Source: Bolinopsis microptera (Eukaryota; Ctenophora; Tentaculata; Lobata; Bolinopsidae). From it: 64,000 bases of DNA. The notes beneath the pieces were generated by a model that worked only from the letters and a program-made list of their open reading frames with translations, did no database searches and was not told the DNA's origin. This document shows positions 1 to 64,000 of this stretch, in pieces. The position numbers and the translations under genes are program-made. The first letter of the stretch is position 1. Each line of letters begins with the position of its first letter. Location: contig NC_087080.1 in assembly GCF_026151205.1 (NCBI RefSeq), forward strand, positions 2,893,096 through 2,957,095, written 5' to 3'.

Positions 1-294
1 ATTACTATAGAAATACACTAATAGCTCCCGAAACTTAGTGGCCAGCTCTTCTTGGCTGTGGTACTTGCTGGCGCTAAACTCAGTGGTCTACAACTTACTA
101 ACGTTGCCTTATACGTTTACAATCTTCTCATTCTGATAAACAGTACATTTACAGTTGAATTTACTCGATTTTATACATTATAGATCAAGTTCAATGCGAG
201 AAAAAGAACCCTTAATCTGCCCTCAACAACCCCTAATGGCCTGAACCTCTCTCTTCTGGTCACATCAACGGAACCGCTCCCCACCACCCTCATC
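1..294. other. Upstream flank of the GPCR-like gene
   Basis: No gene is recognised here. The frame of the downstream receptor is open from about 184, after a TAG at 181, but has no ATG before 295, so a further upstream exon or an unrecognised 5' UTR is possible. A short motif near 90-115 loosely resembles the interspersed repeat seen near 56.4 kb. Confidence 0.3.
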
Positions 295-3174
295 ATGCTC
301 CTCCTCCTCCTCCTCTTCCCTCTCACCTCACCCACCCTGCTGTTCTTTGTTCCCGAGGGCCCTGATTCTACAGAACTCCGTTCCTCAATAAAACACGGCA
401 TCAAGCACCTCAGCAGAGGGTTATGGTACGACCTGGACCACAAGATAGTGAGCCTGCGTCCGGACACTATGGTGAGAACCTTGGTTGGGTCCGTTGAGGA
501 CGGTGTGACGGCCGTGTTGGGCGTCTTCTCTGATCAGCAGATAGAGAATATAACTGCTATTGTGGATGCTTTTGATGTTCCTACCTTCGTTTTGAATCAG
601 GTCACAAGGACGCCAAGTTCGCCCAATGTTTTCCTGACCACGCCCAGTATTGAGTTTGAGATGAAGACCCTTGAAAAAGTTCTGGACTTTTACCAATGGC
701 AGGAGGTGAGTTACTATGTGCAGGCTAACACTTCAGTAACCAACTTGCTCCAAGGGAAGGGACCTTGTTGGGACAAACTAGTGTTGGACCCGGCCCAGAT
801 AACAGAACAAACCTGCAGGAACTTTTCAGTGGTCATCCTAGTGGGTTACTCCACGTTTCAGGGCCAGTTTCTAGATCATTACACTCGATCAGGGTGCAGG
901 AGCATGGTTGTGATGCAGTATTTCTTGGAGGATCAGCCGTCAGCGTCCATCACAACGGTCAGCAACCGATCAGAGATAGGTGATCTGATCATGTTGTTTC
1001 CTAAGAGTTATCCTATGATCAACACTGGGTCCAGCCCTAAGGAGAACACCAAATATTCTTGTCTTCTACCCAGGTAATAACTTACCATCTCTGATGACTT
1101 ACTTGATATATTTTTCAAGCTTACAGTTTCAATGACAGAATTTCATTTCGATATTATATTCTATGACAATTTTTAGTTAAATAACCTGTATAATATCGTC
1201 AAATCTTTCAGTTGTATGCAGTATAAAGTAAACAATAAGTATCGCCAGAGTGAGTCAGTGCGCCTCCTCCTCGACAGTTTGAAACTTATCGAGATGCTCC
1301 TTCGTCAACAGGGAACACTTCAGTCAGCCCAAATTCGTGATGTCGCTTTCAACTCTATAACTGGTGAACAGACAGAGCTTTTAGACAACGGCTTCTCGTA
1401 CAACAGGATGAATATTTTCAAATCAGGCACTACCCCGGGCGTGGAGTTGTTGGGTTGGGCGGATGAGAGGGGTACACAGATCGTGCCTACCACTTGGAAA
1501 TCCTCCGCCAGGACAAAACCGTTACGATCCTCCGGAGGATGTTTGAATAACTTTAGCACTCCAGCAAACTCTATTGTACCTGTCGAAAAGGTTCTGAGCA
1601 GCGCCTTAGACTTGAAGGGACCCACTAGGATTGTGGCGATCTTGTTGATTCTAATCATGTTGATCGCTGTTCTGACTCTCTACGTCAGCAGACGGACCTA
1701 TCACACTCGCGTACCTGTGGGTTTCATGTTTCCCTACATGCTGGCCTGTCTGTCTATAGCTTTAACTTCTTGTTTTGTAATAGAAGAATACGACTCAGCT
1801 CGGTGCCTCATGGTTGTGCTGAGAGACACATTTGAATACATATTCTTCGCTCTAATTCTTTATCAGCTTCTCTCATATCAGTCAGAAAGCAAGGTAGCAC
1901 ACATAACGTTTACAGGGATTCTTTTACTAATAAAGTTCCTCGTTACCATTCAGACTATTATCAATAAAAACTCAACGGACTTTTGTCTGGCCATGTATTT
2001 TTCCCAGGCCAGCAGTCACCTGTTGTTTGCGCTCATGCCACTAAGTATTCTGCTGATAATCCTAAAACATTTTGCCGATGCCTTCAGTACCGTCAGATGG
2101 ATTCTTATAGCCCAGTTCACTGTCCTCCTCTCAGAGATGTTCCTTTACTATTCTGACATTCCCCTGCCTTGCAAAGTGGCGGTCTACTCCATCAGAGCCT
2201 TCGCAACCACAGTGGCTTACATATTCAGTGGCAGAGAAGGAGCTATGAACTTTGAGAAGGATGATCATCAGTCAGAAGACATCGAAACTGGAAAGCATCA
2301 TTATGAAGGTCACAATATGGACCACTCCTTGCACTGCATGGAGATGGAGGGGGATGGTCAGCAGCTGCTGCAGAACGAGCACACTTCCTGTCGGCACTGT
2401 GACCTCGCTCTCTCCCCACAAGAGTTAGTCTGCACGCCCGAAGGAGTCGCCGTCAGTTATGTGGAGTCGCCGTCTATGTACTGGGACGACGTGATCGAAC
2501 AAATTCCAGTTACCGAGGACTCTGGATCTGACCAGGATATTACAGATGATGTTTTGGCTGATAACATTCGAGTTCCTCCAAGCACTCCTAATAGTTTCCC
2601 CGAACGAGTCAAGCTCAATTCTCAAGTCATTCCTGAAAGGGAAGCATCTGAGCTTTCTAGCAAATCAGAAACATTTGCCGAAAGAGACGATATCACTTCA
2701 GAAGAAGAGGAAAGTGAACCTGAAGAGCAAACTGTTGACCCCTCCACTCTACCTGCCCTACCCACTATACCTGTTCAGGCTCTACCACAGATAATTGAGC
2801 CCCCGGAGTCTCTCGACTGGACCAAACCGCAAGAGTACGACGGCGAGGAGATCACATGTTACCAGGACTCCTTTGAGATGAAGTGTTACACCACAGGACC
2901 TCTATCCGGGATCTCAGAAGAAGATGAGTTCCGTGATGACACTGAAGAAGAAGAGACTCAGATACAGGTGGGGTTCAGAGGTGCTATAAATGGGGATCTA
3001 AGCGAACAGAAATCAGATCTTACTAACGGCGAGTCAGGGTTTTACTCCAGCAACAGCAACAGCACTGAACCGGACTATGTGAACGTGATCAATGGTCAGA
3101 GCATATTGGATGAGATTGTACTGATAAAAGCTAACTCCGGGGCAAAGAATGGTTATAATGGTCGAAATGATTAG
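295..3174 (+). CDS. Class C GPCR-like receptor (two exons: 295-1073, 1212-3174)
   Basis: Predicted seven-transmembrane receptor of about 913 residues, acting at the plasma membrane. The start at 295 gives a leucine-rich signal peptide. Residues about 20-390 look like a periplasmic-binding-protein/ANF-type ligand lobe (a stretch like TAVLGVFSDQQIENIT is typical), without the cysteine-rich domain of mGluRs, so it is closer in layout to GABA-B-like receptors. Seven hydrophobic segments lie at roughly residues 402-606, starting with VAILLILIMLIAVLTLYV. The last ~300 residues form an acidic Ser/Glu-rich cytoplasmic tail. The intron has donor CAG/GTAATAA at 1074 and acceptor TTTCAG ending at 1211; the split codon joins in frame. 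A second acceptor 9 nt downstream (GCAG ending at 1220) would remove three residues. The ligand cannot be inferred. The short ectodomain could mean a missing 5' exon. Confidence 0.75.
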
Positions 3175-3331
3175 GAAATGCAAATTATATGTAAGTGAAG
3201 GAGCTGATAGAAACGTTATCTATATAATTTTTGACGATTCTTTATAACTTATTTTGACAATGACAGTGGCAGAATGCAGAGAGAAATCGTGCCTGTTCTC
3301 CTCTGAAAAAAGCAAGGTTCTCTTCTACATA

Positions 3332-4098
3332 CAGGGTGGGCCAAAAGTCAGTGTGCAAACGTTGGGTCTTATACCTCCGCCGTGTTTTATATTTGAGAGC
3401 TGTTGCTTTGCAGATGGCATACTGTACTTACTGGTTCGAGGATTCCGTCGTCAAAATTTGAAAATTCGAATATTTTAGACCACGCCCATTCAATATTAAA
3501 ACACCTATATTGTTTTCTCTGAACATGCTGAACGCCTAATTTTTTCAGAGACGGTAGATTATCAAATGTTGCATATGATCTGAAAACATGAGGCAAAACG
3601 GATTAGAAATGACGAAGTTATCAAGCATTTTGTGTATCTCGTTAACAAAATTGACTGGGTGATTATGTGACACCGTGACACGACACCTTAATTGGGCACC
3701 CTTAACAATTCCCATAATGTTTAACGGGGTAGTTAACGGGGTCACCTTATCACGTGATTAGGTAAACCAATCACCTGATCACACGTAATGAATAAACTCG
3801 TTATGCTTCATATCTCGGTCATCTGAGAAGCTACAGTTCTAATTTTTTCAGGACAAACGTAATTCGAATGGCCAAACACAATTCAATATAATTTAGCTTG
3901 ATCCGACTATCCAAACTATCAAATAAATGTGAAAATGAACCTCCATTTGAAAAAAATGAACGCGAATATTTTTCGAGTTGACAAATTCCTCGAACCAGTG
4001 GTGGTACTAAGTCATACCAGAAGAAAGTATTTCAATTGGGCACTCAGTGACTGAGCTATTAAGGCCAACGTTTGCACACTGACTTTTGGCCCACCCTG
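3332..4098. mobile_element. Intact 767-bp non-autonomous mariner/Tc1-like element (copy 1)
   Basis: The ends are inverted repeats (CAGGGTGGGCCAAAAGTCAG at the left, its reverse complement at the right) flanked by TA at 3330-3331 and 4099-4100, as expected for the Tc1/mariner superfamily. No transposase frame is present; short ORFs inside are chance. A second copy at 8485-12858 is interrupted by another element, and this intact copy allows that insertion site to be read exactly. Confidence 0.85.
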
Positions 4099-4620
4099 TA
4101 TATTGTGACGTTTGAGATATCTTGTTCGTAATGTTATCTATTTCATCATATTAATTTGTTTGCTGCCCATGTTTTAAACCAACCTGTTTTCTTATCACAT
4201 TCTGTACAATTAATCTATTCAATACAAAAGTGACAAATTTGAACAGAAACTTTAAGGAAGAATTAAAAGTGTGCGGAATTTAAGACATGGATCCGCCCCT
4301 GTCACTAAGTCTACATACTAAGTACTAAAATAGTAGTTGATATAATAAGTAATAATACTTAATGATAAGTTGAAATAGTACTGTTATTATCTAGTGGTAG
4401 CCTGGCGCGCCGTAGTACAGCTACAAAGTGACAAAATCAGTTGAACTTACTGAAGTCTGAGTGTGCCTTAACACCTCGTAATATCGTCGCTTATCAGTTA
4501 ATAAGTAGTTACTATTGATTTGTTTGGAGAGGCGAATCGCACACAGTTTAGGCTCTTGAAATCTTGCGAATAAAATATCATCTTTAGAGAACCTCCTCAA
4601 TAAATGTAATAGATTTGTAA
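4099..4620. other. AT-rich stretch with no recognised gene
   Basis: This is where the missing N-terminal exons of TRAPPC10 would be expected if they lie downstream of the receptor gene. I read all frames by eye and found no convincing match. Confidence 0.3.
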
Positions 4621-5112
4621 TTAGTTTAAAATTAGTTACTAAGCAGTTACTAAGTAGTTACTTAGAAGTAGTTACTAAGTGGTTACTAAGTAGTAACTAA
4701 GTAGTTACTTAGAAGTAGTTACTAAGTAGTTACTGAGTAGTTACTAAGTGGTTACGAAGTGGTTACTGTTACAGTGTTGGTACAGATTCTGTGATTGTGT
4801 AACTTTAGGTCAGTGTTTAAGGCTCCCACGTTACTGGTGACTACATTATCAAGGATTTTTACAGAGTCTAAGTGGTTACTAAGTGGTTACTAAGTAGTTA
4901 CTACGTGGTTACTAAGTAGTTACTAAGTGGTTAATAAGTGGTTACTAAGTAGTTACTCAGTAGTTACTAAGTAGTTACCAAGTGGTTACTGAGTGATTAC
5001 TAAGTGGTTACTAAGTAGTTACTAAGTAGTTACTAAATAGTTACCAAGTGGTTACTAAGTGGTTACTGAGTGGTTACTAAGTGGTTACTAAGTGGTTACT
5101 AAGTAGTCTAAC
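4621..5112 (+). repeat. 11-bp minisatellite (GTTACTAAGTG-type) next to an acceptor
   Basis: Repeated units of the form GTTACTAAGTRG run up to about 18 nt before the acceptor of the first recognised TRAPPC10 exon (5131). Each unit contains TACTAAG, close to the branch-point consensus TACTAAC. A 120-bp unrelated stretch interrupts the array near 4,760-4,870. Confidence 0.85.
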
Positions 5113-5130
5113 AATATTTGGATATCTCAG

Positions 5131-5221
5131 GAACCACGTTAAAGAACAGCTAACCCTGTGGTTTGATAGACTCCAACAGTATAACTGTAACAACTTCCTT
5201 GTCGTCCACGCTACCTTTCAG
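5131..5221 (+). CDS. TRAPPC10: TRAPPC10 exon a
   Basis: Reads NHVKEQLTLWF...NNFLVVHATFQ, matching the region ATVKDDLTKWQNVL...WLIVIV of the human protein. Acceptor ATCTCAG ends at 5130, donor GTTAAAC at 5222. The first base completes a codon from an upstream exon I could not locate. Confidence 0.8.
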
Positions 5222-8065
5222 GTTAAACACTTGTTAATTAATCTACATTTATTTTTATTGGATGATAATTGATAACTAGGTTATAGTACTCTCAAGATGC
5301 ACTTCATAAATTAGGGGAGACCAAGTAGTCGAATAAACTAAAAGCTGTTTCTTTTTTCAAATTTGATTCAGATGTTCCTAAGTCGAGGGGGGTTTCCAAA
5401 TGATAACGCTAGTGTAATTTTGACACAATAGCTATGTGTTAAACTGATAGTGATTACGGAGGGGGCCCCCGGGGGAGGGGGGGGGGGGTTAAAAATGGTC
5501 AAAAAATTGATAACGTAATAATATGTGAACGCCTCCTAAGTGATTAACTTATGATATTCACGGCGCAGGACAAAGCGGCCATACTCCACAAGTTTTCTGT
5601 AACCAGAACCTCCATGTCCGAACGAATAAGAAATGATTTTGGTTCTCAAAAAGCGGACAAAACGATCATGTTCAAAGCAGAGTCAAATAGCATCGCATCC
5701 TCGCAGGTAACGCGCAGTTTGATCAAAGTCGTCAAACGTTATTCAAAATTTTTGATTTTATGTGACATCTATGAGTCTATGTGAAACGCATTGTTAAAAT
5801 GGCAATTAAAACTGTCTTTAATATTGCATTCCATTTTTCTTCACGACGTTTTTCAAAACGGGACACGAAATGCTAATGATTTCAGTCGTGGCTGATAGCG
5901 GTGGGTAAAATCAGAGACTCTATCATCAAGTCAGTGACGATGAAATTAGCGGTGATGGAGAAAGGGGTTAACCAGATACGGGACACTCACGAGGTAATTT
6001 TCTTCTTTTGTTACACTCACGAGGTAAGCTGGTAACTTTCCTCTTTTGTTACTTATTTTCAAATAATTTGTTTAACTCGTTGGTTAATAATTATGATATA
6101 CTTTCTTAATGCAAGCAATAATTTATGAAGGTATGGCGATTTCAAGCGATATTTCTTATTATCTTAATCGATACAGCTTTTGGTACTGATAAGAAACGTG
6201 AAATAAATCGATTAAGATAATAAGAAATATCGCTTGTCATGTCAATATAAACGCGAATAAAATGACAAACTTTCCATTTAAATATTACTAAAAAACCAGA
6301 AATGATTAATCGTCATTAAAAATAATTTGGTTTCAACACTCATCAATCTTCATATACAATCATACCAGTTTGAAACCACTCCATACTGGGAATTGGGATG
6401 GATATCCCGCATTCAAAGCGAGCATATACTTCAATTTTGTGAAACCACTCTGAATAAATCAATTCATGATCAGTTTATGATCAGTCTATGATCAGGTTAT
6501 GATTCTACACTTCAACCTGAACCATTGTTGCTTTGAAAACATCGCTGCTCCCAGAATGTCCCTATGCTCTTGTTATAATGCTCCTCTATTACATGTGTGC
6601 GGTAAAGGTCGCCTAAATCGAACTCTTCTCCGCAAAATGTGCACTCAAAATTGTCTTTTCGTTTCTCCTTTTCTTGGCTTGACTTTGACTCCGCCACATC
6701 ATCTGAAGTCTCTAGTTCCGTAATAATTTCCTGAGGACCGCTTGTTTCGGAAGATAGCACTGCACACAGGTCCGAATAGGTTGTATTATATCCTGATGCT
6801 TTCCGCAATTCCTTGTTGTCTTGAAGCATAATGCTGTAATGATTTAGCATTTCTCCTGAAATGCTTTTTACATTCTCGGTATCCACCATAGTTTCTGGAT
6901 CGTCTATGAAGAAGGGGACAACACAAGTTTGCTCCTGAGAATAAATGTCATAAAAATCTCAAAACTCGTTTATAATTGTTTATCAATTTAGTTATCGATG
7001 ATAACTTAAAAGATCCAGGTATGATCTGCAGATGGTTAAAAAAGGAGTATGGAGGCTGAGGGCACTTTACTATCTTATAGTATCGAATATGTATTATTAC
7101 TTAAGTTGACTCTAACCTCAAATATCAGGCTTTTGTGTCTCTTGTTATCTTCTGCAATTGGATCAGGTGAAGTCATCGTGACTTTTTCATAAGATCCGTT
7201 GTCGTTTTTCATTCCCTGCCGTGAAGAGAGATTACTTACTTAAGGTTAACTAGCAGGACCCCGTCTAACCCTAAAATGGTGTCAAGACTCAAGAGACTAA
7301 AACAATTATTACCTATTTAATTCGCGTTTTTGACACCACTTGGGGTACCAAATTTTGGGCTCTAAAACTCCTATTTCTTGGCCAATTTTTTATTTTTTCA
7401 TGCTGATTTGGAGGCCATTAAAGCATTTGACCCAGTCAAAAAAGTTTCAGTTGTATATCTTTGACGGTTTTTGCAGAAATTGGCGTTAAAGTTGATGCCG
7501 TGGTGTCAGTAAAATGGCACAGATAAATATATATATATATATCGTCTCGCTTTATATTTAGTAAGATGATAGATTGCACCGTATTTTATCTTTGAAAACC
7601 TCTTCACCAAAACAGGTGTCCCACTTTTAGGAGGGGTATCGTGGCTAATATCTTTACTCATATCACTTATACTTTATCTCATATTATGTTCGTACCAAGT
7701 TCACCCCATACTTCTAAACTAAGTCACATCCACAGTCGGTAACACATTGCGAGTACATTGAAAATGAAAACATAAAAAACTCTCTGAATATAAACAACAT
7801 TTAAAAAAACTCACCTCTGAAATACTGGCCACGTCTCGCTTGAGATGTGTTACGTCCTGTAGTATCTGATGGAACTCTCTGTTTCCGTCCGCCTGTTTAA
7901 CCATGTTCATTGTTATGCGATCTTCTAACTTATGTTGCTTTTTCTGTTGCATGCCTGGTTATTGGCTAATAATCAACAAATTGTTCATTTAATTACACTA
8001 ACAATATCACGTGATTTGATACAAACTTTGAAAAATCACTATTTTACCTCCCACTTTTCTCAAAT

Positions 8066-8097
<32 letters not shown>

Positions 8098-11000
8098 CTA
8101 TATGATCATACAACATATTGCTATATTAATTGCAACTGCACTTAAATAAAAGTGGCATCAAATTGCTATTAAAACGTGTATTGTGATCGAACCTGAGCAC
8201 TAGAAATAAGAAAAGTAACAAACTAATATTGTACAACGCACAACTAAGGGTGGTCAATGTAATCATGTTGGAAGATAAGGAAAACAATATATTGTGTGGA
8301 GTGAGTCCTTAGGAATCCTTATATTTTCCAAGTTTTGCTTTCGCTTTTTTAATGCTTCCTATACAGTTTCAAAATAAATGTAGAACGAGTACAGTAACCG
8401 TCTCAATTATAGTATATTATGATATAAAATATACAGTGTAGTTTGGGTAGTGTTGTAGTAACTGAATGGCGCTGACTACAAATACAGGGTGGGCCAAAAG
8501 TCAGTGTGCAAACGTTGGGTCTTATACCTCCGCCGTGTTTTATATTTGAGAGCTGTTGCTTTGCAGATGGCATACTGTACTTACTGGTTCGAGGATTCCG
8601 TCGTCAAAATTTGAAAATTCGAATATTTTAGACCACGCCCATTCAATATTAAAACACCTATATTGTTTTCTCTGAACATGCTGAACGCCTAATTTTTTCA
8701 GAGACGGTAGATTATCAAATGTTGCATATGATCTGAAAACATGAGGCAAAACGGATTAGAAATGACGAAGTTATCAAGCATTTTGTGTATCTCGTTAACA
8801 AAATTGACTGGGTGATTATGAGTAGTATATGATGCATTTTTCAATAGCCATTTTGGGAAAAAGTGGGGCACACATAATGAAAGTAAGCATATTACGTAAT
8901 GTTACCGGCGGCGTCCTTGTAACTTGTGTGATATCATGTTCCATGTGGAAGCTATATTGGATGTAACTTGATTATTATGTCATGTTCATTGCTCACAGTA
9001 CTTTTGTGATCTTATCTTGTCTCGATCTTACCAGATTAGAGCGGGCCACAGTTAAGTTATAATGTGCCATTATTAATGATGGGTATTATTATTAATGACG
9101 GGTATTATTATTATTATTAATAATGGGTATTATTAATAATGACGGGTATTATTATCAATGACGGGTATTATTATTATTAATGACGGTATCATTATTATTA
9201 ATAATGACGGGTATTATTATTAATGACGGGTATTATTATTAATGACGGGTATTATTATCAATGACGGGTATTATTATTATTAATGACGGGTATTATTATT
9301 AATGACGGTATTATTAATAATGACGGGTATTATTATTAATGAATGGTATTATTATTATTAATGACGGGTATTATTATTATTAATGACGGGTATTATTATT
9401 AATGACGGTATTGTTAATAATGACGGGTATTTTTATAAATGACGGGTATTATTGTTAATGACGGGTATTATTATTATTAATGACGGGTATTATTATTTTA
9501 GTGACGGGTATTATTATTATTAATGACGGGTATTATTGTTAATGACGGGTATCATTATTAATGACGGGTATTATTATTATTAATGACGGTATCATTATTA
9601 TTAATAATGACGGGTATTATTATTAATGACGGGCATCATTATTAATGACGGTATTGTTAATAATGACGGGTATTATTGTTAATGACGGGTATTATTATTA
9701 TTAATGACGGGTATTATTATTATTAATGACGGGTATTATTGTACAAGTCACAAATAATAATAATAATAATAACCGTCACTAAAAATAATAATTCCCGTCA
9801 TTAACAATAATACCCGTCATTAATAATAATACCCGTCATTATTAACAATACCGTCATTAATAATAGTACCCGTCATTAATTATAATACCCGTCATTAATA
9901 ATAATACCCGTCATTAACAATAATACCCGTCATTAATAATAATAACCGTCACTAAAATAATAATACCCGTCATTAATAATAATAATACCCGTCATTAACA
10001 ATAATACCCGTCATTTATAAAAAATACCCGTCATTATTAACAATACCGTCATTAATAATAGGGTAATATTATTAATGACGGGTATCATTATTAATGACGG
10101 GTATTATTATTAATGACGGTATTGTTAATAATGACGGGTATTATTGTTAATGACGGGTATTATTATTTTTAGTGACGGGTATTATTATTATTATTATTTG
10201 TGACTTGTACAATAATACCCGCCATTAATAATAATAATACCCGTCATTTACAATAATACCCGTCATTATTAACAATACCCGTCATTATTAACAATACCGT
10301 CATTAATAATGATACCCGTCATTAATAATAATACCCGTCATTATTAATAATAATGATACCGTCATTAATAATAATAATACTCGTCATTTATAAAAATACC
10401 CGTCATTATTAACAATACCGTCATTATTAACAATACCGTCATTATTAACAATACCGTCATTAATAATAATACCCGTCATTAATAATAATAATACCCGTCA
10501 TTAATAATAATAATACCATTCATTAATAATAATACCTGTCATTAATAATAATACCCGTCATTAATAATAATATCCGTCATTAATAATAATATTCGTCATT
10601 AATAATAATACCCGTCTTAATAATAATACCCGTCATTGATAATAATACCCGTCATTATTAATAATACCGTCATTAATAATAATACCCGTCATTAATAATA
10701 ATAATACCCGTCATTAATAATAATACCCGTCATTAATAATAATACCCGTCATTATTAATAATAATGATACCGTCATTAATAATAATAATCCCGTCATTAA
10801 TAATGATACCCGTCTTAATAATAATACCCGTCATTGATAATAATACCCGTCATTATTAATAATACCCGTCATTATTAATAATACCCGTCATTATTAATAA
10901 TACCCATTATTAATAATAATCCCCGTCATTAATAATAATACCCGTCATTAATAATGGCACATTATAACTTAACTGTGGCCCGCTCTAATCTGGTAAGATC

Positions 11001-14000
11001 GAGACAAGATAAGATCACAAAAGTACTGTGAGCAATGAACATGACGTAATAATCAAGTTACATCCAATATAGCTTCCACATGGAACATGATATCACACAA
11101 GTTACAAGGACGCCGCCGGTAACATTACGTAATATGCTTACCTTACTCGGGAATATTATAGCGGGTTAATTTATGACTGGGAAAATTAATAACCGGGAAA
11201 AATATGGCGGAATTTCCCAAAACCCGCCAAATTATCCCGGTCATGTATTTACCGGTGGCCGACCTTTCAAGTTTTTTTTGAGAGGTCAACAAATTTTCAA
11301 CCGAAATTTCTGTTTTTGTTACTTGTTAAAGAAGTTATTTCAATTTACAGTTACTGATATTACTCAGAAATAGAAAAAAAGACACGTCTAGTATTTAAAG
11401 GAAAATAAATCTATAGCAATAATAAGTCAAATCTTCATTAAAGCGTATTCTCATTCTCATTATCGCTAATGTCCCCTCCATTATCATTATTGATATCCCC
11501 CTGCTGCTGCAGACCGTCAAATTCGAAGTTGTATTGTTGTCTTAACAAGACTTTCATTTTGTCCGCTAATGGGGCTACTGCTCTGAAGGTCAGCCGGACT
11601 CACCGGAGCTTAATTTCCTGCCCACCGCTTGGTATTGGGGAACGTCTTGGCTTTGCATCTTCAACTGCTCCAGTAATCAATCCACCGTGGACCATGAAAT
11701 AGTGGCACAGTTTACTCACTTCATGGGCAAGAAAAGTGAGAATCACGGTCCACCCTGAAATCTGATTTCTATAACCAAATTGTGATTTTTATAACGAAAT
11801 TATGGTAGCAACCGCCAATAAAGTTACAGCCCTCCATCCACTGCTTCAAAAGTCTTCTCTAGCACATATGAGACTTCAGGTAAAATATAATACTATAATA
11901 CCTCCGCCACTGAGTGCTGCGCGCTATAATTCCCGACAGCTTGCTGGAGGGAATTTGCGGGCACGAAGTTGCGGAGGTATTATATTTTATAATACGTTCC
12001 GGTTCCGATTGCAGAAGGGGTGTAATCCGATACGTGCGCATCATACAATATAGTGTCTAATATATAGAACGCCAGTGTTATTTGTTTTGAAACTTGCCGC
12101 CAGCCAGTCTGAGTCTGGGCTGATAATACCCTCGCTTCTCTTGCGGGAATAATGAGCAAATTATCAGCCCTCGGTGTCCCCGAGTTTTAGTGGATATAAT
12201 TCCCGGAAGGTATTATAATAATCACCACCCCCTTGGAACCCCATAATCTGAGTCGGCGGGTTTTTTTATGACTGGTAAAATTTTTGACCGGGAAAAATAT
12301 GGCGGAATCTTCCAAAACCCACCACTTTATCCCGGTTATAATAATCCCGAGTAAGGTACTTTCATTATGTGTGCCCCACTTTTTCCCAAAATGGCTATTG
12401 AAAAATGCATCATATACTACTATTATGTGACACCGTGACACGACACCTTAATTGGGCACCCTTAACAATTCCCATAATGTTTAACGGGGTAGTTAACGGG
12501 GTCACCTTATCACGTGATTAGGTAAACCAATCACCTGATCACACGTAATGAATAAACTCGTTATGCTTCATATCTCGGTCATCTGAGAAGCTACAGTTCT
12601 AATTTTTTCAGGACAAACGTAATTCGAATGGCCAAACACAATTCAATATAATTTAGCTTGATCCGACTATCCAAACTATCAAATAAATGTGAAAATGAAC
12701 CTCCATTTGAAAAAAATGAACGCGAATATTTTTCGAGTTGACAAATTCCTCGAACCAGTGGTGGTACTAAGTCATACCAGAAGAAAGTATTTCAATCGGG
12801 CACTCAGTGACTGAGCTATTAAGGCCAACGTTTGCACACTGACTTTTGGCCCACCCTGTATATTCTATAATATTGTGATTATTACTATTTTGGTGTAGCT
12901 GAGTCTAATTTATCACTTACAACAATGGATAAATACAGCAAACATAACAGCCGTTATTGATATTACCTCCCGAAAACTTATATTATAGATCCCAGCTTAC
13001 GAAGTCTGACCAAAAGTGTTTATTTTTAATAAATGATATCGTTTAGTTAGCAAGAACTAGTTTTTGCTTGGGCCAGCGTCCCGACTATGCTGCAGGGAAA
13101 TCTGTACCGAAAGGACCGTGGCCGAACGCTACACGAAAAGGAAATCGGCCCCTCGTTCCTAGCTTGCTAGGTTCGCCATATTGTTGTTGTTGTTGTAGTT
13201 AGCAAGAAAGGAACCATGAAAGCTTTTAAAAACGGAACAATGGTTTATTTTAAATATTAATGACATCAAAATATTGACACCTGCAAGATAAAGAAACTAC
13301 ACTGATTACAAGAAATAATGGTTGACAAGCAAAAAACGGAAACGTAGCTCTTCCTACGGAAACGTTCAGCTAATTTCCAGAGCCATGATTCCTGACCAAT
13401 TCAAATAATATAAAGTACACGTCATGCAAAGTGCTCAAAGTCCACATTGCATAGCCACACAGTATAGTGGTAGTTTTCCCAGATGTGAGTTAGTATACAG
13501 TAACCTCACTAGTATCCTGTGTTAATACTGAGGGGTACATGTGGTGTAATGTGGTGTAGTCTCCATGTACACCTGGTCTGAGGGCCCCTACGTTAATTGC
13601 TTTTCAGACTCTATAATGATGCTTTTCAGTGGGGAGGTCTCAATAGACAGTTAAAGAACACAATATAGAATATAGATTATATATATTTACTGTATAGATA
13701 TTAAATGTTTACTTTAAAGATGTTTTATACTGTATAGATGTTTACAATATTATACAATGTACAGTAAATGTTTCACAACTTTCGCTTTTGAAAATCTCAT
13801 GAATTGAGATTGGTTCAGGTATTAAAAAGTTAGTTCAAAATAAAAGAAATTAAATCGGGGCGTATGCAATAATAAGGCAGTCACTAAAATCAATAGAACT
13901 CCATCTGGTGGCATCTAAACTCGTTAATTACAACACCCATTATTACTGGATGGAGTATTTTGGCAGTCAACTTAAGAATAATTACTACTCCCACTGGCTG

Positions 14001-17000
14001 CCCTGCAGATTTGTTTAATAAACTTGCCGCATAGGATCATAATATATAATACTGGACGTCTATACAATGTGCATTTGTTGTGGGACACACGGCCCCCCCC
14101 CCCCCCCCCCCCCCCCCCGGGGACACACTCAACTAAGCGAGTAAGAAATGCCCTGCAGAATAAGTTAACACGGTCTTACCATTGGCTCTGAATCTAATTA
14201 ATTATTTATGTCTATTGTTTAATTAATTATGTCTAATTAATTGTGAATATCGGGCTCTATTCTAAATTAAATGTGTGTTAATGAACACAGCACGTTTTGG
14301 TATAGAGTAGATGCTACACTCTGCTCAGAGCTCACGTGCTCTACTAAACCTGAAAGACCCTTATCGGCGGAGTAGTGTATTGTTCAAATAAGTTAATGAC
14401 TAATAACATAAATGTTAGTACTCCTTAGCATAATGTGAATACTCTTATAACATAATTATAACAATTAACATAATGTAATAATAACATTACCCAGGAAGAA
14501 GATTTCAACTTATACAACTACATTTCTGCAAAAGAACAGCTCTGTCTACTATACGAACTCACAGGTAAAAGTCAAAAGTCCAGCAAATAATAATACAAAA
14601 GCCGATGAGTAACAATATATAACATTGAATAATGGTATCTATATATTTATAATCATAGGATTGTGGCATTATAATGTATAGCATTGTAGCACATATTATT
14701 ACATGTATTATTAGCAAATCCAATTAGTTACATGCCGATTGCAGATTATTAGAAGCAGACTATCAGAAGAAGAGGATTGCATTTCCGAGAATTTCCTTGA
14801 AAGATTATTTTTAAACCGCCTCCCGATTCACAATTTGAAAGGAAACATTACATAACAAGTTAAGTCATATCTATATCTCCTGAACCATCTCCGAGACGCT
14901 AACCCTAACCCCTGCCCCAGGTCTGTGCGAAGAAGCTAACCCTACCCCCTGCCCCAGGTCTGTACGAAGAAGCTAACCCTAACCCCTGCCCCAGGTCTGT
15001 ACGAAGAAGCTAACCCTAACCCCTGCCCCAGGTCTGTACGAAGAAGCTAACCCTAACCCCTGCCCCAGGTCTGTGCGAAGAAGCTAACCCTAACCCCTGT
15101 CCCAGGTCTGTACGAAGAAGTTAACCCTAACCCCTGCCCCAGGTCTGTGCGAAGAAGCTAACCCTAACCAGCTAACCCCTGCCCCAGGTCTGTACGAAGA
15201 AGTTAACCCTAACCCCTGCCCCAGGTCTGTGCGAAGAAGCTAACCCTAACCAGCTAACCCCTGCCCCAGGTCTGTACGAAGAAGCTAACCCTAACCCCTG
15301 CCCCAGGTCTGTACGAAGAAGCTAACCCTAACCCCTGCCCCAGGTCTGTACGAAGAAGCTAACCCTAACCCCCGCCCCAGGTCTGTACGAAGAAGCTAAC
15401 CCTAACCCCCGCCCCAGGTCTGTACGAAGAAGCTAACCGTAACCCCTGCCCAAGGTCTGTGCGAATAAGCTAACCTTAACCCCTGCCCCAGGTCTGTACG
15501 AAGAAGTTAACCCTAACCCCTGCCCCAGGTCTGTGCGAAGAAGCTAACCCTAACCCCTGCCCCAGGTCTGTACGAAGAAGCTAACCCTAACCCCTGCCCC
15601 AGGTCTGTACGAAGAAGCTAACCCAAACCCCTGCCCCAGGTCTGTGCGAAGAAGCTAACCCTAACCCCTGTCCCAGGTCTGTACGAAGAAGCTAACCCTA
15701 ACCTCTGCCCCAGGTCTGTACGAAGAAGCTAACCCTAACCCCTGCCCCAGGTCTGTACGAAGAAGTTAACCCTAACCCCTGCCCCAGGTCTGTGCGAAGA
15801 AGCTAACCCTAACCAGCTAACCCCTGCCCCAGGTCTGTACGAAGAAGCTAACCCTAACCCCTGCCCCAGGTCTGTACGAAGAAGCTAACCCTAACCCCTG
15901 CCCCAGGTCTGTACGAAGAAGCTAACCCTAACCCCCGCCCCAGGTCTGTACGAAGAAGCTAACCCTAACCCCTGCCCCAGGTCTGTACGAAGAAGCTAAC
16001 CCTAACCCCCGCCCCAGGTCTGTACGAAGAAGCTAACCCTAACCCCTGCTCCAGGTCTGTACGAAGAATCTAACCCTACCCCCTGCCCCAGGTCTGTACG
16101 AAGAAGCTAACCCTAACCCCTGCCCCTGGTCTGTACGAAGAAGCTAACCATAACCCCTGCTCCAGGTCTGTACGAAGAAGCTAACCCTAACCCCTGCCCC
16201 AGGTCTGTACGAAGAAGCTAACCCAAACCCCTGCCCCAGGTCTGTACGAAGAAGCTAACCCTAACCCCTGCCCCAGGTCTGTACGAAGAAGCTAACCCTA
16301 ACCCCTGCCCCAGGTCTGTACGAAGAAGCTAACCCTAACCCCTGCCCCAGGTCTGTGCGAAGAAGCTAACCCTAACCCCTGCCCCAGGTCTGTACGAAGA
16401 AGCTAACCTTAACCCCTGCCCCAGGTCTGTACGAAGAAGCTAACCCAAACCCCTGCCCCAGGTCTGTACGAAGAAGCTAACCCTAACCCCTGCTCCAGGT
16501 CTGTACGAAGAAGCTAACCCTAACCCCTGCCCCAGGTCTGTACGAAGAAGGTAACCATAACCCCTGCCCCAGGTCTGTACGAAGAAGCGTACCGAAGCAG
16601 CGAAGAAGTCCTCTCCCTTTTCCGACAGTACGTCTCTAATCTGAGACAATGTCAGATAGCACCCTGGATAGAGGAGTTCATTGAGAGGGATATATCCTCC
16701 TGGGCTGGGCTGTGTCTCAATGATGATGTGAGCGTCAAGGACCTGGCCTTGCAGCAATTCAACTCTCTGCAGCTCTGCTCCCTTATATTTAGACGGTTGG
16801 TTTACTGTTCAGTTGGTACGTTTTGTGGACGAAGTTGTGAGTGTCATGTTAGAGGAATTTTAGAGGAATTTCGGTACATTTTAGGGGAATTTCGGTACAT
16901 TTTATGGTAGTTGTTGGAGTAAGATGATCCCTAATTATAATAAGTGCACTATATAATTGCTGTACTGAGTAAGTCAATAACGTAGGTCAGGTTTCAACAG

Positions 17001-20000
17001 ACTCTTTTTACTACACACACTTATAACTTAACGATGATAAACACTGTTGCGGGCTTAGCTCTAACTTTTCAAACTTTTAAACTCTAAATGTTGAGAAAAG
17101 ATCTGTTTTATATCTGCTATTACTGGTGGTTACTGGTACTCCCGCAGGATAGCACATCAACTCTCTGCACTTCAAAACCCACGAGATCTCGCGAAGAAGG
17201 GGCTCAACTTTCTCCTGCAAACTGTTCAAGAATGTAAACTTCTCAAGGTGAAAACATACCCACTCAACATTTTACTTACCACTGCTCAAAATTTAAATCA
17301 TTGACGTTTGCCAACAATTTCCATGTAATGGCAAAAGATATAGTTTAAAGGATTTGATAAAAAATAGGCTCTTGAAGGTGCAGTACTCAATTTAACACAC
17401 TTAATCAAATATGTACCTAGTTTAACGTTCCAATAACCCCATTACCTCTGGTCCCCCAATAACCCAGTTACCTCTCCCAATAACCCAGTTAACTCCCCCA
17501 ATAACCCAGTTACCTCCCCCAATAACCCATTTACCTCCCCCAGTAACCCAGTTACCTCCCCCAGTAACCCAGTTACCTCCCCCAGTCACCCAGTTACCTC
17601 CCCCAATAACCCAGTTACCTCCCCCAATAACCCAGTTACCTCCCCAATAACCCAGTTACCTCTCCCAATAACCCAGTTACCTCCCCCAGTAACCCAGTTA
17701 CCTCCCCCAGTCCAAGTACCCCGAAGGAGCACTGGTAGTGTGGGTTTATATCGGATGTATTGAGCTACTTGAGGCTGTAAAGAAGAGTTCACCCCTCAAC
17801 AACATGGTAGGTTTAAGAGTAGGATTATTTAACGACTTTTTTTGTTGATACCTGTTAATAATAAAACTATTAAAAGGCTATGTGATTTGTCAGGAAATGT
17901 AGCAGTTTTATGCCTTTATATTACTATGACTAAATAATTTGTGAGACAGACGAAGAACTACATGAACTGTAATAAAATAAAATAAAGCAGCCTCATTGAA
18001 AATAAAAACTCGCATATAAATATAATAAACGAGTTGGCCATAGAAAGAAGAAACTTTGTATCTGGAAGGAAATTTTTGTATGTGGTCAAGTTGGTAACAA
18101 TAACAAAGTTAATCATATACACAAATAGATGTCTCATAGAAGAAGATTGGGCCAATCGCCAAAGGAACGTACGGTCTGCCGTCTGGGGTTAACAAATAAC
18201 GATGGCGCACTGTATATTACACATTATATTGTATCATGGGCACGTATCACATTACACATCTTCCAATATTTTAATGTTTGCCAGACCGGAACCGAGCTTT
18301 TGTTTTCTAAGCTAAAGTTGTTTCGGAGAACATTAAGCCATATTAAGGCACTTTGTAAGTAGTGTAGGCTCTCTGTAAGTAGTGTAGGCACTCTCTAAGC
18401 TTACAAACGTTGTCAAATTTCAAAAACTTGTCGATTACAACGAAACTCGCAATTACAACGAAACTCTAGTGGAGATTGATTATATTTTAGTATGTTAATT
18501 AATGCAATATATGTAATAGGGGCTACCAAGTCCCTACGACATTAACACATAACATGCGTGCAAGTTCAGACAAAAATAACATACAGGATGGGCCAGAAGA
18601 GACTGCCCACACGCAACCCTTAAATACCTTGAAATTTACCTAATTTAAGTAGGTTCAGAATTACACAAACATTTCAGAGGTTACAGGTATGGGTAAAAGT
18701 TAATGAAATATATAGGATTTCTTATTACATTACTAGAAAGCCCGTGATCACAGGGAGGAAGGTAATAGTATTCTTTGGTAGTCAGTTTTCATAATTATAG
18801 CATCAAAAAATATCCGTCACAACCGAGTATACAGCCCATTAAAATGTTGCTTGCACTGAAGTCTGAACACAACGTAATTACCACAAAACCGATCAAAATG
18901 ACGTTAAAACAATCATTGTACGTACGTACGTTTCAACCGCGTTACCATAGGTTACTATGCAACTACCTATTTCTCATCTAGTTTGTACGTGGGCGGTAGT
19001 GCAAACAAAAACAATTCTTTGAATTATAAGTAAGATAAACAAATTACACACAGGTTTGCTATTGCTGGGAGACTGCCAACCCCCTCTAGCCAGCATATGT
19101 AATAAGTGCAGAGTTGCTGGTCCATAAGGACCTTATCACATACGTACGTCTTAATCACATACGTACTTACCAGAAGAAACTGCCCACATACAACCATCTA
19201 ATAACTCGCATGATTGTGATCAGAATTACACAGAAATTTGAAAGGTTACAGATATGAGTCAAAGTGAGGTTCCCAAAAATTGTCGTAAAATTTTTCAATC
19301 GAAGCTGATTTGGCATTCCCTCTTTTTGTATAACCCTGGAATTGCTCACATTAGTCAGAATTGCACAAATTCTACGGAAATCGTGATATGGTTTTAAGTT
19401 AGGTTTCCAGAAAATGTTATCACCCAGGACCCCTAATATATATAATTGTATATTCAAATTCTCAGTTAACGTCTGTAATATTATATATTGGGAACCGACG
19501 GCGTAGGACACGAGGGTGAAGGGACGATCACATGACTCACTTAATCATGGAACCATACACCGTCCTTGGGTCCTTCACCCTCGTGACCTCTACCCTCGTG
19601 ACTTCCGCCATAGTGTCATCATATACCCTTAACTTAATATCATAATATGCTAGAACACCCCGTAGATTTACATGATCACCTCATCAAGAAGACACGGTAT
19701 TCTAGGATCGCTAATTGATACTCATATCACCTGTTCATTTACATGATCACCTTATCAAGAAGACTCACGTCACTTTACACAGCATAAACTGGTTACATGA
19801 TTGATAGAGAACGACTCATTAACATGATCACCTTATCATGAAGACAAGGTATTCTAGGATCGCTAATTGATACTCACGTCACTTTACACATCCAATCTTA
19901 GCATAAACTAGGCTATTAACTGGTCACATGATTGATAAAGAACGACGTAATTAGCCCCAATTAGAGAAGCTCAAGTTATATATAACTGACCCCATCCAGT

Positions 20001-23000
20001 ATTTCCATTCTATACCCCACCAGTTTTGTTACAAATTTTGAGTAGGTTTATCTCCTCCAGCACTTACTGTGCCGAATTTACATTATCATCACTGAGATTG
20101 CAGTTTAGTTTCTTTCGACATTTTGTGTCCAATACCTATTTCTATGTAAAATCCGGACTGGAATATTATTTATGAGTCGTATAGTTGAAATGTTTTCTTG
20201 GGTAAATTTCTATTGATCCCGTTTGATATTTTTAGATCATGAATACGATGGTGTCACATTGAAACGTTGAATAATTCCTTTCCTGATAAGAGCCTTTTCC
20301 TTGTCGCATCAAACGGGAAATTTACCCAAGAAAACACCTATTTCTATGTTCTATATCACTTACAGCGGTTAAAACTTCATTATTTGAATAAATTGTCGCC
20401 AGTTTTACATTTCCTAAGATTCAACTCGAAAACGTTAGTTCTTACTTACTGTCGTCCTGAAAGTGAGTTTTTCCTTGTTTCGTTCTCTGAAGCTACGGTA
20501 CCACTCCTCATCAGGTCTCAGATTTATAACAGGTGTGGGTGGGCGGTGATTTTTAACATACTCCTCAATTAAATCCAAGGTTTGCTCCTGTCCCATGTGA
20601 CAGCCAAGGTCGTTGTAGTACTGCAACAGTAGAACAATGTAATGCTCCTCCGCGTCTGATGGATGGAAAGTCTTCTGGACGAGCCTTCCTCTCAGTCGAC
20701 TGTATAAAGTTGATTTTTTGACGGCAAAATACTTGCTTGCATGGAGAACTGTCATACGACTTGATAAAACTTCTTCCACAGCTTTCTTTAGGCCATCTTT
20801 ATCGACAGGGGGCTTCTTTAATTCGTAGTCTTTCGGCATAGTTACAATCTTCTAACTAGCTTTAGAGGAAGAATATTTAATGTAAACAATCACTCGTGAA
20901 ATAGTTGTTTCTGCAGAAAACTTGAATGTTTTCACTAACGGGGCCGGGGTACAGAACAAAGAGAGAAAAATAACTAATAAGACAAAAAGCACTTAGATAA
21001 GGACCATAGATCATGATGCGTTGAATTTGATTTCAAAACTAAACTAATTTTCTCCCCCAATCACATACAATTCTAGTAGATAGGTAGATCACATACCACT
21101 ATAAACACAAATTGTAATCTATGTTATTTTATATGGTGAGCATTAGCTGACTTCTAAAATGAAATCTCCAGGTCAGTAATGGTGATATGCAGCTGCAGTC
21201 ACCCGACGATAAACGGGTGTACAATCTAAAGGTGGGAAAGGTTGATGGTAGTCATGTACACTTGAAAACGACGTAACTCGAGGATGGTCGCCTTTGATGT
21301 GAATACATGACTACCATCAATCGTGACCTATTATACATATATTGTATAATCATATTAATGACGTACGGCGGTGTAAGGCACAGACATATTGCATACGAAA
21401 CGACACACACTCTTTACCACCCCGCTGCTATGCGACAAAGATATTGTATAAAATATAACTAAATAATTTACACAATACGGTACCCATGTCTGAGCGGCTC
21501 TCCTCAAAAACTTTATCTTCTCATCGAGGCAAAAAGTTTAAAAAACACGGGTCTCATAAAATCAAAAAATACATATATAAGTCCGGAATCGCACTATTGA
21601 CCTAAAAATACACTTCGCAAATCGCATCCCCACAACAGATTGGACTTAAGTCACTTTAGTCGCCTATACACAATCTTATATTGTTAAGTTATAGAGTATA
21701 GCATTGAATCTTATAATTATTGTAAAACCTTCTATGAGGATAATTCTAGATTTATACATTCTGAATTGTCATGAACCGCAGTATAATACACGTAGTAAGT
21801 CACTTGGCATAAGTGAATGTGGCATACTGTATTCAGGGAAGTAGTTTTTACAGATTTTTGATAAAACGGAGTTGTGTTATTCACCTCCCCCACCTATTAA
21901 TTGTTTCACCCCCCCCCCCCAACTATTAATTGTCACACCCCCCTCAACTTTTAATTGTCTTACCCCCCCCCCTCAACTTTTAATTGTCTCACCCCCCCCA
22001 ACTATTAATTGTTTCACACCCCCCCCCCCAACTATTAATTGTCACCCCCCCCCCCCCCCAACTATTAATTGTTTCACCTCCCCCCCAACTATTAATTGTC
22101 ACCCCCCAACTATTAATTGTCTCGCCCCCCCCCCCCCCCCCCTCAACTTTAATTGTCTCGACCCCCCCCCCCCCCCCAACTATTAATTGTTTCACCCCCC
22201 CCCCCCCCCCCAACTAATTGTCACACCCCCCCTCAACTTTAATTGTCTCACCCCCGGCCCCCCCCCCCCCCCAACTATTAATTGTCTCGCCCCCCCCCCC
22301 CCCCCCCCCCTCAACTTTTAATTGTCTCACCCCCCCCCCCCCCCCAACTATTAATTGTTCACCCCCCCCCCCCCCCCCCCAACTATTAATTGTCACCCCC
22401 CCCCCAACTATTAATTGTTTCCCACAGGACGTGCCAGAACCACTAGCAGTAGCAAAGGGACAGTTGTACAACCTAGCAAGAGAGAAGCTGTACCAGCTGG
22501 GAGTCCTGGTGGGTCATGTGGGGACTGAGACCCCACTTTCAGAGAGTGACATTGAGAATCTCTTGGCTGGTACGTGTCTTTTTTGCTAATCTAATTTTAC
22601 AGCTACACAGTAAAATTAGCTTAGCATTGGTTACCAACAAGTCAATGACATAGCTATACGTATCCTTTCTCCGTACACAAGCTTGTGGCGCTGTTCCGAC
22701 AGGCACCACGGGTTTTAGCATGTAGCATTCTTTTACTTACTTTTAAAATTCTACAGGCTATCTATAAATATGATAATAGTGATAATATACCATGTTCAAT
22801 GTTCAATACATTTCGGCCCATTTTATATGTTTGTTTGCTGTACATTTGTATATTTGTTATTTTGTGAAAGTTTCAAATCAAATCAATCATTTGAATTAAC
22901 CCGCCCCCCAGGAGCGAAGAGAAGTGGTAACAGGCGCGGAAGTAGTGCGGAGACCAGACCCTCCTTTCCCAGCCCCGGCTCCAGCATCACCTCTGATCTC

Positions 23001-26000
23001 CAGAAGATTCTCACTGACAAATCATTTTTCCACAAACAGTATATCGACCTGTGTCAACTCTCCATCGTATCGTTTAAACAGGGTTCCTGGACCCACCACG
23101 CTCAGCTCATCATGATGCGACAAGCTCTCTACTTGAGACATAGGGGTGAGTTGTGGGGGTTTTTATATATACACAATTTGTTGGAATATTGTAAAGTTAT
23201 AATATTGAATGCTATGCCCCGCTGCCTCTTTTATGCTCATTTTGCCCATCTAATTGTAAAACATTCTATGAGGGTAATCCTTTATATTTATACATCTTGA
23301 ATTAATAAATAAACATCTTGAAATAATAAATAAACCAATAACCACATTAAATTCATTCAATATGTTGGAATCTTTTGTTGTAAAGTTATAATTACAATAT
23401 TGAACACTCTTTTTCAAATATGCTCGTCACCAGCTAGTTCATACATCTTGAATTGTTAGGAAACTCAGCGTAAAACATTACGCAAGATTCATTGTAAATT
23501 AATTGTCGTGTTAAGGCAACGTTATATACTACACTATCGAATAAACCAACCTGAGAGCACTTAACCAAATTTGGCAAATTGTTCAGCTTAATTGCGGTGT
23601 TTTTTGTCTCTAAATTTGCCACACATTTTGGGCAGGTGTGGAATCGCACTATTTGAAAAATATTACTACACACTACATGTTACCTCAGTACTTTACCCAT
23701 AAATTAATAACAACATAAATTAAATTCGCAAGTCAAACTCTGTGAAAACAACTCTTTTTCACGCAGGTATACAAGCTGAATGCCTAAACGCAGAGACCCA
23801 CCTCAGAGATGTTTGCCACGCTTACTACACGCAGGGATGGCACAAGCTGGCTGCTTACTCCAGAGTTAAACTATGTGATACTCAACGTCATCTCGGTTAG
23901 ATATTTTATATGGTTTTATTTTGAACTTGAAGCTTCTCTTTACATTTTCTATTGTTTTTATCTGGCCGGTGTGCCATTCTGGGTCTCGCTTTGTGTCTTG
24001 TAGCCAACGTCACCAATAAGTTGAATCAGATGACATTATCAGACCAGTGCTTGCTTCACGTCAGTATAAACAACGTACTCAGACATCACAACACCACAGT
24101 CGATATTATCGCATTCCAGACGAAAAATGTGGCGGATCACATATCGGCACGTAAGAGATCGCGTGTCAAGACGTCACAATCGCATACCCAGCGACATCCG
24201 ACTCTGCTGGGTCATTGGAGCTGGTCTCCAGTCTTGTGACCATAACGTATCGGATGTGTCTGACAAGCATTCCAGACTAGACGTGGTGCTTGTCAGCCGC
24301 AGTTACCAGTATAAAAGGTGGAAAACACAGATAGCAGAATATCATTTCTCAAACTCTCATTCCACTAACAGAACAACTAGCAAACAACCACAATGCAGAC
24401 TACCAGCAAGCCATTCTTCCTCCCTGGAATGTACCAGTATCTGGGAAGTGGTCCTGAACCTCAGTTCTACACCTCTCCTCTTCCCTCTCCTCCACTGTCT
24501 ACTGGTTCTCCTTCCTCCTGCACTGTCGGTGATCTCAGCGAGGACTTTTCGAGCGGGTACGACATGGTGCCTTCTCTCCAGCCTCTCATGGACATGAAGA
24601 TGAGCAATCTCTATAACCTTCCCTTGGGACAGCTTATGTCTTCCCTCTCTCGTCCTACACCCGACAACAACATCTCTGTCAGATTAGCTGGAACCCGTTC
24701 TGAGAAGACACCATCTTGGGAACAACATCTCCCTGGACTGCCTACTTTCGGAGAACTTCCTCTAGTTCCCGATCTCTCTCTTTTGTCGGACCTACCCGAC
24801 CTAGCCACCCTCCCTGGTCTGTCTTCACTAATACCCACTCCTTACATGTCAGCATCAATGTTACCCTGCTCCGCTGATTCTATGGTCCCTAACGTGAACT
24901 GCTCAGCGTTCTCGTCTACCTCCATTTCGCCCTGTCCATCACCACCTCCCTGCAGCAGTCCCTCCACCAAACCTCTGTCCTTCACCCAGTCCCACTACTC
25001 TCTTCCCTCACACACCCAGTCCAGAGCCGGACCCCTGAAATCTGACCGAAGGAACAGAACCAAGTTCACTGCCGAACAGCTGGAGTACCTGGAGTTGGAG
25101 TATCATAAGTTGGAGTTCGCGGTGGCAGACAGAAAGATGGAGATAGCTAAAGAGACCGGGGTACCTCCCAGGACTATTGCCTTGTGGTTCCAGAACAGAC
25201 GAGCTAAGGACCGACGGGATCAGATGAAGCGTGCTCAGAACTACAGTGGCGAATTGTAGTGGAGATTCAGTTGTTTTTGTTTGTCGTATGTGTATAGTTT
25301 TGGTAAACGTAAAGGTAATTTTTTTAATAGTAATAATTTAAGTAATAATTTAATCTTTAAGTAATAATTTAATTTTAATAATACCAGACAATATTTAAAT
25401 GTTTTTTGTATTAAGAATCTGTGATAGCGATAAATTCTATTATTTTTAACTTGCTTGATCTGAAAACCCGCTTATTTAATTTCGCTAGTCCATGACTATT
25501 GATCAATAATCAGTATTTATAAACATATTATGACTTCTTTATCAAATGCCATTTCTAACAATTCAAGTTCGTCCCACAAATTTTAAAAATTTGTCCCTTC
25601 GTCTACAAATTCCATTTCCAATTGTGCTATCAATTACAATGTAGTCTGAGGTCAGCGAAACACCAACTTGTAGTGATCATTAATCAACTGTCTCAATCAG
25701 CTCATATTCAGATTACATTCACACATATAGTTGAACAGCACGAGATAAGTGGCAAACAAACTAATTGACTTCAAGTTCGTCGTTTGGGATCGGAATAATA
25801 GATTGATAACCGACCATTTCGGGTCCGGCAGCCAACCCCAGACCGATCGGTTCCTAGTCCCGGCTATTCTAACCCACGTGATCTGCCTAACTTTCCTCAT
25901 TTATTCTCACTAGTAGCAATGTCTGATATTATCTTTGGAATATAGAAATATTTTTAAGTCTCCTATCCACACCACGTTCTTTATTCAGAACTGCTGGAAC

Positions 26001-29000
26001 GAGAACTAGTGACATGCTGTCATCTGAGCTCAGAACAGGACCATATCACTCAAACAGACAGACAAAGATACAGTGAGCGTTTGATGGAATGTGTGGAGAA
26101 GTTTAATGGAACTCAAAGAGAGGATCAAATTCTAGTTCCTTTCAACCCCCTCTTCCAGGTCGGTTTCTTATCTCTAGTTACTGAATGAAAATACTTTTGG
26201 TTAAACTAAAGCTTCAATAGTTTGTTCAATTCAAGAATGGATGAAGGCACTATGCTTATTTTTACGCTTGGGATAGCACAACTAACAATGATCATCTGTT
26301 TGCAGTACGAATTACTAAGTGATGACAATGAGGCGTGTATCGTGGCATTTGAAGATATAATCAGAGTAAAAAACAAGATCCTGATTAAAATGAAAGTTCA
26401 CAACTGCTCCACTGAGCCGATACCCAACGCTGTGGTTAGTTTTACTATATTTTCAGTTTTTCGCTTAATCTGGTGCTTTATCACTCCAGATGGTTTTCGA
26501 ACCATATTCGGTGTTATCACTACTCACTAGAATAAAGTAAAAGCAGTACATCAACTTATGTAATATTAAATAATATTATTGGTTCAAGACAAGTAGAAAA
26601 CCCACTGTATAATCATACAGGTAAGTATGAAGCTAGATACTGGTAAAGAGACGCTGAACAGAAGTAGATCCCAGATATCTGCAGATATCAACGACTTCTC
26701 AATGGTTCCTATTGAGAGCAACTCTTCAGATCTAGATGATGGACTGTACGGTATATCCCTGAAAGCCGAGACGGAGCTTATGAACGATGACTCGGAGAGA
26801 AGTGAAACAAGATATACAATGATTCTCTCTTCTGATCTTACCGAGCTAAAGCCAGGTCAGTATTGTAGTGCAGATATACAATGATACTCTCTTCTGACCT
26901 TACTGAGCTAAAGCCAGGTCAGTATTGTAGTGCAGATATACAATGATACTCTCTTCTGACCTTACTGAGCTAAAGCCAGGTCAGTATTGTAGTGCAGATA
27001 TACAATGATACTCTCTTCTGATCTTACCGAGCTAAAGCCAGGTCGGTATTGTAGTGCATGAAGTTACTCGACACCAGAGGCAATATATAAGTGCGGTGCG
27101 CAATCACAGTATTGATCTCACACTGCAATTTTTTGCACCCTCGGCCGCTATTCTTTCTATCAGATTAGTGCACTTTCTGACACTGTAGTGTGGATGGTTT
27201 TATCCGATTTTTGTAGATTTTTATGGAGGTTTTTTTTTTTAAATAAATAATTTAAAGAGAGGCTGGGCCTGGTTGGCCCACGAGAGGATAGCATATGAAT
27301 GCTTTGCCTACCTCTGGGGTATGGCAGTCCTGTGGGAGGATGCCAGTGGAATCAAGATGTGTAATCAAGGATGATGGTAAGTGTTGTGGGGTGTGTCATA
27401 GATAAACGCTTAAGTGGTGGTTGAGTGTGGATTTTATGGAGGTTGTATCATTGTAAAACGTACATTGTGACAGTCTAGATGGCGAAATATTTTTGAAAAT
27501 GGTTCTAACACAGCTTTGAGAATAACAATTACATTGGGTGAATAGATTAGGTGAACAATTACTATGATGCAGGCAATTATCTGCGCTGATCCAGCATTCT
27601 GCATATGTAAGTAGAGTAGTTTAATTGCTGATTCATACTTAATAGTTAATGGTGACTCGATAGAAGTCATGTTTTGCACCCTGAGCAAAATTTATTGTAG
27701 TTGTACAACAAATATGATCAATAACGCTAATTTTTCCTTATTGGACTTTATTTTTACGGACATAAGTTAAAAGTTGCAGATGCCAGATGCTACAAGTTAA
27801 GCCCTAGAGTTCATTTTAATGTCCTTTCATTTTAATATCCGTTCGCATTTTGGCGAACGTTTTGAATTGTAAGTAAATAGACCATTGAGCAGTCGCGTTT
27901 ATTTTAATGTCCGCTCAAAATTATGCCCGTTCATATTATTTCCGGTGGCGCTAGGATAAAATAACACCCGAAAAGCTATCCGATAAGCTCAGGCGGAGCT
28001 TTCGGACTGTAAGACTGAACAACTTGAAACGTTGAAGAACGCCGTTAAGACATTTGTTGTTGACTCACTTAAAACACAAACGTACCGTTCAATCGTGAAG
28101 AATTCACGGCCAACTGAGTAAGTCATCAGCTCAGAAACGCTTAAAAGCGTAGTAAAACGTGTTGTTGAGGAACCAGATATCAGTCGCAACGTCATTGTAT
28201 TTGGTCTTTCAGAAGGGAGCGATAGCGAACTCATTGACACAGTTAGCGAGATTTTCCAAAATATTGGACAGAAACAGAAGATCGTTGAAGCGTACAGAAT
28301 TGCCAGGAAATCTAAGGACAATTCAGTTACAGCATCATTGATAAATGAGCTTACGTTATTCGCTTAAGTTATTGCAAAATGGTCATTGATTCCAATAAAT
28401 ATAAAATAAACTCCGCTGTGCCGTGCGCTTATTTACTAATTCTGTACTCGCCTGCGTACACTGTACAGCAGGAGCAGGCCTGCAGGCATCGTGCTACATG
28501 CGATTTTACAAAAAATGTTCGACTTCAAGTTAGACTTTCAGTTGTTGTACTGTAATTCTGTATTCGTATTGAAACGTGCTTACTTGCAATGATGTTGATG
28601 TAGTAACGTCACTGAGAGCAGGAGTGATGTGATAAACTTGCACAGGGGCTTCAACTTCAAGTTTCTTCTTGGGTAGGACAACAAAAGGTTCATTTAGACT
28701 GTCGGTGAACTTGTCCATCGTAGACTGTGCCGTCAAAGCTGAGAGAGCTCGAAGTTTTATATTGATGATTCTGATTTTCCTGTAATAGTTTCAAATTACA
28801 AACAGCGTAACCAATTTGACAAGAAATATAAAGTTTAAACACAAAATATTAAGTAGTATATATTATATATAGAACAAATAATGAATATCAGTCACGATTG
28901 GCAATTATCCACATCGGACATGATCGCTAAACAGAAACTGATTAGATATTAACAAATCGGAAAAATCACTTGGATATGAAGTTTATGAACGGATAGTATG

Positions 29001-32000
29001 TACGTATATTGACACCAAATATGAAAACATAAAAATATGCAACTTACCCAGTAATAGTAGGTGAAATTCTACGAACTTCGGACTTTTCTGTGACATCGTA
29101 CAAAGCAAGCAGGTCGACAGCAACAGGACGGTAGAACTCAACAATCGAAAGTTTTTTCTTCCTACCAGTGTTAGCTTCTTCGACGAGAAAGAGTAAATGT
29201 GATAAAACATGACGTAGCAGAGTTGGACGACAAGTCACAAGAGAATTGAAACGATCTGGTTTAACAAAATCTTCAAGTTTCATGGTGGGCTCAAAAGTTC
29301 ATAAAACTGGTGTTATTGATGCAGATGGCGTTGTTTTATTTATAGTTATATATTTATTGAATATTGAGGCTAATTGTGCATGGGAATTGTGAAGCAAAGA
29401 TATTGGGCACATCAAACGATTTTTTTGCAGGGCATTGGAACTTCGGTAACATTAATTTAGTTACCTTGAACAATGTATTAAAAGTGTCTATTGATCAAAT
29501 TAACATCATGAGTTATGTCGTTTAATAAGCTTAGGGGCTATTAAGGTCCAAATTGTTACGAAGCTAATTGTTCGATCAACCGCAAGTTACATGATTATAA
29601 CAGTTTAACACCCCGTCATGGGTGGGTAGCACTAGCACCAATTTGTCACTAAATGGCAATTCCAGAAAAAATGAATCCATGGGTTCTAATTATTATTAAT
29701 AGTATTAGTATCATAGGTAAATTCTCGTGCTTACTCATTACACAAGAAGAATTTATAGCGTGATGAATGCAGATTAGCATATAAAATTCACATGGCATGA
29801 CCCAATTCATGATAATATTATGTTAGTATGATTCATTACCTTGGGACCTCAGCTTTAAATTGCAGTATTTTGGCATCCCCCTGCATGTTCCAACAGGAAA
29901 ATAGCTATTCAATCAGTCAGAGTAGAATGTAGATACTGCGATCTCTGATATATATACAAACATAGCCCGAGCTGCGACTGTTCACCACTACAATTAGTAC
30001 ATGATAGTTAAGTGTCATCAAACAAATGATACGACGTATTCCAGGGTGATCTGCTGAAGACTCAACTAGTTTCGGCCTTTGAGGGCCATCCACAGGAGTG
30101 TCACCTCAAATTATTTGTTATATAGTAGTGTTATGTTGAAAGTATTCCGGGGCGATTGTGGCTACAAAACTCGATATTGGCTTGTTTTTTCCACCTCAAC
30201 GTCAGCGAAAGCTCTAACGATTAGTACATACTACATACCTCAATACACATTACGGCCGGTTTATATTACCATGACCCATGCGATCCTGAGGGCTATAATT
30301 AGTGAAAGGTGTTATCACGTGATCTCCGTCACATGACTTCTATCGAGTCACCATTAAGTATGAATCAGCAATTAAACTACTGCAATTACATATGCAGAAT
30401 GCTGGATCAGCGCAGATAATTGCCTGCATCATAGTAATTGTTCACCTAATCTATTCACCCAATGTTATTGGTTTTCACAAAGCTGTGTTAGGACCATTTT
30501 CAAAAATATTTTGCCATCTAGACTGTCACAATGTACGTTTTACAATGGTACAACCTCCATAAAAATCTACAAAAATCGGATAAAACCATCCACACTGCTG
30601 TCAGTTGTGTACAATGAGATAAGATTGACAAGCTGACAACTATGGTTAAGGTCTAACGTTTTTGTGAGGTAACTTTAACAACATCGGAAAGAAAGAATTG
30701 CCTTGAATTCCTGATAAAGATCAGGAAAAACACATTTATAGAACAATGTTCTTCTAAAAACTGTTCTCAAAAAGTTCGCACTGACACCTTTATGTTGTCT
30801 CTGCTCGAGACCTAACCATTAAAAGAATCTAAGCAGACTAAGCACCTTAACCACATAAAATATGTATATTATTTTACCTACTCCTTTTTAGAGTTAAAAC
30901 TATAGGTCCTCGGCATTTCGACAGCTATCGAATTGCTATGATTTATTATTACTATTTAATATACAACATGAAACGGGTATATAACTAAAAAGCATTCGCA
31001 CATCAGGAAGTAACAACGTATCTATGTCCGTCCTGCCGTCCCACGCAGGTCTCTACGGAGTCTCCAGTCTCCAGATCCAGGTGGGCTGTGTTATCTTCAG
31101 ACTGAAGTCCCCGGTGGTGCCCTCCTGGCTGGAGGCGGTGGAGGTGGACATGGAAGCGTCTGGGGTGAGTGTAGAGGTGGTTCAGCCAGCTGCTGGGGTC
31201 TGGTTATCTGATAAACAACAGGTTAGAATTACTCTCTTTCCAACTCGGTCAACAGGTTCAACCTGCTGCTGGGGTCTGGTTATCTGATAAACAACAGGTT
31301 AGAAACTTTCTTTCCGCCTCGGTTCATCCTTTAAGCCGTAGTACATTTATATTACATTACACTGGAGCTTACGCAGTCAACACAGTGTAATTTCATCCAG
31401 TATGCGCCGCGTACGGCTACATAGGCGCGCGGCGCAGACTGGAGGAAATTACAGCTCGATTCAGTGTAATGTAATATGTATGTCCTACGGCTTAAATTTA
31501 ATACACAATTTTAAACTCTCTTTGTTGTGATACATTATTTTTCTTTGTGGTTGTGTTGGAAGTTTCACTGTGTATACCTAGTATTCCTTATTTTTCATAT
31601 AGGCTGACGTTTAAAACCTCCCAGTTCTGTACTCTAGCTATCAATACTGACAAAGCTAACGTTTAAAAACCTCCCAGTTCTGTACTCTAGCTATCAATAC
31701 TGACAAAGCTAACGTTTAAAAACCTCCCAGTTCTGCACTCTAGCTATCAATACTGACAAAGCCTTCCACTCGTTGAGTATCAGTATCAAAACTGCGACTG
31801 CTGGACTGGATCTAATCCCTGTGGAAAATGGAACATACTCTATAGAGGTATGATTGTGATAACGTTAATCCAGTGCCTCTACGTACTTGTTTGCATTTAT
31901 CAGTGTGAACTTGAATATTGAATAAAAGTCTACGGATTTCCCTATTGAGTGTCTACAAGTTCTGTATTTAACGATCTAATCTATCTTTTTCAATTCAGGG

Positions 32001-33119
32001 AGAAGAAGAACAAGGCCTGTTCACACTGCAGAAGACCGGGGAGACTTGGACTCTTACTTTACCAGCTCTACTTTCAAAAAGCTAATCCACTTACCTGTAC
32101 CAATGATATGTGACAGCAAAGAGTACTTTTGTCAGCATTTGCTTGATATATCCTGGATAGCAGGAAGTATCTCCCTCCTCCTCACTTTCTATCAACCTTT
32201 CCTCGTTCAGACAAAATACAGGTTCCAGGGTGAGCTGATGTATCTTATATCTGAGTGTACTTCTAATCTACCCACCGATATGGTCTTAACAGGGTGTCAC
32301 CTGGAGAACCCTGGTTCGTTCAAGAGTATCATGCCCTTTGCGGAGAGGAACTTGGTGCCAAAACAAAAGTATTGTTACATCTGGAGTATGGAAAAGTCTG
32401 CTGGCACATTTCCAAAAGAAGCTAAAGTTGAGTTGGAGTACAAGTTGCCAGGTTCAGCTGAGTGCTACTCTTTCATCTCTCCTGTTGAGATTCGTCCAAA
32501 GGACCCTCACTTTTCTGTGTCTCTATCCTGTCTGACCAGCGTACCACGTGAGGGTGAAACGTGTATGTTCGAGGTTAACATAGTGGCTCAGAAAACTGTA
32601 GCTTCCAATCATACCGAAGATAAAAGAATCTGGAGGCTGCTTTACGGCGTTGATTCTCAAAACGGGGAGTGGGCCGTCTGTGGGTACAAGCGGCGTCAAA
32701 TAGATATCGTTGAAAAGGTGACTTTTAGAGTAGAGCTGCTGGCACTCACAAAAGGGCTGCTTGAATATCCTAAAATCTTACTATGGGAATACAAAGATCC
32801 TCAACTCCAAACCACTGGTAACAGTCGTGACATGCTTTACATCACGACTGACGAACCTGACACCTCTGGAGAACTTAAGTCGTTGTCCTCCAGAGAGTCA
32901 GACCCGCTGATGGTACGATCCCCGAGTACCACGAGGAAGCGATCTATGACCACAATGCCTCGGGCAGAGAAGGTGGACTACACGGGGGGCAAGGAGCGGA
33001 TGAGGGTGGTGAGCTCGATCGTGCTGAACACTTTGACGAGCGAGAGTATCGCGGAAATCCCCCCTCACAGGATGTGCCTTTATAATGCACTGTCGTTGGT
33101 GGAAGTGTGCCCAGCATAG
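5131..33119 (+). CDS. TRAPPC10: TRAPPC10-like TRAPP II complex subunit, 16 recognised exons
   Basis: Trafficking protein particle complex subunit 10 (Trs130 family), a scaffold subunit of the TRAPP II tether/Rab GEF at Golgi and endosomal membranes. I recognise it because the exons, in order, parallel animal TRAPPC10 as I recall it: an RIRNDF motif near the N-terminal part, an EEL/EQL helical block, PEGALVVWVYIG against PPGALDCWVFLS, RHLG, LKPGLYGVSS against EPGTYTLRQL, and GEWAVCG against SNWAVCG in the C-terminal beta-rich domain. All exon phases are mutually compatible. About 1,090 residues are recovered against about 1,260 in human; about the first 100 residues were not found. Introns host two or three other genes and many repeats. 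One apparent single-base frameshift lies in the last exon (A run at 32076-32080). Exons are listed separately. Confidence 0.9.
5450..5492. repeat. GC-rich homopolymer patch
   Basis: A GGGGGCCCCCGGGGG palindrome followed by a G run, inside a TRAPPC10 intron. No coding content. Confidence 0.7.
5569..5706 (+). CDS. TRAPPC10: TRAPPC10 exon b
   Basis: 46 codons, phase 0 on both sides. TSMSERIRNDFGSQKADKTI corresponds to the conserved TSIVDKIRNDFCNKQSDRCV region. Acceptor GGCGCAG, donor GTAACG. Confidence 0.9.
5886..5993 (+). CDS. TRAPPC10: TRAPPC10 exon c
   Basis: 36 codons, SWLIAVGKIRDSIIKSV... matching ESWNAFLTKLRTLLLMSF. Donor GTAATT at 5994. A duplicated exon end with a stronger donor, GTAAGC, lies 30 nt downstream and would add ten residues in frame. 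Confidence 0.88.
5980..6060 (+). repeat. Two-copy duplication of exon end plus donor
   Basis: CACTCACGAGGTAA occurs twice, 30 bp apart, each copy followed by a TTTTCT/TTTCCTCTTTTGTTAC stretch. The first GAG/GT is the exon c boundary. The second (donor at 6024) is a copy of the last exon bases plus the splice site. Confidence 0.85.
6134..6234. repeat. Hairpin with 29-bp arms
   Basis: AAGCGATATTTCTTATTATC and the bases after it are repeated in inverse orientation with a loop of about 40 bp. This is a small foldback or MITE remnant in a TRAPPC10 intron. Confidence 0.7.
6512..7952 (-). CDS. Nested antisense gene: coiled-coil/C2H2 zinc-finger protein, three exons
   Basis: Exons on the minus strand are 7952-7815, 7215-7117 and 6934-6512, with clean junctions (GAG/GTGAGT, CGGCAG/GGA, GAG/GTTAGA, TTCTCAG/GAG), all phase 0, giving 219 residues. 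The N-terminal part is polar and helical, and the C-terminal part carries one C2H2 finger, FECTFCGEEFDLGDLYRTHV followed by IEEH, about 20 residues before the end. A Lys/Glu/Ser-rich linker precedes the finger. It lies wholly within a TRAPPC10 intron on the opposite strand. I do not recognise the family; the single C-terminal finger could be a ubiquitin- or RNA-binding finger. An upstream 5' exon is possible because a CCAG lies just before the ATG. Confidence 0.7.
8066..8094. repeat. C29 homopolymer
   Basis: Pure C run of 29 bases. Run length is probably unreliable in any assembly. Confidence 0.9.
8485..8820. mobile_element. Mariner/Tc1-like element copy 2, left part
   Basis: Nearly identical to 3332-3667, with the same TIR start and TA flank (8483-8484). 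It is broken off at GATTATG, where a 3.6-kb element is inserted; the right part resumes at 12428. Confidence 0.9.
9063..10955. repeat. Alternating inverted satellite, unit near ATTATTAATGACGGGT
   Basis: Forward blocks at about 9063-9745 and 10065-10200 alternate with reverse-complement blocks at about 9755-10060 and 10210-10955. The switch points share GTACAAGTCACAAATAATAA and its inverse. The whole 1.9 kb could fold into several long hairpins. No coding content. Confidence 0.9.
11141..12356. mobile_element. 1.2-kb TIR element (CCTTACTCGGG) inserted in the right TIR
   Basis: Ends are CCTTACTCGGGAATATTATA and the near-exact inverse. TA flanks it on both sides (11139-11140, 12357-12358), while the left TIR of the host element reads through the site with a single TA. 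It is thus the youngest of three nested insertions. Subterminal motifs (ATGACTGG, CCGGGAAAAATATGGCGGAA) occur near both ends in direct orientation. No transposase frame is visible. Confidence 0.85.
11885..11995. repeat. GC-rich hairpin inside the 1.2-kb element
   Basis: TATAATACCTCCGCCAC and GTTGCGGAGGTATTATA are inverse arms around a GC-rich loop. It may be a further small MITE or an internal structure. Confidence 0.55.
12428..12858. mobile_element. Mariner/Tc1-like element copy 2, right part
   Basis: Continues the sequence of copy 1 from 3668 to its right TIR; TA flank at 12859-12860. Confidence 0.9.
13057..13195 (+). mobile_element. SINE-like retroposon with (GTT)n tail
   Basis: A 139-bp GC-richer insert ending in GTTGTTGTTGTTG is flanked by a 13-bp direct repeat, TAGTTAGCAAGAA, at 13044-13056 and 13196-13208. 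Long target duplication plus a simple-repeat 3' tail indicates LINE-mobilised retroposition. I could not assign a clear tRNA or 5S origin. Confidence 0.75.
13209..14494. other. Intronic AT-rich DNA
   Basis: Remainder of the TRAPPC10 intron ahead of the exon at 14495. It contains a C26 run at 14093-14118; no other feature recognised. Confidence 0.5.
14495..14564 (+). CDS. TRAPPC10: TRAPPC10 exon d
   Basis: Reads EEDFNLYNYISAKEQLCLLYELT, corresponding to the GWSFCEYFMVQEELAFVFEM region. Acceptor TTACCCAG, donor GTAAAAG, phase 0 to 1. Confidence 0.88.
14897..16590 (+). repeat. 37-bp minisatellite made of a repeated 3' splice site and exon start
   Basis: About 45 units, GCTAACCCTAACCCCTGCCC followed by CAGGTCTGTACGAAGAA, with minor variants (TGCGAAG, CCCCGCCCC, an inserted CAGCTAACC). 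The final unit is the real acceptor of exon e: CCCCAG/GTCTGTACGAAGAAGC. Each unit thus carries a branch-point-like CTAAC, a pyrimidine tract, an AG and 14-15 exon bases. Use of an upstream AG leads to an in-frame TAA within about 20 codons. Confidence 0.92.
16573..16795 (+). CDS. TRAPPC10: TRAPPC10 exon e
   Basis: Reads LYEEAYRSSEEVLSLFRQYV...SWAGLCLNDDVSVKDLALQQ, matching the DALVQYDELDALFSQYVVNF...SWNGLILRKPIDM region. It starts at the last unit of the minisatellite. Donor GTTGGT at 16796. Confidence 0.9.
17148..17247 (+). CDS. TRAPPC10: TRAPPC10 exon f
   Basis: Reads IAHQLSALQNPRDLAKKGLN...QTVQECKLLK, matching ...LQRPWEVAQRALELLHNCVQELKLLE. Acceptor CCCGCAG, donor GTGAAA. Confidence 0.9.
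17432..17710 (+). repeat. 21-bp pyrimidine-rich array ending in an acceptor
   Basis: Units of TTACCTCCCCCAATAACCCAG (with CCCCCAGTAACC variants) run without a gap into the acceptor CCTCCCCCAG of exon g. Several units contain complete pyrimidine tract plus CAG. Confidence 0.88.
17711..17806 (+). CDS. TRAPPC10: TRAPPC10 exon g
   Basis: 32 codons, SKYPEGALVVWVYIGCIELL..., one of the clearest matches to the family (PPGALDCWVFLSCLEVL). Donor GTAGGT. Confidence 0.92.
17807..20449. other. Intronic DNA with transposon fragments
   Basis: TACAGGATGGGCCAGAAGAG near 18584 and CCAGAAGAAACTGCCCACAT near 19170 with following similar text look like eroded mariner-type fragments. A motif TTACATGATCACCTTATCAA recurs three times at 19,668-19,935 with following shared sequence. 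No gene seen. Confidence 0.45.
20450..20839 (-). CDS. Nested antisense exon with psq-type HTH, pogo/Tigger-like
   Basis: 130 codons ending at a perfect donor (ACA/GTAAGT). Residues about 15-50 resemble a pipsqueak/CENP-B-type helix-turn-helix (VEEVLSSRMTVLHASKYFAV KKSTLYSRL), followed by the second-helix block of pogo-like transposases (AEEHYIVLLLQYYNDLGCHM, then RPDEEWYRSFRERN). No DDE catalytic domain is visible in the intron downstream on this strand, so it is either the 5' exon of a domesticated or degraded transposase, or a truncated insertion. Confidence 0.6.
21233..21325. repeat. Hairpin, GGTTGATGGTAGTCATGTA arms
   Basis: Inverse arms of about 16-18 bp around a 50-bp loop; small foldback element. 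Confidence 0.5.
21679..21780 (+). repeat. Interspersed repeat family A, copy 1
   Basis: Shares TTCTATGAGG, ATAATT, TTTATACAT and TGAATTGTCA blocks in order with 23180-23304, 23360-23560 and 56236-56505. Family not recognised. Confidence 0.5.
21886..22427 (+). repeat. Poly-C/AACTATTAATTGT array abutting an acceptor
   Basis: About 16 units of a C run (7-25 bases) plus AACTATTAATTGTYTCAC. The last unit reads AACTATTAATTGTTTCCCAC then AG, the acceptor of exon h. Units combine an adenosine-rich branch-like segment with a pyrimidine tract. ORFs on either strand here are artefacts. Confidence 0.88.
22428..22569 (+). CDS. TRAPPC10: TRAPPC10 exon h
   Basis: Reads GQLYNLAREKLYQLGVLVGH...SESDIENLLAG, matching WSYATEKLKSLGYLCGLVSE...VDLLAG. 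Donor GTACGTG, phase 1. Confidence 0.92.
22800..22885 (+). mobile_element. 5'-truncated 3' end of the half-LINE family
   Basis: ATACATTTCGGCCCATTTTA and the following ~65 bp match the sequence just before the A tail of the ORF1-only element at 43.8-43.9 kb, ending here in AAATCAAATCAATC instead of pure A. It lies only about 25 bp before the acceptor of exon i. Confidence 0.75.
22912..23145 (+). CDS. TRAPPC10: TRAPPC10 exon i
   Basis: Ser/Arg-rich start, then ILTDKSFFHKQYIDLCQLSI, matching ALSSVEAFEKHYLDLSHATI, and the alpha-helical QLIMMRQALYLR. Acceptor CCCCCCAG, donor GTGAGT. Confidence 0.92.
23180..23304 (+). repeat. Interspersed repeat family A, copy 2
   Basis: Shares AAAACATTCTATGAGGGTAA and ATACATCTTGAATT with the other copies. 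Confidence 0.55.
23360..23560 (+). repeat. Interspersed repeat family A, copy 3
   Basis: Shares ATGTTGGAATCT, TTGTAAAGTTA, CATCTTGAATTGT and CTGAGAG blocks with the copy at 56236. Confidence 0.55.
23767..23895 (+). CDS. TRAPPC10: TRAPPC10 exon j
   Basis: Reads IQAECLNAETHLRDVCHAYY TQGWHKL then CDTQRHLG, a TPR-like helical region matching KAEIYLQGALKNYLAEGWAL...ECQKHLG. Acceptor ACGCAG, donor GTTAGA. Confidence 0.92.
24004..24150 (+). other. Possible 147-nt cassette exon of TRAPPC10
   Basis: Open sequence between a good acceptor (GTGTCTTGTAG) and a good donor (GTAAGA). It has phase 1 on both sides and an exact multiple of three, so it could be included between exons j and k without changing frame. 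Skipping it gives the better family alignment, so it would be an optional exon or chance. Confidence 0.3.
24310..24317 (+). promoter_or_regulatory. TATA box of the nested homeobox gene
   Basis: TATAAAAG, 76 bp before the ATG at 24393, at a normal distance for a transcription start near 24340. Confidence 0.6.
24393..25259 (+). CDS. Intronless homeobox transcription factor, nested in a TRAPPC10 intron
   Basis: 288 residues; nuclear DNA-binding regulator. The homeodomain is complete at residues 218-277, with F8, L16 and the recognition-helix motif WFQNRRAK (Q50, N51, R53), C-terminal in the protein. Residues 1-210 are Pro/Ser-rich and unstructured, with a leucine-rich patch at about 125-147. 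The start has a good context (ACCACAATGC) behind a TATA box. No intron interrupts it. Class is uncertain: the helix-3 text GVPPRTIALWFQNRRAKDRR is not diagnostic of a Hox, NK, LIM or paired subclass. It sits between TRAPPC10 exons j and k on the same strand. Confidence 0.88.
   Translation: MQTTSKPFFLPGMYQYLGSGPEPQFYTSPLPSPPLSTGSPSSCTVGDLSEDFSSGYDMVPSLQPLMDMKMSNLYNLPLGQLMSSLSRPTPDNNISVRLAGTRSEKTPSWEQHLPGLPTFGELPLVPDLSLLSDLPDLATLPGLSSLIPTPYMSASMLPCSADSMVPNVNCSAFSSTSISPCPSPPPCSSPSTKPLSFTQSHYSLPSHTQSRAGPLKSDRRNRTKFTAEQLEYLELEYHKLEFAVADRKMEIAKETGVPPRTIALWFQNRRAKDRRDQMKRAQNYSGEL
25260..25988. other. 3' flank of the homeobox gene within the intron
   Basis: AT-rich with repeated AAGTAATAATTTAA; no clear AATAAA and no further gene seen. 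Confidence 0.4.
25989..26158 (+). CDS. TRAPPC10: TRAPPC10 exon k
   Basis: Reads LLERELVTCCHLSSEQDHIT..., then ILVPFNPLFQ, matching YLQTSSLLASDHHLTEEERK...IVLPMHSFAQ. Acceptor TTATTCAG, donor GTCGGT. Confidence 0.9.
26306..26434 (+). CDS. TRAPPC10: TRAPPC10 exon l
   Basis: 43 codons ending IKMKVHNCSTEPIPNAV, matching VEITMYSQMPVPVHVEQIVV; a beta-sandwich start. Acceptor TTTGCAG, donor GTTAGT. Confidence 0.88.
26621..26855 (+). CDS. TRAPPC10: TRAPPC10 exon m
   Basis: Reads VSMKLDTGKETLNRSRSQ... to SSDLTELKPG, corresponding to NVHFSIEKN...to TFRTQAKEPG. The acceptor CAG is followed at once by GTAAGT, so the exon begins with a donor-like sequence. Donor GTCAGT at 26856 is the first of four tandem copies. 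Confidence 0.88.
26813..27060 (+). repeat. 62-bp tandem repeat of exon end plus donor, four copies
   Basis: GATATACAATGATWCTCTCT...CTAAAGCCAGGTCRGTATTG is repeated with donors at 26856, 26918, 26980 and 27042. Only the first keeps the frame into exon n; reading on past it meets TGA at 26881-26884 after CSADIQ. Confidence 0.92.
27231..27424 (-). mobile_element. Retroposon-like insert in the left TIR (A tail on minus strand)
   Basis: The insert starts (plus view) with T10-11 and carries GGCTGGGCCTGGTTGGCCCA. GTGTGGAT and TTTATGGAGGTT occur on both sides, as if an approximately 45-bp target was duplicated and one copy then lost bases. SINE-like, family unknown. Confidence 0.45.
27985..28366 (+). 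pseudogene. Eroded LINE ORF1 fragment (RRM-type)
   Basis: A frame without a start codon reads LETLKNAVKTFVVDSLKTQ..., a stop near 28113, then LKSVVKRVVEEPDISRNVIV FGLSEGSDSELID...IVEAYRIARK. The RNVIVFGL.E motif and spacing are those of the RRM domain of LINE ORF1 proteins (compare NLIVFGLKEEEEE at 43.2 kb). It lies inside the 3.4-kb TIR element. Confidence 0.7.
28530..29283 (-). CDS. Possible two-exon gene carried by the TIR element
   Basis: Minus strand exon 1, 29283-29048 (MKLEDFVKPDRFNSLVTCRP...), has donor G/GTAAGTT. Exon 2, 28779-28530, has acceptor CTATTACAG and joins in frame to give about 161 residues. A further donor, CAA/GTAAGC at 28583, suggests more exons. Not recognised. It may be cargo or a remnant of an element-encoded gene. 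Confidence 0.45.
30605..31048. other. Intron remainder before exon n
   Basis: AT-rich; nothing recognised. Confidence 0.4.
31049..31221 (+). CDS. TRAPPC10: TRAPPC10 exon n
   Basis: Reads LYGVSSLQIQVGCVIFRLKS then WLEAVEVDMEASGVSVEVVQ, matching TYTLRQLCASVGSVWFVLPH...LHVEPLADSLLAG. Acceptor CACGCAG, donor GTTAGA at 31222. Confidence 0.9.
31180..31302 (+). repeat. Two-copy duplication of exon n end plus donor
   Basis: CTGCTGGGGTCTGGTTATCT followed by GATAAACAACAGGTTAGAA occurs at 31191 and again near 31264, giving donors at 31222 and 31298 (76 bp apart). Confidence 0.9.
31345..31497. mobile_element. Hairpin MITE family B, copy 1
   Basis: The ACATTACACTGGAGC start, CAGTATGCGCCGCG, CGCGCGGCGCAGACTGGAGG and the terminal CCTACGGCTT fold back on each other. 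The same arrangement occurs at 53636-53782. Confidence 0.75.
31604..31770 (+). repeat. 53-bp tandem repeat of acceptor plus exon start, three copies
   Basis: ACGTTTAAAACCTCCCAG/TTCTGTACTCTAGC and following bases occur three times, with potential exon starts at 31625, 31678 and 31731. The first two run into GTTTAA (stop) in the family frame; only the third stays open. Confidence 0.92.
31731..31847 (+). CDS. TRAPPC10: TRAPPC10 exon o
   Basis: 39 codons, FCTLAINTDKAFHSLSISIK..., corresponding to VKFTVTTGHYTIKNGDSLQL. Phase 0 on both sides; donor GTATGA. Confidence 0.85.
31999..33119 (+). CDS. TRAPPC10: TRAPPC10 terminal exon, with apparent frameshift at 32076-32080
   Basis: Starts EEEQGLFTLQKTGETWTLTL in phase with exon o, then meets TAA at 32083. 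The family match resumes in another frame (KKLIHLPVPMICDSKEYF...) and stays open to TAG at 33117-33119. One base appears to be missing in the A5 run. The C-terminal match is strong: NLVPKQKYCYIWSMEKS and LLYGVDSQNGEWAVCGYKRR. The last ~90 residues are divergent and basic/Ser-rich. Confidence 0.88.
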
Positions 33120-33357
33120 AAACATTAACTTGCAAAACTTTGTGGTAGATATTTAAAACTTCAGATCTGTCTTATTGTTGTGGACTTTATACCACGATTG
33201 ATAATATAGATTTTGCAGAGAATACCGGATACATTTTAGGTTGATCCGAGAGGCCACAAGTTTTGTATATTTTCCGACATTTTAGAGCGAAAGGCTGAGC
33301 CTAGATGGTCAACGGCGAGTTAATGATGGTTGGCTGATTACGTAAACTCTTCTTTAA
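33120..33357 (+). other. 3' flank of TRAPPC10
   Basis: Probably 3' UTR; no clean polyadenylation signal recognised before the palindromic element. Confidence 0.4.
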
Positions 33358-33390
<33 letters not shown>

Positions 33391-34726
33391 AATGGATATT
33401 TTTTTGTGAAACTTGATTTCGAGATAGCAGTTGACCAAAAAACTAGGACCAGTGACCAAACTTTTGAGGGGGTCCCGGACCCCAACCGCCAAACGGTGCC
33501 CGCGGGGCAGCCACACCCATATTTGGTCCAAATTAGGCCTAATTTAACCAAATACCCTTAACATGCCCAAAACCCAGATTTTAGGTGCTCTACTTGTAGC
33601 TAGTGGTCTCCTGAACTCGTATATGAAATTTCATCAAGATTGGACAAAAAATGACTGAGTTATGAGCCAAAAACCATATGCCCATATTTGGGCATACGCA
33701 CCAAATTTGGTAGATGTCGTCCCATAAATTGGTCAAATATCAATATTTTTGAATGAAACTTACTTTATATGAAAGGTAAGCCTAAACTACATATTCCCTA
33801 TGAGTTATAGCTTTATATCTGTTTAAATGTGGATACTAAGGCGAACAAACCACAAAAAATGAACTAAATTGCCCGTATCTTGGTTCGCGATATTCGCGGA
33901 ATTGATTTCATTAAAATTGTAACAACTCAATCAGTTTTCAAAATTTTTCCATGAAATTTTTGGAATCGACTCAAAATCGCATTTCCACCTTATTTTGAGA
34001 ACAGATTTTTGATTTAGGCCTCAAAAAAAATTTGGGCGGCCAAATTCTGAATTTTTCCGGGAAAATTTTGGAATTTGGCCGCCAAATTTTTTTGGAGGCC
34101 TAAATCAAAAATCTGTTCTCAAAATAAGGTGGAAATGCGATTTCGAGTCGATTCCGAAAATTTCATGGAAAAATTTTGAAAACTGATTGAGTTGTTACAA
34201 TTTTAATGAGATCAATTCCGCGAATATCGCGAACCAAGATACGGGCAATTTAGTTCATTTTTTGTGGTTTTTTCGCCTTAGTATCCACATTTAAACAGAT
34301 ATAAAGCTATAACTTACAGAGAATATGTAGTTTAGGCGTACCTTTCTTATAAAGTAAGTTATATTCAAAAATGATGATATTTGCCCAATTTATGGGACGA
34401 AATCTACCAAATTTGGTGCGTATGCCCAAATATGGGCATATGGTTTTTGGCTCATAACTCAGTCATTTTTTGTCCAATCTTGATGAAATTTCATATACGA
34501 GTTCAGGAGACCACTAGCTACAAGTAGAGCACCTAAAATCTGGGTTTTGGGCATGTTAAGGGTATTTGGTTAAATTGGGCCTAATTTGGACCAAATATGT
34601 GCGTGGCTGCCCCGCGGGCACCGTTTGGCGGTTGCGGTCCGGGACCCCCTCAAAAGTTTGGTCACTGGTCCTAGTTTGTTGGTCAACTGCTATCTCGAAA
34701 TCAAGTTTCACAAAAAAATATCCATT

Positions 34727-34766
<40 letters not shown>
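33358..34766. mobile_element. 1.4-kb near-perfect palindrome with G31/C38 ends and TTAA flanks
   Basis: Arms of about 700 bp meet at about 34,060 (TTTTTCCGGGAAAATTTT). The ends are a G run and a C run, directly flanked by TTAA on both sides (33354-33357, 34767-34770), the target of piggyBac- and Kolobok-type transposases. No transposase frame. ORFs in it are mirror artefacts. Degraded relatives occur at 56538 and 60061. Confidence 0.88.
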
Positions 34767-34770
34767 TTAA

Positions 34771-37700
34771 AGAAATTGTTATCTCTTAGGCCGGACACGC
34801 AGTGTGCAGGTAATAATTTCTGCATCTTGGCGATATATTTTCGTGCTGGGGAAGAAGTCACATTCACAATGCCAAGTTTCCTCTCTCAGTCGGCGTATGA
34901 GATTTAGGGCTTATTTCCCTTTCCTTGTGACCACAATTGGGCATGCATCCAGAATGGGCACCCAATTATCATAATTTCGCTCTTTTAAAATCCTTGAAAT
35001 TCTTGACACCTCTTGCTCTTCCTTGTTTTAGGAACCGTAAGCATCATCATTACAATACACTCCAAGTTATAAAAGTATTGAATTTGAATAAAATGATTTC
35101 GATTTTTGTGTTTTTGATTGACAAGTATTCGATGTTAAACTTTGATTATGTAAATTTGTTTTAAATATTCACAAAAGGATACGCAGTCTTTAAAATTGTC
35201 TTTTAATATTTAGTAAAGAATTGAAAAAATCACATCAGTTTTCTTGACAATTATCAGCGTCTACTGCAATTGTTGAGAAAATCTTAATTTAGTATATAAA
35301 ATCTAATTAAAAGCGGAGTTGAGTTTACTGCAATTAGGCACAATGTAATTCACAAATGGTTCTACAGCATTCATTTATCAGTTTTGCTACAAACAATCAC
35401 AAATCAACGCCTCGTTTTAAGTTGGCCCTGACATCTGTGGATTATTTCTGACAATTCGGAGACACATCCAGTGCACAGTTTACTCCATGTCGAATCTTTC
35501 TTTCGTTCATTTCTTTTTCTTATTAAATTTTAAAATGAACAAACTTAAAAATGTACATTTCCCTGGCTACCAGTCCCGTCATCTCCCAGTCATCCTGCGG
35601 TTATGGGGGCCGAGGACCGTAATCTTCCGGTCCTTGTGAAGGTTGTGGTAGGTTTTCTGGGAGTGGTGGACATGAGGACTGGTTTGCTGACTGGCTGTTG
35701 TTGCTTGGTCGTTCTTATAACTCTACTTGTTATCGGTGGCCTGAAAGAATTGATAAGTTATTTTAAAATTATCTGTTCACGTGCGCGCGGCTCTTAAGCG
35801 CGCAATCACATAGCACGTACACTTTCAAACTTTGTTTATGAGGTTGACATTGCCGGCACCATAAAAATAAACAATGCTATCGTTTGCATCTGGTGGCTAT
35901 TGAATTTCAAACTAATTTGCTCTCCATGTACCATGGTAGCTTGATTCGTAGCAACGGTCAGAAACCAGACAAATACGAAGCGCAGTCGGAGTTATAAAGC
36001 GAGCATGAAATTAAAATGTTACAGTCAGTATGAGCATCACAAAAATTTAAATCATCGTCATATCTAGTTGCCTGTTGCATACTTATAACATATTGGGCAT
36101 ATTACTTACATGCTTATTCCGTGGATTGATCAAAGTGTATCTAGACGCAAAGACTAATGTACTATTAGAAAATGTGCGTAAACCAAAAGCCGGGCGAACA
36201 AAAGATTTGTATATTTTGCGGTAAATTCTTAGGACGCCGTGCTCCATGATCACAAATAACAAGACAGTCGAAAGATTTGATCATAATATTTCCAGCTTGT
36301 AAACGCAATAAATCTTCAAATCACGCCGGCAAATTCCAAGTTTGATGCACAAATTTCCTGTGCTACATTGTAAGTGAAGTACCCCAATATATCCCACCAC
36401 TATTATATACACAATATACATTATACACCGCAATAGGAAGCAAGGGCGTACCACGTGCTTTAACCACGTGCTTGAACCACGTGCCCTGACATCATCTTCC
36501 TGGGTCCTTGTGTTTTTATGATATTACTTATAGCTGTGGTCTTACCTTGTAGTAACTTGACCTGAACTCTTGCGCTGGAATGTTGTTGGCTGTAAATAGT
36601 TTATTTCAATTTAGTTTAATTTACTACATAGTGCGGAATTAGCATTGAAAATAGTACATTGTGCAGCTTCTTTTTAGGATTTTAGCAGTGTTTTATTTTA
36701 AAAGGCTAAATTACTAGAATACGTGCCTATCTGTTGTTTTATTTGTTTTGTAGGGCTACGATAAAATAGACGGTATATCATTATCTTAACAATAAGCAAA
36801 TAGTTGTGTTTATAAACACAACTATTTATATATGTGTTTATAAACACACATATAAATATATTGTAGCCTTAATGTGGTAATAATAGAAAATAAGTGTAGT
36901 GCTAATTATAGTGTGAAGTATACTTTGTTTTATAAAATATAACATATTATTTGCATAATAAGATAAATAGAACTGATATCTTAAATAATCAGCAGTTTGT
37001 AATAAAGATAACAACGTACTTGGCTGCTGTTAGAGGATGAAAAGTGCCGTTTTGGTATGGATGGCAGCTGATTTCCGCTAGACTTGTTTTGCTCTTTTAA
37101 TTTGGGCTTTTCTCGTGTCGCCGCCCTGAAATTGCAATTGTTAATAGCGTAATAAAAATTGAAATGCCTAAATTTCCGAAAGAGATCTTTCGGAAACTTC
37201 TCGAAAACTCTACAGCAAAATAAAGCTAGAACCAGATTTTAACTTTTTAAAAGGAGTGATATTATCCAGTTTAAAATGCACGTGACATGCATGACGTAAT
37301 GTGAACAATAGCTTTAAGTGGTTTAATAAAGGAAGAAGCGGTATCACGATTGCGTGCTAGACTCACTCATAGACTTTGTTGTATGTTCAACTGCCATACG
37401 TTGTGTATAACCGTTTAAGTTCGCAGAACTGTCTGCTAATACCTTTACTATTTGGTATTTACAGGGTATGTTCGACTTTTTATTTCCTATATTTGTCATT
37501 TGGTGTTCTTATGATGTTTATTATATCAGCCCCCTACAATGACTAAATTTGTCATAATCGTTTTCAATGTATTAAAAGAAGGATCTGAACGTTTCTGAGT
37601 CTCCAAGATTTAAAATGTTGAAGCAATAAATCAGATCTACACATTCAAGTTACTTCTCCACCTCAACTCAGTTTACAGTATTTGATAGCAGTATCATCAC

Positions 37701-38670
37701 CAAACCAGTTAAATGTTCATTAAGTGATCATATTTCGTGTCTATTACAGCCGATCCCCCGTCTGATAAATAACTCTATAACACGCCCCTACTGGTAGTTC
37801 CTCTCGTGTACACTTGATTCCGTTCTTTATTACCTTCTAAATCTCTACTTGTACAGCTGCAGCTGCTCGCTTATAATTAGAATTATCAATGGGGCTATGT
37901 CGTCATTACTCATTAAGAAGTCCATTAAATATAATTTACCTGTTCATTGGTTGTGTGCAAGTGAAAGAGTCTAATGTATTATCTACTGTTATCGACATTT
38001 TAAAAACGTAAATTTAGATAAAACTTTAATTTCATCTTTAAAAGATAAACCCTTAATCTTATCATTACCTCATTTCATTCTTGGTACAAAATATTGTCCT
38101 CGCTGCATCACCTTATGATATTTTTCTGTAAAACTTTTTAAAAATCTCAACATATATTTCATCTGAGTTTAAGATCACGTTTATTTGGGTAAGGTATTCA
38201 ACACATTATAACGTGAGGCAATGAATACTGCTGGTCAATTCTGTAGAATTAGATTCGATTATTATAATTTCCCAAATGTTTGATAAAGTTATTCTGCAAC
38301 ACTGCAGGTTGCTAACATTGCTTTAACTTTTAAGAATTATTACGCATTGTCTAAAATTCAACTGGATTATTAAAGAGCTTTCCCGTCAAGATTTTCGAGT
38401 AGCGATCACAAAACATCGTAGATTTACACATAATTCAGCGGATCTGGTCGAATGGTCCAAGACGATATTATTATGAGCATTATTTCATATTATGACAAAG
38501 AAGCCTGGGTTTAATCACATTATAGTATTGATCTATGTTTAGTTAAGTTGAGCAATTACAACATAATTAAGCAACCTGGCTCTACTTAAAACGAAGTAGG
38601 ATCATATTTTATTATCCAAACGTTGTATTATTAATATCTTCTCCAATGTAGTACCATGGGCGTGGATACT
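34771..38670. other. Gene-poor AT-rich stretch
   Basis: No gene supported. A 65-codon ORF at 35603 has no recognisable domain. TGTGTTTATAAACACA-type palindromes lie near 36,806-36,850. Confidence 0.5.
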
Positions 38671-38767
38671 GGACATCCTGACCAGTATTCCAGTACTGAC
38701 CAGTATTCCAGTACTGACCAGTATTCCAGTACTGACCAGTATTCCAGTACTGACCAGTATTCCAGTA
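38671..38767 (+). repeat. 18-bp tandem repeat, five copies
   Basis: Unit ATTCCAGTACTGACCAGT, nearly identical copies. Confidence 0.9.
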
Positions 38768-38885
38768 CAATTCTATGATGTTTATCGCACATTATTGCAC
38801 AGATTGTGAGTTGTGATTGCATCTTAGAAGCTACTCAATAGTTGGTTTGAGTTGCATGCTTGACGGGATTTAGATGGAGCACAAC

Positions 38886-39225
38886 TTGAGATTCACTCAC
38901 ATCTTCCTGTCTAGGAATGTTTCAAACAGTTGTGTAAGGAATGCTGGACAACTTGAGATTCACTAAGATCTTCCTGTCTAGGAATGTTTCAAACAGTTGT
39001 GAACAACTTGAGATTCACTCAGATCTTCCTGTCTAGGAATGTTTCAAACAGTTGTGAACAACTTGAGATTCACTCAGATCTTCCTGTCTAGGAATGTTTC
39101 AAACAGTTGTGAACAACTTGAGATTCACTCAGATCTTCCTGTCTAGGAATGTTTCAAACAGTTGTGAACAACTTGAGATTCACTCAGATCTTCCTGTCTA
39201 GGAATGTTTCAAACAGTTGTGCAAG
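38886..39225 (+). repeat. About 55-bp tandem repeat, six copies
   Basis: Unit ACTTGAGATTCACTCAGATC followed by TTCCTGTCTAGGAATGTTTC AAACAGTTGTGAACA; first and last copies diverge. Confidence 0.9.
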
Positions 39226-39239
39226 GAATGCTGGACACG

Positions 39240-40250
39240 TGAGCACAATTTCTATTTCATTTCTTGTTTAGCTTTTTATTGTCATTGTTGATGAACCTGT
39301 TTAGTTCAGTTGAACAGTCACAACATGATTATCAAAACTAGTGCAGCCTGGCTCTACATAAAACGGCAATAAACCATCCCATAACCTGCAGTACATACAC
39401 TGTTCAATGGTATAGGCGTGGACTTTGAAACCAGGTTTTGAGTAACTTCTCAGTCTATGAGTAGTTCCACACGTCTGTTGAGTTGTGAGTTTATCTTTCT
39501 GTCTCCTCAAACAGTTAAAGTTATGCAAAGAATTTTACTGGATGACACAATTTCTATTTCGATTTTGTTTCTCAGTATCCTGTCCCTCGGACATGTTAGG
39601 AATCACATTTGCAAATCACATTTCCATGACAACGTTATTCCCTGAATCACACACAGCGATGGTGATCACATTTCATTCATTAGCCAGCTAGAAGCACACT
39701 ATAGTAGTTCTATATTACATGCTATTGATACTACACACGGCGATGAGCCGCGTTCTATACACGTTCGCGTTCCTTTGTCACTCATTTCGCTACACGACGA
39801 TAATTTATCTAATTCAAGCGTTATCAGCTCGTAATTTTAAACTCTCCTAAAATGGCTACCAGCAATATCTGTTGATTAGTTACACAATGTAATTAATTTG
39901 CAGACACGTTTGTGCCGCTTTTCTGCCAGTGTAAATGTGATGCTTGCTAATTAGATTCGGCTGGATTTGCTATTTTTAGTGCACTTGTTAGCAATTCACA
40001 AAATTATCTCGTAGCTTGTTTGTACCACGAATTTTGCCTTATATGTTCATCATTTCGCCTTTGTCGAATATTCTAGTACAACATTTTGTGATGTCATTTG
40101 AAACCCAACCTTTATTCTTCTAGCGCAGAAAGTGCTAATACAATCTTGTATCTTGTACTGTGTAGACTATTCGAGAAATTTCTGGAATGTCGAACCCGTG
40201 ATTTATGACATCATTCACGCATTAGATCACGGGAGTATATAATTCCTCAG
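39240..40250. other. Intergenic DNA
   Basis: A block at 39,300-39,380 resembles 38,538-38,600 (CAACATRATTA..., CCTGGCTCTAC). No gene seen. Confidence 0.4.
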
Positions 40251-40253
40251 GTT

Positions 40254-40263
40254 TATATAAAAG
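40254..40263 (+). promoter_or_regulatory. TATA box of the gene at 40.5 kb
   Basis: TATATAAAAG, about 245 bp before the main ATG, with a probable intron (acceptor TTTTTCAG ending at 40463) in the 5' UTR. Confidence 0.5.
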
Positions 40264-40498
40264 CAGTTTGTGTTTTCACGAACACATTTTCGTACCTCAT
40301 TTACATTCGTGCACTCTCTGGGTCTCGTGGGAATTGAGGGTTACTTATTTGTTGAGTTTTTGATACTTTAGTAATTTGTTCCTCTGGATCTTTCATAATA
40401 TTTAATTTTGCAATGTGGTTACGGATTGAATTATGGTTTTATATCATAATATATTGTTTTTCAGAAGGGCATGCTGTAACAATGTCACTTGAAGAAGA

Positions 40499-41921
40499 AT
40501 GTCGGAGCAAAAAGAAACGACTGATTTTGAAACCGTCGTATTTGAAGAAGAAGAAAACCAAGACATGCGATCGGAGGAAGTCACAAACGCATATTTCTTG
40601 CTTGACTTGAATATACCAAGTCCTAAAAAGGACGGCGGTACAGTCCGGAAAAGTAATCAGAACGAACCGAGCTCCAGCACAAAATTACACAAATTCGGGT
40701 TCCTTGAGTTGCTGGAAAAGATACACGGTAAAGATTTGAGAACCAACAACCCCTGGTTGAACCCTAAAGCAAGCAGAGTCCACTGGAAAGCGAAGACCAA
40801 GAAGCAGGTGCGGTTCAGCACAACAGAGATAAACAGCAAGCGAGCTGAACTGCCGTGGTGCAGAAAGAAAGGGGACCCCAGCATCAAGCCTGGCCAACTC
40901 CACGCTCCCAACTGTAGGAATGCTACTCAGGAAACAGTGGAGGTGTTAGGGGATCACGTGTGGCAGAACAGGGTGTTTATCCTGGACTCGTACGTGAGGA
41001 ACGCTCTGCATTCCTACTCCAGGTCACGTGATAACAGTGAGAGTGAGGGGGAGGAGGAGGACGGGTATTACAAGGGAACCGCGGAGAGCTTAGAGGAGAT
41101 TGGAGTGTTTGACAGTGTGGAACTGGCTAAACAGCGTATGTTTATGCTGTCAGGGAGAGATAATATCCAGGATACGAGTAATGATGCAGAACATCCGAGC
41201 ACATCGACTGATCAACAAGAGAAATGTCAGACACTACCCTGCTCCACCCAGATACTGCTAACCTTAATCTGGAGTTAGGATCTCCTATCTCTGATGAGGA
41301 CTGTCCCACAACTGCCAGCACTCTCAAACATTTATCCGATCACGCGTTTACTGATTCACCAGATAGTGTGTTCGTCTGGCCTCATCATTTAGCAGATAGT
41401 AACCAGAGCAGTCAAACTGCCAGTCAAACTGCCAGTCAAACTGAACCTGCGACTTCCTCTGACCAGGGACTTGATGCCGCTTTTCGCTCGACAGAAAACC
41501 AATTTAAGTTCGAGATGTTCGAACCTCCCAAGTTTCAAAAGCTTCTGTCTCACTCCGATTACGGCTCAGAGAAGCTGAAGAGAACTCTGACGATGATTCT
41601 GATCTCACCAAACTACTAGACGAACTGCCTAAGATATCACCGATGAAACCATCGCCGGGGACAACTGGAGCAAAACACTCAAAGAAAATCACAGTAAGAG
41701 TGGAACCACCGACTCCATCATCACATCCACCGGACGTTAGGACTAGTTTTATTAAACCAGCTGAATCAGCCAGGTTACGAGGGACTGTGAAGGTGAATGA
41801 GAAATCAGTTATTGGTAGGATGATGTCCCCAGAGAGTAGTTCCACAACAGAACCAAGGAATGATACTAGAATTAAACAACTTACAGAGTTTATGTTTGAT
41901 ACTCCATCTCCGCACGATTAA
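40499..41921 (+). CDS. Unrecognised acidic protein gene with PP1-docking-like motif, frame broken twice
   Basis: Three consecutive open frames form one plausible product of about 470 residues: 40499 to about 41220, about 41221 to 41575, and about 41565 to 41921. Each change is -1, at GAGAAATG and near GAGAAGCTGAAGAG, so one base seems to be missing at each. The product is hydrophilic, Ser/Glu-rich, with KKQVRFST (an RVxF-type PP1-binding motif), a SQTASQTASQTE repeat and a short conserved-looking block HVWQNRVFILDSYVRNALHS. Two upstream ATGs (40471, a two-codon frame; 40482, overlapping) precede the main start. Family unknown. Confidence 0.6.
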
Positions 41922-42479
41922 AGAGTAAAGAAATTAAAATAATAGGCTAGAAAAACTAGGCTATGGGCTTATCATTTTAAAAACATGATATGTATTTACC
42001 TATTGATTCCAGAAAATTCTTCCAATTGTTACTTAAATTTTTAAGACATGTAACTCATCAATTGTTTTTAAGTTCAATGATGCAACTTTATATCACTATT
42101 CGTATGTTTTTGTTTTACAGAAACGTTGTTAATATTTTTAAGTTCAAAAAGTTGCAGAATACGTGTTCATAGTTAATATTTACAATTTGGGATGGAATCC
42201 AAGAAACACAAACTTATAAGTTAATATTTTTAAATTTGTTGGCATTTTTATCATTATTTTCAATTTCGTTCTTAGTTGTTTGAATATTTATCGTACAATA
42301 AATTTAGAAATTGATGGAAAGTTTTTTGTGTTTTTATTGGATTAGTAAAGCTTGTACATATTATTATTACAATGCATTCCGTAAATTCTTCCGTAAATTC
42401 TTCAGGACAATAATTCCAGTTTAGTGGTGGCCCTGAACTTTCCAGTTTCCATAGTTGTTTAAATTTCAATTTTTATACA
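41922..42479. other. 3' flank and intergenic AT-rich DNA
   Basis: AT-rich; AATAAA-like text occurs near 42,298. No further gene seen. Confidence 0.4.
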
Positions 42480-43930
42480 ACACCGGTCGTTTTACTGAAT
42501 CCTTCGAACAAATAGTGTGTGTAATCAGTGTAGCTTGTGTTGTGTAGTGTGTGTAATCAGTGTAGCTTGTGTTGCAAATATCGAGCTCTCTTATCTTTTG
42601 TAAATTTGCAATAAGTTCAGTTTGCTGTTACCGCGTAGTTTACCTTTGCGTGTGTACTTGTACATTACTATACAAGTACACTATGGGGGATGACCCAACT
42701 TTGACCCGATCCCAGGAGTTGATTAAGGAGTTCAACTATGATCAACAGGAAGATGTGGAAGGCTGTGTTGCACGCTGGTCCGATCAGTTAGAAAAAGACC
42801 TGCATATAGACTACCGTGAAATTGACTACGAAAGTCGTGAAAAGATCAAGACTAAGGATAAACAGACTCTGTCTAGATGGATTGTGGATGCAGTGGACCT
42901 TGTTCGTCGGCAGAGTAGTCAGATGTATCTCTTGAAGGAGATCATCGAGTGCTTCAAGACGGAAGCACTAGCAGACAAAGAAAAGGTGATCAGACTGCAG
43001 GGCCAGCTGCTGATGCAGAAGGACGAACAACTACAGTTGCTTAAGACGTCTGTTGAGGAGACAGTCCAAACAACGGTGGAGTCAGGGATTCAGAACTATA
43101 GTGCAGCTGTTCAACAGAACAGTGCAAGTGGTACGGTCTGCAACAGTAAAATCCTGAAGAAGGTGATGAAGAGTGTGGCTGCAGAGGAGGACAGGAGCAA
43201 GAACCTGATCGTGTTTGGGCTGAAAGAAGAGGAGGAAGAACAGCTTCCAGCGCTAGTTACCGCAGTTTTGGAGGAGATCGGGGAGAAACCTCACTTCGAA
43301 GCGACTAGAGTCGGTTGGAAGAGGCCAGGTAGTACGGCTATCCGACCAGTCAAGATCACCGTCCCAAGCTCAACAGCGGTTCATCAGATTCTGATGAAAA
43401 CAGGGAGACTGAGGGAGACGCACAAAGATGTATGGATATGTCCAGACAGATCCAGCGAAGAACGAGCAACAAGGAAGCATCTGGTCACTGACCTGAAGAA
43501 GAAGAGGGCGGAACAGACTCATCTCGACCACTACATCCGGTACGGGAAGGTATGTAGCCGTGATAAGAAGTCATCATGAGTTACACTCTCGGACACTGAT
43601 CAGTATATGAAGGAGTGATGATTATTTTAAGAATTTTCAGACGTTATCTGTATTTAAGAGACAACTATATATTTTGAATATTTTATTATTTGATTGTTTC
43701 ACACTTTTCATATTTCATAATTTTATTACTAGGTGGAGGTGATGTTATTGAGACTTTGGGCGGCCATAAAACTCCTGTTTTGAAAGTTGTCCTCTGTACT
43801 TGTTTCACTGACCCACGCTTTATAGCATTTATACATTTCGGCCCATTTTATATGTTTGTTCGACTTGCTGTACATTTGTATATTTGCTATTTTGTAAAAG
43901 TTTCAAAAAAAAAAAAAAAAAAAAAAAATA
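42480..43930 (+). mobile_element. ORF1-only non-LTR element (half-LINE)
   Basis: 5' region with a two-copy GTGTGTAATCAGTGTAGCTT repeat, one long ORF, a short 3' UTR and an A26 tail at about 43903-43928. No EN or RT follows. The 3' end matches a truncated copy at 22.8 kb, so the family is dispersed and probably mobilised by another LINE. Confidence 0.75.
42683..43579 (+). CDS. LINE ORF1-like RNA-binding protein of the half-LINE
   Basis: From ATG 42683 the product is about 298 residues. There is an N-terminal coiled coil (about 60-150), then an RRM-type core, RSKNLIVFGLKEEEEEQLPA...ATRVGWKRPGSTAIRPVKIT, and a C-terminal helix WICPDRSSEERATRKHLVTD LKKKR, the standard ORF1p layout. The frame is intact. 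The upstream in-frame extension to 42569 is less likely. Confidence 0.8.
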   Translation: MGDDPTLTRSQELIKEFNYDQQEDVEGCVARWSDQLEKDLHIDYREIDYESREKIKTKDKQTLSRWIVDAVDLVRRQSSQMYLLKEIIECFKTEALADKEKVIRLQGQLLMQKDEQLQLLKTSVEETVQTTVESGIQNYSAAVQQNSASGTVCNSKILKKVMKSVAAEEDRSKNLIVFGLKEEEEEQLPALVTAVLEEIGEKPHFEATRVGWKRPGSTAIRPVKITVPSSTAVHQILMKTGRLRETHKDVWICPDRSSEERATRKHLVTDLKKKRAEQTHLDHYIRYGKVCSRDKKSS

Positions 43931-45228
43931 TGAATATAATTGTAAGTTATTATTTATGGACAGTAAATCTAAGAAATGTCTGATTAAATTAGTAAAGAGA
44001 GAGGTTTCATGACGTTATAAATATGTCGCCTGTAATTTGAAAATTCAATTTCTAAGCAACAATTCTCCGTATATTTGTCTGAAAGTGTAAATTACAATGA
44101 TACTTCCGACCCAAGTCGTACCATTTGCTACTATCCAGTAAGTTAACTTATCAACGTGTTGTCTGCAAAAGTTGCCAGAATTAATATTCCTATCGGAAAT
44201 AACTTCAAATATATCGAAGTTAATATCGGATATTAACTACACTTTTCATCTTTTTGGGCTGCTGAATATTTGACGCCAAGATTATCAAATGTGTGTTAAA
44301 ACTGTAAAATAAAGTGTGTACCGACGGCCGACAGTCAAAACAACTTGATTTTAAGGTAATTGGTGGCCACAAATTTGGAGTAGCATCTAGCACCATGGTA
44401 ACCACTGATTATCAATCGGAACTAAAGGTTCACTGTCAGCAGTTGGAAATTACCATTAATACCACCGAACATGACCTAACATGCCTAAACGGTTAACATG
44501 CCTACAGAAGTATGACTTAACTTTACCAGGTAGTTCAAGTAAAGGTAAAGGTAAATACCTCGAATTAGACCGTTAAGTCATGTCTTCTGTCTAAGGTAAT
44601 CTTACTAAATTTTGAGATTCGTGCATTGATACATATGATATCGGGTGTATGTATTAGGGTGTATATTGTATATAATATACATAATTACTATGCAGCGTTC
44701 TAATTTGCACTAGGGTCTAGGGCGGTCATACGTGCAGAAACATTCGAATAATAAGAGAAATTATTATATAATGAGGATGAATGAGAATTTTACATACTGA
44801 ATTGTTACTACGATATATATATAATGAGCAACTTTTTGACACGTTTTACATCAGATAGTATGGACGAAAATAAACGAGTTCTTTTCAACATACAATTTTT
44901 AAATCTTGAATGCTTTTGTTGTTGGGGACCGACCTGAAGTACCAGCCAATGTTTATTCAAAAATATATATAATAATTATTATCTAATATTTAAAAGTCAA
45001 AAACCCACACAAGATAAGATATTGTTGAAACTATTAAAATGGAGCTTATTTGCGTACGTGATTAAAGGGCCCACTGCCCAGTCAGGATATTAGAGCTTTA
45101 TATTGAATCTAATTACCATGGAAGGTAAAATCCAATACTTCGGCATTAAATTACTCGGTATTTAATTACGGTTTTTAATGGACGAAGGAAATTAAAGGAA
45201 TCAGGTGTTACAGTTTACAACGAAATAA
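43931..45228. other. Intergenic AT-rich DNA
   Basis: No gene seen; short ORFs lack domains. Confidence 0.4.
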
Positions 45229-45257
45229 GGGGGGAGGGGGGGGGGGGGGGGCGGGGG
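45229..45257. repeat. G-rich homopolymer tract
   Basis: Long G runs separated by single A and C bases. Confidence 0.85.
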
Positions 45258-46011
45258 TGACATGTCCGCCAATATGGGCCTCAGTTCCATAAACTTCTCC
45301 CACGGTGCTCACTGTTCAGCCGATGAGGTGTAAGCTAACCTGATTGAACTTTTTTAAATAATTAAACCATTTCAAAGCTCTCTATGCGATCCAATTTGAC
45401 TGAAACCGTGATCAAAACGTAATTAAAGAGCTGAGAGTGGTGACCTGTTATAATATAACAGTATATATTATAATATGTAATTGCTTCATCTCTGATCGCT
45501 AAGATGGTGTTGTCATGTAACTGTATTTTTAACAGTGGGTAAATTTAGTTAGCTTACGACACTAACAGGATTTCCATAATCCGGCTTCAAAAAACTGACC
45601 AAATTGTGTCGTATGTGCCCAGGATTCCCTATTATGTAACGTGTGTATAATACAGTGGACATTGTTAGACAGTGGCTGTTCGACTTCAAGTGAGGTAGCA
45701 CATCTGAAGCAGAAAACACGTTTGTGACCTTGTGACCCGATAAATCAGTGTTTACAGCTGCTGCACACATGACAACACTGTTGTTGGAGTGCCTATTAGA
45801 ATTGCAGCACATTTAGTGTAGTAAAGTGTCGTAAATTGTAACTAATGGTGCAGTAAAGTGTAGTCAAGTTTAGTAAAAATGTTGCTAAGTGCAATAAAGT
45901 GTAGTAAAGTGTAGTAAATGTTGTTAAGTGCAGTAAAGTGCAGTAAACATTAGCTCTATTAGCGAATTCACCAGCTGTACTACCTACACACAAGTACTAA
46001 ACATACATGAC

Positions 46012-46142
46012 ACGTGCTCCACTCTTCACACGTGCTCAACTCTTAGTTACACGTGCTCAACTCTTAACACGTGCTCAACTCTTAACACGTGCTCAACTCT
46101 TAACACGTGCTCAACTCTTAACACGTGCTCAACTCTTAGCAC
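46012..46142 (+). repeat. 18-bp tandem repeat (CACGTGCTCAACTCTTAA)
   Basis: About seven copies; each carries a CACGTG palindrome (E-box sequence), though an enhancer role is only conjecture. Confidence 0.85.
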
Positions 46143-46312
46143 CTGTCCAGCTCACCACACCCAACTTATTCTTACATCACCCACCATTCTAACTAGCTAA
46201 AATTAGTTTTTAACTCCTGCCGTTGACGGTTCGCAGCTCACTTTATACTCTAAAATAACGAAATTATTGCTTTATTAAGAGCTCTGTATATCAAATGATG
46301 GAGAAGTTCGCT

Positions 46313-46440
46313 GATTATTAGTCTCATGATTGAAATACTGATAGTTGGATAATATCCGGTTGGAAGGGATAAGGACAAATGTTTCATGTGTCCTTGTCTC
46401 TTCCAACCGGATATGATCCAACTATCAGTAAGCTGTATAT
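46313..46440. mobile_element. MITE family C, copy 1 (hairpin)
   Basis: ACTGATAGTTGGATAATATC CGGTTGGAAG and its inverse flank a short loop. The same ends occur at 50920-51095. Confidence 0.75.
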
Positions 46441-47703
46441 GTAAGAAGAAAGAATCCCGAGAAGTTAACATACAGAGACACCTTCATGTTTTGTTAGTCT
46501 CCCAATTTGGTGACCATGGCAACCGTTACAAGTTGCTACCAACCGTCCATTACGGTCATAGAATCACGAACTGTTTGCTTGCCAAAACCTGGCGGTCGTG
46601 ATCCGCGGGGAGATTATTTCGTGACATATCACTTCTTAGTAATTCAATCAGCGGAGGATTCAATTTATCGGTAATAGGATTTTAGTAATATTATGAACTT
46701 TTTATAGGTATGATAAAACACATTAACAAATAGTGAAGTAGTAGAAGGTTCGGCGATAATATATTGTAATACCCAAATATTTGAGCCACGAAACATTTGG
46801 GTGGCACTCTTGCTTACATTTTTCGCGTCCAAATTAATACCAAATAAATTCAATTAATAGAAATTAATAAAGTTCAAATCCCACGCCCAAATTTTAAGTA
46901 CTCAATTGTATTGTGCCCAATGTATTGGCACACAAATATAAATGGATCTTTTAAAAACAGTCCGAAAAGGAAATTCTAAGTTAGTGTATTTTATCTGTGA
47001 AACTGAAATGCTGGCGCAAATCTATCAAGATCATTGTGATCATAATATTTTATCAAAACAATTGTATTTTATTTGCTGTCTAGAGTGCTTCATCCTGTGT
47101 ACTTTGAAAACAACTTTCCCATAGAAATTAGCAAGTTACCGTAAAACTAACGACTCTACAGAAGGGCGCGGTTTCAATGTAAAAGTTGAGGTTTTCCTGC
47201 AAGGTGAGGGTTTTGTATGGCCTCTTCTTCCAGGCTGCAGTCTTTGTTGAAATATTAGAACTATACAAATATGACGCAGATATCTGGCGACCTATACCAA
47301 TATTGTCTACTCTGCTGAATAGTACGGGGAATGACATGTTATTGATTACATGATGTGATGTGTTTTGTGTCGTCTGATGTGAGAATGTACCATGAATAGA
47401 ATAGAATAGATATAATATAGGTAGAATAGAATAGAATCGAATATTATTTATGCTAGTTAGAGAATATTAGCCTGTAAGCTCTGAGCGCGAGTTCTGATAT
47501 ATAGCTGTTTGTGACTTCATCACTAAGCACCAAATCCTGTAACTCATAGTTCTCGACGTTTCTTTATATTTACATTAAGAAACGTCGAGAGCTTTGAGTA
47601 TAAACCAACGGGTGACAAGTGAGTTTTATGTAAACGAATCAGAGTGGGCTCTTGTCATTACACACGGTGAGCTAATGGTCATGTAACGGGTAAATGTATG
47701 TTA
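46441..47703. other. Intergenic DNA
   Basis: No gene supported; a GAATAGAATAG simple-repeat patch lies near 47,396-47,440 and a small hairpin (CTCGACGTTTCTT) at 47,552-47,600. Confidence 0.4.
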
Positions 47704-47778
47704 ACGGGCTTACCCAGGAAATATAACAAGTAGACCCAGGAAATATAACAAGTAGACCCAGGAAATATAACAAGTAGA
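47704..47778 (+). repeat. 22-bp tandem repeat, three copies
   Basis: Unit ACCCAGGAAATATAACAAGT AG. Confidence 0.85.
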
Positions 47779-47814
47779 TCTAAATCTCTGTCGTAAATAT
47801 TATGCATGGTATTG

Positions 47815-48030
47815 AGTAAAACCTCGATTTATCGGGATATTTTGGGGAATGCATACTTGGGCCAATATTTTCGGTGAATCGTAAAGTCCGGTAAAATGTG
47901 GTTTTAATTTAAAAAGTTAAAAGTGAGATCGTTACGGTCAATACTCAATAAGGTGCAAATCAGTATATTGGGACACAGTAAACCGCGGTAAATCGTGGTT
48001 TTAACTTTTAAAACTGTTATACTAAAGTGG
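47815..48030. other. Possible pogo/Tigger-type element end
   Basis: GTAAAACCTCGATTTATCGG resembles the TIR start of pogo/Tigger elements. GTAAATCGTGGTTTTAA-like text recurs in the block and near 60,210. No complete element defined. Confidence 0.3.
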
Positions 48031-50919
48031 CGTCAGCGGCCACGAGGATTGGCCCTTCAGTATTACTGCTAAGCCTCTTCAAACCATTAATCGAAGCTCA
48101 GAAATTCGTATTTTATTTTAAACCAAATTATTTTACGGTAATTCATATTTTTGCATATTATGTCTGATTATAAAAGATAATAATGAAAAGTGTAAACCAG
48201 TGCTTGCTTTGAAATAACTACTCTTTAATAACCTTCCCAAACCCTCGTAATGAGCAGCTCCGGTCACGGTACCATCACAGAGGTTAAACATCCCCACACC
48301 TCTCTCTCTCTCTCTCCACTTACCCACACAGTCACCAGCCAACACCAACCACCCATTGTCCGACCACACAAAAGCGCATTGTAGCTCAATATCACTACTT
48401 TTTATAACTAGTAAACAGTATGGAGGCGAACAATGGAGTACTGCGGAGTGCTTACTGTTCTTCACGGCTGTGTAGCGGAGAGTAGGAGAGTATAGAGTGC
48501 AGCAGATAAGTAGTAAGTACTGTTAATAATGGTGGGGAGGTGGTGTTAAAACATTGTGTAAATCATTACTTGTGATACATCCAACATGTTACATTGTTCG
48601 TTACTTGAAACAACGTGATATTAGCGATTCACGTTTTGTTTTAGAAAACATTACTGATTATGTTCAAACCGAAGATCATTATTTAGCAGGGGTATGTTTT
48701 GTTAAGGTTATGCAATGTCTTCCATTGTTTGCCACAAGCTTATTTCCGGACAAACATATAAGTTAAATATAGGATAGGTTTAAAAAAGAGATGCGTAGTA
48801 TTAATGATCCGCACTCATTGTCAATTCTACACACGATTAAGTAAAGCAACCATAAAAAATAAAACCAACCAATCAGTGATATTGTCAGTAAGATTGCTTC
48901 ATTGTCAAATAATTTACGAACATATTGTGTCACTCGCAATAACTTGCTGCTTTCCATAATGAGACTCAATAAAAATAAATCGATCCTGTTCTTAATAGCG
49001 GTAATATATCTGCCATGGAAACACACACGTTAGTGTTAATAGCCACATCCACCTAAAAAAGAATATTCCCTGACCATTATAATATGTTTAATAACACTCA
49101 ATTGTAGTGTACGTTTCCAGGCGCCCATATAAAGGCTGCCATCACCACTATGTCGCCACCATTCTGCCTGTATAATGTTAGTGTTCACCGCTGTGCTGCC
49201 ACCATTCTGCCTGTATAATGTTAGTGTTCACCGCTGTGCTGCCACCATGCTGCCACCATTATAATGTTCTAGTGTTGACCACTGTGCTCATGCTGCACAT
49301 TGTTATAAATTTGGGATTTGTGTTCGTCACTCGCCATGAATTCCAAAATTGTAAGTTTTTTTTGCTTTGGCAAAAATTACCGGGGAACAAACAGAACGTA
49401 AGCAGCAATTTTTGGCATTGTTACAACACTTAGCCACCACCAAGCTTCCGCAAAAACGGCTGTGTCACTGCACTGGTCGTGTATGTTTTACAAACGTCAA
49501 ACCGAGTTTATTTATAAAACAGGTGAAAATTGAGTGTATCCGCAAAATAACTTTTGGTATTTTCTACAGAAATCAAATAACAAATCACATATAAAACTTT
49601 TGGAAATTTTGGAGCCATGTAGACCGTACACCATTTATTAACTTATCAATAACGTTTATCAACTTATCTGTAACTTTTGCCATTTCATTTCAGTCGATAC
49701 TTTCTATTGTTGGACTATGAAAAAGACGATGGCGGCCATTCACATGTGAATTTCACATCACAATCATGGTCAAGCACATTGAGTTTCGTCCATACTATGT
49801 TTACTTTAAAACATGGCAAGTCTTGTTGTAGATATAGAATATTATGGATAAAATATGATGCAAGTACAGAGTGAGTGTATAATTTATATTTAACACATAC
49901 ACGAGCCTACAAGAGTTAAATATATGATAAACTGCACACTTGTTTTAAAGTAAATTATTCACGACAGCAATCAATTCGTATTAAGCACGTGACTCAGATA
50001 TTATTTTGTAATTCACTCAGAAAATAGAGATAAATTAGCGATTTTATTGCTGAGAAGAAGTAAATTTTACATTTGAATTACGTATTATTATGAAACTTAC
50101 CAAATCTGTACTTTATCTAAGATTTAAAATACATCCTAGTTCGTTTAGTAGATCCTTCCAAACTACGTAGAGACATCTCATACAGTCACTAGATGTACAG
50201 CAGCAGACACAGTTAATCAGCTATACAGCAGTTTACAATAGCTTGGGATGTGGGTTTGTACTTTGTAAGCGCTGTAACACTATTTCATAGGTAAGCTGAG
50301 CACTGCACAGCCACAGAGAATACAATAATATTTCCTTAATCCATAATATTCAATAGTGAAGTGGTAATTGGTGTAACTTTGTAGTTGCTTTAACCTGTGA
50401 GCTATTTGGTGGTATTATAAAGTATTGACATTTTGTACTGACTACTGATCAATAAACAAACATAACTAGGATTGAAACCGAAGTTGGTAATTTTTATATA
50501 TAATATAGTCAGGGCTGAAACCCTCATGTATGGTGAGTACTACCAAATTAATTGCCGTGAAAATTAATTCTAAATATTTAGAATGTTATATGAAAATGAG
50601 GACTGGAAAAATTAAAAATTTGGAAAAAATTCGGAAAATTTCACTTTTCACAGTATCCCCTTTACACCGGCCAATTAAAAAATAAAAAGTGACGGATAAG
50701 TCAATACACTCGCCGCCAAAACCACGACGATATTTATTAAAAACCTTCTCACACTGTTGGACAAAGGATGAACGGGTCATTTTCACATTTCCCACGGTCA
50801 AATTGAGCAATGTCCGTTCACATTCTTGGACAAAATACCGGATGTAATGAACCTATTTGAAATGTCGAGAAATTCTGTTCAATAAAACACTCTTTTTCAA
50901 TTTGGCGTATCAAAATATG
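48031..50919. other. Gene-poor stretch
   Basis: A (TC)n patch lies at 48,298-48,317 and a two-copy direct repeat (CCACCATTCTGCCTGTATAA TG...) at 49,155-49,260. No gene supported. Confidence 0.4.
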
Positions 50920-51095
50920 GAATACTGATATCTGGATATTATCCGGTTGGAAGAGACAAGGACAAGTGAAACAAGGAAGTTAGGAGTAAGGGCAAATTTT
51001 CGGCGTCAACGCCATCTTAGCCTGAAGATGGCGTTGACGCCGAAAATTTGCCACCGAATAATATCCAGATATCAGTATTTCAATAATGAGACTAA
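50920..51095. mobile_element. MITE family C, copy 2, with internal hairpin
   Basis: ATACTGATATCTGGATATTA TCCGGTTGGAAG and a partial inverse at the other end, plus an internal hairpin GCAAATTTTCGGCGTCAACG / CGTTGACGCCGAAAATTTGC. Confidence 0.7.
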
Positions 51096-51460
51096 TAAAC
51101 AGCGAACTACTCCGTTATTTGAAAATATGGAATGGGCTCGAATAAGCTATTACGATGTGGATGGAAAGATACTCTACTAAAGAGTCAATTAAAATGCATG
51201 TATTTAACAGGATTTATTAAATAATAATGATTTTAAGAGTTTATTCTGATTTCTGTGGCAGACAATTTTACTAACTGAGTCCATTATATTTATCAAGTAA
51301 AAATAAATTTCATTGATTTTAAGTGAGCTTGTTAACAAATTTTTTAATCTTTTGAGTCCTAGCGAAGTGAACAATCTATTATGTGATGATTTCGAAATCG
51401 AAAATCTCTTTTGAAAAATATAACAGTTCCGTCTGCTTGAAATGGCAAACGTTTCACTTT

Positions 51461-51598
51461 TCAGCCAGAATATAATTCTGTCCGGTTTACATGTTTACAG
51501 ATATTTTTTCCTTTTATTTGATACAATGTATCAAATAAAAGGAAAAAATATCTGTTAACATGTAAACCGGACAGAATTATATTCTGGCTGAAAAGGTA
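51461..51598. repeat. 138-bp near-perfect palindrome
   Basis: Arms of about 65 bp from CTTTTCAGCCAGAATATAAT to its inverse; centre at ATACAATGTAT. Confidence 0.85.
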
Positions 51599-51691
51599 AT
51601 GTACATGTCATGTAAATTACCTTATACCTGCCATCTACAGAAGACGATGAACATCTACCAAAATAAATAGGGTTTTCACCAATCTTTAATT

Positions 51692-51784
51692 GAAGGACTA
51701 AAGACCAATTGAAATGTCGATTAAACTATTAAATTTTACGGAGGTTCATCATTTGTCGACATTTTAGTTGGTCTTTAGTCCTTG
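51692..51784. repeat. Imperfect palindrome
   Basis: GGACTAAAGACCAATTGAAA and TTTTAGTTGGTCTTTAGTCC are inverse arms. Confidence 0.7.
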
Positions 51785-52611
51785 CATTATTTTTAGATAC
51801 AAAAGAGGTCACGCACATATCATTACGTGACCTCTTTTGATGGTCACGTAAATCATATATTGATCATATATTACATAATACAACAAGACAAGTTATATAC
51901 TACAGGGTTTGCCAAGCATTAACATTGACTGGGTCTCACTACATCACCTTAATGAATTTGATAGATTTACAGTGTGATCATATAATATGATCATGATAGA
52001 GCGTCTTTATAATAGTGTTGAAAAATATTTCATCGTCGTGTAAAAGCATTATCATTGTATCAATGAAACTAACAATAATTAAAGAAAGTAGAAACTAACC
52101 TGTTACAGTTGTTGTTTCTAATGTTCTCGTGATCAGCCTGAGTGTACAGCCGGTGAACTGGGGCATGTGCCTGTCTGAAACGGAGCACTGTGTTTATACC
52201 ATGAACTAATCAGCAACCAATCAAATCACGTGTTAAAACTTCATGGCCTGTCTCCAAAAGTGTGATTTATAGTGTTATTTTAGATTATCCGACAATTGTT
52301 ATATAACAGAACCTGCTAGAATAAAAAACGACTGTGTGAGAGCTATTTGAGCTTATCTTAGGACACAGCTGATTAAGTCAGGCGCATACTGTTTTGACAT
52401 TTGGCCAGCATTGCATAGCTTAGGGACCTCGTAGTATCCAACTACTATGTGGTATTCTAAATTTCACTTTTGTGAAGAGGAGGTCTCCAGATCTCAATCG
52501 GACACTGTGAAATTCCAGTTTACACTTAAAATGTAAACAACGTATATTATTAATGCTGTAAATTGTAGTATGTTACAGTGCAGATGTGTGAATTTGTGTA
52601 CTGAACACTCC

Positions 52612-52702
52612 CGCAATACTCTACATCTTAACACTCCTACACACTCAGTGGAGTACATGTACTCCACATAGTGTGTAGGAGTGTTAAGATGTAGAGTATG
52701 TA
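52612..52702. repeat. Palindrome, about 88 bp
   Basis: ACTCTACATCTTAACACTCC and its inverse flank a centre at GTACATGTAC. Confidence 0.85.
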
Positions 52703-53635
52703 TACACAGAGGAACATGATTGCTGTTAATTCTAACTGTAATCGACATCATGATATTATAATAACTAACATAACGAAGTGATTTTATAGAATCATAGAAA
52801 ATTGGCGTGTTTTGTGTAAAATGTGACCTGGCAAAACACTGATATAATACCTTTAATACGATATGGCGATTAGTTGCCATGGTAACACTAATCTAAGGAG
52901 GGGTGTAAAGCTAGATTTAACTGCCCTAAATTTATTCTCGCGGTATTATGCTTTGTACAAGGATGGTTATTGATCTAAAAGACAAAATGTAGACCTCCAA
53001 TTTTTTGAGGAATTTCAAAGAAAGAATTATAAGATTCGGTAACCCTGAGAAACCGACTAGATAATGAAATTGAAATTTGTAATGATCAACTCACTTTGGA
53101 AAAATCTTATCTTTCTCTGTTTCCTCTCTAACATGCAGCTGAAACAATCAAGTATACATCGTTTTGATTTTATAAAACTACAGAAATCCCATTCCTTGGC
53201 TTTGTGGAAAGTCAAGTACACAACATTAATGGAGTTGCAGAAAGTCAAGTACACAACATTAATGGCAAGGATTACACCGCCGTAAACCCGATAAACGGCC
53301 AACAAGCATGATATTTAGTGCAATGTTGTTAATGACTTGGGCACACTGGCCAAGTTATGCGGAGTAAAAGTGTTTGACTCCTGGTTAACAGAAGATTTGT
53401 TTGTTTGTTTGTTTGTTTGTTTATAGAACCCGTCCCCAATCTCGTATCGGAAAATGACTAAACTCAGGTCTGAGTGTGAATACGGGTGGTACCTGCAAGA
53501 GTGTTCATTAAGCATTTAGAGTTCTGTAAAACTGCAGTTACAATTGTGCTAGAGTATTTTTAGTATATACGATTGGTATCAGATATATATCCCTACATGC
53601 TTCCAAAATTTGTAAAGCCGTCTTACATACATATC
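52703..53635. other. Intergenic DNA
   Basis: A (GTTT)n patch lies at 53,398-53,422. No gene supported. Confidence 0.4.
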
Positions 53636-53782
53636 ACATTACACCGGAGCCTACACAGTGCAATCTCCTCCAGTCGATCTGCGCCGCGTATGTTTATATA
53701 AGCGCGCTGCGCAGACTGGAGGAAACCACACTCTGCAAGTTCGATCCAGTGCAATGCTACATGTACGTACTACGGCTTCATC
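53636..53782. mobile_element. Hairpin MITE family B, copy 2
   Basis: ACATTACACCGGAGCCTACA, CTGCGCCGCG, GCGCTGCGCAGACTGGAGGA and CTACGGCTTCAT follow the same order as at 31345. Confidence 0.75.
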
Positions 53783-54274
53783 TCCAACTTTCTGCACAAT
53801 GTACTGGAATGTTTTGAAGGAAAAGAAAGAACAAAAAAAAGTGATATATAAATAAAATCAGCGATTTAATGTTAGCCTTAGGAGGGTAACTTTAATTCCC
53901 TGGTTTCTAAAATCAGCTTTAAAATAAAAAATAATAAAGTATGTAACGTCGATACCAAACCGATTATTGAGCGATAATAACTGAGTAGTTGATTCCTGGG
54001 TTGCGGAGTCATTTAGATGTTCCAGTTTTCGAATTTGGTTCTTGTTCAGTTCTTGACCAGAAGTGTCTAATGAAGTAAGTCAGACAAGCAAACTCTTCCT
54101 TTAATGCTGATATAAGTCGTCTCAATCCCAGAAATTATGAATGATGACCCAGTGTAAAAGTGCAGAAATCGGCCGAAAATAACAAAGACTAAAAACAGTT
54201 AAAAAGTGACAGGATTCAAACACAAGGAAAATTAATAACTTAGAGCGTAATAAGGAATATCTCCAAACGGAGTT

Positions 54275-55295
54275 TTCTGAGAGGGTGAGAGGTTCTTTAA
54301 TTAGAGCTAATGATTAAATGAGACCCACTAAAGGTACTAAATTAACCGGACTGCTAGCAAGGAATCGAGAGTCGAGTGGGAATAAAAATAAAAGCGGAAT
54401 AAATTTTAAGATAATGAAACAGAAACTGAAAGCTAAAATATATACCGTTCTAGAATGCCTCCGCAAACTATTGCTCCTTTGTAATATGCACGTGTTACTG
54501 TTAGTAAGTGTAGTAAAAAGATAAAAATAATAAAGCTATAAAAATGAACGGATCGGTGAAAATCTGAGAGGGTGAGACTGAGAGGTTCTTTAATTAGAGC
54601 TAATGATTAAATGAGACCCACTAAAGGTACTAAATTAACCGGACTGCTAGCAAGGAATCGAGAGTCGAGTGGGAATAAAAATAAAAGCGGAATAAATTTT
54701 AAGATAATGAAACAGAAACTGAAAGCTAAAATATATACCGTTCTAGAATGCCTCCGCAAACTATTGCTCCTTTGTAATATGCACGTGTTACTGTTAGTAA
54801 GTGTAGTAAAAAGATAAAAATAATAAAGCTATAAAAATGAACGGATCGGTGAAAATCTGAGAGGGTGAGACTGAGAGGTTCTTTAATTAGAGCTAATGAT
54901 TAAATGAGACCCACTAAAGGTACTAAATTAACCGGACTGCTAGCAAGGAATCGAGAGTCGAGTGGGAATAAAAATAAAAGCGGAATAAATTTTAAGATAA
55001 TGAAACAGAAACTGAAAGCTAAAATATATACCGTTCTAGAATGCCTCCGCAAACTATTGCTCCTTTGTAATATGCACGTGTTACTGTTAGTAAGTGTAGT
55101 AAAAAGATAAAAATAATAAAGCTATAAAAATGAACGGATCGGTGAAAATCTGAGAGGGTGAGACTGAGAGGTTCTTTAATTAGAGCTAATGATTAAATGA
55201 GACCCACTAAAGGTACTAAATTAACCGGACTGCTAGCAAGGAATCGAGAGTCGAGTGGGAATAAAAATAAAAGCGGAATAAATTTTAAGATAATC
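54275..55295 (+). repeat. 293-bp tandem repeat, about 3.4 copies
   Basis: Copies start near 54,280, 54,573, 54,866 and 55,159 (partial) and are essentially identical, so the duplication is recent or maintained. The 68-codon ORF repeated in each unit has no known domain. Confidence 0.95.
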
Positions 55296-55522
55296 TAACA
55301 GAAGATTTAAGGCAAGGCCAATTCTAGATGCATCTTTTTGCAGCGTTTAGGACCTGTGCAGTTTGGAGCTTATTTTGGAGCGGTGTTTTTCAGAAACGAT
55401 ATCAAGTGTTTCAGCAACAGCAATGATTTTATAAACAAAGGTATGAACTGAAAGTGAACAAAAAAGTAATACCTACCTCAACATTCGAATAGAATTAAGT
55501 AAACACAAATCAGGCGACTTAC

Positions 55523-55666
55523 CTTAATGGAGTGCTTTGAAAGATCAAGGTTTTTGTAGAGAACTTTGTGGACCTCGTTTAACCAATCAATAACTCGCTG
55601 ATGTTTTTGTTCAGGGGTGCACTCCGCCCGTGAAACTGCTTGTGTTAGAGCAGATGATCTTGTCAT
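55523..55666 (-). CDS. Possible 5' coding exon of an unrecognised minus-strand gene
   Basis: 48 codons from ATG at 55666 to a strong donor (AAG/GTAAGT): MTRSSALTQAVSRAECTPEQ... VIDWLNEVHKVLYKNLDLSK. The Trp-containing helix looks coding, but no following exon was found at lower coordinates. Confidence 0.4.
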
Positions 55667-56235
55667 GTCGCTTGTATTGACCCTCGTCCAAATAGCTAGA
55701 AAGAGATTGTATTAACGTTCCATCACTGATCTGGGGAGGTGACATTATATAATATATTTTGGCTCTTTACAGCGATCAACCGATCAGCCTGAAGCAGTAG
55801 CTAACCTAAATTGTAACTTGCTTCTACAGTTCTACCTGTCAAAACACATTACAACAAATTTGAGTTATGTCACCTTTTTCTGTTAAATTATATAATATAA
55901 ATGTCAAATTTATTAATTATTAATCTAGATCTAGACACTGGTTGGGAGGTGAGCCATATGTGTTGTACACAATATACCTATTGTGTTTATCATTAAGAAA
56001 CCCCCTCCCCCACTCAGTGATTACATAAAATGTGAACTTCCTCAACTGGGTCCAGATCTAAATATTTACATAATATATTATATACATATAATGTGTGAAG
56101 TGAGTGTACTACATCAGACATCAGTTGAAATAAAAGGTAAGGACAGTTAGTTGAATTTAGCATTTAGGCATAATTAATAATTATTTTAGTAATAAAATGA
56201 TATTATAGTTTGCATGCATTTTAGCTTATGCAAAC
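55667..56235. other. Intergenic DNA
   Basis: AT-rich; nothing recognised. Confidence 0.4.
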
Positions 56236-56505
56236 AATGTGTTGGAATCTCATGTTGTAAAGTTACAATATCAAATACTCTGTCTCCATTACACTCATGG
56301 CCAGCTCGACTGGTCCCAAGCATCCTCTCCATCTTATCGTAAAAACTTCTATGAGGGTAATCCTACAATAATTATACATCTTGAATTGTCACTAAAGTCA
56401 GTGGAAGACATTAACTTTGTAAGTTATTTGTTGTGTTAAACTCAACAATCGTGTAATGAAACATTATATAAGTTACACTGAGGAATAATCTTACCTGAGA
56501 GTACA
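56236..56505 (+). repeat. Interspersed repeat family A, copy 4
   Basis: The longest copy, from TGTTGGAATCTCATGTTGTA to ATCTTACCTGAGAGTAC, matched in order by 23360-23560 and 23180-23304. Confidence 0.6.
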
Positions 56506-56537
56506 TAAAGGCTGTTTTGGCGAATTTTTGAGCTTAA

Positions 56538-56704
56538 GGGGGTTCACCCTAAATATTTTGTGAAACTTGTTTTAGAGATAGGCAAACAAACTAAGACCTG
56601 TGGCAACACTTTTTTATTGGTCCCAGACCCCAACTGCCCACTGGTGCTCACTGGTGCCAAATCACCTGAACATTCCCAAAACCCATGTCCTACCTATGTC
56701 CCAA
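56538..56704. mobile_element. Degraded end of the TTAA palindrome family
   Basis: After CTTAA comes GGGGGTTCACCC, then TTTTGTGAAACTTGTTTTAG and CCCAGACCCCAACTGCC, parallel to 33,388-33,590. Only one arm is visible. Confidence 0.7.
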
Positions 56705-57437
56705 CACACTGGTGTTGGGATGTCTGTCCCCGGTACCTGTCCGGGTCAATAAAGCAGTCAAGCATCATGTATGTTATGTTGAGTATTCTCAACCAACAAA
56801 TGTGGGAACTCTCACGAAAGACCAAAACAGATCTAAAGACACACTTAACAACATTGGAAAAATAGACTTCAATTTGTTTATATAATTTATAAAGCGTATA
56901 TTATTCAGTTAAACAAAACAAAACAAAAATTCAATTTTATGCCATTTATTACAGAGAAATGAAATGAAATGAAATGAAATGAAATGAAATGAAATGAAAT
57001 GAAATGAAATGAAATGAAATGAAATGAAATGAAATGAAATGAAATGAAATGAAATGAGGTATTTATATCCCGCTCATATGATTAACCAACAACAGAAGGA
57101 AGAGGTTAACCATGTCAGAGCGGCTGACTGTGAGTAATGTGAGCAAATGTGTAAAATGAACAAAAGTATAACTCAAAAGTATAACACAAAATTAAAACAT
57201 CTTTTATTGTAAACACCACACTAAACTAAAAAGAAGCAGAAACCATACAATACGTGTAGGTATTATAAATGATAATACAGTGACATGATCAACAAAAAAG
57301 GGAGACAGATCCTAGAAGGTAGAGATCAAGACATAAAATGGAGTGCAGTAAAAAATAAAAGCCAATGTGTCTTGCAAAGTGAAGACAAAAGGGAAGAAAA
57401 AATATCAAAACTGATTATATAAATGGTTCTTTAACAT

Positions 57438-58187
57438 TCACTTGAAGCAGTTGGTATCAGTAATACATCTCAACATCATTGGAAGAGAGTTCCATGCAAT
57501 CGGTGCATGGCTTGAGAAACGTCTGTCATCAACTTTGGACCTTTTATTCTTTGGTACCTTTAACATGAGATGGTCACCAGATCTTTTCGACCTGGTCATG
57601 GTGTTTGAAAGTTCTGTATCCACTACAGCCACATCTAGTAATGCTTTTAGGTAATCAGGTGCAGTACCGTGAACTGATTTGTGGGTTAAAAGACAAACCT
57701 TAAAGAAGATTCGTTGGTCTATAGGGAGTATGTGGGCCTTCTTATAGAAGGGAACCAAGTCCGTGGTTCTGTCTTCTATGTTATAGATGAAACGAACTGC
57801 CCCATTAAGGGTGGATCTAAGTTTGTTTAATCTGGTCTTGGGTAGATTCATGTACAGAGAATTACAGTAATCTAATTTAGATATAACCAGTTGTTTCACC
57901 AACATCAATTTAATGCCTTCATCCAGGTAACGACCAATAGTTCTTAAGTTCATCATTGTCCAGCTACATTTCCTTTTCACATTATTTATTTGTCTTTCCA
58001 TGTTTAAAGTTTCATCAAATTTGACACCTAGACTCTTCCAGCTGTCTCCTTTGCACTCCGTAGGTAGAATTTCAGTGCTTCCGAATTGTAGTCTGACACT
58101 GAGTTCACACTTTTTTAGAACATGGCTCTTTCCTAACACCAGTAGTTCTGTCTTTGTTTCATTCAGTTTCATGTAATTGTTCACCAT
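57438..58187 (-). pseudogene. LINE ORF2 C-terminal part
   Basis: Reads MVNNYMKLNETKTELLVLGK..., then VISKLDYCNSLYMNLPKTRL and HILPIDQRIFFKVCLLTHKS, the standard region after the YADD box in CR1/L2-type LINEs. The RT palm is missing upstream. Confidence 0.88.
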
Positions 58188-58242
58188 CCACGTTTTGATC
58201 TCTGCAAGACATTTGTTTGTCCTGTCTTGGACATCAGTTATC

Positions 58243-59412
58243 TCAGATATTCTCTGTTATCTCAGAGAAATTATCAAAGATGAAGTCTTTATCAAGAACA
58301 GGAACTTTGTCTGTGTCTTTGTCTTTGTCTTTGTCTTTGTCTTTGTCTTTGTCTTTGTCTTTGTCTTTGTTTATATCTTTGTCTTTGTCTTTGTCTTTGT
58401 CTTTGTCTTTGTCTTTGTCTTTGTCTTTGTCTTTGTCTTTAACAGAATCTTTTCCTTCCTTCTCAATGGCTCGTCTGATGGTAGCAACCTTTTCAGCGAA
58501 AAAATCTTTAAAATCTTCTGATAGTTTAACAGGATCCTTGTAGTTTGGAAGGTTTTGGGTGTCATTTCCTAAAAGTCTGTTGACTTTTTTGTACAATGCT
58601 TTAGTATCTCCTGAAGAGGACCTAAGAGAGGTTTTGTGGTGAGCACATCTTTTAACAAACTCTACTCGGGAAAACTCATCTCTTAGCTTAACATAGTCAG
58701 ATCTCAAGTACTCAGATCTTTCACTGTCTATTATATAATCTACTTTATCTTTTCTCCAGGCACGTTCCGCAGTTCTTCTTTTTCGCCTGAGAATACGAAG
58801 TTCTAGATCTAACCAGGGCATTGGCTTCTTAGTAATCTTCTTTTTTATGTAGGGACAATGTTTATCCATTAACTGAGTGAGTACGGTGTTGTAAAGGACG
58901 ACAGCATCATTCGGAGACATATCTTTGGGAAAGTTTGTCAGTTTTGAAATTAGAATATCTTCTTTAAACTGTTCTGTATCAATTAAATTAAAGTTTCTGT
59001 AGTTCATAAATTTAACGTCTTCTTTGGTCTTTGTCTTGATGTCTGCATCGAAGAGGACAAGGAAATGGTCAGATTTGGTTCTTGAGGGACGGATTTCAAA
59101 TGAAGTCAGTTTTTCCTTGAAGGATCTATTAGTAACTACAAGATCTAGGGTTCCACCTTGGTCATGGGTTGGCTCAAGAGGAACATGTTGATAAAGGTCA
59201 TACTCCTCCAGGAGTTGGTAGAGCTTCTTTGGGTAGTGTTCTTCAGGCTTTTCCATGTGAAAGTTGAAATCTCCAGCGATAATAGGAAAACCCGGTTTGA
59301 CTGTGAGGTCTTTAAGGTAGTCTTCAAATTCTTCTAGAAAGGCACACTCCGTGTACCGAGCCTTCTTGGTATAAGGAGGCCGATACAAGTAAACAAGTTT
59401 ACAATAAATCAA
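58243..59412 (-). pseudogene. LINE ORF2 endonuclease part with KD repeat
   Basis: APE-type endonuclease motifs AGDFNFHM, TLDLVVTN and SDHFLV are present, followed by the linker PWLDLELRILRRKRRTAERA. A Lys-Asp repeat of about 24 units interrupts the stretch before DKDFIFDNFSEITEN, which normally leads into the RT domain. Confidence 0.88.
58300..58443 (-). repeat. Hexanucleotide repeat GTCTTT coding (KD)n
   Basis: About 24 units with one interruption (TTTATATCTTTG). On minus it adds alternating Lys-Asp in frame; the plus-strand VF and SL readings are artefacts. Confidence 0.92.
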
Positions 59413-59440
59413 TTTGATATTTAAAGGAATCCTAATTCAA

Positions 59441-60535
59441 TGTGTAGTATGGTTGTCACTCTTTAAATAGATTAGATATAGGTTGACGGGGCAAAGGAGT
59501 GTTCGTGCTGTTCGCTATTGCTCACACCAAACGGCAACCTAGTAAAATTTTTGTATGGACACCGGTCTCCATCACGATACAAAATTAGGATTGAAGAATT
59601 TATTGTATAACTTTTAGTGCAGTGGAGGAAGCGGTGTGGTGCATTAATAGAGTGACAGCCTACTGATTTAGAGTTGTTTTTACGTGAGCATAATGGGTAT
59701 ATTTTTGGACCTAAAGGCTTTACTATGGCAACTTTAAAATTGGTTCTTTTAATCATTTATTAAATATCACTTAAAAAATATATAAATCTGGAATCTGTTC
59801 ACACTGTGAACCAGTCCTATAAAAAAAAACCTCTTAAATCAAATATTTAAAACGTCTCAATAATGGAAATAGTCATACAATTAAGAAATTTACCAAATTC
59901 TTAATATCTACCTTAAGAGAAAAATACCTACCTAAGTCAATGTCTACCTGTAATACACTAAATATTAGGTTAAATACATAGGTGGTGGAGTCCCACGTTA
60001 AGAGGCCTGTTAATAATTTATTAAATTATTAGCTATTTTAGATTTAATAATAATAATAATAATCCCAAAACCCAGATTTTAGGTGCTCTACATAATATAG
60101 CCGTGCTATTCAATTAATTTCTATTTAATTATCATGATTTATAATGACATATATAATGGAGAATAAGTTAAAAATTTGGGAAAAAGAAATGTCTGTGGTA
60201 AGTGGGGGTTTGTGGTAAATCGTGGTTTCAATAGTGTATCACATCAAATCGTGTATCACATCAAACTGAAGACTCAAAAACAGATTTATACTAGAACTTT
60301 TAAGAGATTATATTCAAGCATCAAAATTTGGAAAATTTGCATTTTCGTGACCACCCCTACTTTAGTAGATATATTTTTTGTTTTTGATGATGTGTGATGA
60401 TGTTTGTGTCATTATATTTTGATTTGATTTGGTTTCAAAAACCTTAACCTGGTAACCTTGTTGCCTGCACAAGAGCAATTCTAACTGCACATCCAATTTT
60501 TTTGCGAACAAGTTACCTGGGGACCCCAGGCTATT
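59441..60535. other. Spacer between LINE fragments
   Basis: CCCAAAACCCAGATTTTAGG TGCTCTAC at 60,064-60,092 is a fragment of the TTAA palindrome family. No gene supported. Confidence 0.45.
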
Positions 60536-60710
60536 ATGTTCATTAACATAAAGATTAGGCGGAATGACAGGCTGAGCGCGGCCCAGTAACGAACAAGCTG
60601 ATATCAGATATGAATCCTATCTGCTCGAAATCGTACGAAATCGCCCAAATTCTAAGAATTTTTTTTGTGAAATGTGAAAAGGCCCTATATTTATGATTTA
60701 TATTTGTATT

Positions 60711-61158
60711 GACGGATGTCACTCGTGTAAATTTATTCGAAGTAGCGCGCGCCGCTTTCTGCACTACTAACTAGGTTGCACCGCGCATCAAATAATTCTT
60801 TTCGCAACCCCTTCGATCTGGTAGATCAGTGAAATGCACCACTAAGCCTCGCCGAGCTGCGAAGAAATTGACATTTGCATCGTGACTCAATTTTCAATGA
60901 TCAAAGTTTATGTAAAACTGTTTTTCGGCTGCAAAATATCAGACAACCAAAATCGGTGATAATTTTTGGTCGAGCGAATTATTTAAAGCAAAGCCCAGTT
61001 CAATCAGTTAATTGACAATGTCAACTCATCGCAGCTCAGCGATGCCTTGACCATTGCTAATGATTTGGCCAGGCGCGCGCTACTTCGTAGCACTTGCCAT
61101 CGAAGAAAGAAAGCGGCGCGCGCTACTTCGAAGAAATTTAGACGAGTAACATCCGTCA
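60711..61158. repeat. GC-rich inverted repeat
   Basis: GACGGATGTCACTCGTGTAA ...CGAAGTAGCGCGCGCCGCTT is mirrored at 61,105-61,158. It precedes the PHD-ORF1 and may be a LINE 5' UTR structure or a separate foldback element. Confidence 0.65.
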
Positions 61159-61464
61159 AAGCGATGCACCCAGTAGCGCATCTCACCGATCTAGCGAGAA
61201 GCTTAATTGTGAATTGAGTGCGCGGCACGGACCAATAACGCATCGCGCTACAAAGTTCGAGTCATTATCCCCTTCTACTAGGTTATATGCCGGCCCATCG
61301 AGGAAAATCTTTTTACTTTGTTTTTTAACCATTACAAAGTATGATTAGTCGAATATAGTACTGAGTTCAAACAGTTCCCGAAACGAAAAAGCAAATATTT
61401 GATTTTTGTTTTCGGCGACAGTTTTAATACTTTCAACACTACTATATAACAAATAATTTGAGGG

Positions 61465-62442
61465 ATGGCAAGTAACAATGTACCCGAGAGGGTGTCGATA
61501 CGAAAAAAACGTGGAGTCAAGACGAGTCCCCCTAAGGATTCATCTTCTGATAATGTCCCAGTGCCAGAGGAAAAATACTGCCAATGTGATGTTTACATGT
61601 CAGAAGAACTATCAGTTGAATGTGAAGCTTGCCAATTATTTTGGCACCTGAGTTGTGTTGGTTTATCTGGCCTTAAAAACGAGATGTTACTGAATCTTAC
61701 AAACTGGAAGTGCCCATACTGTTTTGTGGCGCCTCATACCTCAGCTGACACTAAGGAAAACGGGGCTGTCAGGGCTATTATTAAAGAGGAACTCCAACAT
61801 TTGACCCCAGCCCTGACTAACTCGATTAAGGAAGCTATTAAAGGAAGTGCAGAGAAAACAGTTGATAAAGCTGTTCGTCTCTATTCTGAGGTAACAGCAC
61901 AAACCCAGAAGAAGGTTCTCGATGACATGAGTCGTGAACAAGCTTCTGAAACTGTTATTTCGGAAGTGCAAATGAAGATGCACACTGATACATTTGAGCG
62001 AAACAAACGAAAACTCAATCTGTGTGTGCTCAAGGTTCCAGAGAGCAAAAAGACTACCTCTAAGCAACGCCAGGAGGACGACTCCAAGTTCTGCAGGGAG
62101 ACCCTAAAGATTAAGAAGGACGACATGATAAGTTGCCATCGCTCTGGCAAGCTTGATGCTGACAAGCCAGATCACCGTCGCCCGCTCATCATCCAGACAC
62201 GAGATGAAGAGTCAGTAAATTTCTACGCTGACCATGGTAAGGGCTGGAAAGAGTCAACTTATTGGATCAACTTGGACCTCTGCAAGGCAGACAGAGATAT
62301 TCGTTTTTTAGCCAGAAAGGAGAGGAAGAAGAGGCAGGAGGAAGCGAAGAAAAGAGAGACAGAGAAGACGAAGGAGGAGGCAAAGAAAAGAGAGCCAGAG
62401 AAGACAGAGGACAAAGCGGAGGCCGCAGTGCCCAGCCGTTAA
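61465..62442 (+). CDS. LINE ORF1 protein with PHD finger
   Basis: 325 residues, intact. Residues about 37-92 form a PHD-type zinc finger (CQCDVYMSEELSVECEACQL FWHLSCVGL...WKCPYC), then a helical stretch, an RRM-like region (RKLNLCVLKVPESKK...ISCHRSGK) and a Lys/Glu-rich tail. PHD plus RRM is a known ORF1 plan in CR1/L2-type LINEs. A frame that starts like ORF2 overlaps its end (LNIFYTNANGLFN) but stops after a few codons at about 62,478, where the element is truncated. Confidence 0.85.
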   Translation: MASNNVPERVSIRKKRGVKTSPPKDSSSDNVPVPEEKYCQCDVYMSEELSVECEACQLFWHLSCVGLSGLKNEMLLNLTNWKCPYCFVAPHTSADTKENGAVRAIIKEELQHLTPALTNSIKEAIKGSAEKTVDKAVRLYSEVTAQTQKKVLDDMSREQASETVISEVQMKMHTDTFERNKRKLNLCVLKVPESKKTTSKQRQEDDSKFCRETLKIKKDDMISCHRSGKLDADKPDHRRPLIIQTRDEESVNFYADHGKGWKESTYWINLDLCKADRDIRFLARKERKKRQEEAKKRETEKTKEEAKKREPEKTEDKAEAAVPSR

Positions 62443-62479
62443 ATATTTTTTATACCAATGCTAACGGCCTATTTAATTG

Positions 62480-63370
62480 AAATAAATTTTCGTGCACATA
62501 CAGAATGAATGGTTAATAATTTAATATATATGTAGACCAAGGTCTGTGCACGGGATGCTTCCTGGAAGAATCCAGTTCTTTTAGCGGGGCACCCTACCTA
62601 AAGCCAAATTGAGATATAATAATCATATTCCTAGAGAAATAATCAGAAATCGAATACCAATCAAATAATATGATATATAGGAGTAGTAACCATATTTACT
62701 ATGCAAAATGCCCCAACCACATAGTGTAAATTTATATAGAATTCAAATTCCATATCATCATTAAACCTCAATAGTCAATATAATAGCCCAAGCAAAATTA
62801 AATAACTACTTATATACCTTACTGTCATACTACAAATTAATTAAACATTTGAAATCTGTTAACCAGAGAATAAATTTCTAAACCTAATGCAAGTGAAATA
62901 ATTTAGATGCAATAATGAATGCCTAATGTGAGTATCATCTGTCAATAACCTTGTAAAAAAGTCTGTAAAAGAGATATGAGTAACTAATATAGAAGAAAAA
63001 ACAGGAAGTTGTCGTCTGTTGAAAAATAAATAAAATATCTAGAATATAAATTAGAATATAAAATAACATTCAGTCAATGTGTCGTTAATAAACTGTACAA
63101 TTATCAAATGTGAAAACTGGGTGATACAGTCACCAAAAATAAATACTAAGTATAATAAGTAAATAAATTAAATGTGGTCTATAAAACTACCACTAGGTAT
63201 AATAGGTCAATAAATTAAAAGTGGTTTATAAAACTACCACTGTGCGAACCCTTCCTCCAGTTAAAACATGTCAGTCATGTGCAAAATCAATCAAAAAAAG
63301 GTAAAAAAAGGGAAAATCCTTTCGATACATCAATTATATATGCCTCAGATTTAAAAGAATTAGAAGATAC
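62480..63370 (-). other. Probable 3' UTR of a minus-strand LINE
   Basis: AT-rich, with a partly duplicated block (ATAAAACTACCACTRKGTAT AATAAGT...) near 63,130-63,245. No gene. Confidence 0.4.
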
Positions 63371-64000
63371 TTAGTTATCGTCGACTATGATTGCAGTGTA
63401 AAATTTGTCATATGAATTGTCGACGGTATAATTAGGGTCTGTTGTTATAGATGAGAGTAGCTGTTTCTTATACGAATCACTTAAGCTTTTAACATCGGGC
63501 AGATTTCGTAGATCTGTTGGAACATTATTCCAACATTTTGCCCCCAAGTATTGAAAGTTTTTATGTGATGTTGATCTATTAACATATAGGTTGCAGCTTT
63601 CGCCGCTCCTACTACCTCCTGATATGTAACTAAATTTGTTCATAAAGTTTGTAGGACAATTTTCATGGATGATTCTAAACATATAATTTGACAGATGGAG
63701 TTGTCGTCTAAGATGGAGTGGTAACCATTTCATGTCTCTATAAACATTAAGGCTGCTCTCTGTTTGTGGAACGTTGAGAGCTATTTTGGCTACCTTTTTG
63801 TACAGAGTGTCAAGTTCAGCAAGTTTTGTCTTGCCAGCTCTACAATAGATCGTGTCTAAATAATCGAATTGTGGCAACATGAGTGCATTGGCAAACATTT
63901 TCCTATATTTAATGGGTAGCAGTGCTTTACTTCTATACATGGCACCAATTCTCTTCATGACCTTCTTAATAATATAATCTACATGGCTTTTGAAGTTTAA
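63371..64000 (-). pseudogene. LINE ORF2 3' part, continues beyond the window
   Basis: Open on minus from the window edge: NFKSHVDYIIKKVMKRIGAM YRSKALLPIKYRK, then LMLPQFDYLDTIYCRAGKTK, MKWLPLHLRRQLHLSNYMFR, YLGAKCWNNVPTDLRNL. This is the post-RT region of a LINE family different from the one at 57.4 kb. Completeness upstream is unknown. Confidence 0.85.

What the first reader, a model, noticed from the sequence alone, without database searches (positions are those of the whole stretch)
14897..16590. A minisatellite built from a 3' splice site and the start of its own exon
About 45 units of 37 bp lead directly into TRAPPC10 exon e. Each holds CTAAC (branch-point-like), a C/T tract, CCCCAG and the first 14-15 bases of the exon. 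The array is thus a run of decoy acceptors ahead of the true one. Since 37 is not a multiple of three and a TAA follows within about 20 codons, use of an upstream copy would abort the protein.
Basis: partly seen in the sequence, partly recalled or inferred. Interest (0 to 1): 0.9.

Follow-up and report, generated by a model that had tools for sequence, protein, structure and literature searches.

The report
Splice-acceptor minisatellite in comb-jelly gene
A gene that appears to come from a comb jelly carries about 45 tandem copies of the end of an intron plus the first letters of its own exon, so that some forty look-alike splice sites stand before the real one; repeats of this kind are known from lancelets, and others like it occur in the same genome.

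Summary
Tandem Repeats Finder gives 45.2 copies of 37 bp at 14894-16588. A typical unit carries a branch-point-like CTAAC, a C-rich tract, an AG and the first 15-16 bases of the exon that the array runs into at 16573. The gene is TRAPPC10. All 44 upstream starts would give a premature stop; 43 of them still follow an AG. The repeat was found at this one locus only, so it was probably born in place.

It is not unique. Other arrays sit at exon boundaries of the same gene, and three other loci show the same anatomy: a laminin-EGF exon, a CFAP69 exon and an open exon without family match. The kind is known: lancelet 'mirages', reported not to disturb splicing.

Most likely the array is a mutational by-product removed with its intron. 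The copies look like decoys, but no RNA shows that they compete. Bolder reading: each unit is also a good donor (CAG|GTCTGT), so a wrong splice could be spliced again and corrected.

The parts
14495..14564 (+). TRAPPC10 exon upstream of the array, ends ...CTCACAG|gtaaaa
   Evidence: joined protein matches PF23036
14565..16572 (+). intron of 2008 nt that holds the array
14894..16588 (+). minisatellite, 37 bp x 45.2; unit = CTAACCCTAACC, C-rich tract, CAG, then GTCTGTACGAAGAAG of the exon
16536..16572 (+). last unit before the real exon; the only one of 45 without a yUnAy branch-point motif
16573..16795 (+). real exon (G)LYEEAYRSSEEV..., 223 nt, followed by donor GTTGGT
17452..17709 (+). 21 bp x 12.3 array ending at the AG of the acceptor for the exon at 17711 (intron end only, no exon bases)
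21880..22418 (+). C-rich array with ACTATTAATTGT units ending 9 bases before the exon at 22428 (intron end only)
26810..27058 (+). 62 bp x 4 donor-side array: exon end ...GAGCTAAAGCCAG plus GTCAGT, exon end at 26855
31190..31304 (+). two-copy donor-side duplication ...AACAACAG|GTTAGAA (copies at 31190-31228 and 31266-31304); not reported by TRF
31603..31762 (+). 53 bp x 3 acceptor-side array, CTCCCAG followed by about 30 exon bases; third copy is the exon at 31731

Best explanation
It is a boundary minisatellite of the 'mirage' kind. A short tandem duplication copied the intron end (branch point, C-rich tract, AG) together with the first 15-16 bases of the exon; the likely break points are a short similarity between intron (CCGAGACGC) and exon (ACGAAGAAGC) at the two edges of the array. 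The array then grew by slippage or unequal exchange. It is transcribed and removed as part of one 2-kb intron. The last acceptor is used because only it lies directly before a definable exon (223 nt, then a donor), while upstream copies would define ever longer exons that soon meet a stop. The array is a largely neutral passenger with some cost in mis-splicing. Shown: anatomy, single locus, gene, frame consequence, recurrence. Inferred: birth mechanism, use of the last acceptor, exon definition, neutrality.
For: Unit equals intron end plus exon start, with the family match running through the junction. Found at one locus. Units differ by scattered substitutions and three 45-bp units, as in an expanding array. 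Same anatomy at three other loci with other sequences and further boundary arrays in this gene: 4 of 10 acceptors against 0.43 by random placement, P=0.00045, windows chosen after seeing the arrays. Lancelet mirages have the same build and are reported to be spliced normally.
Against: No RNA evidence that 16573 is the acceptor used. The last unit has the weakest branch-point match of the 45, the opposite of what use of the last acceptor would suggest. In 30 myosin exon loci arrays are not enriched on the acceptor side (1 against 1.3), while the donor side shows 5 against 1.5, so acceptor boundaries are not generally favoured. The donors of this gene show 1 of 8 against 0.43, P=0.36.
Confidence: 0.73

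Rival explanations
1. Self-correcting recursive splicing. Each unit is a zero-length exon site, AG|GTCTGT. If an upstream copy is picked, the joined RNA reads CACAG|GTCTGT, again a donor, and can be spliced to a later copy until the last is reached. The array would be a ladder of ratchet points.
For: CAG|GTCTGT scores 8.8 bits on a matrix of 28 donors of this genome, above 18 of the 28 donors left out in turn; 0.6% of 620 intronic GT sites score as high. The upstream exon ends in CACAG, so the donor context is kept after a wrong joining.
Against: The other arrays lack it: AG is followed by AG, AC and TT, and the laminin array's TAG|GTTCTT scores below all 28 donors. So it cannot be the general reason why such arrays are tolerated. 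The donor set is small and chosen by eye. No RNA.
Confidence: 0.12
2. Regulated unproductive splicing. Upstream copies are used in a set share of transcripts, which carry a stop and decay, so that the array tunes TRAPPC10 output.
For: 43 of 44 upstream starts follow an AG and 44 of 44 lead to a stop.
Against: Stops follow automatically because the branch-point motif contains TAA and 37 is not a multiple of three, so they are no sign of selection. A ciliary and a laminin gene have the same kind of array. Lancelet mirages are said not to give aberrant mRNAs.
Confidence: 0.11
3. The array, or its length, is an assembly error.
For: The published B. microptera assembly was made with wtdbg from PacBio reads (passage); long arrays can be mis-sized (general knowledge).
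Against: Units carry their own variants (13 variable columns in 41 units; three 45-bp units), which a false repeat would hardly create; several arrays of the same build exist elsewhere.
Confidence: 0.04

Closest known systems
[quoted passage not shown]
   Same: Tandem copies of a splice boundary with part of the adjoining exon. BflGb6 repeats the 3' end of an intron with the 5' part of exon 2, as here; donor-side cases also exist, as here.
   Different: Reported units are 150-160 bp in BflGb6 with 6 and 3 copies, and 10-72 bp in Adh3; here 37 bp, about 45 copies, each with branch point, tract and AG, in a different animal lineage. Length polymorphism, somatic instability and normal mRNA are reported there and untested here.
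[quoted passage not shown] PMC4974935, passages)
   Same: Tandem copies that carry AG|GT, able in principle to act as both acceptor and donor.
   Different: The model makes a new intron from an exonic segment; here the array lies inside an intron whose end it copies.
Internal tandem repeats at exon-intron boundaries of human segmental-duplication genes (PMC2812944, passages)
   Same: Minisatellites at exon-intron boundaries that bear on splicing.
   Different: Those were compared between recent paralogs, on average 30-bp units repeated 4 times, and linked to novel introns; here one long array in a gene whose exon is single-copy.
Recursive splice sites / ratchet points (recalled; no paper seen)
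   Same: Acceptor and donor back to back, AG|GT.
   Different: Known cases, as recalled, are single sites in long introns; here some 45 in a row in a 2-kb intron, with use not shown.

Membership tests
Mirage (boundary minisatellite) | Tandem minisatellite repeat of an intron/exon boundary | tested here: met
   37 bp x 45.2, runs into the exon at 16573
Mirage (boundary minisatellite) | Unit contains part of the adjoining exon | tested here: met
   First 15 bases identical in 34 of 44 upstream copies
Mirage (boundary minisatellite) | Copies carry splice signals | tested here: met
   AG before 44 of 45 starts; CTAAC in 44 of 45 units
Mirage (boundary minisatellite) | Edge units escape homogenization | tested here: inconclusive
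   The last unit differs from the consensus at two positions and lacks the branch-point motif, but it is one unit and no tree was built
Mirage (boundary minisatellite) | Regular splicing is not disturbed | not testable with these tools
   No RNA data at hand
Mirage (boundary minisatellite) | Length polymorphism and somatic instability | not testable with these tools
   One assembly only
Recursive splice site | AG directly followed by a good donor | tested here: met
   CAG|GTCTGT above 18 of 28 donors left out in turn; matrix from 28 donors chosen by eye
Recursive splice site | Stepwise removal seen in RNA | not testable with these tools
   No RNA data at hand
Intron gain by tandem duplication | A new intron arose from the duplicated segment | tested here: inconclusive
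   The array lies in one intron that fits the family match across the junction; whether that intron is old was not tested, no relative being held

The most novel reading that the evidence does not exclude
The 37-bp array is a ladder of some 45 zero-length recursive splice sites: nearly every copy is both acceptor and donor, so that an early, wrong choice is spliced again and the error repairs itself. That would make a string of decoys harmless and would be a new way for an intron to carry tandem acceptors.
Probability: 0.12. Interest if true: 0.85.

Novelty: new member of a known kind. Interest (0 to 1): 0.56.

Why it matters
Some forty near-identical, complete-looking acceptors stand in a row before one exon, and the normal protein needs the last. 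That is a natural experiment on how the spliceosome picks an acceptor: the copies differ in order and context, hardly in sequence, so scanning, first-come and exon-definition models predict different products that one long-read cDNA run could tell apart. Exon-including acceptor arrays at four loci of what appears to be a comb jelly (this one, C2, CFAP69, laminin) carry a lancelet curiosity to a distant lineage; one search of open-licence papers for ctenophore with minisatellite gave two listings, both off the subject by title.

Tried and rejected
PDB sequence searches with the exon protein found no TRAPPC10 relative; the Pfam profile did. The resemblance to human TRAPPC10 that first guided my exon reading was recalled and is not used as evidence.

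A codon-usage exon finder was dropped: I had taken the kinase loci as oriented, but 14 of 30 lay on the minus strand and were read on the wrong strand, and it missed short exons anyway. The same mistake affects the ACC/DON labels; one search repeats that step with the right strands.

RNA structure that hides the decoys but not the true site was tested and rejected: six units fold less stably (-33.4) than 60 mononucleotide shuffles (mean -47.5), and the predicted chance that the 8 bases around AG are unpaired is equally low for the decoys (mean 0.002) and the true site (0.003).

A telomere-repeat origin (CTAACCCTAACC resembles telomere repeats) was considered. The unit is explained by local intron plus exon sequence and matched at one locus only, so it is not needed.

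Rows dropped before counting: the second pattern search listed only its first places, C1:1-3.77 Mb. By eye I took eight clusters there. A telomere-like 6-bp run (about 2450464-2450706) and a two-copy match 1.6 kb apart (1271900, 1273506) were left out, as was a pair of unlike hits near 806 kb; six remain. For the four of six called 'no exon' I read only the 3' flank by eye; their 5' flanks were fetched but not examined. Donor matrix: 28 donors chosen by eye (8 from this gene, 15 of 30 myosin loci, 5 from other loci); exons with unclear ends were left out. One search used 10 acceptors and 8 donors of this gene; the exons from 26621 to 31847 were assigned by reading frame and gene order. Joined, they gave no TRAPPC10 match, only TRAPPC13_C at E=0.055, below cut-off.

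Full report
What is there. Tandem Repeats Finder reports 14894-16588 as 45.2 copies of a 37-bp unit with 92% matches. Cut at the exon-like start GGTCTGT, the array gives 45 starts, the last being the real exon at 16573; the 44 spacings are 41 of 37 bp and 3 of 45 bp. The consensus unit, written from the exon start, is GTCTGTACGAAGAAGCTAACCCTAACCCCTGCCCCAG. AG precedes 44 of 45 starts, CTAAC is in 44 of 45 units, and the first 15 bases equal the true exon in 34 of 44 upstream copies. The two CTAAC motifs place an adenine 18 and 12 nt before the last base of the unit. Over 41 units of 37 bp the mean identity to consensus is 97.7% and 13 columns vary.

The gene. The exons at 14495-14564 and 16573-16795 are in frame across an intron of 2008 nt. 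The protein read from these and the following exons matches PF23036 TRAPPC10_1st at E=7.5e-10, residues 3-112 to profile positions 204-315, straight through the junction; the ORF at 31980-33119 matches PF12584 TRAPPC10 at E=1.2e-9. A genome-wide search with PF23036 found two matches, both below the cut-off and both in this window, at 5536-5739 and 16572-16757 (converted to window coordinates). So the exon start at 16573 is well supported by homology, not by RNA. The exon matched once in the genome and the two-unit query matched this locus only.

Frame. Joining the upstream exon to each of the 44 upstream starts gives a stop in 44 of 44 cases: after 4 residues in 1, 18 in 39, 33 in 3 and 34 in 1, counted from the junction codon; only 16573 stays open. 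One of the 44, at 16129, lacks AG, so 43 look usable. The stops follow from the build: the branch-point motif contains TAA and 37 is not a multiple of three. The unit before the real exon is the only one of 45 without a yUnAy motif, which speaks, if anything, against easy use of the last acceptor.

Origin. The left edge reads CCGAGACGC|TAACCC and the right edge ACGAAGAAGC|GTACCG. The intron and exon flanks resemble each other where units join, which fits a tandem duplication between short similar sequences. This is an inference by eye.

Not alone in this gene. Arrays also end at the acceptors of the exons at 17711 (21 bp x 12.3) and 22428 (C-rich units with ACTATTAATTGT); these hold intron end only. 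A 53-bp x 3 array holds acceptor plus about 30 exon bases, its third copy being the exon at 31731. On the donor side a 62-bp x 4 array repeats an exon end plus GTCAGT at 26855, and a two-copy duplication repeats an exon end plus GTTAGA at 31221. With 10 acceptors and 8 donors read in the gene and 13 TRF arrays, 4 acceptors and 1 donor have an array at them; random placement gives 0.43 and 0.43, P=0.00045 for acceptors, 0.36 for donors and 0.001 for both. With only the 5 arrays of about three or more copies it is 3 acceptors and 1 donor, P=0.00015 for both. The windows were chosen after seeing the arrays, and several of these exons rest on frame and gene order only, so these values are indicative.

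Not alone in the genome. The first pattern search showed one long array among its listed places, at C2:3081334-3083537. When fetched it proved to have the same anatomy: mostly 43-bp units ending CTAACTCCTTCACCTCCCCCCAG and beginning AGCTCACCCCCGTAT, 51 exon-like starts, the last running into an open exon of 186 nt, 50 of 50 earlier starts leading to a stop in that frame. That exon has no Pfam match. A second, looser pattern gave 2773+4006 matches against 1121+748 for the reversed pattern; many of its listed matches are plain minisatellites. Of six clusters kept from its listed part (C1:1-3.77 Mb) two run into coding exons, a laminin-EGF exon (E=1.5e-16) and a CFAP69 exon (E=7.6e-12); in four no exon was seen by eye in the 3' flank. 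In the laminin case the match of unit and exon start is only partial (GTTCTT against GTACCT) and the array fills the intron from shortly after the donor. The CFAP69 locus also shows a donor-side array of its next exon. Against a general rule: in 30 myosin-head exon loci, some overlapping, the acceptor side shows 1 array against 1.3 at shifted positions and the donor side 5 against 1.5, 5 also being the highest of 32 shifts.

Organism. The genome has 264,652,675 bases in 232 contigs, C1 has 26,206,493, and the listed kinase hits fall on C1-C13 and the small C68. Values printed for Bolinopsis microptera are 265 Mb, 13 chromosomes, largest 26.2 Mb, 346 scaffolds (table passage, passages). The fit is very good apart from the contig count; no tool gave a name.

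How it may work. Intrinsic acceptor strength cannot single out the last copy, since the copies share its sequence. What differs is context: only the last copy is followed at once by the exon body and, after 223 nt, a donor. Exon definition (established knowledge, not tested here) would favour it. Predicted RNA structure treats decoys and true site alike. A second possibility is peculiar to this unit: it reads CAG|GTCTGT. On a matrix from 28 donors of this genome, chosen by eye, that scores 8.8 bits, above 18 of the 28 donors left out in turn, and 0.6% of 620 intronic GT sites reach it. A wrong joining to an upstream copy would re-create CACAG|GTCTGT and could be spliced again. The other exon-including arrays lack a good AG|GT, so this cannot be the general reason for tolerance.

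What is known. [quoted passage not shown] globin BflGb6 repeats the 3' end of an intron with the 5' part of the next exon, and the authors' RT-PCR suggests regular splicing (PMC3087553, passages). [quoted passage not shown] The original Adh paper is not held. [quoted passage not shown] Searches of the open-licence library: minisatellite with splice acceptor and branch point gave one plant review, minisatellite with acceptor splice site none, ctenophore with minisatellite two listings off the subject by title. A search for recursive splicing, ratchet point, tandem repeat and minisatellite (any two) listed 10 of 1,424 papers; each of the 10 held only the two repeat terms.

Verdict. It is a new member of a known kind, in what appears to be a distant lineage, long and with complete-looking acceptors. 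Its interest lies in the clean test of acceptor choice that it offers. The decoy function is unproven.

Noticed in passing
24381-25259 (+): Homeobox ORF (PF00046, E=3.5e-15) on the same strand between TRAPPC10 exons near 23100 and 26621, so apparently a nested gene.
   Followed up: partly
9069-9740 and 9761-10955: Two 19-bp minisatellites that are reverse complements of each other, side by side; arms up to 97% complementary over 146 nt, a possible long hairpin in a TRAPPC10 intron.
   Followed up: partly
26611-26626: The acceptor CATACAG is followed directly by GTAAGT, a textbook donor, so this may be a recursive splice site rather than, or as well as, an exon start.
   Followed up: no
L063, about 930-1201 in the minus-strand sense: CFAP69 locus: tandem copies of the next exon's end plus GTGAGAA, a donor-side boundary array beside the acceptor-side one.
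   Followed up: no
L077 and L084 (C3:9154012-9154203 and C3:9154255-9154485): Two neighbouring myosin exons match the same stretch of the Myosin_head profile (105-167 and 102-167) with different sequence; perhaps mutually exclusive exons.
   Followed up: no
54286-55303: 293-bp unit, 3.5 copies, 99% matches: a very recent tandem duplication.
   Followed up: no
3387-3602 and 8540-8755; 3831-4031 and 12591-12791: Identical translated stretches occur twice, so dispersed repeats with several copies lie in this window.
   Followed up: no
16562-16573 and each unit: Each acceptor holds CCTGCCCCAGG, which can form a small CCTG-CAGG hairpin over the AG; predicted pairing there is high in decoys and true site alike.
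   Followed up: partly
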